55,651 bases of DNA from NCBI GenBank assembly GCA_011390365.1, contig JAABSM010000017.1:1-55651 (forward strand), read 5' to 3'. The position numbers and the translations under genes are program-made. Source of the DNA: Gammaproteobacteria bacterium (GTDB taxonomy: Bacteria; Pseudomonadota; Gammaproteobacteria; Chromatiales; Chromatiaceae). Shown here piece after piece: positions 1-55,651 of the stretch. Under the pieces are notes generated by a model. That model saw only the letters and a list, made by a program, of their open reading frames with translations. It was not told where the DNA came from and searched no databases. Every line of letters starts with the position of its first letter. Within the stretch, counting starts at the first letter, position 1.

Positions 1-863
1 AGCCGGGCATCCAGATCGTCGATGGCCGTCACCCGGTGGTGGAGCAGGTCAGCGACACCCCCTTCGTGCCCAATGGCGTCACCTTCGACGAACGGCGACG
101 GATCCTGATCATCACCGGCCCGAATATGGGCGGTAAATCCACCTACATGCGTCAGACCGCGCTGATCGTGCTGCTCGCCTGGTGCGGCGGCTTCGTGCCG
201 GCGGCGTCGGCGGAGATCGGCCCCATCGATCGCATCTTCTCCCGCATCGGCGCATCGGATGACCTGGCCGGCGGACGCTCCACCTTCATGGTCGAGATGG
301 AGGAGACCGCCAATATCCTGCACAACGCCACCGAGCAGAGCCTGGTGCTGATGGACGAGATCGGCCGCGGCACCAGCACCTTCGACGGCCTCTCCCTGGC
401 CTGGGCCTGCGGGGTGGAGCTGGCGGTGCGCATTCGCGCCTTCACCCTCTTCGCCACCCACTACTTCGAGCTGACCACCCTGCCCGACGAGTATCCTGGT
501 ATTGCTAACGTCCATCTCGACGCGGTGGAGCATGGCGACGGCATCGTCTTCATGCACTCGGTCAAGGAGGGACCGGCCAACCAGAGCTACGGCCTGCAAG
601 TCGCCGCCCTCGCCGGTGTGCCCCGGGAGGTGATCCGCCGCGCCAAGCTACGCCTGCGGGAACTGGAAAACGCCGCCCGCCGCCACAGCGACCAGCAATC
701 GCGACAGCTCTCCCTGTTCGAAGAGGAGCCCGCTCAGGCCCAGGAGCTGGTGGTGGATTACACCGAACTGGCGGAGTTCGTCGGCAAACTCGATCCCGAT
801 AACCTGACCCCCAAGCAGGCGCTGGAACGGATCTATCGCATGAAAAAGCTGGTCGATGGCTGA
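1..863 (+). CDS. mutS: DNA mismatch repair protein MutS, C-terminal part (5' end outside window)
   Basis: MutS recognises base mismatches and uses its ATPase to recruit MutL. The reading frame is open from base 3, with no start codon needed: it opens with [16 protein letters not shown], the conserved lead-in to the MutS ATPase domain. The Walker A motif GPNMGGKST follows at about bases 118-144, then STFMVEMEE, the Walker B/signature stretch [16 protein letters not shown] and the ATHYFEL motif. The C-terminal helix-turn-helix and dimerisation tail ends in [11 protein letters not shown]. About 287 codons are visible of a family length near 850. The stop is one base from the stop of the convergent yidD-like gene. 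Identity is certain; only the N-terminal mismatch-binding and connector domains are missing, because of the window edge. Confidence 0.98.
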
Positions 864-864
864 A

Positions 865-1260
865 TCAGAACGGCGTGCAGGCGCAGCCATCACAACCGCC
901 CGCGGCGGCCGCGCCGGCGCCGCCAAGGCCGCCTCCGCAGCCTTCAAGGCTATGGGGCAGGCACTCGCAGGGTAGGGCGGCGAACTCGCAGGCGCTGCTG
1001 TTCCCTTCCTTTCTCCGTTTTTCTCTCGCCTCGCGCCGTTTCCGCAACGCCTCCGCCGCCTTCTTGCACGCACTGAACCGCTCGCGAACCTCCGGCAACG
1101 CACCCCACAGGCCAACCTCCGTGATGCGGTCATGGGTGAAAGCCGAGCAGGATGGGCCGCCCCAAGCGGCCCGATGGGCGCAGCAGAAGCCCTTGCGGGG
1201 GGAGATGTGGCGCTGGTAGAGGCGAATCGCCGCCAATGTGAGTCGGTCCAGGGAGTTCAT
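865..1260 (-). CDS. yidD: YidD-family membrane protein insertion efficiency factor with Cys-rich tail
   Basis: The 131-residue product carries the YidD core IRLYQRHISPRKGFCCAHRA followed by GGPSCSAFTHDRITEVG. This is the variant in which KGFCCA replaces the classical P-x-C-R-F/Y-x-P-T-C-S motif. YidD helps the YidC/Sec insertase place proteins in the inner membrane. A Lys/Arg-rich helix (about residues 65-85) and an unusual Cys/Gly-rich end (CDGCACTPF) follow. The ATG at 1260 was chosen because homology begins there; an in-frame ATG at 1272 is possible and neither has a strong ribosome-binding site. It converges with mutS and stands alone, unlike the usual rnpA-yidD-yidC setting, so it may be a second, divergent copy. 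Confidence 0.75.
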   Translation of the reverse strand: MNSLDRLTLAAIRLYQRHISPRKGFCCAHRAAWGGPSCSAFTHDRITEVGLWGALPEVRERFSACKKAAEALRKRREAREKRRKEGNSSACEFAALPCECLPHSLEGCGGGLGGAGAAAAGGCDGCACTPF

Positions 1261-1310
1261 TTTAACGACCATGGTTGATGCACCAGCCCGGAAATTGACA
1301 CTCCCCAGCC

Positions 1311-1385
1311 TGTGGGAGCGGATTGCATCCGCGAATACGGGGCTTCGTCCGGGCCTCAGTGTCGCGGTTGAAAACCGTTCCCACA
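1311..1385. repeat. REP-like palindromic element (TGTGGGAGCGG / CCGTTCCCACA)
   Basis: The element opens with TGTGGGAGCGGATT and closes with AACCGTTCCCACA, forming imperfect terminal inverted repeats. Two small perfect hairpins lie inside: GCGGAT-tgc-ATCCGC (1318-1332) and CGGTT-gaa-AACCG (1365-1377). The TGTGGGAGCGG end is familiar from dispersed extragenic palindromes of pseudomonads and other gammaproteobacteria. It occupies most of the 203-base gap between the divergent-side ends of the yidD-like and ligase genes. No gene is visible in the gap. Confidence 0.6.
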
Positions 1386-1463
1386 ATTTTCCGCAGGTTG
1401 TGAGTTTGCCGCAATGCGCGTGGGCGCCTCATGTGGATACAGAGATCATGGCTTGGTCGTCTC

Positions 1464-2318
1464 TCATGGCAGTTTGCGAATCCGCAGAAATGATGCGAAT
1501 CGAGGCAGTCCGTTGCTGGTCAGCCCGCGGTATTTGAAGGTGATCAAAGCGCCGATGGGCGGTGGATCGTTGCGCTCCGCGTCGCTCAGCCCGGAGCCGA
1601 TGAACAGTCGCTGCCCATCGGCTAGCTCAACCTCCAGCGCCCCGGTCATGCCGGTATATTTGCCCTTGCCCTCCTTATATCCCGCCACCGTCCCCTCCAT
1701 GGTCTCGAAGGAGACCACCTTCAGCGCCGCATCGCCGCGGCCGGTGGTGTAGGGCGTGTCAGGATCCCGCACCACCAGACCCTCGCCGGCCATGCTCTCC
1801 ACCCTCTCCAACGCTGCATTCAGATGGCCCGGGTCGCGAACGGGGATCTGTTCGATGATATGCAGGTGCTTGACCGGATGATCGCGCAGCCAGACCCGCA
1901 GGCGATCCAGTCGCGCCATCAAGCCGCCCGGCGCATGGGGCACTTCGAAGATGTAGTAGCCCAGCTCCCGCCAGCCCTCGTGGGGATCATCCCGACTCGT
2001 GATGGACTGAATACGAGCGAAATCCCCCCGCTGGGTCCACAACTCCCCATCCAGCTCGAACGGCGGCAGACCCTCGGTGAACCAGGCCGGGGCGGCGAAC
2101 GGGTTGCCCTGCCGAGAGACCAACTCGCTGCCGGTCCAATGGGCCCGCACCCCATCCAACTTCTCGCTCATCAGCCAGCCGGTGACATCTTTATCGGGAG
2201 TGTAGCGTTTGAGCAGGAGGAGGTCGGCGGCTTGGATGGGAGTGAGGGAAAGAAAGACGAGGCACAGTAGTGTGAACAAAGGGTTGGGTAGCGGGATTGC
2301 TTTTGGTTTCCTGATCAT
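1464..2318 (-). CDS. Secreted ATP-dependent DNA ligase (LigE-type minimal ligase)
   Basis: This joins nicks in duplex DNA using ATP. The ATG at 2318 gives 284 residues with a clear signal peptide (basic start, hydrophobic LFTLLCLVFLSL, A-x-A-type cleavage before ADLLLLK), so the enzyme probably acts in the periplasm. Nucleotidyltransferase motif I is SEKLDGVR with the adenylated Lys near residue 53. Motif III is FELDGELW, motif IV EGLVVRDPD and motif V ALKVV; a short OB-fold ends the protein. The size and lack of extra domains match the Lig E group of bacterial ATP-dependent ligases, proposed to act on incoming DNA during natural transformation. That role is a family proposal, not shown here. 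Confidence 0.87.
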   Translation of the reverse strand: MIRKPKAIPLPNPLFTLLCLVFLSLTPIQAADLLLLKRYTPDKDVTGWLMSEKLDGVRAHWTGSELVSRQGNPFAAPAWFTEGLPPFELDGELWTQRGDFARIQSITSRDDPHEGWRELGYYIFEVPHAPGGLMARLDRLRVWLRDHPVKHLHIIEQIPVRDPGHLNAALERVESMAGEGLVVRDPDTPYTTGRGDAALKVVSFETMEGTVAGYKEGKGKYTGMTGALEVELADGQRLFIGSGLSDAERNDPPPIGALITFKYRGLTSNGLPRFASFLRIRKLP

Positions 2319-2331
2319 GGAGCGATGCTTC

Positions 2332-2931
2332 TCAAGAGGTTTGCCAGTATTTGTCCCACTCGCGGCATAGCTTGCGGAAGGATCGACTTGCCGCATACAC
2401 CGCGGCGAGGTCCATCTGTTGGGTCAGGGCAGGCTGATCGAGTACTTCCGAATATTTTTTCCCTGACATTCGCCGCCCGATCCACCCCTTGGCATCGCGA
2501 GGGACTTCAGCATCGGGGAGTGGTTTGTCGTTGTCAAGCGCAAAGCCCCGGCATCCGTCCAGGGCATTGGCGGCAGCGATAAACCAGGCTTCATATTCTC
2601 GATTGGCCAGTACCACCGAGATTCGCGCGGTTGGGAGGATCTCTCGGGCACGTTGGAGGATTTCATGTCCCAGTTGGGCGGGACAATCATCATCGGCATC
2701 GAACAGGATCAAAATCCAGCCATTCGGCAGGGCTTCGGCATGGGCCAGCAGCAGGTAGCGTTCAAACTCTTGTTCCTTGTTCAGGAAACGGTCGCGCCGC
2801 ACACGGATGGGTGGATTGATCTGCCCAGGGTAGGGTTCCGTGGGCGTTCGCCACTCCCACAGCCGTCGCAACAGGAGGGGTAGGGCTTCGACCTCGCCGG
2901 CCCCCTCTACGATGGGCGTAACTCGGCTCAT
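2332..2931 (-). CDS. DUF4276 family protein, Toprim-like partner of AAA ATPase
   Basis: The 199-residue protein begins with TPIVEGAGEVEALPLLLRRL, carrying the E-G-x-x-E acidic pattern (E9, E13/E15) of DUF4276/Toprim-like folds. An acidic DADDD cluster lies at about residues 78-82 after a beta strand (GWILILF). The family hallmark ANREYEAWFIAA is at about 109-120. Toprim-like proteins of this kind are predicted metal-dependent nucleases. The start codon overlaps the stop of the upstream ATPase gene (ATGA), so the two are translationally coupled. By analogy with OLD, Gabija and PARIS, where an ABC-type ATPase works with a Toprim nuclease, this is the likely effector of a two-gene defence module. 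That role is inference. Confidence 0.8.
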   Translation of the reverse strand: MSRVTPIVEGAGEVEALPLLLRRLWEWRTPTEPYPGQINPPIRVRRDRFLNKEQEFERYLLLAHAEALPNGWILILFDADDDCPAQLGHEILQRAREILPTARISVVLANREYEAWFIAAANALDGCRGFALDNDKPLPDAEVPRDAKGWIGRRMSGKKYSEVLDQPALTQQMDLAAVYAASRSFRKLCREWDKYWQTS

Positions 2932-4130
2932 GGCTTGCGGTCGGCGAATAGGTCCAGCTGACTATGCCTTTGACGATCCAGCTCTTCCGGGTCCGGGGCC
3001 AGTTGATTGAGACGCAGCAGTTCCCCGGGAGTGAAAAGATGGTCCCGCATGGCTTGACGCGACGCCTGGTCAACAGGGGCGAGCTGGGTTTCGCCCTCTT
3101 GCACGGTAACGGACAAGAGATGCTCGGACTCGATCTCGTTGTCATCCAGCAGGTCAGGGCTATGGCTGGTGACCAATACCTGGGTGCGCCGGCTGGCCCG
3201 CTGCAGGGCATCCCGCAATGCGCTGGCCGCGGCCGGATGAAGGGTGGTCTCCGGCTCTTCGATGCCGATCAGGGATGGCGTGTGATCCTGGTTTTCCTGG
3301 TAGAGCGCGGCGAGAATCCCTAGTGCGCGCAGGGTTCCGTCGGACATGTTCTGGGCAAGAAAGCGCCAGGGGTGTTTCTGCCCCGCGACTTCCTGACGAA
3401 ACTCCAGGGTCTCCGCGGGGCCAACGGCTTTCCGTTCAATGCCGTGGATCATAGGGACGACTTTTTGCAGGTACTCCTGAATGGTCGACATGGCATCTCC
3501 AGCGTCGCGTTCCAGGTGAGCGATGACGCTGACGATATTCTCACCCGCGGGTTGCAACAGACGGCCATCCTGAGGGCGCTGCAATTCGCGGATAACCTTG
3601 GGGTTCAGGTTGTAAAAGCCCATGGATGTCAGGGCATCGAAGATGGGGCGAAAAACGGGATTACCCGCGGCATTTACCAGAGCAAGTCGATCAGAGACCA
3701 CGGCGGGAAAGGTGGCCTCACTACTCTCCTTGACCACGCCTTTCTCGACCTTGTAGTAAGGTCCCTTACCCCGCTCGCCGAGGACGCACTCCTCCATCTG
3801 AACCTCGAAGCCCCCTCTCTTCAGGGCGCCAACATTGAAGGAGTATCTCCCCTGCTGGCCATCCCGCAGGCGGAATTCCAGGCGAATGCCGAAATGTGTC
3901 GGGTGCCCCCCTGAGCGGCGCCTGACCTCGGTCAGGCCACCTCGTTTCTGGATCGCATTATCCAGCGAACCGCTTAGCGCATCTTTGACCAGGTGCAGGG
4001 CATCAAGAAAATTGCTTTTGCCAGAGCCATTGGGGCCGACGAGGTAGGTGAGCGCTCCCAGCGGCACATCGCACTGGGCGATGCTTTTGTAGTTTCGCAG
4101 GCCTACGCGTTCGATGAAGATGGCGGTCAT
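2928..4130 (-). CDS. AAA/ABC-type ATPase (AAA_21, OLD/RecF-like), partner of DUF4276
   Basis: The 400-residue protein opens with IERVGLRNYKSI, typical of RecF/OLD-like ATPases. Walker A is GPNGSGKSN at about residues 32-40. The signature-like MSDGTLRALGILAAL precedes Walker B SLIGIEEPETTLHP (acidic pair at 291-292). The switch segment LVTSHSPDLLDD follows. There is no Toprim domain on this chain; that function appears to be supplied by the adjacent, overlapping DUF4276 gene. A GAGAG ribosome-binding site lies just before the ATG at 4130. AAA_21 plus DUF4276 pairs are recurrent in bacterial defence islands, and the neighbouring ietAS-like pair supports that reading here. Confidence 0.85.
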   Translation of the reverse strand: MTAIFIERVGLRNYKSIAQCDVPLGALTYLVGPNGSGKSNFLDALHLVKDALSGSLDNAIQKRGGLTEVRRRSGGHPTHFGIRLEFRLRDGQQGRYSFNVGALKRGGFEVQMEECVLGERGKGPYYKVEKGVVKESSEATFPAVVSDRLALVNAAGNPVFRPIFDALTSMGFYNLNPKVIRELQRPQDGRLLQPAGENIVSVIAHLERDAGDAMSTIQEYLQKVVPMIHGIERKAVGPAETLEFRQEVAGQKHPWRFLAQNMSDGTLRALGILAALYQENQDHTPSLIGIEEPETTLHPAAASALRDALQRASRRTQVLVTSHSPDLLDDNEIESEHLLSVTVQEGETQLAPVDQASRQAMRDHLFTPGELLRLNQLAPDPEELDRQRHSQLDLFADRKP

Positions 4131-4373
4131 GATGCACTCTCAGTTATGCGCATGTTCGTTCTACTCTCTGGCTCCCAAGCGCCAAGACTGTAAAAGTATT
4201 CCGATAAAGCCTCTCTCATCGAGGGATAAGGGGAAGAAGACGGAACACTTTCACAGCCTCTCCGCTTGGGAACTCAGTCGTGGATACGTCGCATCTTGAA
4301 TTGAACCGCGACGTAGTTGAGATGGTGTTCCTACCTGTGGTGCACGGGAGCGAGGAGGATACTGAGCAAGCCA
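4131..4373. other. Non-coding gap between the two defence modules
   Basis: No gene is visible in these 243 bases. They must contain the promoter for the ATPase/DUF4276 pair and the 3' end of the protease transcript, both read leftward. A 9-base inverted repeat, TCCCAAGCG (4173-4181) and CGCTTGGGA (4263-4271), spans 81 bases. It is of unknown meaning. No clear hairpin followed by a T-run was found. Confidence 0.4.
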
Positions 4374-6944
4374 TCATGATGTAGACTGACGGATTTGAAT
4401 CGATGGAGCTATACGCGTTCGTACCTCGTTGTAAATGGGGATATCGATATCTTCGGCAACCTCCAATGATACGACCAATCCGTACGCGACGGGGTTCTGT
4501 ATTTTTCCGGCGTCTTCGCGGCAGTTTACTTTGATTTCGATAAATTCCCCGTCAACGAAAGGCTCTGCTCTCCGGCCTTCGAAAACCTCGTGTTGGACAG
4601 TTCCGCGTCGCACTGCCCGCCAATCGGCATCACTTCGAGTTGGAGCTAAGCCGTTCTTTTTATTTTCAAACCAGAGGCTTGCAGTACGATATTTTTGAGT
4701 GCTTGCCGAGATTGGGGACAACCAAGCCAAGGTAATGGTCAGGCGTCGCCACTCAGGGCGCGATCCCAGCGATGGAGGTAGAGGGAGGTTGAAAACGTGT
4801 GCTTCGCCATTGGAAAGCTGCCCGAAGCCCAAAACTGTTGCTCGCTGTTCTGTGCAATCCAGAACACGGTCCACCGCAGGTAAGCCATAACCAATCCATC
4901 GACTAATCAGCCCACTGAGCTGGCGGCCGTTTTCAGGGGTACGAAGCACCTCGGAAATTCGCGAACCTATGTCACCCCACGAGGAACCATGGACCAGCAT
5001 CGCCTTTAACAGGGACACTTCATAATTCGATGCATCGACTTCAGCCGCTTGATCGCTGAAGATTTGCTGTAAAGAGTCGTAACAAATGCCAGCGGCTCTG
5101 CTGACCAAGGCAGTCGCATTGCTCGTACCGCAACTGTAAGCGGTGGCACTTAATTCACCAGCAAGGCTTCCGGGTGAAGCGACTTTGTTTCCTGGGGGGG
5201 ATATATAAATAGCAGTGTCCAGTCTAACATGTCCGGTTCCAATTGAAGGCTTGTAATATTGCCGTCCTCCGGCAAATAAGAGATCGGGCTTAATAGATCT
5301 ACGATAACCAGACCCAAACGCCGAAACAGGACTAGGAAGAGGAAGAGAAAACGGATCAGTCCCGCGACCCGAAGTAAAAGGGGTAGATGTGTCGTGATGT
5401 AGTGCCCCAACGCTGATGCCGTTAATCGTTTCCGCTGGCGAAAGAAGTTTTCTGTGCCGGGCGTCCCTGTACAGGGCTTTGATCGTTGCCGCTTCAAGTT
5501 CGTCCGCCTCAAAAGCCTCGAATTCTTCCCGAGATACGCCCAAGGATATTGTTGTTGAATGATTCCCGGCGCTGACGACAAACAGCACGCCATACTTCAC
5601 GCTCAACCAGTCCAGCAATCTGGCAATCGGGCTCATAGACTGTGTGAATTGGCGGGTTCGGTCACCGATTGACAAGTTGATTACTTTAATTTGAGGAGCT
5701 GCCGGACCTTCCCTCTGCTCACCCTCGAATAATCGCTTAACGGCCCTGTGGATTAGGTCGACCGCAAGGCAATTTTCAGGAATCCCCTCGGGGCGAGGCG
5801 TGTCGAGCCAGTTCAGTGGCTTCATTATAGGCCGAACGTAAATTGGCCTGGATAGAGGAGGCTGAGGCTGGTTCAGGTCGCCATGGACGATGAGCGATGC
5901 CATTGAGGTGCCGTGGACGCGCTCAGATGCCGCGTAATCAGCTTCCCAGCTATCTGGATCGTCGATAATCAAACGGCCAGCCAAAAAACTGTGATTGGCC
6001 AGCGGAACCCCATCAAAAAGAGCCACGACAGGATCGCCAGTAGGCAGCGGCATCTCTTCAATCTGGGTGATTTCAACATCTCCCTCTGGAGATTTGTCTC
6101 CGACCACCATTTGCCCAACGGGCCTGAAGAACATGATGTTCTCACATTTTACCAGCTCAGTTGTCGGGTTCTCAACGATAGCTCGAATCGCATTAGCCGG
6201 AAGTTCGGCCAGGAGCCCATGGTAGGCGATGCCCTCAATCACGGACTGGTTCAGTATTCGGCCGCCTGTTTGCTGAACGAGGTTCGTGACTTGGTTCGCG
6301 CTAACTGCTCGAAGCTCGTCACTTCCGCGAAACCAAAGCTCAGCCTCAAAGGGAATGACCCGATCACCGTCGTATTCCAGATCCTCATGCCAGATATCAA
6401 TTACGCCGGTTTCAAGTAGCCTGTCCTGAACATCCCACCGACGGATGCTCTTCAGGTGTATGAACACGTCGCGGAACTTTGTAAGACCGCGCTCGAACTG
6501 CATGTTTGGATCAGCCTGGTAGCGTCTCCACAGAGACAGCATCTCGTCGAGGGCTCGCTGATTGGTCATCACCAGATACAGACGGCCATTCAGTTCCTTT
6601 TCAGGATTATTCTCATCATAAAAATCTTGGTCGGGCGCAATCTCGTCGCTCTCGAGTTCACCCATCCACTCGAGCCCCTCGATGCGTTTCACGGCATTGG
6701 CAAAATTGTCCACGCTACCAATGATCTCAATGACCAAAACCTGCTCGGGGTCTATACCCGCAGTGTTTTGCTGAATCTCAACTCTGCGGGCTTCAAAAGC
6801 TTCCTGTAGTTGGTTGAACATCGGGGAAAGGCGTTGACCTTGTCGCGTCACATTGGGCTTATGAACGCGTCCGAACTGGGGCTTCTGTTTCGTCCTATCA
6901 GCCGGTTGTGGCGTCGGGAAAAGGAGTAGTGGACGTTCAGGCAT
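4374..6944 (-). CDS. Subtilisin-like S8 serine protease, IetS-like component of an ietAS-type system
   Basis: The 856-residue protein has a complete S8 catalytic apparatus: Asp311 in VALFDGVPLANH, His344 in RVHGTSMAS, oxyanion Asn461 in VVSAGNH and the nucleophile Ser608 in CGTSNAT. About 300 residues of non-protease sequence precede it, probably a sensing or regulatory region, and about 240 follow. There is no signal peptide, so it is expected in the cytoplasm. The start overlaps the upstream AAA+ ATPase stop by 8 bases. An AAA+ ATPase followed by a large cytoplasmic subtilase is the arrangement of ietAS, reported as anti-phage and first as a plasmid stability locus. Base composition is visibly lower in GC than neighbouring genes, suggesting transfer. 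Confidence 0.85.
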   Translation of the reverse strand: MPERPLLLFPTPQPADRTKQKPQFGRVHKPNVTRQGQRLSPMFNQLQEAFEARRVEIQQNTAGIDPEQVLVIEIIGSVDNFANAVKRIEGLEWMGELESDEIAPDQDFYDENNPEKELNGRLYLVMTNQRALDEMLSLWRRYQADPNMQFERGLTKFRDVFIHLKSIRRWDVQDRLLETGVIDIWHEDLEYDGDRVIPFEAELWFRGSDELRAVSANQVTNLVQQTGGRILNQSVIEGIAYHGLLAELPANAIRAIVENPTTELVKCENIMFFRPVGQMVVGDKSPEGDVEITQIEEMPLPTGDPVVALFDGVPLANHSFLAGRLIIDDPDSWEADYAASERVHGTSMASLIVHGDLNQPQPPLSRPIYVRPIMKPLNWLDTPRPEGIPENCLAVDLIHRAVKRLFEGEQREGPAAPQIKVINLSIGDRTRQFTQSMSPIARLLDWLSVKYGVLFVVSAGNHSTTISLGVSREEFEAFEADELEAATIKALYRDARHRKLLSPAETINGISVGALHHDTSTPFTSGRGTDPFSLPLPSPVSAFGSGYRRSIKPDLLFAGGRQYYKPSIGTGHVRLDTAIYISPPGNKVASPGSLAGELSATAYSCGTSNATALVSRAAGICYDSLQQIFSDQAAEVDASNYEVSLLKAMLVHGSSWGDIGSRISEVLRTPENGRQLSGLISRWIGYGLPAVDRVLDCTEQRATVLGFGQLSNGEAHVFNLPLPPSLGSRPEWRRLTITLAWLSPISASTQKYRTASLWFENKKNGLAPTRSDADWRAVRRGTVQHEVFEGRRAEPFVDGEFIEIKVNCREDAGKIQNPVAYGLVVSLEVAEDIDIPIYNEVRTRIAPSIQIRQSTS

Positions 6945-7944
6945 CCTTCATCTCCGGTTCGTCCTGTTGAGCCACGGTGACTGATCTGGCGGACCAGCTC
7001 TGGAGGGTATTCGATACGATATCCTTCATGTTGGAGTTCGGTTGTTCGAGCACATATTGGCGGAACACGGTCGTGCCGAACTCTTCGACTTCGGCGAAAT
7101 TTGATCCTATTAGGCGTTTAGCCAAAGTGCTAGGCGCGTATCCCAGGGGGATCTTGATCCGACGTTCGAACTTTTCGAACCACTCTGTTAGGCGAGCACG
7201 GGTCGGGCCGGGTAGTGTCATGCGGACCTGGAAGCGTCGCCACACTGCACGGTCCAGTAGTTCGGCATGATTGGTTGCCCCGATGACCATGACATGGCTC
7301 GGTAGGTTGTCGATCTGCATCAGCAGCGAACTCACCACGCGCTTGATCTCACCCGTCTCATGCAGGTCGCCCCGCTCCTTGCCGAGGGTTTCAAACTCGT
7401 CGAAAAAGAGGACGCATTTTCGAGTAGAAGCGTACTCGAACAGTTTCTTCAGACGGATAGCGGTCTCGCCCAAGTAGGTACCGACGACGCTCTCATAGCG
7501 AACCACAAGCAGTGGGACAACCAAGGCTTCGGCAATGGCTTCGGCCAGGGATGTCTTGCCATTACCCGGTGGCCCGATGAGAAGCACGCGGTTGCGGGGC
7601 TCCAGGTTATATGATCGAAGCAGGTCGGTCCGGTGCTGTTCCTGAATCATGCTTTGGCAAATCAGCTGTACCTCATCTGGAAGGATCAAATCAGATAGCT
7701 TTCGCTGGGGCATAACCTCATGGAACAGGTTACCCATGCGCGGATCCAGCATAGGACCACCGCCAGTGGTAACGGGGCGTTCAACCGGCGCGGCATTAAG
7801 TAATTCCTCTAGTTTCTCGGCCAGCACCTTGTGCTGCTTAGTCCGCTCTTCAGCAATAATGGCTTCCGCAACCTTCCTGAAGGCCAATTTATCGCTTTGC
7901 ACCCCAGATTGAACAAGTCGGATTAGTAAGTCAGCTCTAGCCAC
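6937..7944 (-). CDS. AAA+ ATPase, IetA-like partner of the S8 protease
   Basis: The 335-residue ATPase has Walker A GPPGNGKT (about 124-131), Walker B CVLFFDE (177-183), sensor 1 GATN (222-225) and arginine-finger-type RRF (236-238), all of the classical FtsH/p97-like AAA kind. An N-terminal helical domain of about 80 residues (RADLLIRLVQSG, AEAIIAEERTKQ) probably contacts the partner or substrate. A GTG at 7944 is the start. The gene leads a two-gene operon with the protease, overlapping by 8 bases, so the ATPase may unfold or deliver substrate to it, or hold it inactive until infection. Those mechanistic ideas are inference. Confidence 0.85.
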   Translation of the reverse strand: MARADLLIRLVQSGVQSDKLAFRKVAEAIIAEERTKQHKVLAEKLEELLNAAPVERPVTTGGGPMLDPRMGNLFHEVMPQRKLSDLILPDEVQLICQSMIQEQHRTDLLRSYNLEPRNRVLLIGPPGNGKTSLAEAIAEALVVPLLVVRYESVVGTYLGETAIRLKKLFEYASTRKCVLFFDEFETLGKERGDLHETGEIKRVVSSLLMQIDNLPSHVMVIGATNHAELLDRAVWRRFQVRMTLPGPTRARLTEWFEKFERRIKIPLGYAPSTLAKRLIGSNFAEVEEFGTTVFRQYVLEQPNSNMKDIVSNTLQSWSARSVTVAQQDEPEMKDA

Positions 7945-8042
7945 TATTGGTCACTCAGGTTGAAAAGTAATGAAACGAGTACATCCTAACAGGGTCAGAT
8001 TCGCATTTGTGGTGTACAAGGTAGCCTTCTAACGTTCAGGAG

Positions 8043-9899
8043 TTACTTCTCCAACTGACTCACATCCCGCACCGCCCCTCGCGCCGCGGAGGTGGTCATC
8101 GCCGCATAGGCCCTTAACGCCTGACTCACCACTCGATCCCGCTTCTGCGCCGGTTTCCAGGCGTCCTTGCCCTTGGCTTCCATGGCCTTGCGTCGTTCGG
8201 CTAGTTCTTCGTCCGACACCGCAACGCGAATGGTACGCCCAGGGATGTCGATCTCGATGGTGTCGCCTTCTTCCACCAGCCCAATCGCGCCGCCCTCGGC
8301 GGCCTCGGGGGAGGCGTGGCCGATGCTCAAACCAGAAGTTCCGCCGGAGAAGCGGCCATCCGTCAGCAGGGCGCAGACTTTACCCATGCCCTTGGACTTG
8401 AGGTAGCTGGTGGGGTAGAGCATCTCCTGCATGCCGGGGCCGCCCTTGGGGCCTTCGTAGCGGATCAGGACTACGTCGCCGGCCTGGATCTGGTCGCCGA
8501 GGATGGCTTCTACCGCTGCGTCTTGTGATTCAAAGATCCGCGCGGGGCCGGAGAATTTGAGGATGGATGCGTCCACGCCGGCGGTCTTGACCACGCAGCC
8601 GTCGAGGGCGATGTTGCCGTAGAGCACGGCGAGGCCGCCGTCCTGGCTGTAGGCGTGGGCCTTGTCGCGGATGCAGCCGTTTTCACGGTCGATGTCGAGG
8701 GTGGGGTAGCGTTTGTCCTGGCTGAAGGCGGTCTGGGTGGGTACGCCGCCGGGGGCGGCGCGGTAGAAGTTCTTGCGCTTTTCATCCTCGGTGAGGCGCA
8801 CGTCCCACAGCGCGATGGCCTCACCCATGTCGGTGGCGTGGACGGTGGGCACGTCGCGATTGATGAGTCCGGCTCGGTCGAGTTCGCCGAGGATGGCCAT
8901 TACGCCGCCGGCGCGGTGGACGTCTTCCATGTGGTACTTCTGGGTGCTGGGGGCGACCTTGGCCAGGTGCGGGACGCGCTTGGAGAGCGCGTCGATATCC
9001 TTCATGGTGAAGTCTACCCGCCCCTCCTGGGCCGCCGCCAGCAGATGCAGGATGGTGTTGGTGGAGCCGCCCATGGCGATGTCCAGGGCCATGGCGTTCT
9101 GAAAGGCGTCGAAGGTGGCGATGGAGCGGGGCAGTACGCTGGCGTCGTCGCCTTCGTAGTAGCGCTTGGCCAGGGCCACGACCATGCGTCCCGCCTCCTT
9201 GAACAGGCGTTCGCGGTCCTTGTGGGTGGCCAATAATGACCCATTACCGGGCAGGCTCAGGCCCAACGCCTCGGTCAGGCAGTTCATGGAGTTGGCGGTG
9301 AACATGCCGGAACAGGAACCGCAGGTGGGGCAGGCGCTGCGCTCCATGCGCTCCACGTCCTCGTCGCTGTTCTTGCTGTCGCCGGCCTCGATCATGGCGT
9401 CGATCAGGTCCACATGGCGCTCCTCCCCTTGCCACTGTACCTTGCCCGCCTCCATGGGACCGCCGGAGACGAACACCGCCGGGATGTTGAGGCGCATGGC
9501 GGCGTTGAGCATTCCGGGGGTGATCTTGTCGCAGTTGGAGATGCAGACCAGGGCATCGGCGCAGTGGGCGTTGACCATGTACTCCACCGCGTCGGCGATG
9601 ATCTCGCGGGAGGGCAGGGAGTAGAGCATGCCGTCATGGCCCATGGCGATGCCGTCGTCCACGGCAATCGTATTGAACTCCTTGGCCACGCCGCCGGCGG
9701 CCTCCACCTGACGCGCCACTAGTTGCCCCATGTCCTTCAGATGAACATGGCCGGGCACGAACTGGGTAAAGGAGTTGGCGATGGCGATGATGGGCTTGTT
9801 GTTGAAGTCCTCGTCCTTCATGCCGGTGGCGCGCCACAGGGCGCGGGCGCCGGCCATGTTGCGACCCTGGGTGGAGGTGTGGGAACGGTACTTGGGCAT
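8043..9899 (-). CDS. ilvD: Dihydroxy-acid dehydratase
   Basis: IlvD dehydrates 2,3-dihydroxy-isovalerate and 2,3-dihydroxy-3-methylvalerate to the keto acids of valine, isoleucine and pantothenate synthesis. It is a cytoplasmic iron-sulfur enzyme. The 618 residues start [24 protein letters not shown]. Family motifs include [34 protein letters not shown] and, near the C-terminus, [17 protein letters not shown]. Length equals the usual long-form IlvD. A GGAGAG ribosome-binding site sits before the ATG. It is a single-gene unit bordering the defence island, and its codon use is of the GC-rich housekeeping kind, so it marks the island edge. Confidence 0.98.
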
Positions 9900-10070
9900 G
9901 CTGCTCTCCGACGGCTGTTTTGATGGGATTCGGTAAAGGGGTCAAGTATCCCAAAAAAGCGGGGGCGGGGGGAAGGGGCAGGCCGGATTGATGGTGGCTG
10001 TAGCGAATAGGCCCGTCTGAATGGCGCCCGTCGGGTACAATGGCGAGGGTCATCCTGAAAAGATCAGTTG

Positions 10071-10207
10071 ACCACAAAGGAACAGAGCGCCCAGAGGCTT
10101 TTCCGTGCATTGCGTTTGCATTTGCTAGCACCGAATACCTGATAGGTGAGCGTAGGGTTGCATGTAACCTCCTGAACTCTCTCTGTGATCTCTGTGTCTC
10201 TGTGGTT
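10071..10207. repeat. CACAGAG-family inverted-repeat element (copy A)
   Basis: The left arm starts ACCACAAAGGAACAGAG and the right arm ends GATCTCTGTGTCTCTGTGG. They are imperfect inverted repeats of about 27 bases around some 80 bases with no gene. The same CACAGAG/CACGGAG-type arms recur at 29471, 32312-32788, 48608 and 48860, so this is one member of a dispersed non-coding family. It fills most of the 359-base divergent gap between ilvD and thrB. The promoters of both genes must share what remains. Confidence 0.65.
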
Positions 10208-10258
10208 TGGCTGGCGAACCTGTGGTGATTCGGTCGGTTCTGGCAACAAGGAGGCAAG

Positions 10259-11224
10259 GTGTCGGTCTATACCGCTGTTGAAGAGTCGGAGATGCGCGAA
10301 TTCCTGGCGGGCTTTGCGCAGGGTGAGCTGGTGGCGTTTCGCGGGATTCGCGAGGGCATAGAGAATACCAACTACTTCGTGACCACGGAGCGTGGCCGCT
10401 GGGTGTTGACCCTGTTCGAGATCCTGCCCTTTGAGGCGTTGCCCTGGTACCTGGAGCTGATGGCCTGCCTGGCAGGGGAGGGGGTGCCCGTGGCGCGGCC
10501 CATGGCCAGCCGATCGGGGGAGATGTTGCATCGGCTGAAGGGCAAACCGGCGGTGCTGTTTGAGCGTCTGGCGGGGGCTTCGGATCTGATGCCGGATGCG
10601 CGTCACTGTGAGGCGCTGGGGGCGGCGCTGGGCAAGACCCATCGCGTCGCCATGGATTATCGGCCGCTGCGGCAAAACGACTACGGCATGGCCTGGATGG
10701 AGCGCCTGGGGGGTGAGCTCGCGCCGTTTCTGCCAAGTGACGAGGCGGCATTGCTGGAGTCGGAGTTGAGCTGGCAGGCGGGACTGGCGCTGCGAGGGTT
10801 GCCGCGCGGCGTGATCCACGGCGACCTGTTTCGGGATAACGTGTTGTTCGATGGCGGCCGGGTCAGTGCATTGCTCGACTGGTACAACGCCGGCCATGAC
10901 GCCCTGCTGCGGGACCTGGCGATCACCCTCAACGACTGGTGCCACCGCGAGGACGGCGGGTTGGATCCGGCCCGCACCCGGGCCTTGTTGCAGGGCTACC
11001 ACCGCCAGCGACCGTTGGTCACGGGCGAGGGGGAGGGGTTGCCCGCCATGCTGCGCGCCGGGGCGCTGCGTTTCTGGTTGTCGCGGCTGCGGGATCGCCA
11101 TTTCCCCCGCGAGGGCGCGCTGACCTTTCAAAAAGATCCCGATTGGTTTCGGCGCATGCTGGAACTGCGTCGCGTTGAGGCGAAGAGGGTCAGGCACTGT
11201 CTGGAGGCGGCAACCGGCGGATAA
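10259..11224 (+). CDS. thrB: Homoserine kinase (APH-type ThrB)
   Basis: It phosphorylates homoserine in threonine synthesis. The 321 residues begin MSVYTAVEESEMREFLAGF and have the aminoglycoside-phosphotransferase fold used by this ThrB class, not the GHMP fold of E. coli ThrB. FRGIREGIENTNYFV is the nucleotide-binding loop region. VIHGDLFRDNVLF carries the catalytic Asp and the metal-binding Asn. ALLDWYNAG supplies the second metal Asp. The start is GTG at 10259, set by a strong AAGGAGG five bases upstream. It is a lone gene here, followed by a 244-base gap before lepA. Confidence 0.93.
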   Translation: MSVYTAVEESEMREFLAGFAQGELVAFRGIREGIENTNYFVTTERGRWVLTLFEILPFEALPWYLELMACLAGEGVPVARPMASRSGEMLHRLKGKPAVLFERLAGASDLMPDARHCEALGAALGKTHRVAMDYRPLRQNDYGMAWMERLGGELAPFLPSDEAALLESELSWQAGLALRGLPRGVIHGDLFRDNVLFDGGRVSALLDWYNAGHDALLRDLAITLNDWCHREDGGLDPARTRALLQGYHRQRPLVTGEGEGLPAMLRAGALRFWLSRLRDRHFPREGALTFQKDPDWFRRMLELRRVEAKRVRHCLEAATGG

Positions 11225-11468
11225 CTGGGAATGTGCGGTGGCATGGCGGCATCCTTGCCGCTGGCCGCCGTGCTTCCGTTCGCGGCATGACGTGGTTTTT
11301 CGATTGCGGGGCATCGAGCGACGGGGTGTGGATCACGGGGGGGCGTGATCGGCGCGGGGAATCTTCTTTCTCCGCGGTGCGATTTCGGGTAATATTGGCC
11401 GATTTGGTTCTGGGGCAGGGTCGCATCTGGTGCGAGCCCTACGCAACCTTCATTGCTGCCGAGCGTGT

Positions 11469-13271
11469 ATGACCGACCTCCAACTGATTCGCAACTTCTC
11501 CATTATCGCCCATATCGACCATGGCAAGTCCACCATCGCGGACCGCTTCATTCAGGTCTGCGGCGGTCTCGCCGAGCGGGAGATGGCGGCGCAGGTGCTG
11601 GACTCCATGGATCTGGAGCGGGAGCGGGGGATCACCATCAAGGCCCAGAGCGTGACCCTCAAGTACCAGTCGAAGGATGGCAAGGTCTACCAGCTGAATT
11701 TCATCGATACCCCGGGGCACGTGGACTTCTCTTACGAGGTCTCGCGCTCCCTCGCCGCGTGCGAGGGGGCGCTGCTGGTGGTGGACGCCGCCCAGGGGGT
11801 CGAGGCCCAGAGCGTGGCGAATTGCTATACCGCCATTGAGCAGGGTCTGGAGGTGCTGCCGGTGCTCAACAAGATCGACCTGCCGGCCGCCGAGCCAGAG
11901 CGGGTGATCACCGAGATCGAAGAGATCATCGGCATCGAGGCGGCGGATGCCATTCGCGTCAGCGCCAAGACCGGAGTCGGCATACCCGATCTGCTGGAGG
12001 AGCTGGTGGCGCGCATTCCGCCGCCGGTGGGCGATGCCAACGCCCCCTTGCAGGCGCTGATCATCGACTCCTGGTTCGACTCCTACGTGGGGGTGATCTC
12101 CCTGATTCGGGTGATGCACGGCTCCATTCGTCCCAAGGACAAGATCCATATCATGTCGACCGGGCGCGCCCATCAGGTGGATCATGTCGGGGTGTTCAGC
12201 CCGAAACGGATCAACACCCCGGAACTGGGGACGGGCGACGTGGGCTTCGTCATCGCCGGCATCAAGGAGATCGACGGCGCGCCGGTAGGCGACACCATCA
12301 CCCACGCCGACCGCAAGGCGGACAAGCCCTTGCCGGGTTTCGCGGAGATGCGTCCGCGGGTCTTCTCGGGGCTTTACCCTGTCAGCTCCGAGGACTACGA
12401 GGATCTGCGGGATGCGCTGCAGAAGCTCAGGCTGAATGATGCCGCGCTCCACTACGAGCCGGAGACATCCCAGGCGCTGGGCTTTGGTTTTCGCTGCGGC
12501 TTTCTCGGCATGCTGCACATGGAGATCGTGCAGGAGCGGCTGGAACGGGAGTACGACCTCGAGCTGATTACCACCGCGCCGACGGTGGTCTACGAGATCG
12601 CCCTGAGTAGCGGCGAGGTCATCCAGATCGACAATCCGGCGGACCTGCCGGAGGCCGGCAAGATCGACGAGGTCCGTGAGCCGATCATCGACGCCCACAT
12701 CCTGACGCCCCAGGACTATCTCGGGAATGTGATCAATCTGTGCATCGAAAAACGTGGCGTGCAGAAGAATATGCAGTACCTCGGCGGCCAGGTTCAGGTA
12801 CACTACGAACTGCCCATGAACGAGGTGGTACTCGACTTCTTCGACCGGCTCAAGTCGGTGAGTCGCGGATTTGCCTCGTTCGAGTATGATTTCAAGCACT
12901 TCGCCGTCGCGGACCTGGTCAAGCTCGATATCCTGATCAATGGCGAGAAGGTGGATGCCTTGTCGCTGATCGTTCATCGTGATCACGCCGAGACGCGCGG
13001 GCGGGACCTGTGCGTCAAGATGAAGGAGATCATCCCCCGGCAGATGTTCGAGGTGGCGATTCAGGCCGCCATCGGCAGCAAGGTCATCGCCAGGACCACG
13101 GTCAAGGCGTTGCGCAAGAATGTTACCGCCAAGTGTTATGGCGGCGACGTGACCCGCAAGCGCAAACTGCTGGAGAAGCAGAAGGCGGGCAAGAAGCGCA
13201 TGAAGCAGGTGGGGAAGGTGGAGATCCCCCAGGACGCCTTTCTTGCGGTGTTGAAGGTAGGTAAAGAGTGA
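11469..13271 (+). CDS. lepA: Elongation factor 4 (LepA), ribosome back-translocating GTPase
   Basis: LepA is a ribosome-associated GTPase acting on stalled or mistranslocated ribosomes. The ATG at 11469 gives 600 residues starting [22 protein letters not shown], the exact family start; the frame is open further upstream but without homology. G1 is AHIDHGKST, the switch region [11 protein letters not shown]3 DTPGHVDF and G4 NKIDLP. Domains II, III, V and the LepA-specific basic C-terminal domain ([19 protein letters not shown]) are intact. It opens the conserved operon lepA-lepB-DUF4845-rnc-era-recO-pdxJ. The upstream 244 bases contain a GATCACG/CGTGATC hairpin at 11331-11350 of unclear role. 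Confidence 0.98.
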
Positions 13272-13328
13272 AGACATGGGATTCGGGCGACGGCCCGTCT
13301 CCTGGAAAACGACAGGATCGGCCTAAAG

Positions 13329-14141
13329 ATGCATTTTGATTTTCCCCTTATTCTCGTTCTGCTTACCTTTTTCACCGGCGGCGTCTGGCTGATTGATGCC
13401 CTTTTCTTCGCCAGGAAGCGCAAGCAGGGGGGGGGAGATGAGGCGGTGGAGCCGATGCTGGTGGAGTATTCTCGCTCATTTTTTCCGGTTATCCTCATCG
13501 TGCTGCTGCTGCGCTCGTTTCTGGTCGAGCCGTTTCGCATCCCCTCCGGCTCCATGATGCCGACCTTGTTAGTGGGCGATTTTATCCTGGTCAACAAGTT
13601 CTCCTACGGGGTGCGCCTGCCGGTGATCAACAAGAAGATCATCGACATGGGTGAGCCGGAGCGGGGGGATGTGGTCGTATTCCGGTACCCCCAGAACCCC
13701 AAGATCGACTACATCAAGCGGGTGGTCGGCGTGCCGGGCGACCGCATCGACTACGAGAAGAAGACGCTGTTGGTCAATGGCGAGCCGGCGCCCCAGACGC
13801 CGGTCGGCATCTACATCGGCGTTGGCGCCGGCACCAGCATGACCGGGGCGCTGGAGAACGTGGAGAGCCTTGGCGAGGTTGAGCACAAGGTACTGATCAA
13901 CCCGATGATGCCGGATTTTTCCCTCGGCTGCCGCGTATTGGCCAAAGGGCCCATTACGGTTCCCGAGGGACACTATTTCGTGATGGGCGACAATCGGGAT
14001 AATTCCAACGATAGTCGCTGCTGGGGTTTGGTGCCGGAAGAGAACCTGGCCGGACGCGCGTTCGCCATCTGGATGAACTGGGACTCCAAACTGGCGAATT
14101 TCCCGATCGACTGGGGTCGCCTGGGGACGGGGATCGACTAA
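13329..14141 (+). CDS. lepB: Signal peptidase I
   Basis: LepB cleaves signal peptides from exported proteins on the periplasmic face of the inner membrane. The 270 residues have two N-terminal membrane segments (LILVLLTFFTGGVWLIDALFF and FFPVILIVLLLRSF). The nucleophile Ser75 lies in IPSGSMMPTL and the general base Lys130 in DYIKRVVGVPGD. The GDNRDNSNDSRCWG box is near the C-terminus. All signatures match the Ser-Lys dyad family. It is second in the lepA operon, 57 bases after lepA. A substrate-region insert around residues 155-190 is ordinary for the family. Confidence 0.97.
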   Translation: MHFDFPLILVLLTFFTGGVWLIDALFFARKRKQGGGDEAVEPMLVEYSRSFFPVILIVLLLRSFLVEPFRIPSGSMMPTLLVGDFILVNKFSYGVRLPVINKKIIDMGEPERGDVVVFRYPQNPKIDYIKRVVGVPGDRIDYEKKTLLVNGEPAPQTPVGIYIGVGAGTSMTGALENVESLGEVEHKVLINPMMPDFSLGCRVLAKGPITVPEGHYFVMGDNRDNSNDSRCWGLVPEENLAGRAFAIWMNWDSKLANFPIDWGRLGTGID

Positions 14142-14165
14142 TTTACACATTATGAGGATTGAGTT

Positions 14166-14540
14166 ATGAAACGGAGTATGCACAGTCAAAAGGGTCTGAC
14201 CATGATCAGTTGGGTGGTCGTGTTGAGTATGGTTGTCTTTCTGGCTTTTATCGCCCTCAAGATCATGCCGATATACGCAAACTACTTCACGGTCAAGAGC
14301 GCCATGCAGTCGTTGAAGGAGGATGGTCTGATGACCCACTCCGTTGCCAATATCCACGACAAGCTGAGCAAGCGCTTGAGCATCAATAACGTCAACTTCA
14401 TTACCCAGGATAACATCGCCATTGCGGAAAGCGGCGGCACCGTGTTGCTCGAAGTCTATTGGGAAGAGCAGCGCAACGTGATCGGCAACCTTGATGTCAT
14501 CGCTACCTTCAACGAGCAGATCGAATTCGAAGCCAATTGA
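14166..14540 (+). CDS. DUF4845 membrane protein
   Basis: The 124-residue protein has a basic N-terminus (MKRSMHSQKG), one membrane segment (MISWVVVLSMVVFLAFIAL) and a small extracytoplasmic domain. The pattern IMPIYANYFTVKSAMQSL matches the DUF4845 family. In gammaproteobacteria this family is nearly always encoded between lepB and rnc, as here. Its biochemical role is unknown. The pilin-like N-terminal helix (basic, GLT-type, then hydrophobic) is suggestive only. A GAGGA ribosome-binding site precedes the ATG, and its stop overlaps the rnc start. Confidence 0.85.
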   Translation: MKRSMHSQKGLTMISWVVVLSMVVFLAFIALKIMPIYANYFTVKSAMQSLKEDGLMTHSVANIHDKLSKRLSINNVNFITQDNIAIAESGGTVLLEVYWEEQRNVIGNLDVIATFNEQIEFEAN

Positions 14541-15208
14541 ATCAGGACCTCGAGCAACTGCAACGGGTCGTCGGCTACCGTTTTCGTGACCTGGAATACC
14601 TGAAGACCGCGCTTACCCACCGCAGTGCGGGGGCGAGGAACAACGAGCGCATGGAGTTCCTCGGTGACGCGGTGCTGGGTTTCATCACCGCCGAAGCCCT
14701 GTTTGATGATCACGAAAAGGCGCGCGAGGGGGATCTCAGTCGCCTGCGTGCGGGGTTGGTGAAAGGGGATACCCTGGCGGCGATCGCCCGCGCCATCTCC
14801 CTGGGCGACTACCTGACCCTTGGGGCGGGGGAGGTGCGTAGCGGCGGTCATGCCCGCGCCTCCATTCTTGCCGATGCGCTGGAGGCGATCTTCGCCGCGG
14901 TCTACCTGGACGGGGGCGTGGATGCGGTGCGTGAGGTGGTACTGCGGCTGCTCGGGGATCGCCTGCAAAACCTCTCCGTTGCCGATGCGCGCAAGGACCC
15001 CAAGACACGCTTGCAGGAATTCCTCCAGAAACGGGGGTTCGCCTTGCCGGAGTACGAAATGCTGAAGGTCGAGGGCGAGGCCCACAAGCAGCTCTTTACC
15101 GTCGTCTGTCGCGTGGAAGAGCTGTCGCTCAGCAGCGAGGGCAGCGGCGGGAGTCGGCGCAAGGCGGAGCAGGCCGCCGCCGCGCTGGTACTGGAGCAAC
15201 TGCCATGA
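14537..15208 (+). CDS. rnc: Ribonuclease III
   Basis: RNase III cleaves double-stranded RNA in rRNA maturation and mRNA control. The 223 residues carry the signature NERMEFLGDAVLGF, with metal-binding acidic residues, and the second acidic site near DALEAIFAAVYLDGG. A C-terminal dsRNA-binding domain (DPKTRLQEFLQKRG through RRKAEQAAAALVLEQLP) follows. The start is TTG at 14537, overlapping the DUF4845 stop as TTGA; homology starts immediately after it. The stop overlaps the era start by 4 bases, so translation of this operon is tightly coupled. Confidence 0.97.
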   Translation: MNQDLEQLQRVVGYRFRDLEYLKTALTHRSAGARNNERMEFLGDAVLGFITAEALFDDHEKAREGDLSRLRAGLVKGDTLAAIARAISLGDYLTLGAGEVRSGGHARASILADALEAIFAAVYLDGGVDAVREVVLRLLGDRLQNLSVADARKDPKTRLQEFLQKRGFALPEYEMLKVEGEAHKQLFTVVCRVEELSLSSEGSGGSRRKAEQAAAALVLEQLP

Positions 15209-16110
15209 GCGACCCATCCGCGACAGCCTTTCGTGCCGGCTTTCTGGCCATCGTCGGGCGTCCCAATGTGGGCAAGTCGAGCCTGCTCAATCGCCTGATC
15301 GGCGAGAAGCTGGCGATCACCTCCCACAAGCCCCAGACCACCCGCCACAGCATCCTCGGCATCAAGAACGCGACCCATTACCAGATCGTCTGCGTTGATA
15401 CCCCGGGCATTCACAGCCGCGGCGAGCAACCCATGAACCGCTATCTCAACCGCACCGCGCGCAGCGTGCTGGCGGACGTGGACCTGCTGCTGTTCGTGGT
15501 CGAGGCGGGGCGCTTTACGGCGGAGGATCAGAAGGTGCTCGACGCCATCGGTGGTGGCGACCTGCCGGTGATCCTGGTGGTCAACAAGGTCGACCTCTAC
15601 AAGGACAAGGAGGCGTTGCTCCCCTATCTGGCAGAGATGGGAGGGCGCTATCCCTTCGCCGAGATCCTGCCCGTTTCGGCACGCAAGGGCAGTAACCTGG
15701 AGTCCCTGGAGCAGCGCATCGTGGAGCGCTTGCCGGAGGGCGAGGCGATCTATCCCGAGGATCAGCTCAGCGACCGCTCGGAACGCTTCTTCGCCGCCGA
15801 ATTGATTCGCGAGCAGCTGACCCGCCGCTTCGACAAGGAGCTGCCCTACGCCCTGACGGTGGAGATCGAACGCTTCGAAGAGGAGGGCGAGCTCTATCGC
15901 ATCCATGGCCTGGTATGGGTCGAGAAGCCGGGGCAGAAGGCGATCCTCATCGGCAAGAATGGCGAGGCGATGCGCGAGGCCTCCACCAAGGCGCGCCTGG
16001 CGATGGAGCGATTTTTCGGTCGCAAGGTCTACCTGCGGGTGTGGGTCAAGGTCAAGAAGAGCTGGTCCAGCGACGAACAGGCGCTGGCCCGTCTCGGCTA
16101 CAAGGAGTAG
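15205..16110 (+). CDS. era: GTPase Era
   Basis: Era binds 16S rRNA and helps 30S subunit assembly and cell-cycle progression. The 301 residues have G1 GRPNVGKSS, the switch I segment HKPQTTRHSILG, G3 DTPGIH and G4 NKVDL. The C-terminal KH RNA-binding domain is recognisable from AILIGKNGEAMREASTKARL. Length and order are those of the normal family. It overlaps rnc by 4 bases and is followed after 10 bases by recO, the usual rnc-era-recO arrangement. Confidence 0.98.
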   Translation: MSDPSATAFRAGFLAIVGRPNVGKSSLLNRLIGEKLAITSHKPQTTRHSILGIKNATHYQIVCVDTPGIHSRGEQPMNRYLNRTARSVLADVDLLLFVVEAGRFTAEDQKVLDAIGGGDLPVILVVNKVDLYKDKEALLPYLAEMGGRYPFAEILPVSARKGSNLESLEQRIVERLPEGEAIYPEDQLSDRSERFFAAELIREQLTRRFDKELPYALTVEIERFEEEGELYRIHGLVWVEKPGQKAILIGKNGEAMREASTKARLAMERFFGRKVYLRVWVKVKKSWSSDEQALARLGYKE

Positions 16111-16120
16111 GTTTTCTCCC

Positions 16121-16831
16121 TTGGAGCGCGATATTCTCCACTCGGCGTTCATCCTGCATCGTCGCCCCTACTCCAACACCAGCCTGTTGCTGGAACTCTT
16201 CACCCCGCGCCTGGGACGCCTGCCGGCCCTGGCCAAGGGGGTGCTGGGCGGCAAGCGCAACAACTCCGCGGCGCTGCAACCCTTTCAGCCGCTACTGGTT
16301 CGCCTGGCCGGGCGCGGCGAGGTGCGGGTGCTGGCCGTCGGCGAGGCCGATGGCGAGGCGTTGCCGCTCAAGGCGCGGGGGCTGTATTGCGGCTTCTATC
16401 TCAATGAACTGCTGATGCGGCTGCTGGGCCGGGACGATCCCCACCCGCGGCTCTATCAACACTATTTCGAGGCCCTCGGCGCCTTGTCCCGGGGCATTGA
16501 TGAGCTGGAGCCGGTGTTGCGCAGGTTCGAGATCGCGCTGTTGCGGGAGCTTGGCTATCAGCCGGAATTCGACCGCCTCGCCGATGGTTCCGCGCCCGAT
16601 CCGCAAGGCCGTTACGCCTACCGTCTCGAAGAGGGACTGGCCCCGGCCCAGCTCCACGATCCCGGGGCGGTGAGCGGGCGGACCTTGCAGGCGTTGTGCG
16701 GAGAGGTCGATTTCGGCGACCATGAGCGGCGTGAGGCGAGACGGCTGATGCGCGGCATCCTCTCCCACTATCTCGGCGGGCGTCCGCTAAAGAGCCGCGA
16801 ACTGTTTCAATCACGCATTGGCAACAAATAA
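16121..16831 (+). CDS. recO: DNA repair protein RecO
   Basis: RecO anneals single strands and loads RecA with RecR. TTG at 16121 gives 236 residues starting [21 protein letters not shown], where RecO homology begins; the frame runs open into era but is not homologous there. The N-terminal OB-fold ([20 protein letters not shown]) is followed by a helical domain ([20 protein letters not shown], an N-E-L-L motif of RecO). The end [12 protein letters not shown] is also typical. It lies between era and pdxJ as in other gammaproteobacteria. The TTG start is inferred from homology and spacing. Confidence 0.92.
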
Positions 16832-16854
16832 CGAGTATTTACCAGGAGCGAGCC

Positions 16855-17589
16855 ATGGAGGTCCGTGAAGTGCTATTGGGGGTGAACATCGACCATGTGG
16901 CGACCCTGCGCCAGGCGCGGGGCACCCGCTATCCCGAGCCGATCCAGGCGGCGCTGGTCGCCGAGCAGGCCGGCGCCGACGCCATCACCCTGCACCTGCG
17001 GGAGGACCGACGCCACATCCAGGATCGGGACGTGGAGCTGCTGATCGGCATCCTCCACAGTCGCATGAACCTGGAGATGGCCGCCACCCGGGAGATGCGG
17101 GAGATCGCCTGCCGCATCGAGCCTTCGGACTGTTGTCTGGTGCCCGAAAAGCGCCAGGAGCTGACCACCGAGGGCGGCCTGGACGTTGCCGCCAAGGTGG
17201 ACTACCTGCGCGATTATTGCGCGGAGCTGGCGGCGGCGGGGGTGAGGGTCTCGCTCTTCATTGACGCCGATCCGCGACAATTGGAGGCGGCCCGCGAGAT
17301 CGGCGCGCCGGCGGTGGAGATCCACACCGGCGGCTATGCCGACGCCGGCAGCGTGGCGGAGCGTCAGCAAGAGTTGGAGCGTATTCGCCGAGCAGTCAAG
17401 TTGGGCCGAGAGCTAGGCCTGCATGTCAACGCCGGCCATGGTCTTGATTATCACAACGTCAAGGCCATCGCCGCCATTCCCGGCATCGAAGAGCTTAACA
17501 TCGGCCACGCCATCATCGCGAGGGCTGTCTTCAGCGGGCTCGCCGACGCGGTGCGGGAGATGAAGCGGTTAATCAATCGGTGCGATTGA
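16855..17589 (+). CDS. pdxJ: Pyridoxine 5'-phosphate synthase
   Basis: PdxJ condenses 3-amino-2-oxopropyl phosphate with 1-deoxyxylulose 5-phosphate to give pyridoxine 5'-phosphate. The 244 residues form a TIM barrel: [18 protein letters not shown] at the start, [40 protein letters not shown] and [14 protein letters not shown], ending with [14 protein letters not shown]. All active-site segments are present. The ATG follows AGGAGCGAGCC. It is the last gene of the lepA operon. The acpS gene often found next is absent; instead there is a 260-base hairpin-rich gap before a convergent gene. Confidence 0.98.
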
Positions 17590-17662
17590 CGCATGGGGCG
17601 CCAGAGGCGTCACTAACGGTCATGTAGATTGCGTCGTCATCCGCAAAAATGAATCGGGCTCA

Positions 17663-17693
17663 GGACCGCCACTCCTTCAAGGACTGGCGGTCC
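17663..17693. repeat. CCTTCAAGG-core hairpin element (copy 1)
   Basis: The arms GGACCGCCA and TGGCGGTCC flank a core actCCTTCAAGGac that itself pairs as CC-ttcaa-GG. The same CC-TTCAA-GG core in a longer perfect hairpin occurs at 29915-29945. The two look like members of a REP-like palindrome family, though this copy could also help terminate pdxJ transcription. Confidence 0.55.
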
Positions 17694-17776
17694 GCGTGTT
17701 GATTCAAGGTAACTCTGATGCAACGTGCTGACAATCCGGTTGATGAAAGATGCATCGATTCAATCGGTTACGGGGC

Positions 17777-17821
17777 TTGGCGCAGCGCGCCAAATGCCCT
17801 TCCCACGCGGCGCGTGGGAAG
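17777..17821. terminator. Paired hairpins between convergent pdxJ and DUF4124 gene
   Basis: Two perfect hairpins stand in tandem: TTGGCGC-agc-GCGCCAA (17777-17793) and CTTCCCACGC-ggc-GCGTGGGAAG (17799-17821). They lie just past the stop of the leftward DUF4124 gene and downstream of pdxJ. A bidirectional terminator role fits the position. Neither is followed by a strong T-run, so a REP-like palindrome is the alternative. Confidence 0.5.
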
Positions 17822-17849
17822 CAGCCTGTAAAATGCCCGAAAAACGGAT

Positions 17850-18317
17850 TTACTGGGTCTTCAGTTCATGCAACTGTTTCATGACCTCGACAATGCGCTG
17901 GTTGTATTCATCCTGCACATCCACCGCCTCCAGCTTGAGCTCGGCGGCCTCTACACGGCTGTTGGTGCGCCGGACCTTCTCCCGGATCGAGGCCAGTTTG
18001 CGATCCCGTTCCTGGGTCAGTCGCTCCCTGTCCCGCTCCAGTGAGGCGATCTGGCGTTCCATGCGTCGCCGCTCAAGGAAGTCGTCGACCCCCTCCTCTT
18101 GCCCGGCGGCGCCGGTCCCGGTCGCCTCGCCGGCGGCGGTCTCGTTATCCGCGGCGGTCGCCGCCGGGGGAGAGTAGGTCTGGACATTGATCTCTTCGGC
18201 ATCATTGCCGCAAGGGGTCTGGCTGAAAATGACTTCTCCGTTGTCTTCACACTTGTAGATTCCCGCCTGGCCGACCACCGGCAAAAGCAGAAACGGGAGC
18301 AGAGCGATGATTCTCAT
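17850..18317 (-). CDS. DUF4124 domain-containing exported protein
   Basis: The 155-residue product has a signal peptide (MRIIALLPFLLLPVVGQA) and then the DUF4124 motif GIYKCEDNGEVIFSQTPCG, with the two family cysteines. A Pro/Ala/Gly-rich linker follows. A long charged coiled coil (about residues 75-150: MERQIASLERDRERLTQERD onwards) ends the protein. DUF4124 proteins are periplasmic or envelope proteins of unknown function. AGGAG eight bases upstream fixes the ATG at 18317. The same frame stays open to 19184 but that stretch is antisense to argE and shows no homology. Confidence 0.85.
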   Translation of the reverse strand: MRIIALLPFLLLPVVGQAGIYKCEDNGEVIFSQTPCGNDAEEINVQTYSPPAATAADNETAAGEATGTGAAGQEEGVDDFLERRRMERQIASLERDRERLTQERDRKLASIREKVRRTNSRVEAAELKLEAVDVQDEYNQRIVEVMKQLHELKTQ

Positions 18318-18410
18318 GGTGGCGAACTCCTGTAATTTACCATACCCAGGGTTTACTATACTGTGTTCTCGTCGAGATGTAGAGTGCAACCTTACCCGTT
18401 TGGTGAAACC

Positions 18411-19577
18411 ATGAAGATTCCCTCCACCCTGGAGATGCTCGGTCGCCTCGTCGCGACCCCCTCCATCAGCAGCGTAAGCCCCCAGTTCGACTCCGGCAAC
18501 CGGGCCGTTATCGAGGTGTTGGCGGAGTGGGCGCAAGGCCTGGGCTTCGATGTCCGGATCCTCGAGCTGGAGGGGGACGCGCGCAAGGCCAACCTGGTCG
18601 CCCGGCTCGGCGAAGGGGCGGGCGGGCTGGTGCTCGCGGGCCATAGCGACACCGTGCCCTGCGACCCCCAGCGCTGGACCAGCGACCCCTTCACCCCTCG
18701 TCAGCAAGACGGTCGTCTCTACGGGCTGGGCAGTTGCGACATGAAGAGCTTCTTCGCCTCCGCCCTCACCGCCGCCTCCCGCCTCCCGCCGGAGCGCCTG
18801 CGCGAACCCCTCTACCTGGTCGCCACCGCCGACGAGGAGAGCACCATGAACGGCGCCAAGCAGCTCGCCAGGCTCGGTCTGCCGCGGGCCAGATACGCGG
18901 TGGTAGGCGAACCCACCGGCCTCGTTCCGATCCATCTGCACAAGGGTATCACCATGCAGGAGTTGACGATTCGCGGCCGGGCCGGCCACTCCAGCGATCC
19001 GGCGCTGGGACGCAGCGCCCTGGAGGGGATGGTCGCGGCGATGCAGGGGCTGCTCGATTGGCGCAAGGAGATCCAGGCCCGCTATCCCCACAACGGGTTT
19101 GACGTGCCCTATCCGACCCTCAATCTGGGGCGGATCCAGGGCGGCGACAACCCCAATCGCATCTGCGGCGAATGCCTGCTCCATTTCGATCTGCGCTCGG
19201 TACCGCCGATGGTCTGGGGCGAACTACGGGAAGAGCTGGCGGCGCGATTGGCCGGCATCCTCGACCGGCGTCAGCTGGAGTGGCGCCTGGAATCCCTGGA
19301 TGTGGAGGTGCCGCCTTTCGAGACCGCGGCCGACGCGCCGCTGGTGCGTCGCCTGGAGACCTTGAGCGGCAAGCCGGCCCGCAGCGTCGCCTACGCCTCC
19401 GAGGCCCCCTTCTTTCAGCAGCTGGGCATGGAGACGGTGCTGCTTGGCGCCGGCGAGATTGGCGTCGCCCATCGTCCCGACGAAAATATCGCGATCCGCG
19501 AGGTCGAGCGGGCCACCGACCTGCTCGAAGGCCTCATCCGCCACGCCTGCATCGATCTCGATCTCTCGCCCCTCTGA
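18411..19577 (+). CDS. argE: Acetylornithine deacetylase
   Basis: ArgE hydrolyses N-acetylornithine to ornithine in arginine synthesis. The ATG at 18411 gives 388 residues with the M20 metallopeptidase layout. The first metal motif is LAGHSDTVP, the bridging Asp lies in GLGSCDMKSF and the general-base Glu in VATADEESTMNGA. The dimerisation lid contains GRAGHSSDP, and the final metal His is in GEIGVAHRPDE. YASEAPFFQ is typical of ArgE. It stands alone; its promoter must lie in the 93-base divergent gap with the DUF4124 gene. Confidence 0.93.
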   Translation: MKIPSTLEMLGRLVATPSISSVSPQFDSGNRAVIEVLAEWAQGLGFDVRILELEGDARKANLVARLGEGAGGLVLAGHSDTVPCDPQRWTSDPFTPRQQDGRLYGLGSCDMKSFFASALTAASRLPPERLREPLYLVATADEESTMNGAKQLARLGLPRARYAVVGEPTGLVPIHLHKGITMQELTIRGRAGHSSDPALGRSALEGMVAAMQGLLDWRKEIQARYPHNGFDVPYPTLNLGRIQGGDNPNRICGECLLHFDLRSVPPMVWGELREELAARLAGILDRRQLEWRLESLDVEVPPFETAADAPLVRRLETLSGKPARSVAYASEAPFFQQLGMETVLLGAGEIGVAHRPDENIAIREVERATDLLEGLIRHACIDLDLSPL

Positions 19578-19869
19578 TCTCCAATCGCCGCTAATGGATC
19601 CGCGGGGGCATGCCCTGCCGGATCCCTGTTCCACACTTCGCCCTCTCCCCATCCCCCTTTCCGCCCGCGCAATTCCTATAGCAGGCTCCAGGGTAATAAT
19701 TCGGTAGCAAAGATCGCATATCATGAGCGCCTGATACCAAAACTAACCGTAACTATTAGGATCGCTGCGCAAAAATGGGATTTTTGCTTGCGACCAAGGG
19801 GGAGAGCGAGCATCTCCCTTGGAAACCCCTAAATGGCTATGTAATCATTCAAGACAGGAGGCGGAAAGG
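19578..19869. other. Non-coding gap before the signalling operon
   Basis: This 292-base gap between argE and the binding-protein gene should hold the argE terminator and the promoter of the five-gene signalling cluster. The only clear structure is a hairpin GCAAAAA-tggga-TTTTTGC at 19769-19787, whose T-rich right arm could act as a weak terminator. The gap is more A+T-rich than its surroundings. No small gene was recognised. Confidence 0.4.
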
Positions 19870-20787
19870 ATGGTTTTGCGGCTCTTCGTCACCCTGGTGT
19901 GGTGCGCCCTTGTGACTCCCGCTGCCTCGCAAGAGACGGCGGGGCGGACGATAACCCTCTCCCTTGGCATGATCGCCGAGCGGGCAGAACGACCGGACTA
20001 CATGATCGCCCGCTACCAGCCATTGATCGAGCGCTGGCAAAGTCTGCTTGGCGATTCCGACGTCGTGCTCGAACTGGTGGTGGCCAGGGACCGGGAGGAG
20101 CTGACCCGGCTGGTGCGCTCCGGCGCGGTACAGCTGGTGCTTGAAAGCCTCTTCACCCAGTTGCGCCTGGGCTGCTTTGGCATGCGACCGTGGATGGTGG
20201 CGTGGCGAAAGGGCAAGCGAGAGGTCCGCACCCTCTTTTTCGTGCGTGAGGATAGTGATATCCAGACCCTGGAGGATCTGCGCGGGCGCGGCATCGTCTT
20301 CGAGAGCCCCCGCTCTACCTCCGCCTACGCGCTGCCGCGGGGCTATCTTCATTCCCTGGGATTGCCCACCCTGGCCATGGCGGAAGGAGCGGCGGACGGC
20401 TCGGCGATTCGCTTCGGATTCGCCGGCGACGAACGTACCCAGGCTTACTGGGTAGCACTGGGGCGATTCGATGCCGGCGCCTTTAACGACGACGACTGGC
20501 AACGCCTTCCCGATGCCCTCGCCGGGCGGCTGCGCACGATCGCCTCGACGCCATCGTTTCTGCGCTGGCTGCTCAGCATCCACGACAGCGTCGAATCTCC
20601 CCTGCGCGAGGCGCTGGCTGAAGCCCTGCTCGCCCTCAATCATGACGACGGCGAGGAGGCGTTGTCCGGGGCGGAGATCGAGCGCATCGAACCCCTCGGC
20701 GAACGCGATCTGCAATCCATCGATACGGCGCGGGGCATCCTCCGCTTCATGGATGCCCCGCCGCCCCAATCCGCTACCGCGCCTTGA
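19870..20787 (+). CDS. PhnD-like periplasmic substrate-binding protein (sensor partner)
   Basis: The ATG at 19870, preceded by AGGAGGCGGAAAGG, gives 305 residues with a signal peptide (MVLRLFVTLVWCALVTPAAS). The mature part follows the phosphate/phosphonate-binding PhnD-like pattern: TLSLGMIAERAERPDY, MIARYQPLIERWQSLLG, REELTRLVRSGAVQLV and DIQTLEDLRGRGIVFESPRSTS. No ABC permease or ATPase is nearby. Instead it overlaps or abuts a membrane hybrid histidine kinase, a common arrangement in which the binding protein presents a ligand to the kinase. The ligand cannot be told from the sequence. Confidence 0.83.
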   Translation: MVLRLFVTLVWCALVTPAASQETAGRTITLSLGMIAERAERPDYMIARYQPLIERWQSLLGDSDVVLELVVARDREELTRLVRSGAVQLVLESLFTQLRLGCFGMRPWMVAWRKGKREVRTLFFVREDSDIQTLEDLRGRGIVFESPRSTSAYALPRGYLHSLGLPTLAMAEGAADGSAIRFGFAGDERTQAYWVALGRFDAGAFNDDDWQRLPDALAGRLRTIASTPSFLRWLLSIHDSVESPLREALAEALLALNHDDGEEALSGAEIERIEPLGERDLQSIDTARGILRFMDAPPPQSATAP

Positions 20788-20801
20788 GAGATGGTCGCAA
20801 G

Positions 20802-23060
20802 ATGCGTTTCGGAACCAAGTATGTGTTGCTGATCTGGGCCTTCTCCCTGCTGCTGCTGACCGCGGTGGTGGTCGCCGCCAATCTGCTGGTGCGCGACGAC
20901 GCGCAGCGGTTGCGCCAGGAGATCGCCGAGCACACCCGGGAGGAGTTCGAGTACCAGATGGAGAAGCGCCTGATCGCCGCCGTTGAACCCTTGCGGCGGC
21001 GTCTCTTCAACCTGTTGTACGAGCATCGCGTCAGCGATCTTGAGTGGGTGATCAGCAATGAGCTGCGTCTGTGGTTGCCGATTCAGGATTTTATCCTGGC
21101 CGATTCCCGCGGCAGGATCCTGACGGATGGCACCCGTGCCAACCCCCGCTTCCTGAAGGAGAGCGACCTGCCGACCGCGGCGCTGGAGGGCGGGGATTAT
21201 CGGCTGCGAGAGGATGGCGACGTCTGGCGCTTGAGCTTCGCCGTACAGCACGAGGGGGTCGTGGCCGGGTTCGCCCGGGTGACGGTAGATCGAAGGGAAG
21301 TGGATCCATTGGTCGCCCACTATCACGGTGATATCAACGATGCCTTTGGTCGCTTCAATCGTTCCTTGTGGATCGCCGTAGCGGTTTCTCTGTTAATGGT
21401 CGTTCCCGTGGGGCTGGCGATAATGCTACACACCCGGCGAGGCCTCTCGCGGCCCCTGAAAGAGCTTCGCGACTCCGCCAAACGCTTTGCCGAAGGTGAC
21501 TTTTCGTCGCGGGTCACCCTGATGGGGGATGACGAACTGGCCGCTTTCGCTCGCTCCTTCAATGGCATGGCCGATGAGCTCCAACGCCAGGACCAGGAGC
21601 TGCGTCGCGAGATCGAAGAGCGACGCCGCACCGAAGAGCGGCTGCGGGTAGCGATGTGGCACGCCGAGAGCGCCAACCGAGCGAAGAGCCTCTTTCTCGC
21701 CAACATGAGCCACGAGTTGCGGACCCCCCTCACCTCCATCATCGGGTTCGCCAAACTGCTCGATGACCGCTTCGCCGATGACGAGGAGATTCGCCGCGAC
21801 CTGCGCACCATCGCCCGCAACGGCGAAACCCTGCTGGAATTGATCAATGAGGTGCTGGAGCTGTCCCGGATCGAAAACGGCCACCTCTCGGTGAAACGCG
21901 AGGCCCTCGACCTGCACGCCTTGCTCAAGGATCTCCACGCCTCGTTTCAGGTGCAGGCCCAGCAGCGATCGCTGCGTCTGTTCGGCGAGTGGGGACAAGC
22001 CCCGCGCCGGATCCTGGGCGATCGCCAGAAGATTCGCCAGGTCATCGCCAACCTGCTCGGCAATGCCTGCAAATACGCCGGGGCGGGAGAGATCCGACTG
22101 CGCGTCCAGGTCTCCCGGAATGACCCGGGGGCGCTGCTTATCGAGGTCGTCGACCAAGGCGAGGGCATCAGCGCCCGCGACCGGGGAAAGGTGTTCGACG
22201 CCTTCTTTCGCGGACAGCAAGAGGGTGAAAAGGTGCGCGGCGCGGGACTGGGACTGGCGATCAGCAAGCAGTATGCAACCGCCCTGGGCGGCGACCTTGA
22301 GCTGATGGAGAGTGGCGACGGGCGCACCGTGTTTCGCTTTACCCTGCCTTTTGCGCGCGCGGACAAGGTGGCCGAGGATGACGCGCTGGATCGAGAGACG
22401 GCGGACGCCCGCCTCGAATTTCCGGGGCGGTCCGAGCCGCCGCGGGTGATCGTGGTCGACCACCATCCCGAGACCCGCGCCCTGGCGGCGCGGATTCTTG
22501 CCAGCGGCGGCGTGCGGGTGGAGGAGTGCGAGCGGGGCGATCCGCTGCTGGCGCGACTGGCGGGCAAGGGGGTGGACGCGGTGCTGTGCGACGTCTCGCT
22601 GGACGATGACGCGGTGTTCGAATGCATTCGGCGGATTCGCGCCAGCCCGCTCGCCCATCCGCCCAAGGTCTTCGCGGTCACCGCCGACGCCTTCGAGACC
22701 CAGTGTCGGCGCTTCCGCGAAGCCGGCTTCGACGATGTCCTGACCAAGCCCTATCTGCCGCCCTCGCTGTTGCGACTGGTCGCCAGGCACCTCGGCGGCG
22801 AGTGGCTGAGCCACCCGCCCGCGCCTGCCCATCACGCCGATCTTGGGGCGCTGCTGAGGCGTTGTTCCGCGCCGTGGCGACAGCGCATGCTGGAGGCCCT
22901 GAAGCAGCTCGATCGGGACGCCATGAGCCGGCTGTGCACGGCGTGTGAATCGGCGGAGGCGGCCGAGGGCGTCAATCGCTATCTACACGAATATCGCTAC
23001 GCGGAGCTAAGCGCGATGCTGGCGAAAATGGAATCACAGGCAGTGATGGGGGAGCGGTAA
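20802..23060 (+). CDS. Membrane hybrid sensor histidine kinase (HAMP-HisKA-HATPase-REC)
   Basis: The protein is about 752 residues from the ATG at 20802; a TTG at 20784 overlapping the previous stop is an alternative. TM1 (YVLLIWAFSLLLLTAVVVAANLL) and TM2 (LWIAVAVSLLMVVPVGLAIML) enclose a periplasmic sensor region of about 155 residues. A HAMP segment, a coiled coil and the H box FLANMSHELRTPLTSI (His near 304) follow. The ATPase has LLGNACKYAG, VVDQGEGIS and GAGLGLAISK. The C-terminal receiver has LCDVSL as phospho-acceptor site and LTKPY, but the family's N-terminal DD pair is VVDHH, so it is somewhat degenerate. A short helical tail follows. Confidence 0.9.
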   Translation: MRFGTKYVLLIWAFSLLLLTAVVVAANLLVRDDAQRLRQEIAEHTREEFEYQMEKRLIAAVEPLRRRLFNLLYEHRVSDLEWVISNELRLWLPIQDFILADSRGRILTDGTRANPRFLKESDLPTAALEGGDYRLREDGDVWRLSFAVQHEGVVAGFARVTVDRREVDPLVAHYHGDINDAFGRFNRSLWIAVAVSLLMVVPVGLAIMLHTRRGLSRPLKELRDSAKRFAEGDFSSRVTLMGDDELAAFARSFNGMADELQRQDQELRREIEERRRTEERLRVAMWHAESANRAKSLFLANMSHELRTPLTSIIGFAKLLDDRFADDEEIRRDLRTIARNGETLLELINEVLELSRIENGHLSVKREALDLHALLKDLHASFQVQAQQRSLRLFGEWGQAPRRILGDRQKIRQVIANLLGNACKYAGAGEIRLRVQVSRNDPGALLIEVVDQGEGISARDRGKVFDAFFRGQQEGEKVRGAGLGLAISKQYATALGGDLELMESGDGRTVFRFTLPFARADKVAEDDALDRETADARLEFPGRSEPPRVIVVDHHPETRALAARILASGGVRVEECERGDPLLARLAGKGVDAVLCDVSLDDDAVFECIRRIRASPLAHPPKVFAVTADAFETQCRRFREAGFDDVLTKPYLPPSLLRLVARHLGGEWLSHPPAPAHHADLGALLRRCSAPWRQRMLEALKQLDRDAMSRLCTACESAEAAEGVNRYLHEYRYAELSAMLAKMESQAVMGER

Positions 23061-26000
23061 TGCACGATGAATTCCTGAACGAACGGGGCGATCTGCTGGT
23101 CGTCGACGACAACGCCGACATCCTGCGTCAACTGGAGACCTTTCTTCGCGACAAGGGCTTTCGGGTGCGTGCCGCGCCGAACGGGGAGTTTGCCCTGCAC
23201 GCCGCGGCGAGTCGCCCGCCGGATCTGCTGCTGCTGGATATCATGATGCCCGAGATCGACGGCCTGGAGGTCTGTCGACGCCTCAAGCGCGACCCGGCCA
23301 CCCGCGATGTCCCGGTGATCTTTCTCAGCGCCTACACCGACATGGAGAACAAGGGGCGCGCCTTCGCCGCTGGCGGCGTCGACTTTATCGCCAAGCCCTT
23401 CGACTTCGCGGAGGTGCTGGCGCGGGTCCGCACCCACCTCAAGATCTACGTCATGCAGCGCGCCCTCAACCAGAGCAAGGCGGAACTGGAGCAACGGGTC
23501 GACTATCGCACCCGCGAACTGCGCGAGATCAACGCCCGCCTGCAAACCGAGATCGAAGAGCGCCGCCAGTCCGAGGAGAAGTTCGCCAAGGTGTTCGAAC
23601 ACGCCCCGATCATGGTGGTGCTCCTCACCATCGACGGCTGGCGCATGCTCGAGGCCAACGCCACCTTCGTGCAGAAGTGCGGCTATAGCAAGGCGGAGAT
23701 GCTCAACAAGCGCCCGGATGAGCTGGAGCTGGTGGCCAGCGCCGACCTTCAGCGTCTCTCCCAGCAGCTGGCAAAGGCCGGCTACCTCAAGGAGCGGGAG
23801 GTGGACCTGCGCACCCGTCGCGGCAAGGCGCGCTGCTGTCTGCTCAGCGCCCAGGCGATCCAGATCGGCGGCCAGCGCTGCGCCATCGCCATGCTGGAGG
23901 ATATCTCCAAGCGCAAGAAGATGGAGAAGAAACTCAAGAAGGCCAAGGAGATGGCGGAGATCGCCAATCACGCCAAGAGCAGCTTTCTGGCCACCATGAG
24001 CCACGAGATCCGCACCCCCATGAACGCCATTCTGGGCATGCTCCACCTCGCCCTGCGTACCCGCATGACCGACAAACAGCGGGACTACCTGGACAAGGCG
24101 CGGGGCGCCGCCGACTCGCTGCTGGTGATCATTAACGACATCCTCGACTTCTCGCGCATCGAGGCCGGCAAGATGCGCGTCGAGACCACCGAGTTCATGC
24201 TCGACAATGTCCTCGAACACGTCGCCATGATGAATGAACAGAAGGCCCGGGAGAAGGGGTTGGAACTGTGCTTCAGCCTCGCCCCGGAGGTCGCCCGCGG
24301 CTATCGAGGCGACCCCTTGCGGATCAGCCAGATCCTCAACAATCTGGTCTGTAACGCGGTCAAGTTCACCCACGCCGGCAAGGTGACCGTGGCGGTCGCC
24401 CCGTGCGGCGAACACGAGGGTGATCAGGCCCTTCGCTTTACGGTCGCCGATACCGGCATCGGCATGAGCGAGGAGCAGATGCACAACCTCTTTCAGCCGT
24501 TCAGTCAGGGGGACGGCTCCACCACCCGCCGCTACGGCGGCACCGGCCTGGGCCTGAGCATCAGCAAACGCTTGGTGGAGATGATGGGCGGCGAGCTGAC
24601 GGTGGTCAGTCGCGCCGGCAAGGGCAGCGAGTTCCGTTTCACCCTCAATCTGCCGCGGCTGGCGGATCATGAAGGCGGGTCGACACGGGGACGCGGACTC
24701 AAGGGGCTGCGCGTCGCCTTGGCGGGCGACCCGAATACACAGGGGGAGTTGATCGCCATGTTGCGACGCATGGGCATAGCCGCAACGGTGGATCCGCATT
24801 CCCAGGCCTACGACCGCCTGCTGATGTTCGAGGCCGCGTACCTGGCGCTGGACGAACCCCGGCGACGGGCGATCGCCGACAACCGCCTGATCCTGCTTGG
24901 GCACGGCGAGACGCTAGCGCTGGCGGACCCCCCGTTGTCCGTGTTCGCCTCCATCCAGTTGCCGCTCACGCCGCTGCGCCTGGAGCAGGCGCTGGTCAAG
25001 CGCCACGGGGGCGAGGCGCGCCAAGAGGCGGATAAGGACGCCCGTCAGGTGCTCTCCGGTTTTCGGGTCTTGCTGGCGGAGGATAACGAGATCAACCGCC
25101 AGGTCGCCAGCGAGATCCTGGAGGATCTCGACATGGAGGTGGTGGAGGCGGAAAACGGCCAGCAGGCGCTGGAGCTGATCCAGCGCGCCCCCGGCGATTT
25201 CTTCGATATCGTGTTGATGGACATCGAGATGCCGGTGATGGACGGGCGCGAGGCCACCGCCCGGCTGCGCACCCATTCGATGGTGCGGGATCTGCCGATT
25301 ATCGCCATGACCGCCCATGCCATGGAGGGCGACCGTATCCGCTGCCTGGAGGCGGGCATGAACGACCACATCCCCAAGCCGATCCATCCCGACAAACTCT
25401 ATGCCAAGCTCTGCAAATGGTTGCCGGTGGCCGTCAACGACGCCAGCGAGCAGCCGCCATGGCAAGTGGTGGAGCGTCATCGCGAACAGGAGGAGGCGCT
25501 ATTCGACGCCGTGGCGGGGCTGCGCAACACCAACGGCAATCGCCGCCTCCATCACGATCTGGTGCGGCGCTTCAGTCGCGAGTACCGGGGCGTCGCCGGA
25601 GATGTTCATGCCCTGGTGCGCGATCAAGCGTACCAGGATGCGCGGCATCTGGTACACACGGTTAAGGGAATCGCCGCCACGCTGGGAGGGGGCAAGCTGC
25701 GGCGCGTCGCCGCGGAACTGGAGTCGGAGCTGGAGCTGCAAGACAGCGGCGACTTCGACGCCCTGCTCGCCGAATTCGAGGAGTGTCTGGGCCGTACCCT
25801 GGAGCGCATGGAGGCGTTTCTGGATGACGATGACGGCAACGGGAAGGGCAATCTCCGGGAGGCGCGAGGGGCGAATCAGGTTGGCAACGAAATCGACGAA
25901 GAGGTGCTTGGTCGCCTCGCGGAGTTGCTGGAGGAGAACGATGGCGATGCCTTCGATCTGTTCATGACGATACGGGAGGGGTTGCGCATCGCCATGGAGG

Positions 26001-26119
26001 AGGAGCGGTATCACGAACTCTCCCATGCCATCAACAACTTCCGCTTCGATGAGGCCAGCTTGCTGGTGAAGCCCCTGTGCCAGCCGCAAGCCGCCGCCAC
26101 GCGGGCGACCGTCCAGTGA
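23060..26119 (+). CDS. Soluble hybrid histidine kinase (REC-PAS-HisKA-HATPase-REC-Hpt)
   Basis: The 1019-residue protein starts by one-base overlap (taATG) with the preceding kinase. A receiver opens it (LLVVDDNADI, phospho-Asp60 in LLLLDIMMPEIDG). A coiled coil, a PAS-type segment (FAKVFEHAPIMVVLLTIDGW) and an H box (FLATMSHEIRTPMNAI, His315) follow. The ATPase has NNLVCNAVKFTH and GGTGLGLSISK. A second receiver has LLAEDNEINRQ and Asp721 in VLMDIEMPVMDG. An Hpt domain ends it (HLVHTVKGIAA, His866). No membrane segment is visible. This is a full phosphorelay in one chain, able to take phosphate from the membrane kinase and pass it on through the Hpt. Confidence 0.93.
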   Translation: MHDEFLNERGDLLVVDDNADILRQLETFLRDKGFRVRAAPNGEFALHAAASRPPDLLLLDIMMPEIDGLEVCRRLKRDPATRDVPVIFLSAYTDMENKGRAFAAGGVDFIAKPFDFAEVLARVRTHLKIYVMQRALNQSKAELEQRVDYRTRELREINARLQTEIEERRQSEEKFAKVFEHAPIMVVLLTIDGWRMLEANATFVQKCGYSKAEMLNKRPDELELVASADLQRLSQQLAKAGYLKEREVDLRTRRGKARCCLLSAQAIQIGGQRCAIAMLEDISKRKKMEKKLKKAKEMAEIANHAKSSFLATMSHEIRTPMNAILGMLHLALRTRMTDKQRDYLDKARGAADSLLVIINDILDFSRIEAGKMRVETTEFMLDNVLEHVAMMNEQKAREKGLELCFSLAPEVARGYRGDPLRISQILNNLVCNAVKFTHAGKVTVAVAPCGEHEGDQALRFTVADTGIGMSEEQMHNLFQPFSQGDGSTTRRYGGTGLGLSISKRLVEMMGGELTVVSRAGKGSEFRFTLNLPRLADHEGGSTRGRGLKGLRVALAGDPNTQGELIAMLRRMGIAATVDPHSQAYDRLLMFEAAYLALDEPRRRAIADNRLILLGHGETLALADPPLSVFASIQLPLTPLRLEQALVKRHGGEARQEADKDARQVLSGFRVLLAEDNEINRQVASEILEDLDMEVVEAENGQQALELIQRAPGDFFDIVLMDIEMPVMDGREATARLRTHSMVRDLPIIAMTAHAMEGDRIRCLEAGMNDHIPKPIHPDKLYAKLCKWLPVAVNDASEQPPWQVVERHREQEEALFDAVAGLRNTNGNRRLHHDLVRRFSREYRGVAGDVHALVRDQAYQDARHLVHTVKGIAATLGGGKLRRVAAELESELELQDSGDFDALLAEFEECLGRTLERMEAFLDDDDGNGKGNLREARGANQVGNEIDEEVLGRLAELLEENDGDAFDLFMTIREGLRIAMEEERYHELSHAINNFRFDEASLLVKPLCQPQAAATRATVQ

Positions 26120-26178
26120 GCCAGGGCGCAACGGCAGCGCCGTTCGCGTAATCTTCGTGCAATTTTCGGGAACAGGTG

Positions 26179-27354
26179 ATGTTTAACCCCTACAGTCTGA
26201 TCGAGGCCCCCTGCGACGGGCGACCCACGGTGTTGCTGGTGGACGATACCCCCAACAATCTGCAGATCATTCGCGAGCTGCTCAAGGGGCGCTATCGCAT
26301 CAAGGTCGCCACCGATGGCGAGATGGCGCTGCGCATCGCCGGCGGCACGCGGCCGCCGGACATCATCCTGCTGGATGTGATCATGCCGGTCATCGATGGC
26401 TACGAGGTGTGTCGCATGCTCAAGGAGAGCCCCGTCACCCGGGAGATCCCGGTGATCTTCCTCACCTCCCTCTCGGAACGGCGACAGGAGCGGGTGGGGC
26501 TGGAACTGGGCGCGGCGGACTACGTCACCAAACCGGTCATCCCCGAGGTGTTGCTGGCAAGGGTAGAGACCCAGTTGCGTCTCAATGAGGCCAAGAACTT
26601 CTTCCGCGAGCGCTCCCACTCGCTGGAGCGCATGGTGCGCCGGCGCACCCGCAAGCTCTACAAGTTGCAAGAGGCGTTGATCGTCGCCATGGGCTCGCTG
26701 GCCGAGACCCGCGACAACGAGACCGGCAATCATATTCGCCGCACCCGTCGTTACGTGGAGATCATCGCCCAGGCACTGGTGACGGCGTCGGATGATGGCT
26801 ATCGCCTGTCATCCGAGGAGGCGGACCTGATCGCCAAGTCCGCCCCCTTGCACGATATCGGCAAGGTCGGCGTGCCCGACAGTATCCTGCTCAAGCCCGG
26901 TCGGCTCGACGACCAGGAGTTCGAGGTCATGAAGCAACACACCGAACTCGGACGCAACGCGATCCTCGCCGCCGAGGCGATGCTCGGCGAGCCGGACGGT
27001 TTTCTCCACCACGCCCGGGATATCGTCTACCACCACCACGAGCGCTGGGACGGCAGCGGCTACCCCGAAGGGTTGGCGGGGGCGGAGATCCCCCTTGCCG
27101 CCCGCATCATGGCCCTCGCCGATACCTACGACGCGCTGATATCCCGCCGCGTCTACAAGCCCGCCTATGATCACGCAACCGCCATCGAAACGATACGCCA
27201 GCAGAGCGGACGCCACTTCGATCCCTGTCTGGTGGAGTTGTTCATGGCCCATGAAGCCGAGATTCATCGTGTCGCCCAGGCCTATGCCGAAGAGTCGATA
27301 ACCGATTGCCAAGAGCCCGATGCCGATTGTCCGGCGCAAGGAGTCACGCAATGA
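26179..27354 (+). CDS. Response regulator with HD-GYP domain (predicted c-di-GMP phosphodiesterase)
   Basis: The 391-residue protein begins with a receiver (VLLVDDTPNNLQII, phospho-acceptor in IILLDVIMPVIDG). After a basic linker helix comes an HD-GYP domain. The metal and catalytic motifs are PLHDIGKVGVPDSILLKPG, YHHHERWDGSGYPEGL and ALADTYDALIS. The family hydrolyses cyclic di-GMP. ATG at 26179 is preferred over the GTG one codon before. It lies 59 bases after the hybrid kinase and overlaps the next kinase gene by 4 bases. It is the probable output of the relay, linking the signal to c-di-GMP turnover. Confidence 0.93.
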   Translation: MFNPYSLIEAPCDGRPTVLLVDDTPNNLQIIRELLKGRYRIKVATDGEMALRIAGGTRPPDIILLDVIMPVIDGYEVCRMLKESPVTREIPVIFLTSLSERRQERVGLELGAADYVTKPVIPEVLLARVETQLRLNEAKNFFRERSHSLERMVRRRTRKLYKLQEALIVAMGSLAETRDNETGNHIRRTRRYVEIIAQALVTASDDGYRLSSEEADLIAKSAPLHDIGKVGVPDSILLKPGRLDDQEFEVMKQHTELGRNAILAAEAMLGEPDGFLHHARDIVYHHHERWDGSGYPEGLAGAEIPLAARIMALADTYDALISRRVYKPAYDHATAIETIRQQSGRHFDPCLVELFMAHEAEIHRVAQAYAEESITDCQEPDADCPAQGVTQ

Positions 27355-28517
27355 GCATGCAGACCGAGCAAGAGACCCGCACCCGTACCATCCTGGCTGT
27401 GGATGACGCCCCGGAGAATCTGCAACTGATCAACAGCCTGTTGCGCGATCGTTATCGGGTCAAGCCCGCGCCGGACGGCAAGCGGGCGCTGGCCATCGCC
27501 TGTTCCGGGGCGCCCCCCGACCTGATCCTGCTGGATGTGATGATGCCCGGCATGGACGGCTTCGAGGTCTGCCGTCGGCTCCACCAGGACCCCCGCACCC
27601 GCCAGATCCCGGTGATCTTCCTCACCGCCAAGGATGACGCCGAACACGAGGTCCAGGGGCTGGAGACGGGGGCGGTGGACTACCTCTCCAAACCCATCGT
27701 GCCGTCGCTGCTCAAGGCGCGGGTCACCCTGCATCTCGAACTCTTCGAGGCGCGCCGGCGGCTCGCGGAACAGAATCGCGCCCTCAACGACGCCATGAAA
27801 CTGCGGGAAGAGATCGAACGCATCACCCGCCACGACCTCAAGGGGCCGCTCTCGGGGATCATCACCATGAGCGACGTGCTGGTGAGCGACACCACCCTGG
27901 GCGAACGCCAGCAAGAGCATCTGCGTATCATCAATCGCGCCGGCTACCGCATCCTGGAGATGATCGACCGCTCCCTGGATCTCTACAAGATGGAGACCGG
28001 GCGTTATCGCCTCAACGCCGACGGCATCGACCTGGTACCTACCCTGTCGCGTATTCGCCGCGATCAAGACAGAAGAATGGCCCGGCAGGGCCTGCGTCTG
28101 ACGCTGCGCAAGAACGGCGCGCCGGTCGAAGAGGAGGGCGAGAACTTCTTCGTCTGGGGCGAGGAGCTGCTGCTCTACTCCCTCTTCAGCAACCTCATCA
28201 CCAACGCCATCGAGGCCTCCCCGCAAGATGCCGAGATCACCATTGACCTCACCGAAGAGGACGAGGCGCGCCGCGTCTCGATCCACAACAGCGGTGTCGT
28301 ACCCCTGGAGATTCGCGACCGCTTCTTCGAAAAGTACGCCACCGCAGGAAAGGAAAACGGCACCGGCCTCGGCACCTACTCGGCGCGCCTCATCGCCCGC
28401 ACCCATGGCGGCGACATCACCATGACCAGCGCCGATGACCAGGGTACCCGGGTCACCGTCCACCTCTCCATGAGACGAAGCACGACGGTGTTGCCGAGTA
28501 GCGGGCGGCTGCAATGA
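27351..28517 (+). CDS. Receiver-histidine kinase (REC-HisKA-HATPase)
   Basis: The ATG at 27351 overlaps the HD-GYP stop (ATGA) and gives 388 residues. The N-terminal receiver has ILAVDDAPENLQLIN and LILLDVMMPGMDG and closely resembles the receiver of the previous gene. The H box is variant: ITRHDLKGPLSGIITMSD, the HDLKGPL form. The ATPase has NLITNAIEAS, a weak G1 region and GTGLGTYSARLIA. No membrane segments are seen. It is the last gene of the cluster and ends 12 bases from the convergent mnhG stop, with no clear terminator. Confidence 0.9.
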   Translation: MSMQTEQETRTRTILAVDDAPENLQLINSLLRDRYRVKPAPDGKRALAIACSGAPPDLILLDVMMPGMDGFEVCRRLHQDPRTRQIPVIFLTAKDDAEHEVQGLETGAVDYLSKPIVPSLLKARVTLHLELFEARRRLAEQNRALNDAMKLREEIERITRHDLKGPLSGIITMSDVLVSDTTLGERQQEHLRIINRAGYRILEMIDRSLDLYKMETGRYRLNADGIDLVPTLSRIRRDQDRRMARQGLRLTLRKNGAPVEEEGENFFVWGEELLLYSLFSNLITNAIEASPQDAEITIDLTEEDEARRVSIHNSGVVPLEIRDRFFEKYATAGKENGTGLGTYSARLIARTHGGDITMTSADDQGTRVTVHLSMRRSTTVLPSSGRLQ

Positions 28518-28529
28518 CGCGAATGGGTT

Positions 28530-28835
28530 CTATTGGAGCGTCTTATCCTGGCAGGTTTCGCTCATCCCCGCCCGCGCCACCGCGTGAGACGCCAGCGGCA
28601 GGGTGATCAGCAGCAGGATGACCACCAGCCCCAGACGCACCACCCAGCCCCACCCCCAGCCTTCGCCCAGGGCGATGAACCCCAGCCCCACGGCGAACAG
28701 CACCACCCCAATGGTGGCGGCCTTGGTGGCGGCGTGCTGGCGGGCGAGGGCATCGGGCAGGCGCAGCACGCCGAGGGCGGCGATGACCAGGATGACCATC
28801 GCCAGTAGGGTGATGAGGGTGCCGAGGAGGCTCAT
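28530..28835 (-). CDS. mnhG: Na+/H+ antiporter subunit G
   Basis: Subunit G of the Mrp/Mnh multisubunit sodium/proton antiporter, an inner-membrane complex related to respiratory complex I. The 101 residues have three membrane segments and the family patterns LITLLAMVILVIAALGVLRLPD and ARQHAATKAATIGVVL. It is the last gene of the mnh operon and overlaps mnhF by 4 bases. Length is normal. It converges with the signalling cluster. Confidence 0.92.
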   Translation of the reverse strand: MSLLGTLITLLAMVILVIAALGVLRLPDALARQHAATKAATIGVVLFAVGLGFIALGEGWGWGWVVRLGLVVILLLITLPLASHAVARAGMSETCQDKTLQ

Positions 28836-29101
28836 GGGGATTCCTCCTTGGCGTCGTTTTGAATCAATCTGGCCCAGGCGAGGGTGGCGACGAAGCCGGC
28901 CAGGGCGAGACCGATCGCCACATCCAGGTATAACGTACGACCGCTGGCCCAGGCGGCGAGCAGGCAGAACAGCACCGCCATGGCGAAGAGCAGGTCCATG
29001 CCCACCAGACGATCGGTATGGGTGGGGCCGACCAGCAGCCGATGGACGCCGATCAGGGCGCAGCCGCCGCTGATCAGTACGAACAACATGGGCAAGGTCA
29101 T
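28832..29101 (-). CDS. mnhF: Na+/H+ antiporter subunit F
   Basis: Subunit F of the Mrp/Mnh complex; 89 residues, three membrane segments. The conserved pattern LLVGPTHTDRLVGMDLLFAMAVL matches the R-L-x-G-P-x-x-x-D-R signature, followed by LYLDVAIGLALAGFVATLAWARL. It overlaps mnhE upstream and mnhG downstream by 4 bases each, showing the tight packing that is lost at two other junctions of this operon. Confidence 0.92.
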   Translation of the reverse strand: MTLPMLFVLISGGCALIGVHRLLVGPTHTDRLVGMDLLFAMAVLFCLLAAWASGRTLYLDVAIGLALAGFVATLAWARLIQNDAKEESP

Positions 29102-29433
29102 GATGGGCCTCCGGTCAGTCGGGCAAGGGGAATGACCAGTTCGCGATGGATCTCCTCCAGCGTCGCATTGGCCTGATCCAGATCGAGCAGGTGCAGGCGC
29201 AGCTGCCGTTTTTCACCGTCAACCGCTACTGCGGTGGTACCCGGGGTGAGGGTAATCAAGGCCGCCAGCAGGCTCGCAGCCCCCTCGCTCAGCTCGCCGT
29301 AGTCGAACACCACCACTCCCGAGCGTACCGAGCGAGGGCGCAGCAGGATGATCCGACCGGCCTGCCAGCCCGAGCGGGCGGCGTTGCGCAGCAGGTTGAA
29401 AAGGAGTTGGAGTAGGGCGATTGGGCGGGTCAT
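29098..29433 (-). CDS. mnhE: Na+/H+ antiporter subunit E, short or N-terminally truncated
   Basis: Subunit E of the Mrp/Mnh complex. The C-terminal half is clear: VRSGVVVFDYGELSEGAASLLAALITLTPGT, then LRLHLLDLDQANATLEEIHREL. The protein has only 111 residues, whereas MrpE proteins are usually near 160. The missing part is the N-terminal region with its first two membrane segments. The sequence starts where about residue 50 of a normal MrpE would lie. No coding remnant or strong ribosome-binding site is visible upstream, where the 597-base repeat-bearing block begins. Either the insertion removed the 5' end or this lineage uses a short form. Confidence 0.82.
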   Translation of the reverse strand: MTRPIALLQLLFNLLRNAARSGWQAGRIILLRPRSVRSGVVVFDYGELSEGAASLLAALITLTPGTTAVAVDGEKRQLRLHLLDLDQANATLEEIHRELVIPLARLTGGPS

Positions 29434-29470
29434 GGCAGGTTATCGATCATTATTCGCTTATTCATGAATC

Positions 29471-29508
29471 TCTCACGGAGGCACGGAGGCACGGAGCACA
29501 CGGAGAGG
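29471..29508. repeat. CACGGAG-family repeat arm (copy B)
   Basis: TCTCACGGAGGCACGGAGG continues as GCACGGAGCACACGGAG, a run of CACGGAG motifs like the left arms at 48608 and 32312. Only one arm is clear here; no matching right arm was found nearby. It sits 38 bases upstream of the mnhE start, at the edge of the 597-base block that splits the operon. Confidence 0.55.
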
Positions 29509-29733
29509 CGCCCCACCATGATTTCGAGCTCTCCGTAAGAGGGAGTTGAGAATGGTCGGCCGAAGACTTTCGGTAACTACGGCGGGACCATCTCCCATCC
29601 TGGTCAGAACCAGGCGTGGCAAAGTCCTTATCCAGTGAAGCGTCAGCGCCGAATGGGAATGGGGTTCGAGTTAGATCAAGTACACTGAAGGTCAATGGCA
29701 ACCCGAGTGAGAGACAAGCCCGCCAAGCCCGCT

Positions 29734-29846
29734 CCCCCCTTTGGCAAAGGGGGGCTGGGGGGGATTTCCTGGAAAAGACTTTGATAGTTAAGTTCTTGTG
29801 CCAGGTTCGAAAAATCCCCCCTAACCCCCCTTTTCGAAAGGGGGGG
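29734..29846. repeat. MITE-like element with GGGGGATTT inverted ends
   Basis: The two ends are inverted copies of about 34 bases. The left end is the perfect hairpin CCCCCCTTT-ggc-AAAGGGGGG followed by ctGGGGGGGATTT. The right end is AAATCCCCCCtaa followed by the hairpin CCCCCCTTT-tcg-AAAGGGGGG. About 45 bases of unrelated sequence lie between. Similar G5ATTT/AAATC5 elements are scattered in many bacterial genomes and resemble non-autonomous transposable elements. No gene is inside it. Confidence 0.65.
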
Positions 29847-29914
29847 ACTGGTTCGGATGCATGGTTCCTTTTTGGGGAGAAGGGTAAAGATGCCCTGCCG
29901 TGAAATAGCGCTGA

Positions 29915-29945
29915 GGAGCGGCAGTCCTTCAAGGACTGCCGCTCC
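29915..29945. repeat. CCTTCAAGG-core hairpin element (copy 2), perfect 13-bp stem
   Basis: GGAGCGGCAGTCC-ttcaa-GGACTGCCGCTCC forms a perfect 13-base-pair stem with a 5-base loop. The loop-proximal CC-TTCAA-GG is identical to that of the hairpin at 17663-17693. It lies 86 bases downstream of the mnhD stop, so it could terminate or process the mnhA-D part of the transcript and separate it from mnhE-G. No T-run follows. Confidence 0.6.
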
Positions 29946-30030
29946 TGTGCCAGCTCCACTCTCTGGGGCGCTGAGAAATCATCATGGTGATTGTGTCGTA
30001 TCACTTCGCGACTGACCTCAGTCCCCAGTT

Positions 30031-31488
30031 TCATGGCCTGCCCCCTGAGCTTGCCGGCCAGAACCCGGCGCTGCCCGCATCGATGAAACGAATCGCCGGT
30101 TCCGGATAGAGGCCGATCAACACGATCAGCAGGGTCAGGCCGCTGACCGCCAGCCAGCCGCCCAGGGGGATCGCCGCTGTATTCAGGCGTTCAGGATCGG
30201 GATGGGCCTTCCAGAACCCCTCCAGCCAGATCTTGCTCATCGAATAGAGGGTCAGCAGCCCCACGCCCAGCGCCACGCCGCCCCACAGGTAGCGACCTTG
30301 CTCGAAGGCCTCGCGCAGGATCAGGAACTTGCCCCAGAAGCCGGTGGTCGGCGGTACCCCGACCAGGGCGAAGGCGTTGACGAAGAAGAGCAACGCCAGC
30401 AGCACGCTGCCCGGATAGAGGCCGCCGATGCGCCGCAGGTCGTGGTGGCCGGCGGCGAGGATCATCAGGCCGATGATCAGGAACAGGTTGGCCTTGACCA
30501 GGATGTTGTGCAACAGAAAGAAGGCGGTGGCGCTGGCGGCCGCCGACGTGGCCAGGGCGATGCCGAGCAGCAGGTAGCCGATCTGACTGACGATGTGAAA
30601 GGCGAGGATGCGCCGCAGATCCCAGTGATAGGCCGCCCCCAGCACGCCGCTGATCATGGTCGCCAACGCCAGCCAGCCCAGCCCCTCCAGCAACGCCGCC
30701 GGGGTGAGCACGAAGACATCGCCGAGCAGACGCAGCAGCACGTAGGCGGCGACCTTGGTCAGCAGGCCGCCGATCAGCGCCAGCAGCGGCAACGGCAGGG
30801 TATGATAGCTGGCGGGCAGCCAGGCGAAGAGGGGAAAGGCCCCCGCCTTGAGCAGCAGCGCCGCCAGCAATAGCCCCACATAGAGCGGCAGCGCCGGGGC
30901 GATGGCCGGATCGCGTGCGGCCTGTGACAGCGCGGTGAAGTTGAGATGGCCGGTGGCGCCGTAGATCAGGCCGATGGCGGCCAGCATCAGCAATGTGCCG
31001 AGCAGACTCAGGGCGAAGTATTTGAGGGTCGCCTCCGCCGCGCGCTGGCCGCCGCCGAGGGCGAGCAGGCCGAGCACCCCCATCAGCATCAGCTCGAACC
31101 AGACGTAGAGGTTGAACAGATCGGCGGCCAGGGTGATGGCGATGGCCGCGGCCACCACCCCCTGCTCCAGGGGCAGGCGAGTGGGCTCGCTGCTCCCATG
31201 ATCGTCGCTGTAGACCCGCACCGCCAGGGCGAGCAGGGCCGCCGCCATCACCAGCACCGCGCTGAGGGGATCGGCGGCCAGTTCGATACCGAACGGCGCG
31301 GGCCAGCCGCCCAGGATCACCGAGAGCCGCCCCTGCGCCATCACGCCCTGTAACAACCACAGCGCCGACAGTACCAGCGCCACGCCGCCGAGCTGGCCCA
31401 GCCCCCGTTGCAGGCGCGGGCGGGGCATGGCCAGCGCCGCCAACAGGGCGGTGAGCAGCGGGATCAGCAGCGGCAGAACGACTTGCAT
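30031..31488 (-). CDS. mnhD: Na+/H+ antiporter subunit D
   Basis: Subunit D is an NuoN/NuoM-like proton- or sodium-translocating membrane subunit. The ATG at 31488 (touching the mnhC stop as tgATG) gives 485 residues and about 14 membrane segments. Family patterns include FNLYVWFELMLMGVLGLLAL, with the conserved Glu, LLKAGAFPLFAWLPASYHT, with the conserved Lys, and GVPPTTGFWGKFLILREAF. The open frame extends upstream, but that is the wrong frame over mnhC. The usual overlap with mnhE is lost: 597 bases of repeat-bearing DNA follow its stop. Confidence 0.95.
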   Translation of the reverse strand: MQVVLPLLIPLLTALLAALAMPRPRLQRGLGQLGGVALVLSALWLLQGVMAQGRLSVILGGWPAPFGIELAADPLSAVLVMAAALLALAVRVYSDDHGSSEPTRLPLEQGVVAAAIAITLAADLFNLYVWFELMLMGVLGLLALGGGQRAAEATLKYFALSLLGTLLMLAAIGLIYGATGHLNFTALSQAARDPAIAPALPLYVGLLLAALLLKAGAFPLFAWLPASYHTLPLPLLALIGGLLTKVAAYVLLRLLGDVFVLTPAALLEGLGWLALATMISGVLGAAYHWDLRRILAFHIVSQIGYLLLGIALATSAAASATAFFLLHNILVKANLFLIIGLMILAAGHHDLRRIGGLYPGSVLLALLFFVNAFALVGVPPTTGFWGKFLILREAFEQGRYLWGGVALGVGLLTLYSMSKIWLEGFWKAHPDPERLNTAAIPLGGWLAVSGLTLLIVLIGLYPEPAIRFIDAGSAGFWPASSGGRP

Positions 31489-31868
31489 CACCAATCCTCG
31501 ATCGGCGGCTTGACCGCCTCGTGGGGCTTCGGTTCGCTGGCCCGCAGCCGATCCGGATCCGCGCCGTTGCGCGCCGCCCGCGCCGCCAGCACCAGGGCGA
31601 AGGCGAGCAGGGCGAAGCCGATAACGATGGCGGTCAGGGTCAGGGCCTGGGGCAGGGGGTCGGCGAAGCCGGCGGGCAGGCCCTCGGCGCCCTTCTCGAT
31701 CACCGGCGCGATCAGGCTGCCCGGGCGTCCGCCCATGAACAGGATCATATTGGCGAGACTGCCGAGGATCGCCAGCCCCACCACCAGCCGAAAGAGATCC
31801 CGGGAGAGCATCAGATAGACCCCGGCGGCGACGCCGATGCCGAGGGTCAGGATCAACAGCAGGTTCAT
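31488..31868 (-). CDS. mnhC: Na+/H+ antiporter subunit C
   Basis: NuoK-like subunit of the Mrp/Mnh complex; 126 residues with three membrane segments. Patterns are GVAAGVYLMLSRDLFRLVVGL, LANMILFMGG and DPLPQALTLTAIVIGFALLA, the last being the strongly conserved P-Q-A-L-x-L-T-A-I-V-I block of MnhC/NuoK. It overlaps mnhB by 4 bases upstream and mnhD by 1 base downstream. Confidence 0.95.
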   Translation of the reverse strand: MNLLLILTLGIGVAAGVYLMLSRDLFRLVVGLAILGSLANMILFMGGRPGSLIAPVIEKGAEGLPAGFADPLPQALTLTAIVIGFALLAFALVLAARAARNGADPDRLRASEPKPHEAVKPPIEDW

Positions 31869-32272
31869 GACGGACTCGCCTCCTCTTCAAGCAGCGGATA
31901 GATGTAACCGGTCAAGGCCCCCCACACCGCCAGAAAGACCCCCAGGTCAAAGGCCAGCACCGTGGACAACCCGCCCCACCAGATATGGGTCAGAAACGGC
32001 TGTCCGGCAAGCGGTGCGACCAGCCCGCTGAGCAGCGCCAACACCACCCCGGCGGCGGCCAGCCGCACCGGCGCCAGCCACTGCCGACGCCGCGCCGCGG
32101 CCACCCCCCGCACCGTCGCCAGCAGACTGCTCGCCGCCACCGCCAGCAGTCCGCCGATGAAACCCCCGCCGGGGGCGTTGTGGCCGCGAAACAGCACCCA
32201 CAGCGAGGCGAGGAACAGCAGCCAGTAGAGCGGGCCGGCGGCGTTGGTTAGTAGTGGTAAGCGTTCGTTCAT
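31865..32272 (-). CDS. mnhB: Na+/H+ antiporter subunit B
   Basis: Subunit B of the Mrp/Mnh complex; 135 residues, four membrane segments. The hallmark is LFRGHNAPGGGFIGGLL (family G-H-N-x-P-G-G-G-F-x-G-G). The C-terminal STVLAFDLGVFLAVWGALTGYIY matches the conserved F-D-x-G-V-x-L-x-V-x-G segment. It overlaps mnhC by 4 bases. Upstream, 521 bases with three 141-base tandem units separate it from mnhA, where a short spacing or overlap would be expected, so its translation can no longer be coupled to mnhA. Confidence 0.94.
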   Translation of the reverse strand: MNERLPLLTNAAGPLYWLLFLASLWVLFRGHNAPGGGFIGGLLAVAASSLLATVRGVAAARRRQWLAPVRLAAAGVVLALLSGLVAPLAGQPFLTHIWWGGLSTVLAFDLGVFLAVWGALTGYIYPLLEEEASPS

Positions 32273-32311
32273 CTTGTTCTAGCTTGTTAAGACGGTTGCC
32301 TGTAATGCATT

Positions 32312-32788
32312 ACCACAGAGAGCACAGAGAACACAGAGAAAGCTAAGGCTGGACTGGTGAAGGCTGGACTGGTGACACCGCTCCCGCGGTGTCACCCATC
32401 CTTTGGCGCTTCCGCGCCGCGGCAGGCCCGCGGGGCGCAGGAGCGCCCGCGGATGCGTCACGCCGCGAGAGCGGCGTGACGAGATCATCTCTGTGCCCTC
32501 TGTGTTGGACTGGTGACACCGCTCCCGCGGTGTCACCCATCCCTCGGCGCTCCCGCGCCGCGGCAGGCCCACGGGGCGCAGGAGCGTCCGTGGATGCGTC
32601 ACGCCGCGGGAGCGGCGTGACGAGATCATCTCTGTGCCCTCTGTGTTGGACTGGTGACACCGCTCCCGCGGTGTCACCCATCCCTTGGCGCTCCCGCGCC
32701 GCGGCGGGCCCACGGGGCGCAGGAGCGCCCGCGGATGCGTCACGCCGCGGGAGCGGCGTGACGAGATCATCTCTGTGTTCTCTGTGGT
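32312..32788. repeat. CACAGAG-family element (copy C) carrying three tandem 141-base hairpin units
   Basis: The outer arms are ACCACAGAGAGCACAGAG (from 32312) and TCTCTGTGTTCTCTGTGGT (ending 32788), an inverted pair like those of copies A and D. Between them are three tandem units of exactly 141 bases: 32366-32506, 32507-32647 and 32648-32788. Each ends with a CTCTGTG arm. Each unit can fold into four hairpins with 4-base loops: GGTGACACCGC-tccc-GCGGTGTCACC, GGCGC-tccc-GCGCC, CCGCGGGGCGC-agga-GCGCCCGCGG and CGTCACGCCGC-ggga-GCGGCGTGACG. Units 1 and 2 differ by a G-C to A-T swap in the third stem that keeps pairing. The leftward frame is open through all three units because 141 is divisible by 3, but no protein family is recognisable. 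Confidence 0.85.
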
Positions 32789-32793
32789 GAGTT

Positions 32794-35064
32794 TCATGGT
32801 GGATTCCCTGCCCGCTCGGCATGGTCTCGAGCGCCCTTGTCACGACGCAGCAATGGCAACGCCGCCAGCAGCGAAAACGCCACCACGGCGATCTCGCCCA
32901 ATGTATCCAGCGCCCGGAAGTCGACGATAATGACGTTGACCACATTATGCCCCTGAGCGGCGGGGAGGGCTTGGCCGGCGAACCATTCTGGCAGGGTCGA
33001 GTCGACCGGGAACCCTTGCAGGTGCAACAACAGGGCAATCACCCCAAGGCCCGCCGCGACCGCCAGGGCCAGGTCGCCCCAGCGGGTCCCCTCGGCGCGA
33101 TAGGGATCCGCGCCAAAGCGCGGCAGCACCGCCGCCGCGACCACTACCAGGATGGTCTCGACCATGAACTGGGTGAAGGCGAGGTCGGGGGCGCCGGCGA
33201 AGAGAAACAAAAGCGCCGCGCCGTAGCCGACCAGGCCGCTGGCCATCAGCAGCGCCAGCCGGTCTTGCAGGAACAGGGTAGAGAGCGCCCCGGCGAGCAT
33301 CACGCTACAGGCGACGAGCCAGGCCCAGGCGTGGTCCGGCCAATACCCGTCGACCGTCAAGCGGCCCTCGCCCTGCCAGGCGGCGAAGACCGTGATGGCG
33401 ATCAGCGCCGCCAGGGTCAGGCGCAGGTAGCCGCTCAGGCGACCGTGTTGCAGGGCGCGGGTGTGCCAGGCGGCGAGGCGGGCGAGGCCGTGGAGCAGGA
33501 AATCATAGGTCGCCTCGGGGCCGTAGCGATCCAGCCAGTGGATGCGGTGCAACCGATCGTGAAGCCGGTCCCAGGCGATGTAGAGCAATATACCAATGCC
33601 GGCGGTCAGGCCCAGCGCCGAGAACAGGGTGGAGAGGTCGTAGCTGGCGGAGATCTCCACCGACCGCAGATCCGGCGACACCACCCCGGCGGCGGCGATC
33701 AGCAGCGGGTCGGCGAGGTGGGGCACGATCTCGAACTCGATGCCGAGCAGGGCGATGAACAGCGGCGGGGCGAGCATGGTCCAGGGGACTTCGCGGACCG
33801 GGCCGATGGGTGTCTCGACCCGCCCCCAGAAGACGCGCACCGCGGCCACCGCGGCGACCGCGACGGCGGTGGCGTTGACCAGCACCAGGGTCCAGCTCAG
33901 CAGGGCGAGCAGATCGGCCTCAGACTTGGCGATGCTCATCAGGTCCTTGCTGACGAAGCCGAAGGCCAGCGGCAGGCCGGCCATGGAGAGCCCGGCGAGC
34001 AGTGCCGCGGCGGCGCTCCAGGGCATGTAACGGCGCAATCCGGTCACCTTGTCGATGATGCGGGTGCCGGTGGCGTGATCGATATTGCCGGCGACCATGA
34101 ACAGCGGGGCCTTGTAGACGGCGTGGGCGAAGAGAAAGGCCACCGCCGCCAGTCCCGCCCCCGGGCTGGGCAGCCCCACCAGCAGGGTCAATGTACCCAG
34201 CGCCGCCACCGTGCTGCGCGCCAGGATCCGCTTCAGGTCCCGCTCGCGCAGCGCCAGCACCGACGCCCACAGCGCGGTGATCGCCCCGGTCCCCACCAGC
34301 AGCACCTCCCAGAACAGCAGGTCGTTGAAGGCGGGGTCGAGACGCAGCATCAGGTAGATGCCCAGCTTGACCATGGTCGCCGAGTGCAGGTAGGCGCTCA
34401 CCGGGGTGGGGGCGGACATGGCGTTGGGCAGCCAGAAGTGGAACGGGAACTGGGCCGACTTGGTGAAGGCCCCCAGCAACACCAGGGTGATCGCCAGATG
34501 CAGGCGCGGATCGTCCATGAAGCCTGGCGCGGCGGCGATGATCCCCGACAGGGTGTAGACGCCGGCCATCTGGGCCAGCAACAGCAGGCCGCCGAGCATC
34601 GCCAGACCGCCGCCCATGGTGATCAGCAGCGCCTGACGGGCGGAGGCGCGGGCATGGGGGTCCTCGTGATTGAATCCCACCAGCAGGAACGAGGTGATGC
34701 TGGTCATCTCCCAGAACAGGAACAGCAGGATCACGTCGTCGGCGCTCACCGCGCCCATCATCGCCAGCATGAACAGGGGCAGCACGAAATAGACCCGCCC
34801 CCGCCGCGGCTTGCCCGCCAGGTAGCCGCAGGCATAGGTGAACACCAGCACGCCGATACCGGTGATCAGCGCCAGCATCTGCGCCGACAGGCCGTCGATG
34901 TGAAACGCCAGTTCGATGCCCAGCGAGGGCGCCCACGGCAGCGCAAAGGTCCAGGGCAGGGAATACGCCGTCAGCCCCCAGGCCAGCAAGGCGAAGGCGC
35001 TGAGGGGGATGAGCACCACCCACAGATCGTTGGCCCCGGAGCCATGTTGCTCACCCGCGTGCAT
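32794..35064 (-). CDS. mnhA: Na+/H+ antiporter subunit A
   Basis: Largest Mrp/Mnh subunit, NuoL-like with MbhD- and MbhE-like C-terminal parts; 756 residues from the ATG at 35064. A TTG at 35076, overlapping the upstream stop, is an alternative start. The NuoL-like core has FLFWEMTSITSFLLVGFNHE, TKSAQFPFHFWLPNAMSAPTP, with the conserved Lys, and YLHSATMVKLGIYL. The DUF4040 part is LLFLFAGAPDLAFTQFMVET and the MbhE-like end is DTLGEIAVVAFSLLAALPLL. All parts of a full-length MnhA are present. It is the first intact gene of the operon and follows a decayed universal stress gene. Confidence 0.95.
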   Translation of the reverse strand: MHAGEQHGSGANDLWVVLIPLSAFALLAWGLTAYSLPWTFALPWAPSLGIELAFHIDGLSAQMLALITGIGVLVFTYACGYLAGKPRRGRVYFVLPLFMLAMMGAVSADDVILLFLFWEMTSITSFLLVGFNHEDPHARASARQALLITMGGGLAMLGGLLLLAQMAGVYTLSGIIAAAPGFMDDPRLHLAITLVLLGAFTKSAQFPFHFWLPNAMSAPTPVSAYLHSATMVKLGIYLMLRLDPAFNDLLFWEVLLVGTGAITALWASVLALRERDLKRILARSTVAALGTLTLLVGLPSPGAGLAAVAFLFAHAVYKAPLFMVAGNIDHATGTRIIDKVTGLRRYMPWSAAAALLAGLSMAGLPLAFGFVSKDLMSIAKSEADLLALLSWTLVLVNATAVAVAAVAAVRVFWGRVETPIGPVREVPWTMLAPPLFIALLGIEFEIVPHLADPLLIAAAGVVSPDLRSVEISASYDLSTLFSALGLTAGIGILLYIAWDRLHDRLHRIHWLDRYGPEATYDFLLHGLARLAAWHTRALQHGRLSGYLRLTLAALIAITVFAAWQGEGRLTVDGYWPDHAWAWLVACSVMLAGALSTLFLQDRLALLMASGLVGYGAALLFLFAGAPDLAFTQFMVETILVVVAAAVLPRFGADPYRAEGTRWGDLALAVAAGLGVIALLLHLQGFPVDSTLPEWFAGQALPAAQGHNVVNVIIVDFRALDTLGEIAVVAFSLLAALPLLRRDKGARDHAERAGNPP

Positions 35065-35072
35065 GGGCGAAC

Positions 35073-35240
35073 TCAAAGGGTCACCGACGACACGAAGCCG
35101 GCCGGCTTCACCGCCAGGATCGAGGGGCGCAGCGACTGCAATGCCTGGGTATAGGTCAGCGCCTTGGGCTCCTGCGTCAACGTCGGGCGGGAACGGGATT
35201 CGCCATCGGCGAAATCGAGAATGTTCTTGAAGCGCTTCAC
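35073..35240 (-). pseudogene. Internally deleted universal stress protein remnant
   Basis: A 55-codon frame starting at GTG 35240 encodes MKRFKNILDFADGE at the front, the normal start of UspA/UspE-type proteins. At the back it has SILAVKPAGFVSSVTL, their normal end (S-V-L-A-V-K-P-D-G-F-V-S-P-V). A single Usp domain needs about 140 residues, so the middle, including the ATP-binding G-x-x-G loop, is missing without loss of frame. The remaining middle (SRSRPTLTQEPKALTYTQAL) resembles Usp only loosely. The stop overlaps an alternative TTG start of mnhA, so it may persist as a translated leader. Usp genes next to Mrp or Trk genes are common. Confidence 0.6.
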
Positions 35241-35529
35241 ACCTTAACCTCCAGCAACCCAGGCCAGACCCCCGCCTGCGAGGCCGACAGCCTGAGCCGA
35301 TACTTCGTGGCCGCCGCGACGGTTTTCAATCCGCGTGACGGGCTTTTCGCGTTGGCAAGCGGAATCCTACTGGTACAGTCGGCGTTGGTAAAGTGGTTTC
35401 GGTGAGCGGTGTGCGTCATCCTCGGGGGGGTGTCACATTGTGCGGCTCGACGCAGCGCTAGTGCAGCACCCGCTAAATAATCGTTAACACTATTTATATA
35501 AAAAATCAACACCCTATGCCGCTCATTAT
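35241..35529. other. Non-coding, locally A+T-rich gap
   Basis: No gene is recognised in these 289 bases. A markedly A+T-rich patch lies at about 35472-35515 (ATTTTTTATATAAATAG on the minus strand). Its leftward reading gives TTGATT and, 17 bases on, TAACGA, a poor but possible promoter for the Usp remnant and mnhA. It is the only obvious candidate for the mnh promoter. Confidence 0.35.
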
Positions 35530-35790
35530 TCATGGTAACTTGGCGGGCGCCGCACGAGTTGGAGCAGGCCCGTTGAGGAGATTCGCACCGAGTCGCGCCC
35601 GCGCGTAACAATCCAGGGCGTTGCCACGATCCGTAATAGCGCGGCGCGTAGCCAAATTATGATGACAAAGAGACGCCAATGTCGGACTAACAAGCAGCAA
35701 GGGCACGGCGTTGAGCAGGGTCAGCACGATGGAGACGGATCCCAGCCGTTGCGCCATCACTTTGGGACGTACCGCGTAGCCGAGGGTGTG
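35530..35790 (-). pseudogene. Possible 5' remnant of a TrkH-type potassium transporter gene
   Basis: The minus-strand frame reads YAVRPKVMAQRLGSVSIVLTL, then NAVPLLLVSPTLASLCHHN and LATRRAITDRGNAL. A short basic start with V-x-x-R-L-G, one membrane helix ending in V-P-L-L-V-S and a following R-x-A-I segment fit the first 60-70 residues of TrkH potassium-uptake proteins. The frame then stops; the rest of the roughly 480-residue gene is absent. The match is by eye and weak in detail. Its position and orientation beside a Usp remnant and an mnh operon support an ancestral trkH-usp-mnh cluster. Confidence 0.35.
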
Positions 35791-35807
35791 GAATTGTGCG
35801 TCCTGGC

Positions 35808-36656
35808 TCACGGCGCGGGTCGCGCAGGGGGGGGGGCGGTGGACCAGTAGTCGAGTCGGGCCTCCTCTCCCCACAGGCACTGGAACAGGGGATGTTGAAC
35901 GCGGGGGTCGCCGGTAGTGTAAAAACGGCTTTGGCCGGATGTCGCGAGGGGGTGCCGCAGTCCCCGTTCATCCAGTAATCGCTCCACCTGTCTGGCGACG
36001 GCATGTCCGGTGTCGATGATCGTAAGCTGTTCTCCCGTGACGCGACGAATCAGCGGGATGAGAAAGGGGTAGTGGGTGCAGCCCAGGACCAGGGTGTCGA
36101 TCTGCTGGGCGAGCAGTGGGGTGAGATAGTCGCGCAAAAGCGCCGCGGTGCGCTGATCGTCCAGGGCGCCCTGTTCGACCTGTTCGACGAGACCGGGGCA
36201 GGGCTGGCTGATCACCTCCGCTCCGGCGCCGTAGCGCTCCAGCAGGAGTCGAAACTTGTCGCTGCGCAGGGTGCCGCTGGTGGCGAGGATGCCGACCTTG
36301 CGCCGGGGGCTGCCGTGGATGGCGGGTTTCAGGCCGGGCTCCATGCCAACCACGGTCAGCCCCGGCCATTGCGCCCTAACCTCTTTCACTGCCGCCGCGG
36401 TGGCGGTGTTGCAGGCGAGGACCAGCATCTTGCAGTGGGCGTCGAGGAGGGATTCGGCGAGCCGCAGGGTGCGTTCGCGAATGGTTGCGGTGGCCTTGTC
36501 GCCATAGGGCATCCATGCCGTATCGGCGACATAGATCAGGGATTCATGGGGCAGGCGCTGGCGAATATGCCTGAGTACCGATAGACCGCCGACACCGGAG
36601 TCGAAGACGCCGATGGGTGCGTGGTTATCGAAATCGGGGGTGGCGTGGCTCTCCAT
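35808..36656 (-). CDS. murI: Glutamate racemase
   Basis: MurI converts L-glutamate to D-glutamate for peptidoglycan. The 282 residues have PIGVFDSGVGGLSVLRHI, the catalytic-Cys motif VLACNTATAAAV, LPHESLIYVADTAWMPYG (the D-x-x-x-x-P-Y-G segment) and the second Cys/His motif LVLGCTHYPFLIPLI. Both catalytic cysteines are present and the length is normal. It is a single gene. Its C-terminus is rather Pro/Ala-rich (STAPPPARPAP), close to the decayed trkH/usp region. Confidence 0.96.
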   Translation of the reverse strand: MESHATPDFDNHAPIGVFDSGVGGLSVLRHIRQRLPHESLIYVADTAWMPYGDKATATIRERTLRLAESLLDAHCKMLVLACNTATAAAVKEVRAQWPGLTVVGMEPGLKPAIHGSPRRKVGILATSGTLRSDKFRLLLERYGAGAEVISQPCPGLVEQVEQGALDDQRTAALLRDYLTPLLAQQIDTLVLGCTHYPFLIPLIRRVTGEQLTIIDTGHAVARQVERLLDERGLRHPLATSGQSRFYTTGDPRVQHPLFQCLWGEEARLDYWSTAPPPARPAP

Positions 36657-36767
36657 TTCGGCCCATTTTACCCGAAAAGGGGATAGCGAGCGCAGATCGC
36701 CGTCATCGGCGGCGGAGAGTTTGATGCCTGCGTCGCCGTTGCCGTTAGTGATGAATACGGATGTTGA

Positions 36768-38591
36768 TCAGGCGGGTTCGATCTCCATCAACGCCTCGTT
36801 GGGGTTGACCGCGTCGCCCTTTTTGACATATAGCTTGACCACCTTTCCTCCGATAGGAGATTGGATCTCGGTCTCCATTTTCATCGCCTCGGTGATCAGT
36901 ACCGCCTGGCCCGCCTCGACCGCGTCGCCCTCGGCGACCAGCACGTCGACGATGTTGCCGGGCATCGAGGTGGCGACGTGGCCGGGTTTGCTGGGGCGGG
37001 GGCGGGCGCCCTCGATGGACTCCTTGACCGCGCCCCGGGCGCCGCCCGCCAGTACCAGTTCATCCAGGGTCTCAAGGGCCACCTCTTCGGGGATGCCGTC
37101 GACGGTGAAGTACATCTGGCGCACCGACTGGTCCTTGTGGCCGGCGCCGGTGACCTTGATGTGATAGCTCTCGCCGTGCAGCACCACGTTGAATTCGGTG
37201 GGGGCGTTCTTGTTGTCACCCGCCTCCTTGGGCGGCTCCAGGGGCTCCGGTTGCAGGGTGCCGTCGGCGCGTTGCTGGAGATAGGTGCGGGCGACATCGG
37301 GGAACATGGCGTAGGTGAGGATATCCTCTTCCGAGCTGGCGAGGCCGTCCACCTCTTCGCGCAGCTTTTCCAGTTCCGGATTGAGCAGGTCGGCGGGGCG
37401 GCATTCGATCAGGTCCTCCTTGCCCACCGCCTGTTGCTGCAGGGTGGGGTTGACCGGCGCCGGGGCCTTGCCGTAGCCGCCCTGGAGGTAGCGCTTCACC
37501 TCGTTGGTGATGGTCTGGTAGCTCTTGCCGGTGAGGACGTTGAGCACCGCCTGGGTGCCGACGATCTGGGAGGTGGGGGTGACCAGCGGCGGGTAGCCCA
37601 GGTCCTTGCGCACCTTGGGGATCTCGGTAAGCACCTCGTTCATGCGGTCGATGGCGTTCTGCTCCTTGAGCTGGTTGGCCAGGTTGGAGATCATGCCGCC
37701 GGGGACCTGGTTGACCTGGACGCGGGTATCGACGCCGGTGAAGTCGCTCTCATACTGATGGTATTTCTTGCGGATCTGGTGGAAGTAGACGCCGATCTCC
37801 TGGGTCTTCTCCAGGTCCAGGCCGCTGTCGTATTCGGTACCGGCGAGGGCCGCGACCATGCTCTCGGTGGGGGCGTGGCTGGTGCCGCCGGCGAGGGAGG
37901 AGATCACCGTGTCGATGTGGGTGCAGCCGTTCTCGATCGCCTTCAGATGGCACATCTCGGCAAGCCCGGCGGTGGCGTGGGAGTGGAGGTGGAGCGGCAG
38001 ATCCACCGCATCCGACAGCGCCTTGAACAGCTCGGCGGTGGCGTAGGGGGTGAGCAGCCCGGCCATGTCCTTGACCACGATGGAGTCGCAATCCATCGCC
38101 TTGAGTTCTCTGGCCTGCCTGACGAAGGCCTTGATGCTGTGGGCCGGGCTGGTGGTGTAGCAGATGGTGCCCTGGGCATGCTTGCCCGCCTTCTTGGTGG
38201 CGGCGATGGCGGTCTTCAGGTTGCGCAGGTCGTTGAGCGCGTCGAAGATGCGAAAGACATCCATGCCGTTGGCGGCGGCCTTTGCCACGAAGGCGCGCAC
38301 CACATCGTCGGAGTAGTGGCGGTAGCCGAGCAGGTTCTGGCCGCGCAGCAGCATCTGCAAGCGGGTGTTGGGCAGCGCCTCGCGCAGTTGGCGCAGGCGC
38401 TCCCAGGGGTCTTCACGCAGAAAGCGCACGCAGGCGTCGAAGGTGGCCCCGCCCCAGCACTCCAGCGACCAGTAGCCAATGGCGTCGAGTTTGGGGCAGA
38501 TCGGCAGCATGTCTTCGGTACGCATGCGTGTCGCCAGCAGGGATTGGTGGCCGTCGCGCAGGACGAGTTCGGAGATGTGGACCTTTGGCAT
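36768..38591 (-). CDS. pycB: Pyruvate carboxylase subunit B (OadA-like, biotin-carrying)
   Basis: Carboxyltransferase plus biotin carrier; with PycA it converts pyruvate and bicarbonate to oxaloacetate. ATG at 38591 gives 607 residues. The barrel starts ISELVLRDGHQSLLATRMRTED and includes ECWGGATFDAC and VVKDMAGLLTPY. The conserved-domain linker follows. The C-terminal biotinyl domain has EAMKMETEI with the biotinylated Lys near 571. The same family contains oxaloacetate decarboxylase alpha, but the oadB and oadG membrane subunits are absent. A biotin carboxylase gene lies 56 bases upstream, so the carboxylase reading is preferred. It supplies oxaloacetate to the TCA cycle or biosynthesis. 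Confidence 0.88.
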   Translation of the reverse strand: MPKVHISELVLRDGHQSLLATRMRTEDMLPICPKLDAIGYWSLECWGGATFDACVRFLREDPWERLRQLREALPNTRLQMLLRGQNLLGYRHYSDDVVRAFVAKAAANGMDVFRIFDALNDLRNLKTAIAATKKAGKHAQGTICYTTSPAHSIKAFVRQARELKAMDCDSIVVKDMAGLLTPYATAELFKALSDAVDLPLHLHSHATAGLAEMCHLKAIENGCTHIDTVISSLAGGTSHAPTESMVAALAGTEYDSGLDLEKTQEIGVYFHQIRKKYHQYESDFTGVDTRVQVNQVPGGMISNLANQLKEQNAIDRMNEVLTEIPKVRKDLGYPPLVTPTSQIVGTQAVLNVLTGKSYQTITNEVKRYLQGGYGKAPAPVNPTLQQQAVGKEDLIECRPADLLNPELEKLREEVDGLASSEEDILTYAMFPDVARTYLQQRADGTLQPEPLEPPKEAGDNKNAPTEFNVVLHGESYHIKVTGAGHKDQSVRQMYFTVDGIPEEVALETLDELVLAGGARGAVKESIEGARPRPSKPGHVATSMPGNIVDVLVAEGDAVEAGQAVLITEAMKMETEIQSPIGGKVVKLYVKKGDAVNPNEALMEIEPA

Positions 38592-38647
38592 GTTGGGTAC
38601 CTCTTGCATACGAATTCTTTATGTAGCGGCTAGCGGCTTGAAGCTTT

Positions 38648-40066
38648 TCACAATCCCGCGTGGGCGGCGACGGCGGCGGCCAGCACCACCGCCAGATCTT
38701 CGCGGCGGCGCTTGCACGAGTATTCGATCAGTTCCGGGTGGGCTTCGACGAAGCCGGTGTTGAATTTGCCGTTCCGGAACTCTTCGGAGTTGAGAATCTC
38801 CAGATAGTAGGGGATGGTGGTGCGCACCCCGAATACGCCCATGTCGCGCAGCGCCCGTTTGCCGCGCCGTACCACGTCATCCCAGTCCAGCGCCCAGACG
38901 ATCACCTTGGCGAGCATCGAGTCGTAGTAGGGCGGAATGGTGTAGCCGGTGTAGATGGCGGTGTCGACCCGCACCCCGGGGCCGCCGGGGGCGTAGTAGC
39001 GGGAGATGCGCCCGAACGAGGGCAGAAAGTTGTTCTTCGGGTCCTCGGCGTTGATGCGCAATTGCATGGCGTAGCCGCGGATACGGATCTGGTCCTGTTG
39101 GAAACGCAGCTCCAGGCCGTAGGCGATGCGAATCTGCTCCTCGACGATATCCACTCCCGTGATGGTCTCGGTGATGGTATGCTCTACCTGAACGCGGGTG
39201 TTCATCTCCATGAAGTAGAAGCGATCCTGATCGTCCATCAGGAACTCCACCGTGCCGGCGTTGGTGTAGCCCACGGCCTTGGCGGCGATCACCGCCAGCC
39301 CGCCGATGTACTGGCGCTGGGCGTCACCGAGTTGGGGCGAGGGGGCGATCTCGACCAGTTTCTGGTTGCGCCGCTGGATCGAGCAGTCGCGCTCGAACAG
39401 GTGAATGACGTTGCCGTGGTGGTCGGCGAGCACCTGCACCTCGATGTGGCGCGGCTTGACCACGCACTTTTCGAGGAATACGTCGGCGCGTCCGAACGCC
39501 TTGGTCGCCTCGGAGATGACCCGTTCGTAGTTGCGCTTCAGTTCGGCGGCGCTGTCGCAGCGGCGAATACCGCGACCGCCGCCGCCGGAGGTGGCCTTGA
39601 GCATGACCGGATAGCCCAGCTCTTCGGCGATGACCAGTGCCTCCTCTTCGCTGTGGACGTTGCCGTCGGAGCCGGGCGTGACCGGCACCCCCGCGTCCTG
39701 CATCGCGTAGCGGGCCTCGGTCTTGTCACCCATGCGGCTGATCACCTCGGGGCTGGGGCCGATGAAGGAGATGCCCCGCTTGGCGGCGGCCTCGGCGAGC
39801 ATCGGGTTTTCCGAGAGGAAACCATAGCCTGGGTGGATGGCGTCGCAGCCGGTGGCCATCGCCAGATTGACGATCTGGTAGACGTTGAGATAGCCGGCGA
39901 GGGGGTCGGCGCCGATACAATAGGCCTCGTCCGCCTTCTTGACGTGAAGGGAGTAACGATCCGCCTCGGAGTAGATGGCTACCGAGCGGATGCCCATTTC
40001 GGTGCAGGCGCGAATGATTCGCACCGCGATCTCGCCGCGATTGGCGATCAGAATCTTGCGGAACAC
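38648..40066 (-). CDS. pycA: Pyruvate carboxylase subunit A (biotin carboxylase)
   Basis: Biotin carboxylase subunit, related to AccC; it carboxylates the biotin on PycB using ATP and bicarbonate. The 472 residues start MFRKILIANRGEIAVRIIRAC. They contain HPGYGFLSENP, the ATP-grasp glycine loop KATSGGGGRGIRR, RHIEVQVLADHHGNVIHLFERDCSIQRRNQKLVE and FMEMNTRVQVEHTITE. Catalytic Glu, Arg and Lys positions are all there. It is the promoter-proximal gene of pycA-pycB. A separate accC for fatty-acid synthesis is not in this window, but pairing with an OadA-like gene argues for the pyruvate role. Confidence 0.88.
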   Translation of the reverse strand: MFRKILIANRGEIAVRIIRACTEMGIRSVAIYSEADRYSLHVKKADEAYCIGADPLAGYLNVYQIVNLAMATGCDAIHPGYGFLSENPMLAEAAAKRGISFIGPSPEVISRMGDKTEARYAMQDAGVPVTPGSDGNVHSEEEALVIAEELGYPVMLKATSGGGGRGIRRCDSAAELKRNYERVISEATKAFGRADVFLEKCVVKPRHIEVQVLADHHGNVIHLFERDCSIQRRNQKLVEIAPSPQLGDAQRQYIGGLAVIAAKAVGYTNAGTVEFLMDDQDRFYFMEMNTRVQVEHTITETITGVDIVEEQIRIAYGLELRFQQDQIRIRGYAMQLRINAEDPKNNFLPSFGRISRYYAPGGPGVRVDTAIYTGYTIPPYYDSMLAKVIVWALDWDDVVRRGKRALRDMGVFGVRTTIPYYLEILNSEEFRNGKFNTGFVEAHPELIEYSCKRRREDLAVVLAAAVAAHAGL

Positions 40067-40243
40067 ATTGACCTCCGGAAGTGGGGCGATTGCCAGGATT
40101 AAAATAGCAGGTCAGTAGCCGGTTGCGCAATAGAGCCGATTAATAATCATGCAATATTTAAGCCAGAATTCGAGGGATTATACCGGGCCGAGCGCGTGTT
40201 GTGAGGGCTTCATGCGCGGTTTGCCGGCGGTCGTGGCAGGGTG

Positions 40244-40648
40244 ATGATGGATTGTCTGGACATGACCGGAGTTCACCAGGTGATGGACGCCTTGCTTGAC
40301 CGTCGCTCGCCCGAACAGGAAGGTGGGGCGGGGGCGAGTGCCGCACCGGCGCTCGCCGCCGTGCAACGGCTTCGCCCGACGCTGGAGCGGCTGCGCCGGG
40401 CGGCGGCGGCCTATCCGGACTATGCGCTATTGCTTGAGGTCGGGGTCGTCCTCGACGATGAGGAGCTCTCGGCCTGGGCCTTCGCGGGCGCCTTGACGCG
40501 CATGCGTACCATCCACCAGGGGGAGGCCACCGCCGATCGGCTGGAGCGATTGGCCAGCTTGACGGGGCACGGGAGGCCGCCCTGGTTTGGAGAGGTGGTT
40601 TACGGTTTGCGCAACCCGCTGCGGCGCGATAGCCTCCGCGACCCCTGA
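40244..40648 (+). CDS. Hypothetical protein
   Basis: A possible 134-residue protein on the plus strand, divergent from pycA, with several candidate starts (GTG 40241, ATG 40244 and 40247). It is acidic and Ala/Leu-rich and mainly helical by eye (APALAAVQRLRPTLERLRRA, ATADRLERLASLTGHG), with no signal peptide or membrane segment. I recognise no family. Third-position GC bias is like that of real genes here, but that is also true of antisense frames in this genome, so the call is weak. It is 172 bases upstream of the transporter cluster. Confidence 0.4.
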   Translation: MMDCLDMTGVHQVMDALLDRRSPEQEGGAGASAAPALAAVQRLRPTLERLRRAAAAYPDYALLLEVGVVLDDEELSAWAFAGALTRMRTIHQGEATADRLERLASLTGHGRPPWFGEVVYGLRNPLRRDSLRDP

Positions 40649-40820
40649 CTCAGCACGCCTTTCGCGCATGTCGAAGCGGCTGGTGTGATTGCTTTCCGTA
40701 ACCATCGGGATAGAATAGCCAGCCTTTTTCGCTCTAGCGCGATCATGACACCTGCAAGCGCCATGCTGCCCAGGTCGCCGCGATCGCGAGGGCGTGAGCC
40801 CCATAACAACAAGTTGAAAC

Positions 40821-42725
40821 ATGCCAATGACCGATGGACCGCACCAGCGCCAGGATAACGAGGATTTCGCCTCCACCATCCAGGCCGAGATTCTCCTGGA
40901 AGATCCCCTGTTTCGCGATTGCGACAGGGTCGGTATTGCGCGGCTGCTCAATAACGCCGCGCGACTGCGCGTCGGCGAGGGGGAGTGGCTCTACCGACAG
41001 GGGGATACCGCGGATCATATCTACCTCATTGAGAAGGGGTGGTTGGCGTTGCAGCGCGGCGAGAAGCGGATCGGCATGCGCCAGAAGGGGGCGATCGGGC
41101 TGGAGGGGGTGGTCGGCTATGCCGAGTTTCGGGATGATGCGAAGGCGCGTACCGATGTGACCCTGATCTCGATACCCGTCTCCGAACTGAGCCAGCTCGC
41201 GGAAGGCGACAGCAAGGTACTGAAGGGTTTTTTTGCCGCCTACGATCGCCGTTTTCTCGATCGGGGTGCGGTTCCGAAAATCGCGGATTCCGATGAAAAG
41301 GGGGGCGGTGGCGAGGGGAAGGGCCTCAATCGACAGTTGCTGGGGTGGCTGTTGGCGATCCTGTTTCCCCTTCCGCTCTATCTAATGCGGGATTCGCTGG
41401 GGGTGACCACCGACGTGCTGCTGTTTCTCGGCATCATCGGCGAAGCGGTGATCATGTGGGTTTTCGATCTGGTACCGCCGTTCGTGCCGCCCCTGTTCAC
41501 CTTGCTGCTGGTGGTGCTGCTGGAGGTGGCGCCGGCGCGGGTCGCCCTGTCGGGGTTCTCATCCGGGACCTTCATTCTGTGTCTGAGCGTGTTCGGCATC
41601 AGCGCGCTGATGATCAAGTCCGGCCTGGCTTACCGTCTCTCCATCGGCTTGCTGCGTCGGGTACCAAAGGGCCGTATCTGGTATAGCTTCAGTCTGTTCA
41701 TGGTCGGCGTTTTCCTGACGCCGCTGGTGCCGAGCAAGGCGGGGCGAATCTCCATCTTGCAGCCGTTTCTGATCGAGTTGATGAACCTGGGGGACCGGGG
41801 CCGGCGCAATGATACCGCAACCCAGTTCGTGACCAGCGCGGTACTGGGCATTTCCCTGATGTCGCCCATTTTTCTCACCGGCAGCGCCATGAATCTGGTG
41901 ATGTTCGGTCTGTTCGATGAACAGACCCGTTTTACCTTCAACTGGCTCTACTGGTTATTCGTCGCCTCGTTGCCTGGGTTGTTGTTGATGGCCGGCTATC
42001 TGCTGCTGATGTGGGCGCTGTTTCGGGATGGGCGCAGGATCGAGCTCTCCAAGGAGAAGCTCAAGGAGCAGGGTCGGGCGCTGGGGGGCATGTCGGCGCT
42101 GGAGATGGGCACCCTCATCACCCTGGTGTGCATGGTCATCCTGATTCCGACGGTCAAGTTTCACAGGATCGAGATCCCCTGGTTGATGCTCACCATCAGC
42201 GTTATCCTGCTACTGTTCGGGGTGATCGGGAACCGGGATTTCAAGAATGGCATAGATTGGCCGATACTGGTCTTCATCGGCGCGGTGCTGGCCTGGCCCG
42301 GGGTGATCTCCATGATCGGCATGGATGATCTGATCGCCGAGCTGCTGGAGCCGGTAGGCTGGTACATGAAGAACGAGTTTTTCCTCTTCGCAATCCTCCT
42401 TTCCCTTGCTATGATGGGCCTGCGCCTTTTTCTGCCCTATCACGTCGCGGTGGTGGTATTCGCGACGACGCTTATGCCGGTGGCCAACGAGTCCGGGGTC
42501 TCCCCCTGGGCGATTGGCTTTATCATTCTCATGATGGCGGAGGCATCGGTCTTCGCCTATCAGGATATCCAGCGGGTGCAAGCGGAGAGTGCGCTTGAGC
42601 TGCATGGCCTGGCGGGGGTGGTTAACGAAGGGAAAGCGAACCTGGCTTACCTGATCATGGCGATCATGCGCATGGCGGTAATCCTGGCCTCCATACCAAT
42701 CTGGATGAAACTCGACATCATATAA
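40821..42725 (+). CDS. Cyclic-nucleotide-binding-type domain fused to SLC13/DASS-like permease (paralogue 1)
   Basis: The 634-residue protein has a Crp/cNMP-type cytoplasmic domain at about residues 25-150: RLRVGEGEWLYRQGDTADHI, YLIEKGWLAL, GLEGVVGYAEF, ARTDVTLISIP. A hydrophilic linker and about 11-12 membrane segments follow. The membrane part follows the SLC13/DASS (divalent anion:sodium symporter) layout with two repeats: VFDLVPPFVPPLFTLLLVVL, VFGISALMIKSGLAYRLS, then SPIFLTGSAMNLVMFG. The first-repeat hairpin reads LTPLVPSKAGR where Na+-coupled members have S-N-T, so the coupling ion or substrate may differ. It begins a co-directional set and touches paralogue 2 by one base (taATG). The substrate is unknown. 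Confidence 0.75.
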   Translation: MPMTDGPHQRQDNEDFASTIQAEILLEDPLFRDCDRVGIARLLNNAARLRVGEGEWLYRQGDTADHIYLIEKGWLALQRGEKRIGMRQKGAIGLEGVVGYAEFRDDAKARTDVTLISIPVSELSQLAEGDSKVLKGFFAAYDRRFLDRGAVPKIADSDEKGGGGEGKGLNRQLLGWLLAILFPLPLYLMRDSLGVTTDVLLFLGIIGEAVIMWVFDLVPPFVPPLFTLLLVVLLEVAPARVALSGFSSGTFILCLSVFGISALMIKSGLAYRLSIGLLRRVPKGRIWYSFSLFMVGVFLTPLVPSKAGRISILQPFLIELMNLGDRGRRNDTATQFVTSAVLGISLMSPIFLTGSAMNLVMFGLFDEQTRFTFNWLYWLFVASLPGLLLMAGYLLLMWALFRDGRRIELSKEKLKEQGRALGGMSALEMGTLITLVCMVILIPTVKFHRIEIPWLMLTISVILLLFGVIGNRDFKNGIDWPILVFIGAVLAWPGVISMIGMDDLIAELLEPVGWYMKNEFFLFAILLSLAMMGLRLFLPYHVAVVVFATTLMPVANESGVSPWAIGFIILMMAEASVFAYQDIQRVQAESALELHGLAGVVNEGKANLAYLIMAIMRMAVILASIPIWMKLDII

Positions 42726-44614
42726 TGAAATCCTTAGAAAGTAGCGATATCGAATTCGTTATCGGGAATCCGCTGTTTCGACAAATGCGCCCGATGGACC
42801 GAGCGCGTATCCTGGGCCATGTCCGACGGCGTGATCTCGCCGCCGGGGAGATGCTCTATGAAGAGGGCGGCTCCAGCGAATATATCTTCCTCGTCGGCAA
42901 GGGCAACCTGCTGTTCAAGGATGGTGACAAGGAGTCCTTGGTTACCGCGCATGCGCCTCTTGGCGAAGAGACGCTGCTAGGCAGCGAGGTATTGATCGGC
43001 AGTGCGGCGGCCACTGAGACATCGGTGGTCTACCTGTTCCCGAAAAGGCGGCTGGGAGAGGTGATCAACGGCTCCCCCAGGCTGCGCACCATCCTCTTCG
43101 AGCAGTTGATGATGCGTACATCCGTGACCGGGCAGGGTGATCTCGAGACGACCGTGGCCGCGGTGCGGCGCAAGACGGAGGTGGAGAGCGAGCAGACGAT
43201 TACCGCCAGCGGAACGACGATTCGCCTGCTCGGCTGGCTGCTGGCGGTGCTGGTTCCCGCCGCGGTGCTTCAGTACGGCCCCGACATGGGGCTGGAAACC
43301 AACGCGATCTATTTTCTCGCCATTATCGGCGTGACCATGGTGATGTGGTTGTTCGACCTGGTTCCCGCGTTCGTGGCACCGCTGTTCAGCGTGCTCGCCT
43401 TCATTCTCTTCGACGTCGCGTCGCCAAAGGTGGCGGTGGCGGGGTTCGCCTCGGATGGGTTTTTCATGCTCCTCTCCATCTTTGCGGTGGGGGCGCTGAT
43501 GGTGATGTCGGGGCTTACCTACCGCATCTCGCTGGCGATGCTGCGCATCTTTCCCGGCTCCCCGTTCTGGTACAGCGTCAGCCTGTTTCTGCCCGGCGTC
43601 ATTCTGACGCCGATTCTGCCTTCCCAGTTGGGCCGGACGGTTATCGTAACCCCTTCGGTCGCGGATATGATCGAGATCTCCGGGGCCGGGCGCAACGATC
43701 GCATGGCGGCCCAGTTCGTCGCCAGCGGGGTGTTGGGACTGAGCCTGATGGCGTCCATCTTCCTCACCGGCAAGCCGGCGAACCTGATCGTCTTCGGTAT
43801 GTTCGACGCCCAGACCCAGTTCGCCTTCCAGTGGATGCAGTGGCTGTGGGCCTCACTGGTGGCCGGCGGCGTGCTGCTGCTGCTCTACTTCCTGCTGATG
43901 CCCGTGTTTTTTCGCAACAACCGCGAGTTTCACGTCCCCAAGGAGGTAGTGCGCAATCAGTCGCGCATGCTCGGTCCCCTCTCCTCCACCGAGTGGGCGA
44001 CCATCGCCGCCATCTTGTTGCTGTTGGCGGGTATCCTGACGACCTCTTTGCACAAGGTGGATATCCCCTGGATGTCGATGGCGATCCTGCTGGCGCTGCT
44101 CTTTTTCGGCGCCCTCAAGAAGGAGGATCTGAGCCAGCGTATCGACTGGTCGATCCTGATCTTCATCGGCTCCATCATCGCCTGGGTGCCGGTGATGAAG
44201 ATGACCGGCATCGAGGGGGTGATCGCCGAGACCTTCGCCTGGGTGGGAGACTACATGAAGGAGGATCTCACCGGTTTCGTGCTGGCGCTGTGCGGGTTGA
44301 TCATTATCGTGCGTCTCGCCCTGCCAGAGCTGGTGCTGGAGATCCTGCTGGTGACCATCCTCTTCCCCCTGGCCAGCACCGCGGGTGTCTCGCTGTGGCT
44401 GATCGGGTTCGTGATTCTGACCATGTGCGAAAGCTACATCTTCCCCTACCAGGCCCCTTACCATGTGCAGATGAAGAATATTCTCGGCACCTTCGGGCTG
44501 GAAGGGCGCTATGACGAGACACGGGTGTTGATCTTCAACTTCGTCATGACCCTGGCAAGGGTCGCCGCGATCTATGTCTCCATTCCTTACTGGAAATATC
44601 TGGATATTGTATGA
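42725..44614 (+). CDS. Cyclic-nucleotide-binding-type domain fused to SLC13/DASS-like permease (paralogue 2)
   Basis: The 629-residue protein has the same architecture as the preceding gene and is clearly a tandem duplicate that has diverged. The N-terminal jelly-roll reads HVRRRDLAAGEMLYEEGGSS, YIFLVGKGNLL, HAPLGEETLLGSEVLIGSAA and ATETSVVYLFP; the Arg that normally grips the cyclic nucleotide phosphate is not evident. The permease part includes VPAFVAPLFSVLAFILF, LTPILPSQLGRT (again without S-N-T), SIFLTGKPANLIVFGMF and CESYIFPYQAPYHVQMKN near the end. Start and stop each overlap the neighbours, so it is translated with them. Two such subunits may form a heterodimer; that is inference. Confidence 0.75.
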   Translation: MKSLESSDIEFVIGNPLFRQMRPMDRARILGHVRRRDLAAGEMLYEEGGSSEYIFLVGKGNLLFKDGDKESLVTAHAPLGEETLLGSEVLIGSAAATETSVVYLFPKRRLGEVINGSPRLRTILFEQLMMRTSVTGQGDLETTVAAVRRKTEVESEQTITASGTTIRLLGWLLAVLVPAAVLQYGPDMGLETNAIYFLAIIGVTMVMWLFDLVPAFVAPLFSVLAFILFDVASPKVAVAGFASDGFFMLLSIFAVGALMVMSGLTYRISLAMLRIFPGSPFWYSVSLFLPGVILTPILPSQLGRTVIVTPSVADMIEISGAGRNDRMAAQFVASGVLGLSLMASIFLTGKPANLIVFGMFDAQTQFAFQWMQWLWASLVAGGVLLLLYFLLMPVFFRNNREFHVPKEVVRNQSRMLGPLSSTEWATIAAILLLLAGILTTSLHKVDIPWMSMAILLALLFFGALKKEDLSQRIDWSILIFIGSIIAWVPVMKMTGIEGVIAETFAWVGDYMKEDLTGFVLALCGLIIIVRLALPELVLEILLVTILFPLASTAGVSLWLIGFVILTMCESYIFPYQAPYHVQMKNILGTFGLEGRYDETRVLIFNFVMTLARVAAIYVSIPYWKYLDIV

Positions 44615-45657
44615 AGAATCGGTTGCTTATTCTCGCCAAGCTGGCATTCGTGGTGCTGCTGTGTGTTCTGGTCTACTTCCACAAGGCGCAAAAGCCCCGC
44701 ATCCTGATCCTGCATAGTTACCTCAATGACTACAGCTGGGTGGAGGAGATCAATATCGGCCTGGAACGCTTCTTCTCCGAGCATGAGGATGTCACCCTGC
44801 GTTACCACTACATGGATCTCAAGAACCATGGCGATGAGGCGTTTCGGCGTACCGCGACGGAGATCGCGCGGCGTACCATCGACCGCTGGCAGCCGGACGT
44901 GCTGGTGATCTTCGACGACATCGGCCAGCGTCTGGTGGGCATGCGCTACATGAGTAAATCCGGCATCAGCGTGGTGTACGGCGGGGTCAACGCCGCTGAG
45001 GAAGATTACGGCTATAACATGGCGTCCAACGTGACGGGTATCCTGGAGCGCAAGCCGCTGAAGGCGGTGGAGGATACCGTGAGCATGATCTGGGAGGCCA
45101 CGGGCGGGGGACGGACCCAGAAACCCAAGGTGCAGTTGCTGGGGGACGCCTCGTTCTCGTTCCAGGCCGGCCTGACCGCCTATGATCCAGAGAATTACAA
45201 GTTTACCAAGGTACGCTGGAAAGAGCCGGTGGCGGTGGAGACCTTCGACGAGTGGAAGGAGTTCGTGCTTGGCGCGGACAAGACCAACGACGTGCTGCTC
45301 GTCAGTGATTACCGACAGGTGAAGAAGGCGAAGGGCGGCAAGGAGTTCGTTTTGCCGCGAGAGGTGATGAGCTGGACCGAGCAGAATTCCCCGGTTCCGG
45401 TGCTGGGGCTGGCCGCGATCATCACCGAGGAGGGCGGTATGATGTCCGTTGCCGCTTCGGGGTATGAGCAGGGTGAGGTGGCGGGGCGCATGGCCTATGA
45501 GATCGCCAAGAAAAAGAAGAAGGCCTCGGAGATCCCCAACGCCGAGACCCGCCAGTATCTGATCGGGCTGCGCAAGTCGGCGATCAAGCGTCGCGAGCTT
45601 GATGTGCCCTCCATTTATGAGGCCTTCGCGAGGGCCACGGATAATTTCTACGAGTAG
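44611..45657 (+). CDS. Membrane-anchored ABC_sub_bind-like (PF04392-type) binding protein
   Basis: The 348-residue protein starts in overlap with the permease stop (ATGA). One N-terminal hydrophobic helix (LLILAKLAFVVLLCVLVYF) without a clear cleavage site probably anchors it outside the inner membrane. The rest has a periplasmic-binding fold of the PF04392 type: KPRILILHSYLNDYSWVEEI, LERFFSEHEDVTLRYHYMDL, RWQPDVLVIFDDIGQRLVG and SGISVVYGGVNA. No ABC permease or ATPase accompanies it. It may deliver ligand to the two SLC13-like permeases or sense it for them. The domain name is a judgement from pattern, and no ligand can be assigned. Confidence 0.65.
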   Translation: MKNRLLILAKLAFVVLLCVLVYFHKAQKPRILILHSYLNDYSWVEEINIGLERFFSEHEDVTLRYHYMDLKNHGDEAFRRTATEIARRTIDRWQPDVLVIFDDIGQRLVGMRYMSKSGISVVYGGVNAAEEDYGYNMASNVTGILERKPLKAVEDTVSMIWEATGGGRTQKPKVQLLGDASFSFQAGLTAYDPENYKFTKVRWKEPVAVETFDEWKEFVLGADKTNDVLLVSDYRQVKKAKGGKEFVLPREVMSWTEQNSPVPVLGLAAIITEEGGMMSVAASGYEQGEVAGRMAYEIAKKKKKASEIPNAETRQYLIGLRKSAIKRRELDVPSIYEAFARATDNFYE

Positions 45658-45659
45658 TC

Positions 45660-46376
45660 ATGAAGAAGATTCTTTGCCTCGATTTCGATGGCGTGCTGTG
45701 CGATAGCGCGGTGGAGTGCCTGGTGACGGGTTACAACGCCTATCACGATGCCGCCGTGAGCGGACCGGATGAGATCGAACCCGGACTGCGGGATTACTTC
45801 CTCAAATATCGCTATCTGGTGGGGCCGGCGAACGATTTCGGCGTCCTTTTCCATGCCTTCGAGCAGGGGGGCGAGACATTGACGCGGGAGTCCTATGACG
45901 CGATGCGTGAGGCGACGCGGGCGATGCGCGAGGATTTCGGCCCTCGCTTCTTCGCCAGCCGCGATCGCCTGAAGCAGGATATGGACCACTGGTTGGGGCT
46001 GCATCGCCTGTTCGAGCAGAGCCGGGCGGTACTGGATATTGGATTCCCGTCGTTTTATGTCATTACCACAAAAGATGCGGACTCGGTTATGCGCCTGGCG
46101 GAGTTCAGCGGCTATCATGGGCGGATATTGGGGGTTTACGGCAAGGAGATTGCGACCGACAAGCGCGTCAGCTTTCAGACGCTCTTTCGTGATCGAAATG
46201 ACCAACAGGCCTCCGAGACGTATCTCTTCGTCGATGACAATGTAGTTCATCTGCAACAGGTTTCGGATCTCCCGGTCGAGCCATGGCTGGCGACCTGGGG
46301 GTATGTGGATCCGGAGGCCGCCGAGCGGTTCCGGCACTTGAAGGATCTGGCTGATCTGAAGGGTCTGGTGGAGTAG
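45660..46376 (+). CDS. HAD-superfamily hydrolase
   Basis: The 238-residue protein starts 3 bases after the binding-protein gene. Motif I is ILCLDFDGVLCDS, with the nucleophile and acid Asp at 8 and 10. Motif II is FYVITTKDADS and motif IV ETYLFVDDNVVHLQQV. A helical cap of about 100 residues (LVTGYNAYHDAAVSG onwards) lies between motifs I and II. This is the phosphatase-like branch of the HAD family, cytoplasmic, with no signal peptide. Placed between a transport unit and a GAPDH-like gene, it could dephosphorylate or recycle an organic phosphate intermediate. That is inference. Confidence 0.75.
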   Translation: MKKILCLDFDGVLCDSAVECLVTGYNAYHDAAVSGPDEIEPGLRDYFLKYRYLVGPANDFGVLFHAFEQGGETLTRESYDAMREATRAMREDFGPRFFASRDRLKQDMDHWLGLHRLFEQSRAVLDIGFPSFYVITTKDADSVMRLAEFSGYHGRILGVYGKEIATDKRVSFQTLFRDRNDQQASETYLFVDDNVVHLQQVSDLPVEPWLATWGYVDPEAAERFRHLKDLADLKGLVE

Positions 46377-46426
46377 ATTGCGTCGACCTTACTATCAATA
46401 ATCAGCGGGATATTCGAGGCGCCAAG

Positions 46427-47476
46427 ATGAGTGAAAAAAGTCGTTTGCGGGTGGGAATCAACGGGTTTGGGCGAATCGGGCGGGCGATCTACCGGATCAA
46501 TGCCCAGCGCGATCTGTTCGACGTGGTGGCGATCAACGACATCAATCCGGACGGCGCCAATATCGCCTATCTGCTTCAGTACGACTCCACCTACGGGCGT
46601 CTGGAGCAGCCGGCGACCTTCGAGCAGGGGGAGCTGGTCGTCGGCAAGCAACGCAGCGCCCTCCATCACTTCCCCAATGTCGGCTCGGTTCCCTGGCGCC
46701 AGCATGACGTGGATGTGGTCATCGAGTCCTCCGGCCATCCGGACAATGGCGCCTATCTCGCCTCCGGCGACGGCGGTATCGACTACATGGTACAGACCTA
46801 TACCGCGGATCCGGGGGGGGCGGTAAAGACCATCATCTTCGGCGTCAACGAGGAGGAGTTCGATCCCGCCAGCCATCGCCGCCTGTCGAGCAGTATTTGC
46901 GATACCATCTCGCTGGCGCCGGTGATCAAGCTGCTGGAAGGGCGGTTCGGCGTCGTCGGCGGCTCTCTGACCACGGTACATCCCTGGCTTAACAGCCAGA
47001 ACCTGCTGGACGGACAAGGTGCGACCTGGTTCCATCCCCAGGATAATACCTCCGCCCACGCCCTGGGGCGCGCGGCGGATAATAACCTCATTCCGAAGTC
47101 CACCAGCGCGGTGCTCGCCGCGGAGGCGGTTTTTCCGGGGATCAATTCCCGCATCGAGTCCTTTTCCTTTCGCGTCCCTACCAGTATCGTCTCCGGCGCG
47201 GTACTCAATGTGGAGCTGGAGAAGCCGACCGATCGGGACGGTGTGATGGGGTTGTTCGCGGAGAGAGAACGCACCCAGGAGAGACCCATCTTCCAGAGCG
47301 TTGAAGCGCCCCTGGTCTCCATTGACTATCGCGCCAGTGAATATTCGGCCAATATCGATCAGCGCTGGACCTCGGTGAGAGAGGAGCGAAAGCTGCGCAT
47401 GGTCTACTGGTATGACAATGAATGGGGTTATGCCTCGCGGGTCGTGGATCTGGTGGGGCTGATCGGCGATCGATAG
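46427..47476 (+). CDS. Divergent glyceraldehyde-3-phosphate dehydrogenase homologue
   Basis: The 349 residues keep the NAD-binding start RVGINGFGRIGRAIYR, DINPDGANIAYLLQYDSTYG, the C-terminal YWYDNEWGYASRVVDLV and the catalytic pair Cys158 (SSSICDTISLAP) and His185 (TTVHPWLNSQ). The normally invariant S-C-T-T-N-C loop is changed to I-C-D-T-I-S. The usual A-K-K-V-I-I-S-A-P-S stretch is replaced by an unrelated segment (residues about 105-135). STGAAKAV reads STSAVLAA. It therefore keeps the thiol chemistry but has an altered phosphate or substrate pocket. It may act on a different aldehyde phosphate. It follows the HAD gene by 50 bases and ends at a terminator. Confidence 0.85.
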   Translation: MSEKSRLRVGINGFGRIGRAIYRINAQRDLFDVVAINDINPDGANIAYLLQYDSTYGRLEQPATFEQGELVVGKQRSALHHFPNVGSVPWRQHDVDVVIESSGHPDNGAYLASGDGGIDYMVQTYTADPGGAVKTIIFGVNEEEFDPASHRRLSSSICDTISLAPVIKLLEGRFGVVGGSLTTVHPWLNSQNLLDGQGATWFHPQDNTSAHALGRAADNNLIPKSTSAVLAAEAVFPGINSRIESFSFRVPTSIVSGAVLNVELEKPTDRDGVMGLFAERERTQERPIFQSVEAPLVSIDYRASEYSANIDQRWTSVREERKLRMVYWYDNEWGYASRVVDLVGLIGDR

Positions 47477-47498
47477 GCCTCAGGGCCACATTTTTTCG

Positions 47499-47521
47499 AA
47501 GGGGGTTCAGGCCCCCTTTTT
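47499..47521 (+). terminator. Rho-independent terminator after the GAPDH-like gene
   Basis: AAGGGGG-ttcagg-CCCCCTT followed by TTT forms a 7-base-pair stem with a T-run 23 bases after the stop codon. It closes the transporter-HAD-GAPDH transcript and separates it from the TAXI transporter genes. Confidence 0.82.
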
Positions 47522-47609
47522 GTTGACGATCGGGTATGGGGGCGGTTTCTGCGCAAGGGTGTGGCGGGCCATCCATGCCTGGGAAAATCTCACAAGAGGA
47601 GTTGTTAAT

Positions 47610-48563
47610 ATGAAAATCATTGCCTTAGCCGCAATCCTCGCGGGCTCTGTCGGGTTCGGGGTCGCACAGGCGGCGGATCAGGAGCGGTTCATCAGCATCG
47701 GTACCGGCGGTATCACCGGCGTCTACTACCCCACCGGCGGGGCCATCTGCCGGCTCGTCAACCACAAGCGCAAGGAGCACGGGCTGCGCTGTTCGGTGGA
47801 GTCCACCGGCGGCTCCATCTTCAACCTCAACACCCTGCGTAATGGCGAGCTCGACTTCGGCGTCGCCCAGTCCGACTGGCAGTATCACGCCATGAAGGGT
47901 ACCTCCAAGTTCGAGGAGCAGGGTCCCCTCGACAAACTGCGCTCGGTCTTCTCCATCCACAGCGAACCCTTCACCCTGATGGCCCGTGCCGACAGCGGTA
48001 TCAAGACCCTGAGCGACCTCAAGGGCAAGCGGGTCAATATCGGCAATCCCGGCTCCGGCCAGCGCGGCACCATGGAGGTGTTGATGGAGAAACTGGGCTG
48101 GAGCAGGGACGACTTCACCCTTGCCTCCGAGCTTAAGGCCGCCGAGCAGGCCCGCGCCCTGTGCGACAACAAGATCGATGCCATGGTCTACACCGTCGGC
48201 CACCCCAACGCCTCCATCAAGGAGGCCTCCACCGCCTGCGACGCGGTGCTGATCCCGGTGGCAGGTCCCGAGGTGGATGCGCTGGTGGCGGAGAACCCCT
48301 ACTACGCCAAGGCGACCATCCCCGGCGGCATGTACCGCGGCAGTGATCAGGATACCGCCACCTTCGGCGTCAAGGCGACCCTGGTGACCAGCGCCGACGT
48401 CTCCGACGAGGCGGTCTATCAGGTCACCAAGGCGGTGTTCGATAATCTCGACACCTTCCGCAAGCTCCACCCCGCCTTTGAAACCCTGACCGCCGAAAGT
48501 ATGCGCCAAGGCAACTCCGCCCCGGTCCACCCCGGCGCGCAGCGCTACTTCGACGAGCAGTAG
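47610..48563 (+). CDS. TAXI-family TRAP transporter solute-binding protein
   Basis: Periplasmic receptor of a TRAP transporter. The ATG at 47610 is set by AAGAGGA 9 bases upstream and gives 317 residues with a signal peptide (MKIIALAAILAGSVGFGVAQA). The TAXI signature is SIGTGGITGVYYPTGGAICRLV, followed by CSVESTGGSIFNLNTLRNGELDFGVAQSD, KRVNIGNPGSGQRGTMEVLM and DKIDAMVYTVGHPN. The ligand of most TAXI receptors is unknown; some bind glutamate or related acids. Its permease gene is 371 bases downstream, separated by hairpins and repeats. Confidence 0.94.
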   Translation: MKIIALAAILAGSVGFGVAQAADQERFISIGTGGITGVYYPTGGAICRLVNHKRKEHGLRCSVESTGGSIFNLNTLRNGELDFGVAQSDWQYHAMKGTSKFEEQGPLDKLRSVFSIHSEPFTLMARADSGIKTLSDLKGKRVNIGNPGSGQRGTMEVLMEKLGWSRDDFTLASELKAAEQARALCDNKIDAMVYTVGHPNASIKEASTACDAVLIPVAGPEVDALVAENPYYAKATIPGGMYRGSDQDTATFGVKATLVTSADVSDEAVYQVTKAVFDNLDTFRKLHPAFETLTAESMRQGNSAPVHPGAQRYFDEQ

Positions 48564-48607
48564 TAGAGCCGCGCGCAGGTTTTGCGGGTATTGCCAGGCC
48601 CAGAAAA

Positions 48608-48671
48608 CTCTCACGGCGGCACGGAGCACACAGAGAAATTTTCCTCCGTGATCTCTGTTCCTCGGTGCGAG
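48608..48671. repeat. CACGGAG-family inverted-repeat element (copy D)
   Basis: The left arm is CTCTCACGGCGGCACGGAG then CACACAGAGAA; the right arm is CCTCCGTGATCTCTG then TTCCTCGGTGCGAG. They pair imperfectly around about 5 bases. The motifs match copies A, B, C and E. It begins 44 bases after the TAXI receptor stop. Confidence 0.6.
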
Positions 48672-48715
48672 ATCTTACCCATCCCAATGGGGAGCTGGAA
48701 TTGAGCCGGTCTGAG

Positions 48716-48742
48716 CCGGTCGGGTGTTGCACACCCGACCGG
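48716..48742. terminator. Strong hairpin between TAXI receptor and permease genes
   Basis: CCGGTCGGGTGT-tgc-ACACCCGACCGG is a perfect 12-base-pair stem with a 3-base loop and no T-run. Intergenic hairpins after binding-protein genes often stabilise the upstream mRNA or partly terminate, giving more receptor than permease. It could equally be cargo of the surrounding repeat element (48608-48898). Confidence 0.5.
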
Positions 48743-48859
48743 CGACCGCAACCCGGCGGGGCGCGCGGCTTGACGCGCCAGTGTGTGCTTCGTTGGCGAG
48801 TCTAGCCTCGCGCTCCGCGGTGAAAGGGCGCAGCGCCAGCCATATTCACAAGGGCTCTT

Positions 48860-48898
48860 ACGGAGGAGGGTTCTCCGTGATCTCCGCGCCTCCGTGAC
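48860..48898. repeat. CACGGAG-family repeat (copy E)
   Basis: ACGGAGGAGGG faces TCTCCGTGATCTCCGCG and CCTCCGTGA, a shortened inverted pair of the same motif as copy D. Copies D and E may be the two outer ends of one composite element of about 290 bases. It ends 36 bases before the permease start. Confidence 0.5.
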
Positions 48899-48934
48899 GG
48901 AACCATCCCCGCCCATCCATGGAAACCCTTCGAG

Positions 48935-51487
48935 ATGACCCGATCTCCTGAACAGCTCCTGGAGTCCGTCGAACAGGGCCGCCGCCACCCCAAGGGCTGG
49001 CAGTGGCGCTTCCTCTCCGGCGCCGCCATCCTCTGGTCCCTGTTCCAGCTCTGGGTGGCCTCGCCCATCCCCTACCAGTTCGGCTTCGGCGTCTTCAACG
49101 ATACCGAGACCCGCTCCATCCACCTCGGCTTCGCCATCTTTCTGGTCTTTCTCTCCTTCCCCGGGCGGAACAAGGCCGCGACGGATCGGATTCCGCTCTA
49201 CGACTGGGCCTTGGGGGGCATGGCCGCCTTTTGCGCCCTCTACCTGTTTCTGTTCTACGGTGACCTGGCCAATCGCGCCGGCGATCCCACCGCGCTGGAC
49301 ATCGGCGTGGCGGTGGCGGGGGTGATCCTGCTGCTGGAGGCGACCCGCCGCGCCCTGGGCTGGCCGCTGACCATTATCGCCCTGGTCTTTCTGGGCTACA
49401 CCTTCGCCGGCCCCTGGCTGCCGGACGTAATGGCCCACAAGGGGGCCTCGCTGGAGCGGGTGGCCTCCCACCAGTGGTTGGGCACCGAGGGGGTGTTCGG
49501 CGTCGCCGTCGGGGTCTCCGCCGGTTTCGTCTTTCTGTTCGTGCTCTTCGGCAGCATGCTGGAGCAGGCCGGCGGCGGCCAATACTTTATTCGTGTGGCC
49601 TATTCGCTGGTGGGCCACCTGCGGGGCGGACCGGCCAAGGCGGGGGTGCTGGCCTCCGGCCTCACCGGCATGATCTCCGGTTCATCCATCGCCAACGTGG
49701 TCACCACCGGCACCTTCACCATTCCGCTGATGAAGAAGGTGGGCTTCCCCGGCTTTCGCGCCGGGGCCATCGAGGTTGCCGCCTCCACCAACGGCCAGCT
49801 GATGCCGCCGGTGATGGGCGCGGCGGCCTTCCTGATGGTGGAGTATCTGAACATCTCCTACCTGGAGGTCATCAAGCACGCCCTGTTGCCGGCGCTGCTG
49901 AGTTATATCGCTTTAATGTACGTGGTGCATCTGGAGGCGGTGAAGGCCGGCATGCAGGGCCATCCGCTGCCCTATCGCCCGTTGCAGGCCAAACTGCTGG
50001 GTTGGGGGCTCTCCCTGTCGGGGCTGGCGGTCTTCTCCTTCGTCGCCTGGCTGGCGGTGGACCTGGTGACCCGCATCAGCGGCGACTACGCCTTTTGGGC
50101 CAACGGGGTGCTGATTCTCGGCGGCTACGTGGCCCTGATGTACCTGGAGGCCCGCCACCCGCTGCCGGATCAGCTGGATCCAGAACAACTCGACGGCGCC
50201 CAACTGCCCACCCCCGGCGAGGCGTTGCGCGGTGGCCTGCACTTCCTGCTGCCCATCGTGGTGCTGATCTGGTGCCTGATGCTGCTGCGGCTGTCGCCGG
50301 CCACCGCGGTGTTCTATGCCATCCTGCTGCTGGTGGCGATCCTGCTGACTCAACGATCACTCAAACGGCTATTCAGCGGCAAACCCCTGCTTCCCGGTTT
50401 TCAGGACGGCTGGCGGGATCTGGTCGTCGCCCTGCGCGACGGCGCACGCAACATGATCCCCATCGGTGTCGCCACCGCCACCGCCGGTATCGTGGTGGGC
50501 ACCGTGAGCCTGACCGGCATCGGTCAGGTGCTGGGGGATCTGGTGGAGATCCTCTCCTTCGGCTCGGTACCGCTGATGCTGATACTCACCGCCGTGATTT
50601 GCATGATTCTCGGCATGGGCCTGCCCACCACCGCGAACTACATCGTGGTCTCCACGCTCATGGCCCCGGTGATCGCCCAGCTGGCCGCCTCCCACGGTCT
50701 GGAGATCCCGCTGGTGGCGATCCACCTGTTCGTCTTCTACTTCGGCATCCTCGCCGACGATACCCCGCCGGTGGGCCTGGCCGCCTACGCCGCCTCCGGC
50801 ATCTCTGGCGCGGACCCGATTCAGACCGGCCTGCAATCCTTCTACTACGACCTGCGCACCGCCATCCTGCCCTTTATGTTCGTGTTCAACACCGAACTGC
50901 TGCTGATCGGCATCGACAGCATCCCCGAATTCCTGGTGGTGCTGGCCTCCTCCCTGGCCGCGATGCTGCTCTTCGCCGCCGCGACCCAGGGCTGGTGGCT
51001 GACCAAATGCAAATGGTGGGAGGTGGGCGCGCTGCTGCTGATCGTCTTCTCCCTGTTCCGCCCTGGCTTCTGGATGGATCAGATCTACCCGCCGAGCGAG
51101 ACCCGCCCGGCGATCGAATTCACCCAAGCCGCCGAGGGCTGGCAGGCTGGCGAGACCTTCAAGCTGATCGTCGAGGTAGAGGAGGGGGAGGGCGAGATCA
51201 TCCAGCGCACCCTGGCCTTTCAGCGGCCCGAGGGCGCGGCGGAGCGGGTGCTGGAAAAGCTCGGCCTGATCACCCAACCCGAAGGCGACGCCCTGCGCAT
51301 CGATACCATCGGCTTTCTGAGCCCGGCGGAGGAGGTGGGGTTGATCCCTGGCTTCGCCGTGCGGGTGCTGGGTTTCGAGGAGGCGCTGCCTCAGCCCGAC
51401 AAGGACTGGCTCCTGATCCCGCCGTTGCTGCTGGCGGGGCTGATCGGCTGGGGGCAGATTCGGCGGCGAGAGGCGAAGGCTGCGTAG
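48935..51487 (+). CDS. TRAP transporter fused permease, 4TM/12TM (TAXI type)
   Basis: The 850-residue inner-membrane protein fuses the small (DctQ-like) and large (DctM-like) TRAP permeases, as usual for TAXI systems. Segments include FLSGAAILWSLFQLWVASPI, FGSMLEQAGGGQYFIRVAYS, GMISGSSIANVVTTGTFTIP, VEVAASTNGQLMPPVMGAA-like sequence and GMGLPTTANYIVVSTLMAPV. The C-terminal domain after about residue 700 (EFTQAAEGWQAGETFKLIVE onwards) resembles DUF3394, commonly attached to this type, and ends in one more helix. It imports an organic acid-like solute with a Na+ or H+ gradient; the nearby Mnh antiporter could sustain a Na+ gradient. The ATG is at 48935. Confidence 0.93.
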   Translation: MTRSPEQLLESVEQGRRHPKGWQWRFLSGAAILWSLFQLWVASPIPYQFGFGVFNDTETRSIHLGFAIFLVFLSFPGRNKAATDRIPLYDWALGGMAAFCALYLFLFYGDLANRAGDPTALDIGVAVAGVILLLEATRRALGWPLTIIALVFLGYTFAGPWLPDVMAHKGASLERVASHQWLGTEGVFGVAVGVSAGFVFLFVLFGSMLEQAGGGQYFIRVAYSLVGHLRGGPAKAGVLASGLTGMISGSSIANVVTTGTFTIPLMKKVGFPGFRAGAIEVAASTNGQLMPPVMGAAAFLMVEYLNISYLEVIKHALLPALLSYIALMYVVHLEAVKAGMQGHPLPYRPLQAKLLGWGLSLSGLAVFSFVAWLAVDLVTRISGDYAFWANGVLILGGYVALMYLEARHPLPDQLDPEQLDGAQLPTPGEALRGGLHFLLPIVVLIWCLMLLRLSPATAVFYAILLLVAILLTQRSLKRLFSGKPLLPGFQDGWRDLVVALRDGARNMIPIGVATATAGIVVGTVSLTGIGQVLGDLVEILSFGSVPLMLILTAVICMILGMGLPTTANYIVVSTLMAPVIAQLAASHGLEIPLVAIHLFVFYFGILADDTPPVGLAAYAASGISGADPIQTGLQSFYYDLRTAILPFMFVFNTELLLIGIDSIPEFLVVLASSLAAMLLFAAATQGWWLTKCKWWEVGALLLIVFSLFRPGFWMDQIYPPSETRPAIEFTQAAEGWQAGETFKLIVEVEEGEGEIIQRTLAFQRPEGAAERVLEKLGLITQPEGDALRIDTIGFLSPAEEVGLIPGFAVRVLGFEEALPQPDKDWLLIPPLLLAGLIGWGQIRRREAKAA

Positions 51488-51583
51488 GTCTTGCCGCGGA
51501 AACCGTGGTTGAATGAGTCGTTTGTCAAGCAGGAATCGGAGGAGCGAGAAACGGGGTACGCTCCGGGGGTGGAGAGTCAAGGT

Positions 51584-52456
51584 ATGCGGTTAGTCGAATC
51601 GCCCATGGAACAGGTCGAGTTTCGCGGACGCCCCTATTTCGTCAAGCGTGACGACAGGTTACACCCGTTCCCCGGCAACAAGGCGCGCAAACTGCGCGGG
51701 TTGCTGGCGCTTGACTGGACGAAGATAGGGCGCGTCGTCTCCCATGGCGGCAATCAATCCAATGCCATGCTGGCGCTGGCGCGGCTGGCCCACTTCCAGG
51801 GCAGGCCCTTTGATTACCACATCCCCCCTTTACCCGCCTCCCTGCGCACCGCCCCGATCGGCAACCTTGGCCTTGCCCTGGAGTTGGGCATGAATCTGAT
51901 CGAGACCCGGCGACCGCCAAAACGGGAAAGCTGCCCTACAGGTACCCTCTTCGTTCCTCAGGGGGCGGCGATGGCCGAGGCGGAGATCGGTCTGCGGGAG
52001 CTGGCCCGGGAGCTGAATCGCTTCGCCCGGAATCAGGAGCTTCGACGCCCGATCCTTTTCGTGCCATCTGGTACCGGAACAACCGCCGTGTATCTCCACC
52101 GCCACCTGAGTTTTCCGGTTCTGACTACCCCTTGCGTCGGGGATCGGGACTATCTGCGACGACAGTTCGCGGAATTGACTTCGCCCCCTTACCCGGCAAT
52201 CATCGGCGATGAAGCGAAGGCCCGCTTCGGGCGACTCGAAGAGGGGTATCTGAGGCTTTGGTCGGCGTTGAGGCGAGAGACGGGGATCGAGTTCGATCTC
52301 CTCTACGATCCGCCAGGATGGCGTGCGCTGACTCGCCTGGATCACGACGGAGATATAATTTATCTCCACTGCGGTGGCCAGGAGGGAAATGCCAGCATGT
52401 TGGCGAGATATCGACGACGTTTCGGTGAGGAGGTTGTCGATTCCCTTGGGCCGTGA
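51584..52456 (+). CDS. PLP enzyme of the ACC deaminase/D-cysteine desulfhydrase family
   Basis: A fold-type II pyridoxal phosphate enzyme. ATG at 51584 with GGAGAG upstream gives 290 residues. VEFRGRPYFVKRDDRLHPFPGNKARKLRGL contains the N-K-x-R-K-L Schiff-base lysine. SHGGNQSNAMLALARLA binds the cofactor phosphate side, and LFVPSGTGTTAVYLHRHL is the glycine-rich phosphate loop. Family members deaminate 1-aminocyclopropane-1-carboxylate or split D-cysteine; the exact substrate cannot be told. It is somewhat shorter than the usual 320-340 residues. An upstream in-frame TTG at 51491 would add a non-homologous leader. Confidence 0.8.
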   Translation: MRLVESPMEQVEFRGRPYFVKRDDRLHPFPGNKARKLRGLLALDWTKIGRVVSHGGNQSNAMLALARLAHFQGRPFDYHIPPLPASLRTAPIGNLGLALELGMNLIETRRPPKRESCPTGTLFVPQGAAMAEAEIGLRELARELNRFARNQELRRPILFVPSGTGTTAVYLHRHLSFPVLTTPCVGDRDYLRRQFAELTSPPYPAIIGDEAKARFGRLEEGYLRLWSALRRETGIEFDLLYDPPGWRALTRLDHDGDIIYLHCGGQEGNASMLARYRRRFGEEVVDSLGP

Positions 52457-52833
52457 AGGACCTGGAGCAAAGAAAATAAACGGGCGATGATGGCGGATGT
52501 CTTCTCGAAAACTACCCGAGAAACCTCTGTCGCGGTCAGTGAAAAGGGCGCTAACGATCATTGGAAGTCGAGATTACACCCCTGAACGATGAAACATGGA
52601 CCGCGTAGCCCGGATGGAGCTCTGCGGAATCCGGGAATTCGCGGCTCTGATCTCCTGGATTTCGCCGCGCTTTATCCGGGCTACAATGGCGCTGTTTCGC
52701 ACTAACGCCTTGATCGCTGGATACCCGGGGCGGGGGAGATTTCAGCCGGTCGATCAGGTGTGGCGCCGTACTCGAAATGGCATTTGTGCGCCGCCCGTCG
52801 TAGTCCGGGCGGCAACACCAAGCTGGCTAGCGA
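52457..52833. other. Non-coding gap with a BIME-like repeat
   Basis: No gene is recognised in this 377-base stretch between two convergent genes. It contains the palindromic element at 52604-52685, described separately. A GCGCCGCCCG / CGGGCGG pairing near 52789-52813 may be part of a second, shorter palindrome. Confidence 0.45.
52604..52685. repeat. REP/BIME-like element (CGTAGCCCGGAT ends)
   Basis: The left arm CGTAGCCCGGATGGAG...CGGAATCC and the right arm GGATTTCGCCGCGC...TATCCGGGCTACA are inverted copies of about 29 bases. The TAGCCCGGAT...ATCCGGGCTA ends are a well-known dispersed palindrome of proteobacterial intergenic regions. It lies between two convergent genes, the usual site. Confidence 0.75.
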
Positions 52834-53265
52834 TCAGGCCGCGACCTCCACCACCTCGATGGCAAAGGTGAGGTCCTGACCCGCCAGCGGGTGATTGGCA
52901 TCCACCGTCACCGAGTTGTCATCGAAGGCGACCACGGACAGGTTGATTACCTGCCCGTCAGGCCCTTGGGCCTGCAACGGCATACCTACCTCCAGCTCGA
53001 CATCCTCCGAGATGACATTGCGCGGCACTTCGTGGACCAGTTCATCGCTGCGATCCCCATAGGCATCCGCGGCCGGGATGTCGACACTCCTGGTCTCACC
53101 CGCGGTCATGCCGACCACCGCCTGCTCGAAAGCAGGAATCAGTCCACCCTCGCCGATGGTAAACTCCAGCGGATCGCGACCAACGGAGGAGTCGAACGCG
53201 GTACCGTCTTGCAGAGTGCCGGTGTAGTGAACTTTTACGCGATTGCCGTTTTGAGCGGTGGTCAT
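52834..53265 (-). CDS. FKBP-type peptidyl-prolyl isomerase, SlyD-like
   Basis: It catalyses cis-trans isomerisation of proline bonds and acts as a chaperone. ATG at 53265, with AGGAG eight bases before, gives 143 residues. The FKBP half is NRVKVHYTGTLQDGTAFDSS and LEFTIGEGGLIPAFEQAVVGM. The inserted-flap (IF) domain follows AADAYGDRSDELVHEVPRNV. The return strand TVDANHPLAGQDLTFAIEVV is typical of SlyD/FkpB. The His-rich metal-binding tail of E. coli SlyD is absent, so it is nearer FkpB or short SlyD forms. No signal peptide: cytoplasmic. Confidence 0.92.
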   Translation of the reverse strand: MTTAQNGNRVKVHYTGTLQDGTAFDSSVGRDPLEFTIGEGGLIPAFEQAVVGMTAGETRSVDIPAADAYGDRSDELVHEVPRNVISEDVELEVGMPLQAQGPDGQVINLSVVAFDDNSVTVDANHPLAGQDLTFAIEVVEVAA

Positions 53266-53632
53266 GGTATGGCTCCTGAGGGAAAGTGAAAAATAAGTGG
53301 GAGAACGTGAAAACAGGTTCGCTGTGAGGATCAAGACAGGCGGGATGTCATGCACAAGCAACAGATGATCCTCACCTTAAAGAAATTCAGCGCAAGATGC
53401 AAATCCCGAAGCCGAAATGGCTTGCTTTCCCCTGTCAAGCATGCTCGACAACCGACCTGGGTGGGCAAGTTTGCGATGCCCACTCAATGGCATTGGGCGC
53501 CCACTCTCCGCTACCACACCCGCGGCTCAACCACAGCAATCCGGCAGCCCGCTCGCGGTCCGGCGGACGACAATCTATGCAACGAGTCACGAAAATGCCC
53601 GGCTTGATCTTGACAAGAGCCGGTGGTTTCTA
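53266..53632. other. Non-coding divergent gap
   Basis: These 367 bases lie between the leftward FKBP gene and the rightward winged-helix regulator and must hold both promoters. No gene, hairpin or repeat of note was found before the palindrome at 53633. The stretch is less GC-rich than coding regions near it. Confidence 0.4.
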
Positions 53633-53663
53633 CTACTTTGTTCTTAAATTGTGAACAAAGTAG
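53633..53663. promoter_or_regulatory. Palindromic operator candidate upstream of the winged-helix regulator
   Basis: CTACTTTGTTC and GAACAAAGTAG form a perfect 11-base inverted repeat around a 9-base A+T-rich spacer (ttaaattgt). It ends six bases before the TTG start of the regulator gene. The symmetry and position suit a dimeric winged-helix protein controlling its own gene. The repeat overlaps the place where the ribosome-binding site should be, so binding could also act on initiation. Confidence 0.65.
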
Positions 53664-53669
53664 GTCAAC

Positions 53670-54209
53670 TTGTCGGTCCTCAACAGCATCATTACCTCGA
53701 AGACGCGCATCAGAATCCTGATGGGCCTCTTCCTCAACCCCCAGCGGAGCGCCTATTTGCGGGAGTTGTCGGAAGAGTTTGCGCTTTCCCCCTCCATCGT
53801 CAAGGGAGAGTTGCAGAGCATGAAGGAAAACGGCTTGCTGACCTCCGAAAAGGCCGGCAACCAGATCCTCTACCGCGCCAACCAGAAACACCCGCTGTTT
53901 CCGGAATTGAATTCCATGGTGCAAAAGGCGCTAGGGATGGACCGGATCCTCGACAGCATCATCGACCGCCTCGGGGATCTTGAACAGGCCTATCTGCTTG
54001 ATGACTATGCGGAAGGGCGGGACACCGGCATCATCGACCTGTTGTTGGTGGGTCGCATCGATTCCAGCAACCTGACGGATCTGGTTACAAAAACCGAAAG
54101 GTACATCGGACGAAAAATCCGGACCTTGTGCCTGACCCAGGATGAGTATGGCGGAATGTCGGCACAGCTTGGCAAGCGACCCAAGCTGCTGCTGTGGGAA
54201 AGGCGCTAA
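53670..54209 (+). CDS. Winged-helix transcriptional regulator with nucleotidyltransferase-like C-terminal part
   Basis: The 179-residue protein starts at TTG 53670. The N-terminal 75 residues are an ArsR/MarR-like winged helix: ITSKTRIRILMGLFLN, SAYLRELSEEFALSPSIVKG, recognition-helix region ELQSMKENGLL and wing AGNQILYRAN. The second half (LGDLEQAYLLDDYAEGRDTG, IDLLLVGRIDSSNLTDLV) resembles the nucleotidyltransferase fold seen fused to such regulators, but the catalytic G-S-x-A-x-G is not apparent. A strong palindrome lies just upstream. Related regulators often stand at the head of surface-polysaccharide loci, but no such genes follow within this window. Confidence 0.78.
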   Translation: MSVLNSIITSKTRIRILMGLFLNPQRSAYLRELSEEFALSPSIVKGELQSMKENGLLTSEKAGNQILYRANQKHPLFPELNSMVQKALGMDRILDSIIDRLGDLEQAYLLDDYAEGRDTGIIDLLLVGRIDSSNLTDLVTKTERYIGRKIRTLCLTQDEYGGMSAQLGKRPKLLLWERR

Positions 54210-54693
54210 ACGCCAGCATCCCTGCCATGGAGTAGTTAATGCCTTGATTATGACTCCGGCCAGAGTTACCCGGAGTGCAAAGGCGCAGCCTGAACGAACC
54301 CACGCCTAGGCGGGGACTCCAATATAGAGGCCCCGTCAAGACGTAGGCCGGACAAGCGCAGCGCATCCGGCATTTCCGAACTTCGTTCGGCGGATGCGCT
54401 ACGCTGACCCATCACATTCGCGGCTGCCTTTGCTCTCCCCATTGTTCAATAAGGGGCGGGCGGGTCTGGCTGGAGCGGTGATCAAGGCCAGTGGAAATGC
54501 TTCTTTATCCTGTTGTATTGGGAGGGCGGTAGCGTGCCTGGATGCCCTAAATCGACATCATTGGCCTGAAAGCGTGGCAGGATGCCACCCTTGGTCACAG
54601 GAGGCGCTAGCGATATGGGGAAGCCATACCTGCAAGGCGCTGGCCGGGGCCGAAAGATCGTATTCCGACAAGACAAAAAACGCACCTGAACCC
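54210..54693. other. Non-coding gap with a BIME-like palindrome
   Basis: No supported gene is visible in these 484 bases. A frame open from 54394 into the DUF4351 gene has no recognisable protein in its first 100 codons. A palindromic block lies at 54343-54405 and is listed separately. The promoter for the DUF4351 gene is probably in the second half. Confidence 0.4.
54343..54405. repeat. REP/BIME-like palindrome (GTAGGCCGGA...GCGCATCCGGC)
   Basis: The block starts GTAGGCCGGACAAGCG and continues to GCGCATCCGGC, a form close to enterobacterial BIME units. AGCGCAGCGCATCC (54355-54368) pairs with GGATGCGCTACGCT (54392-54405) around a perfect inner hairpin CCGAAC-ttc-GTTCGG (54376-54390). It is a different palindrome type from that at 52604. 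Confidence 0.65.
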
Positions 54694-55572
54694 ATGGATC
54701 ACGATCAAAACTACAAAAACCTCATCCTCGACTACCCGCGAGAAGCCCTCGCCTTCTTCGCCGCATCAGAGGCCCAGGCCATAGATGCAGGCGCACGCAT
54801 CGTCCCGGTGCGGGAAGAGCAACTGAAGGAGCGCCTCGGCGAGCGCTTTCGTGAACTGGACGTACCCTTGTTGGTAGAATGGAGCGACGGTCGGCGCAGC
54901 GCCATCCTGTTCGTGCTGGAAGAAGAGACCGACCCCAAGCGCTTCTCTATTCACCGCCTGGCCCAGTACTGTCTCGACCTGAGCGAGCTTTTCGATATCG
55001 AACGCCTGGTGCCCGTCGTCATCTTCCTGCACCCCGGAACCTGCCCAGAGCAACTCCGGCTGGGCAGCGAAAACCGGGACTACCTCAACTTCAGCTACCT
55101 CAGCACCTCGCTGTTCGCCACCCCTGCCCATCAGTACCTCGACAGCCCCAACATCGTCGCCCGGCTGACCCTGCCCTGCATGGCCTACGCCCCGGAAGAG
55201 AAGCTGGCAATCTACGCCGCCGCCACCCGCGGTCTGATGGAGCTGGAACCCGACCCCGAGCGACGACTCAAATATGCGGACTTTATCGACATCTACACCG
55301 CCCTGGACAACAATGAGCTCAAGCGCTACCAGCAAGACTACGCAGAGGAGAACAAAGCCATGACCGCATTATCCGTCCGGATGAGAGAGGCCGGCATGCA
55401 GCAAGGCGAAGCCGAAATACTGCTGCGTCAACTACGCAAAAAATTCGGCCCCCAAGCCGCACAGCAATATGAAGTGCGGGTCAAGCAGGCCGGCCTGACT
55501 ACCCTGGAACGCTGGGCGGATGTCATCCTTGGCGCAGAGACGATTGACGAATTGTTCATAGAGGATAGCTAA
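54694..55572 (+). CDS. DUF4351 domain-containing protein, Rpn/PD-(D/E)XK-like
   Basis: The 292-residue protein starts at ATG 54694 (MDHDQNYKNLILDYPREALAFF). The N-terminal part resembles the Rpn/PDDEXK_2-type putative nucleases that precede DUF4351: ERFRELDVPLLVEWSDGRRSAILFVLEEET, with strand-borne acidic residues, then FSIHRLAQYCLDL. The C-terminal 60 residues (EILLRQLRKKFGP, LTTLERWADVILGAETIDELF) match DUF4351. These proteins are mobile, often in multiple copies and of uncertain role. The catalytic D-(x)n-E-x-K pattern is not fully convincing, so nuclease activity is doubtful. Confidence 0.78.
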   Translation: MDHDQNYKNLILDYPREALAFFAASEAQAIDAGARIVPVREEQLKERLGERFRELDVPLLVEWSDGRRSAILFVLEEETDPKRFSIHRLAQYCLDLSELFDIERLVPVVIFLHPGTCPEQLRLGSENRDYLNFSYLSTSLFATPAHQYLDSPNIVARLTLPCMAYAPEEKLAIYAAATRGLMELEPDPERRLKYADFIDIYTALDNNELKRYQQDYAEENKAMTALSVRMREAGMQQGEAEILLRQLRKKFGPQAAQQYEVRVKQAGLTTLERWADVILGAETIDELFIEDS

Positions 55573-55651
55573 AACGTGGTCTGTCCCGGGACACAAGCGA
55601 TGAGGCTGACAGGCGAGCGAATTGCGAGCACCCGACAGCCCGCCAATTTAA
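55573..55651. other. Window end
   Basis: The last 79 bases follow the DUF4351 stop. They contain a short TCCCGGGA palindrome (55586-55593) and no recognised gene. Confidence 0.4.

Follow-up and report, generated by a model that had tools for sequence, protein, structure and literature searches.

The window, that is, the whole stretch of 55,651 nucleotides that was analysed, carries five co-directional genes and a terminator-like hairpin (the basis of each assignment is given in brackets):

40821..42725, forward strand: gene 1, a cNMP-like domain (residues about 50-128) and an SLC13/DASS permease (173-628), diverged tandem paralogue (ORF, Pfam, NCBIfam, tree)
42725..44614, forward strand: gene 2, a cNMP-like domain (36-115) and an SLC13/DASS permease (170-629) (ORF, Pfam, AlphaFold2, Foldseek)
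44611..45657, forward strand: gene 3, a membrane-anchored type-I periplasmic binding protein (SBP; ABC_sub_bind/TrpX-like) (ORF, model, Foldseek)
45660..46376, forward strand: gene 4, a HAD-like hydrolase, accessory (ORF, weak Pfam)
46427..47476, forward strand: gene 5, GAPDH-like with an altered active site, accessory (ORF, Pfam, alignment)
47498..47519, forward strand: terminator-like hairpin 3' of gene 5 (fold and sequence reading)

The preliminary description of this DNA reported five co-directional genes, the first four of which abut or overlap, a 50-nt gap and a terminator, and the layout is accurate by the ORF list, Pfam and the fold: the successive spacings are a 1-nt overlap, a 4-nt overlap (ATGA, genes 2/3), a 2-nt gap and a 50-nt gap. 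The hairpin has 9 pairs, its 3' arm enters a T tract (CCCCCTTTTTG), and it folds with -14.7 kcal/mol (z -2.7); it is called terminator-like from the fold and a reading of the sequence because the pattern scan for terminators omitted 47498-47519. Sigma-70-like promoter matches in 40100-48000 are at chance level (3 found versus 2.9 expected); it is therefore the spacing from which co-transcription of genes 1-5 is deduced.

Results

Both permease genes match Na_sulph_symp in Pfam (1.2e-24 for gene 1, 2.9e-26 for gene 2). The cNMP_binding match is above the cut-off in gene 1 (8.9e-10) and just below it in gene 2 (27.2 versus 27.5 bits). The reported fusion of a cNMP-like domain with an SLC13 permease is supported. 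Genes 1 and 2 do not reach the NCBIfam DASS subfamily TIGR00785 (94 and 104 bits versus 198.6) and form an outlying branch, and are therefore filed as DASS-type permeases rather than as a DASS symporter. The gene 2 protein also scores above the Pfam threshold of the TRAP family DctM (28.2 versus 23.8 bits), which counts against the interpretation that we prefer below. In the AlphaFold2 model of gene 2 (mean pLDDT 89.8) the membrane part is predicted as a DASS fold; the nearest structures found by Foldseek are DiT2.1, NaCT, NaS1, VcINDY and Pho90, and the TRAP membrane parts rank lower. A TRAP transporter is rejected on these grounds, the best matches being Na_sulph_symp, TIGR00785 and DASS structures and the SBP being neither DctP nor TAXI by Pfam. 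Likewise, neither the sequence nor the Foldseek matches indicate the TAXI SBP and GltS permease of a TAXI-GltS system.

By sequence the permease is nearest to the exchanger-type DASS-E proteins (DiT1 1.4e-21, LaINDY 2.6e-19, versus 3.1e-8 for VcINDY). R304 aligns with Arg159 and R530 with His392 of LaINDY, the Na+ surrogates of exchanger-type DASS proteins; basic residues thus stand at both Na+ positions, as in DASS-E, with Arg instead of His at the second. Arginine is found at both in 53/53 aligned cNMP-bearing permeases, where P299, P534 and Q576 are equally invariant and N302 is kept in 45/53. Another alignment (A10; 18 rows including 4 cNMP-less permeases) has the first surrogate Arg in 18/18 and the second in 17/18; the cNMP-less permease L188 lacks the second, which is a point against our preferred reading. 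The SNT motifs of DASS-C are absent from the Na+ sites, their places being taken by PSxxxR and RxxxP-xNAT, and with Arg at both surrogate positions a Na+ symporter is rejected.

The tandem doubling of the fusion emphasised in the preliminary description is present and stems from a local tandem duplication: in the tree the two permease genes group as sisters (support 100/100), although the program flags long branches, including that of gene 1 (1.66, versus 1.03 for gene 2). Gene 1 keeps both surrogate arginines but departs from the usual residues at N302, K350 and the NAT-type positions. Conserved substrate-site residues (N302- and NAT-type) are changed in both permeases of the window, and this too weighs against the reading that we favour.

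Gene 3 has only a sub-threshold Pfam match, to ABC_sub_bind (20.6 versus 25.9 bits). Its model (mean pLDDT 95.7) has the type-I periplasmic binding protein fold and a single N-terminal helix (residues 2-26), with Foldseek matches to 3lkv, 3lft and 6hni. Three acids placed after strand ends, D102, E146 and D179, occur in 73/73 SBPs. This is unexpected for an anion ligand and counts against our preferred reading, although the basic residues R147, K71 and R235 are frequent at these places too.

What is conserved comprises two genes: one for an SLC13/DASS permease that in most cases has an N-terminal cNMP-like domain and, downstream of it and translationally coupled, one for an anchored SBP. ORFs in the related loci are our own six-frame calls and not annotations. 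The permease lies directly upstream of the SBP in 73/80 named loci (9 of the 80 are apparently the same contigs as loci in the other related-locus set), and 2 of the 7 misses are at contig ends; the SBP without an adjoining permease in 5/78 testable named loci counts against our interpretation. SBP and permease profiles match in the same 7/369 class genomes, adjacent every time, 3 of these genomes not being in the profiles, and in 14/14 further genomes of the phylum the permease is upstream of the SBP. In a draw of 198 genomes of the spirochaete phylum, 6 have both genes, 3 have one alone and 189 have neither, and the only permease without an SBP is truncated; five of the 6 were already behind named loci (L139, L146, L148, L162 and L183) that fed the profiles, G965 being new, and they therefore add the exclusion of others rather than new cases. 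The SBP starts with an ATG at a -4 overlap in 16/21 related loci; the remaining five have spacings of -1 to +24 nt. No permease-SBP fusion occurs in the 80 named loci; the large open frames that we inspected as natural fusions proved to be overlapping open frames. The binding protein is the regular partner of the permease, which supports this part of the preliminary description.

The related loci also contradict the idea that the system is unique to this genome. The pair is found in alpha-, beta- and gammaproteobacteria, Magnetococcales, Nitrospirota, spirochaetes, Deltaproteobacteria, a planctomycete, a cyanobacterial bin and a Pelotomaculum bin; single taxon labels may be wrong because many records are metagenome bins. 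The pair is widespread and apparently undescribed. No description of cNMP with SLC13 was found in one open-access literature library, which does not prove that there is none.

Gene 4 has a weak Pfam match to HAD (18 versus 26.4 bits), and gene 5 has the N and C domains of GAPDH, with SSSICDTIS instead of SNASCTTNC at the catalytic-Cys motif. The alignment keeps the catalytic Cys and His of GAPDH and puts Ile and Asp beside the Cys at the places of Ser148 and Thr150, which we take to be residues of the inorganic-phosphate site. A BLAST search of 21 related loci (E<=1e-8), several of them short, gave no relative of either gene, and none was found at up to 6 kb from the module in the 80 named loci (E<=1e-6). 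Across 56 relative genomes the HAD protein has one match outside its own genome (31%), and the GAPDH-like protein has matches only at <=37% identity; the source genome has two other GAPDH genes. The five genes had been proposed as one system, to be given up if they do not co-occur elsewhere. For genes 4-5 they do not, and the five-gene set is rejected as a conserved unit; the permease-SBP pair does co-occur. The window is a lineage-specific version, with tandem divergent permeases, a HAD protein and an altered GAPDH not found with the module elsewhere.

The cNMP-like profile of the family matches PKG/PKA domains. The canonical Arg of the phosphate-binding cassette is found in 0/53 (Tyr in 44/53), and plain cAMP binding via the usual residues is rejected. 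Twelve permeases lack the cNMP domain altogether, which counts against our preferred reading. In a permease that has it (L032), a 4HB_MCP domain stands in front of the cNMP domain. Class III cyclases cluster beside the pair in 13/49 genomes versus 0.96 expected (cyclases near the pair counted by a home-made HMM, those in genomes by PF00211; L112 is not among the 49), and in 8/44 versus 0.91 expected when five of six related small-genome alphaproteobacteria are removed. The order permease-SBP-(SBP-cyclase) occurs in 5/6 spirochaete-phylum genomes with the pair; the sixth has a divergent cyclase. The suggested gating by an internal ligand is thus favoured by the neighbouring cyclases and disfavoured by the pocket residues.

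Immediate neighbours were counted as same-strand ORFs of >=100 aa within 330 nt of the pair. There are 80, from 70 named and 10 other related loci with the window excluded, i.e., 90 minus loci without a permease, the L189 neighbour and the cNMP halves of split permeases. Among them there is an excess of phosphatases, which belong to five Pfam families (12/80; the loci are not independent, 3 of the 12 being one Magnetococcales group). The unbiased comparison is that by Pfam with 80 distal ORFs, taken from named loci only; it covers the best 25 of 85 and 90 families, beyond which one phosphatase among the distal ORFs could be hidden. Phosphatase HMMs gave 0/461 distal ORFs and 0/80 controls, which is biased because the HMMs were built from the neighbours that they count. 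SBP-like sensor domains occur in 9/80 immediate neighbours, and in 8 of these the same ORF also encodes an output module (histidine kinase, cyclase or SpoIIE); Pfam ABC_sub_bind itself occurs in 7/80; STAS, SpoIIE and cyclases are also near the pair. The genes acs-mdh-fumAB downstream of three loci fit a dicarboxylate cargo instead and count against our reading. The best Pho-box-like matches (TGTCA-N6-TGTCA) upstream of 64 operons are no better than shuffles, and control by the Pho regulon is rejected. As a whole, the neighbours elsewhere point to phosphate at least as much as to an organic anion. The likeliest cargo would be inorganic phosphate or a phosphorylated compound, perhaps exchanged for another anion; we propose this tentatively, the odds being well short of even.

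Discussion

We believe, with a probability slightly better than even (about 0.57 for the statement as a whole), that genes 2-3 are the core of an SBP-dependent, DASS-type secondary transporter that works as a nucleotide-gated, Na+-independent exchanger. Gene 1 would be a diverged copy of gene 2. From the alignment with LaINDY we infer an elevator exchanger that depends on its SBP and is independent of Na+, because arginines replace both Na+ ions. Nucleotide gating would act through the cNMP-like domain; the cyclases back it and the changed pocket weakens it. In the window the permease gene would have been duplicated, both copies diverging at the substrate site, and the products of genes 1 and 2 would probably form a heterodimer with shifted specificity. 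The HAD and altered GAPDH proteins, both cytosolic, may have joined the module as enzymes for the imported compound.

The pair could instead be a sensor, or transceptor, in which the SBP signals its occupancy to a transport-dead permease fold and the cytoplasmic domain passes the signal to nearby cyclases, kinases and SpoIIE phosphatases. The SBP-like sensor domains fused to outputs next to the pair, the 4HB_MCP domain in L032, the cyclases, STAS and SpoIIE nearby and the changed substrate-site residues of the window permeases all agree with it. We consider it unlikely, considering that the family keeps the full DASS motif set (the five 53/53 positions and N302), which is needless for a pure receptor, and that phosphatases and metabolic genes also flank the pair. 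The changed residues, together with the long branches, would also suit a decaying remnant in which both duplicated permeases have lost key residues and transport is gone; this is very unlikely, as both ORFs are intact (629-634 codons) and tightly coupled, both surrogate arginines and the other 53/53-invariant positions are kept, and the gene 2 model is confident.

Two further explanations accept transport and divide the labour differently. To our knowledge, no DASS protein of known function needs an SBP, and the permease alone might be a DASS exchanger that the SBP merely regulates or localises; the naming of TRAP and TT as the sole SBP-dependent families before TAXI-GltS, in the available part of PMC12344293, suits this as well. 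Near-complete reciprocal co-occurrence, translational coupling and the truncation of the sole SBP-less permease among 198 genomes make it quite improbable. The other, in line with the preliminary description, is a single pathway of all five genes by which a phosphorylated organic acid would be taken up and processed. The spacing and the terminator-like hairpin suggest a single transcript in this genome, and enzymes of the HAD and GAPDH families act on phosphate esters or aldehydes; nevertheless, their relatives are not found with the module elsewhere, the genome has two other GAPDH genes, and a functional link is not demonstrable from one genome, so that we hold this pathway to be doubtful at best.

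The SBP-dependent exchanger that we prefer would be of interest beyond this locus. According to the available part of PMC12344293, the secondary transporters recognised as SBP-dependent before TAXI-GltS were only TRAP and TT. Its authors raise the question whether SBP use is made possible by the elevator mechanism, which further classes would test. A DASS-fold permease with a coupled SBP would be such a class, elevator by family, and here a dedicated SBP gene is indeed linked to the permease gene. If true, the pair adds to the very few known transporters that depend on a binding protein and are not powered by ATP, its logic being presumably comparable to that of TRAP, TTT and TAXI-GltS; with its cNMP-like domain and its cyclase neighbours it would then be a bacterial example of a nucleotide-controlled carrier.

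Comparison with known systems

TRAP and TTT systems share SBP-dependent secondary transport with the proposed pair, and their SBPs are of another fold type. The permease of the pair is nearer to DASS proteins than to TRAP by Foldseek, with gene 2 weakly passing Pfam DctM, and no gene for a small Q-type subunit came to notice; the TRAP M subunit itself has a DASS fold (available part of PMC9971032). TAXI-GltS, an SBP-dependent Na+/glutamate system, resembles the pair, as far as the available part of PMC12344293 describes it, in having a tethered SBP encoded in translational coupling with an elevator-type secondary transporter that normally works alone, and in having been recognised via gene linkage. 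It differs in joining a TAXI SBP to an ESS-family Na+ symporter, whereas the pair joins a type-I ABC_sub_bind-like SBP to a DASS permease whose residues are exchanger-like and which in most cases has a cNMP-like domain; according to the same part of that source it has ligand-binding data and natural fusions, whereas the pair is known from sequence and models, with no fusion in the 80 named loci.

LaINDY and the chloroplast proteins DiT1/DiT2.1 (DASS-E) have, like the pair, PS-x-x-x-R in HPin and a basic residue at the Na2-surrogate position; the family described here has Arg for His392 and adds the SBP and the cNMP-like domain. In yeast Pho87/Pho90, too, the DASS permease has a cytoplasmic regulatory domain at its N terminus; this domain is SPX and not cNMP, and we know of no SBP in that system. 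It is Na+-driven (available part of PMC13394699), and its Pi is supplied by secreted phosphatases (available part of PMC7381174). Finally, the TrpX-type ABC_sub_bind proteins (3lft, 3lkv) have their fold in common with the SBP of the pair; they are named as SBPs of ABC transporters (NCBIfam TrpX model), whereas the partner of the SBP described here is a DASS permease.

Results

The preliminary description of five co-directional genes in the window was borne out by ORF calling, by the domain assignments and by a hairpin with a T tract 3' of the run:

40821-47476, + strand: genes 1-5, five ORFs head to tail
within 40821-47476, + strand: genes 1 and 2, cNMP-like and SLC13/DASS fusions (permeases)
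within 40821-47476, + strand: gene 3, anchored substrate-binding protein (SBP)
within 40821-47476, + strand: gene 4, HAD-like hydrolase
within 40821-47476, + strand: gene 5, GAPDH homologue
36768-40066, - strand: gene pair with PYC_OADA/biotin-lipoyl and biotin-carboxylase domains (domain search), like a two-subunit pyruvate carboxylase or oxaloacetate decarboxylase; divergent, 5' of the cluster
47610-51487, + strand: TAXI-type SBP, and a fused TRAP permease that carries DUF3394; immediately past the hairpin

Elsewhere in the window, 20784-28514 (+) holds a run of hybrid histidine kinases, an HD-domain response regulator and a response-regulator kinase.

The conserved unit is two genes, permease and SBP. 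Queries against genomes of the class (229, later 369) were gene 3 and profiles built from genes 1-3 plus their relatives. At strict cut-offs the permease and SBP profiles matched the identical 7 of 369 genomes, with 9 permeases and 8 SBPs in all; throughout, the permease lies directly upstream of the SBP. Four of the seven (five loci) had fed the profiles, and G232, G330 and G343 were new to both. No SBP score fell between 253 and 149 bits. A phylum-wide draw of 398 genomes added 14 genomes, all with the permease upstream, though in one it is just a contig-end stump. A scan of named genomes gave 121 SBP relatives, of which 80 were retained; the permease is directly upstream in 73 of these 80 named loci, while two of the other seven start at a contig end and five have no permease at that place. 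SBPs without an adjacent permease were seen at L155, L161 and L185, in small-genome, intracellular-type alphaproteobacteria.

A set of 198 genomes drawn around a spirochaete, in a different phylum, had an SBP of at least 288 bits in six genomes and the permease in seven; all six SBP genomes have the permease, and the genes are adjacent. Of the six, five also belong to the named loci and had contributed to the profiles; G965 is new. Two weaker SBP matches of this search (184-195 bits) lie beside kinase-like genes with no permease, and the seventh permease is truncated and lacks an SBP:

L206 8602-10245, + strand: truncated permease, 547 aa, no SBP or cyclase alongside

The permease stop overlaps the SBP start as ATGA in 16 of 21 loci, an arrangement shared by the window; the others have -1 to +24 nt. 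Such co-occurrence, adjacency and stop-start coupling are what a two-component system should show.

Genes 1, 4 and 5 were added locally. Relatives of the HAD or GAPDH genes were found beside the module neither in the 21 loci nor in the 80 named loci, and no orthologue-like HAD or GAPDH was found among 56 relative genomes, which include one other drawn genome of the window's genus. The preliminary reading of the five genes as one system, for uptake and processing of an organic anion gated by an internal ligand, is not supported as regards genes 4 and 5; co-occurrence is seen for the permease and SBP. Genes 1 and 2 are sisters (support 100/100), both long-branched, and the branch of gene 1 was flagged by the tree tool. 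Only two other family genomes among the 56 have a permease of this kind, and both match from position 159-161 onward, so that the cNMP part is absent. One of them, L195, was read in detail and has an SBP-like sensor gene, then the permease, then the SBP; the full row (3939-10584) continues with sulfotransferase-like and RsbW-like genes and a convergent STAS-like gene, these three named by eye from N-termini and similar genes elsewhere.

Gene 5 keeps the catalytic-type Cys and His in the alignment, and Ile and Asp replace the canonical Ser and Thr next to the Cys, which by the usual numbering form the inorganic-phosphate site; it is therefore probably not a normal phosphorylating GAPDH. The genome has two additional GAPDH genes.

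The gene 2 model (mean pLDDT 89.8) finds its best structural matches among DASS proteins (DiT2.1, NaCT, NaS1, VcINDY, Pho90); TRAP membrane parts match less well, and the Pfam DctM cut-off is weakly passed. The family profile is nearest to exchangers (DiT1 1.4e-21, LaINDY 2.6e-19, against VcINDY 3.1e-8). In the profile alignment R304 falls on Arg159 of LaINDY and R530 on His392, described in PMC7553777 as permanent surrogates of the two Na+ ions. Both positions are Arg in 53/53 cNMP-bearing permeases; in an 18-row alignment including four cNMP-less permeases the first is Arg in 18/18 and the second in 17/18 (Gly in L188). We infer that the permease would exchange its substrates independently of Na+. 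Motifs typical of the family are P-S/T-x-N-G-R and R-x-x-x-P-I-N-A-T; genes 1 and 2 retain the motif Arg and have altered Asn and NAT-type residues, so the window permeases may differ in substrate or role. At L111 (7013-8125, +) and L115 (6841-8157, +) a gene overlaps the permease start; the L111 product is a TAXI-like (NMT1_3) binding protein with which the L115 product clusters, which may give one permease a second SBP.

The cNMP-like domain shares the ORF in 55 of the 73 adjacent permeases. Twelve lack it, with an in-frame stop shortly before the permease, and six cannot be scored (three at contig ends, three split into two ORFs). Its profile matches PKA/PKG domains. Among the cNMP-bearing permeases the phosphate-cassette Arg occurs in 0/53, Tyr stands there in 44/53, and E82 is invariant; canonical cAMP binding is unlikely and a different ligand is possible. 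The L032 permease (10503-13040, -) carries an added 4HB_MCP-type sensory region N-terminal of the cNMP domain, and at L139 (13080-16388, +) a large protein 3' of an SBP-cyclase gene weakly matches the cNMP profile.

The SBP model (mean pLDDT 95.7) consists of one helix (residues 2-26) and, after it, a type-I periplasmic binding fold; its nearest structures are 3lkv, 3lft (with L-Trp) and CD0873. Residues conserved throughout include S36-Y37, W43, D102, E146 and D179, several right after model strands. This mix points to no particular ligand and is unlike the usual appearance of an anion site. Directly 3' of the SBP, L109 (6371-9211, -) and L180 (11060-13903, +) encode a periplasmic-binding and MscS channel domain fusion.

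Class III cyclases lie at most 6 kb away in 15 of the 80 named loci, and also at L146. Where whole-genome cyclase counts were available, a cyclase is near the pair in 13 of 49 genomes against 0.96 expected (8 of 44 against 0.91 without five related genomes); of 14 genomes with just one cyclase, six carry it near the pair, and these six are all small-genome alphaproteobacteria. Five of six spirochaete-phylum genomes share the gene order permease, SBP, SBP-like sensor with cyclase (one with sensor and cyclase as two ORFs, one with an intervening metallophosphatase), and the sixth has a divergent cyclase. Other nearby SBP-like sensors have histidine-kinase or SpoIIE outputs.

Discussion

The neighbours give a possible clue to the cargo. 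Phosphatases of five Pfam families make up 12 of 80 immediate same-strand neighbours (Metallophos 4, Alk_phosphatase 3, PF04185 3, PAP2 1, His_Phos_1 1), eight of the 12 with a signal-like N-terminal stretch as judged by eye. None was seen for 80 distal control ORFs among the first 25 Pfam families listed, and the zero of the HMM counts there is biased, since the phosphatase HMMs were built from the neighbours they count. The phosphatases hint at phosphate as the cargo, as in yeast, where, according to PMC7381174, Pi is supplied via secreted phosphatases and SPX-DASS transporters. Against phosphate, three loci of one family (L033, L076 and L077) have acs-mdh-fumA-fumB downstream of the pair in the same orientation, which hints at dicarboxylate metabolism; among the remaining neighbours are GDT1 cation exchangers and pentapeptide proteins, and a Pho-box search upstream of the pair operons gave no signal.

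The analysis shows that a DASS permease gene coupled to an SBP gene is widespread, that the permease has exchanger-like residues and in most cases a cNMP-like domain, and that the window holds a local five-gene variant of this pair. For this pair we infer SBP-dependent exchange, nucleotide-related control and a phosphate-related cargo. No description of the pair was found in the open-access papers searched. By its logic we place it beside TAXI-GltS, whose authors, in PMC12344293, look to further classes to test their proposal; the DASS-SBP pair would be a further class of the kind sought there.
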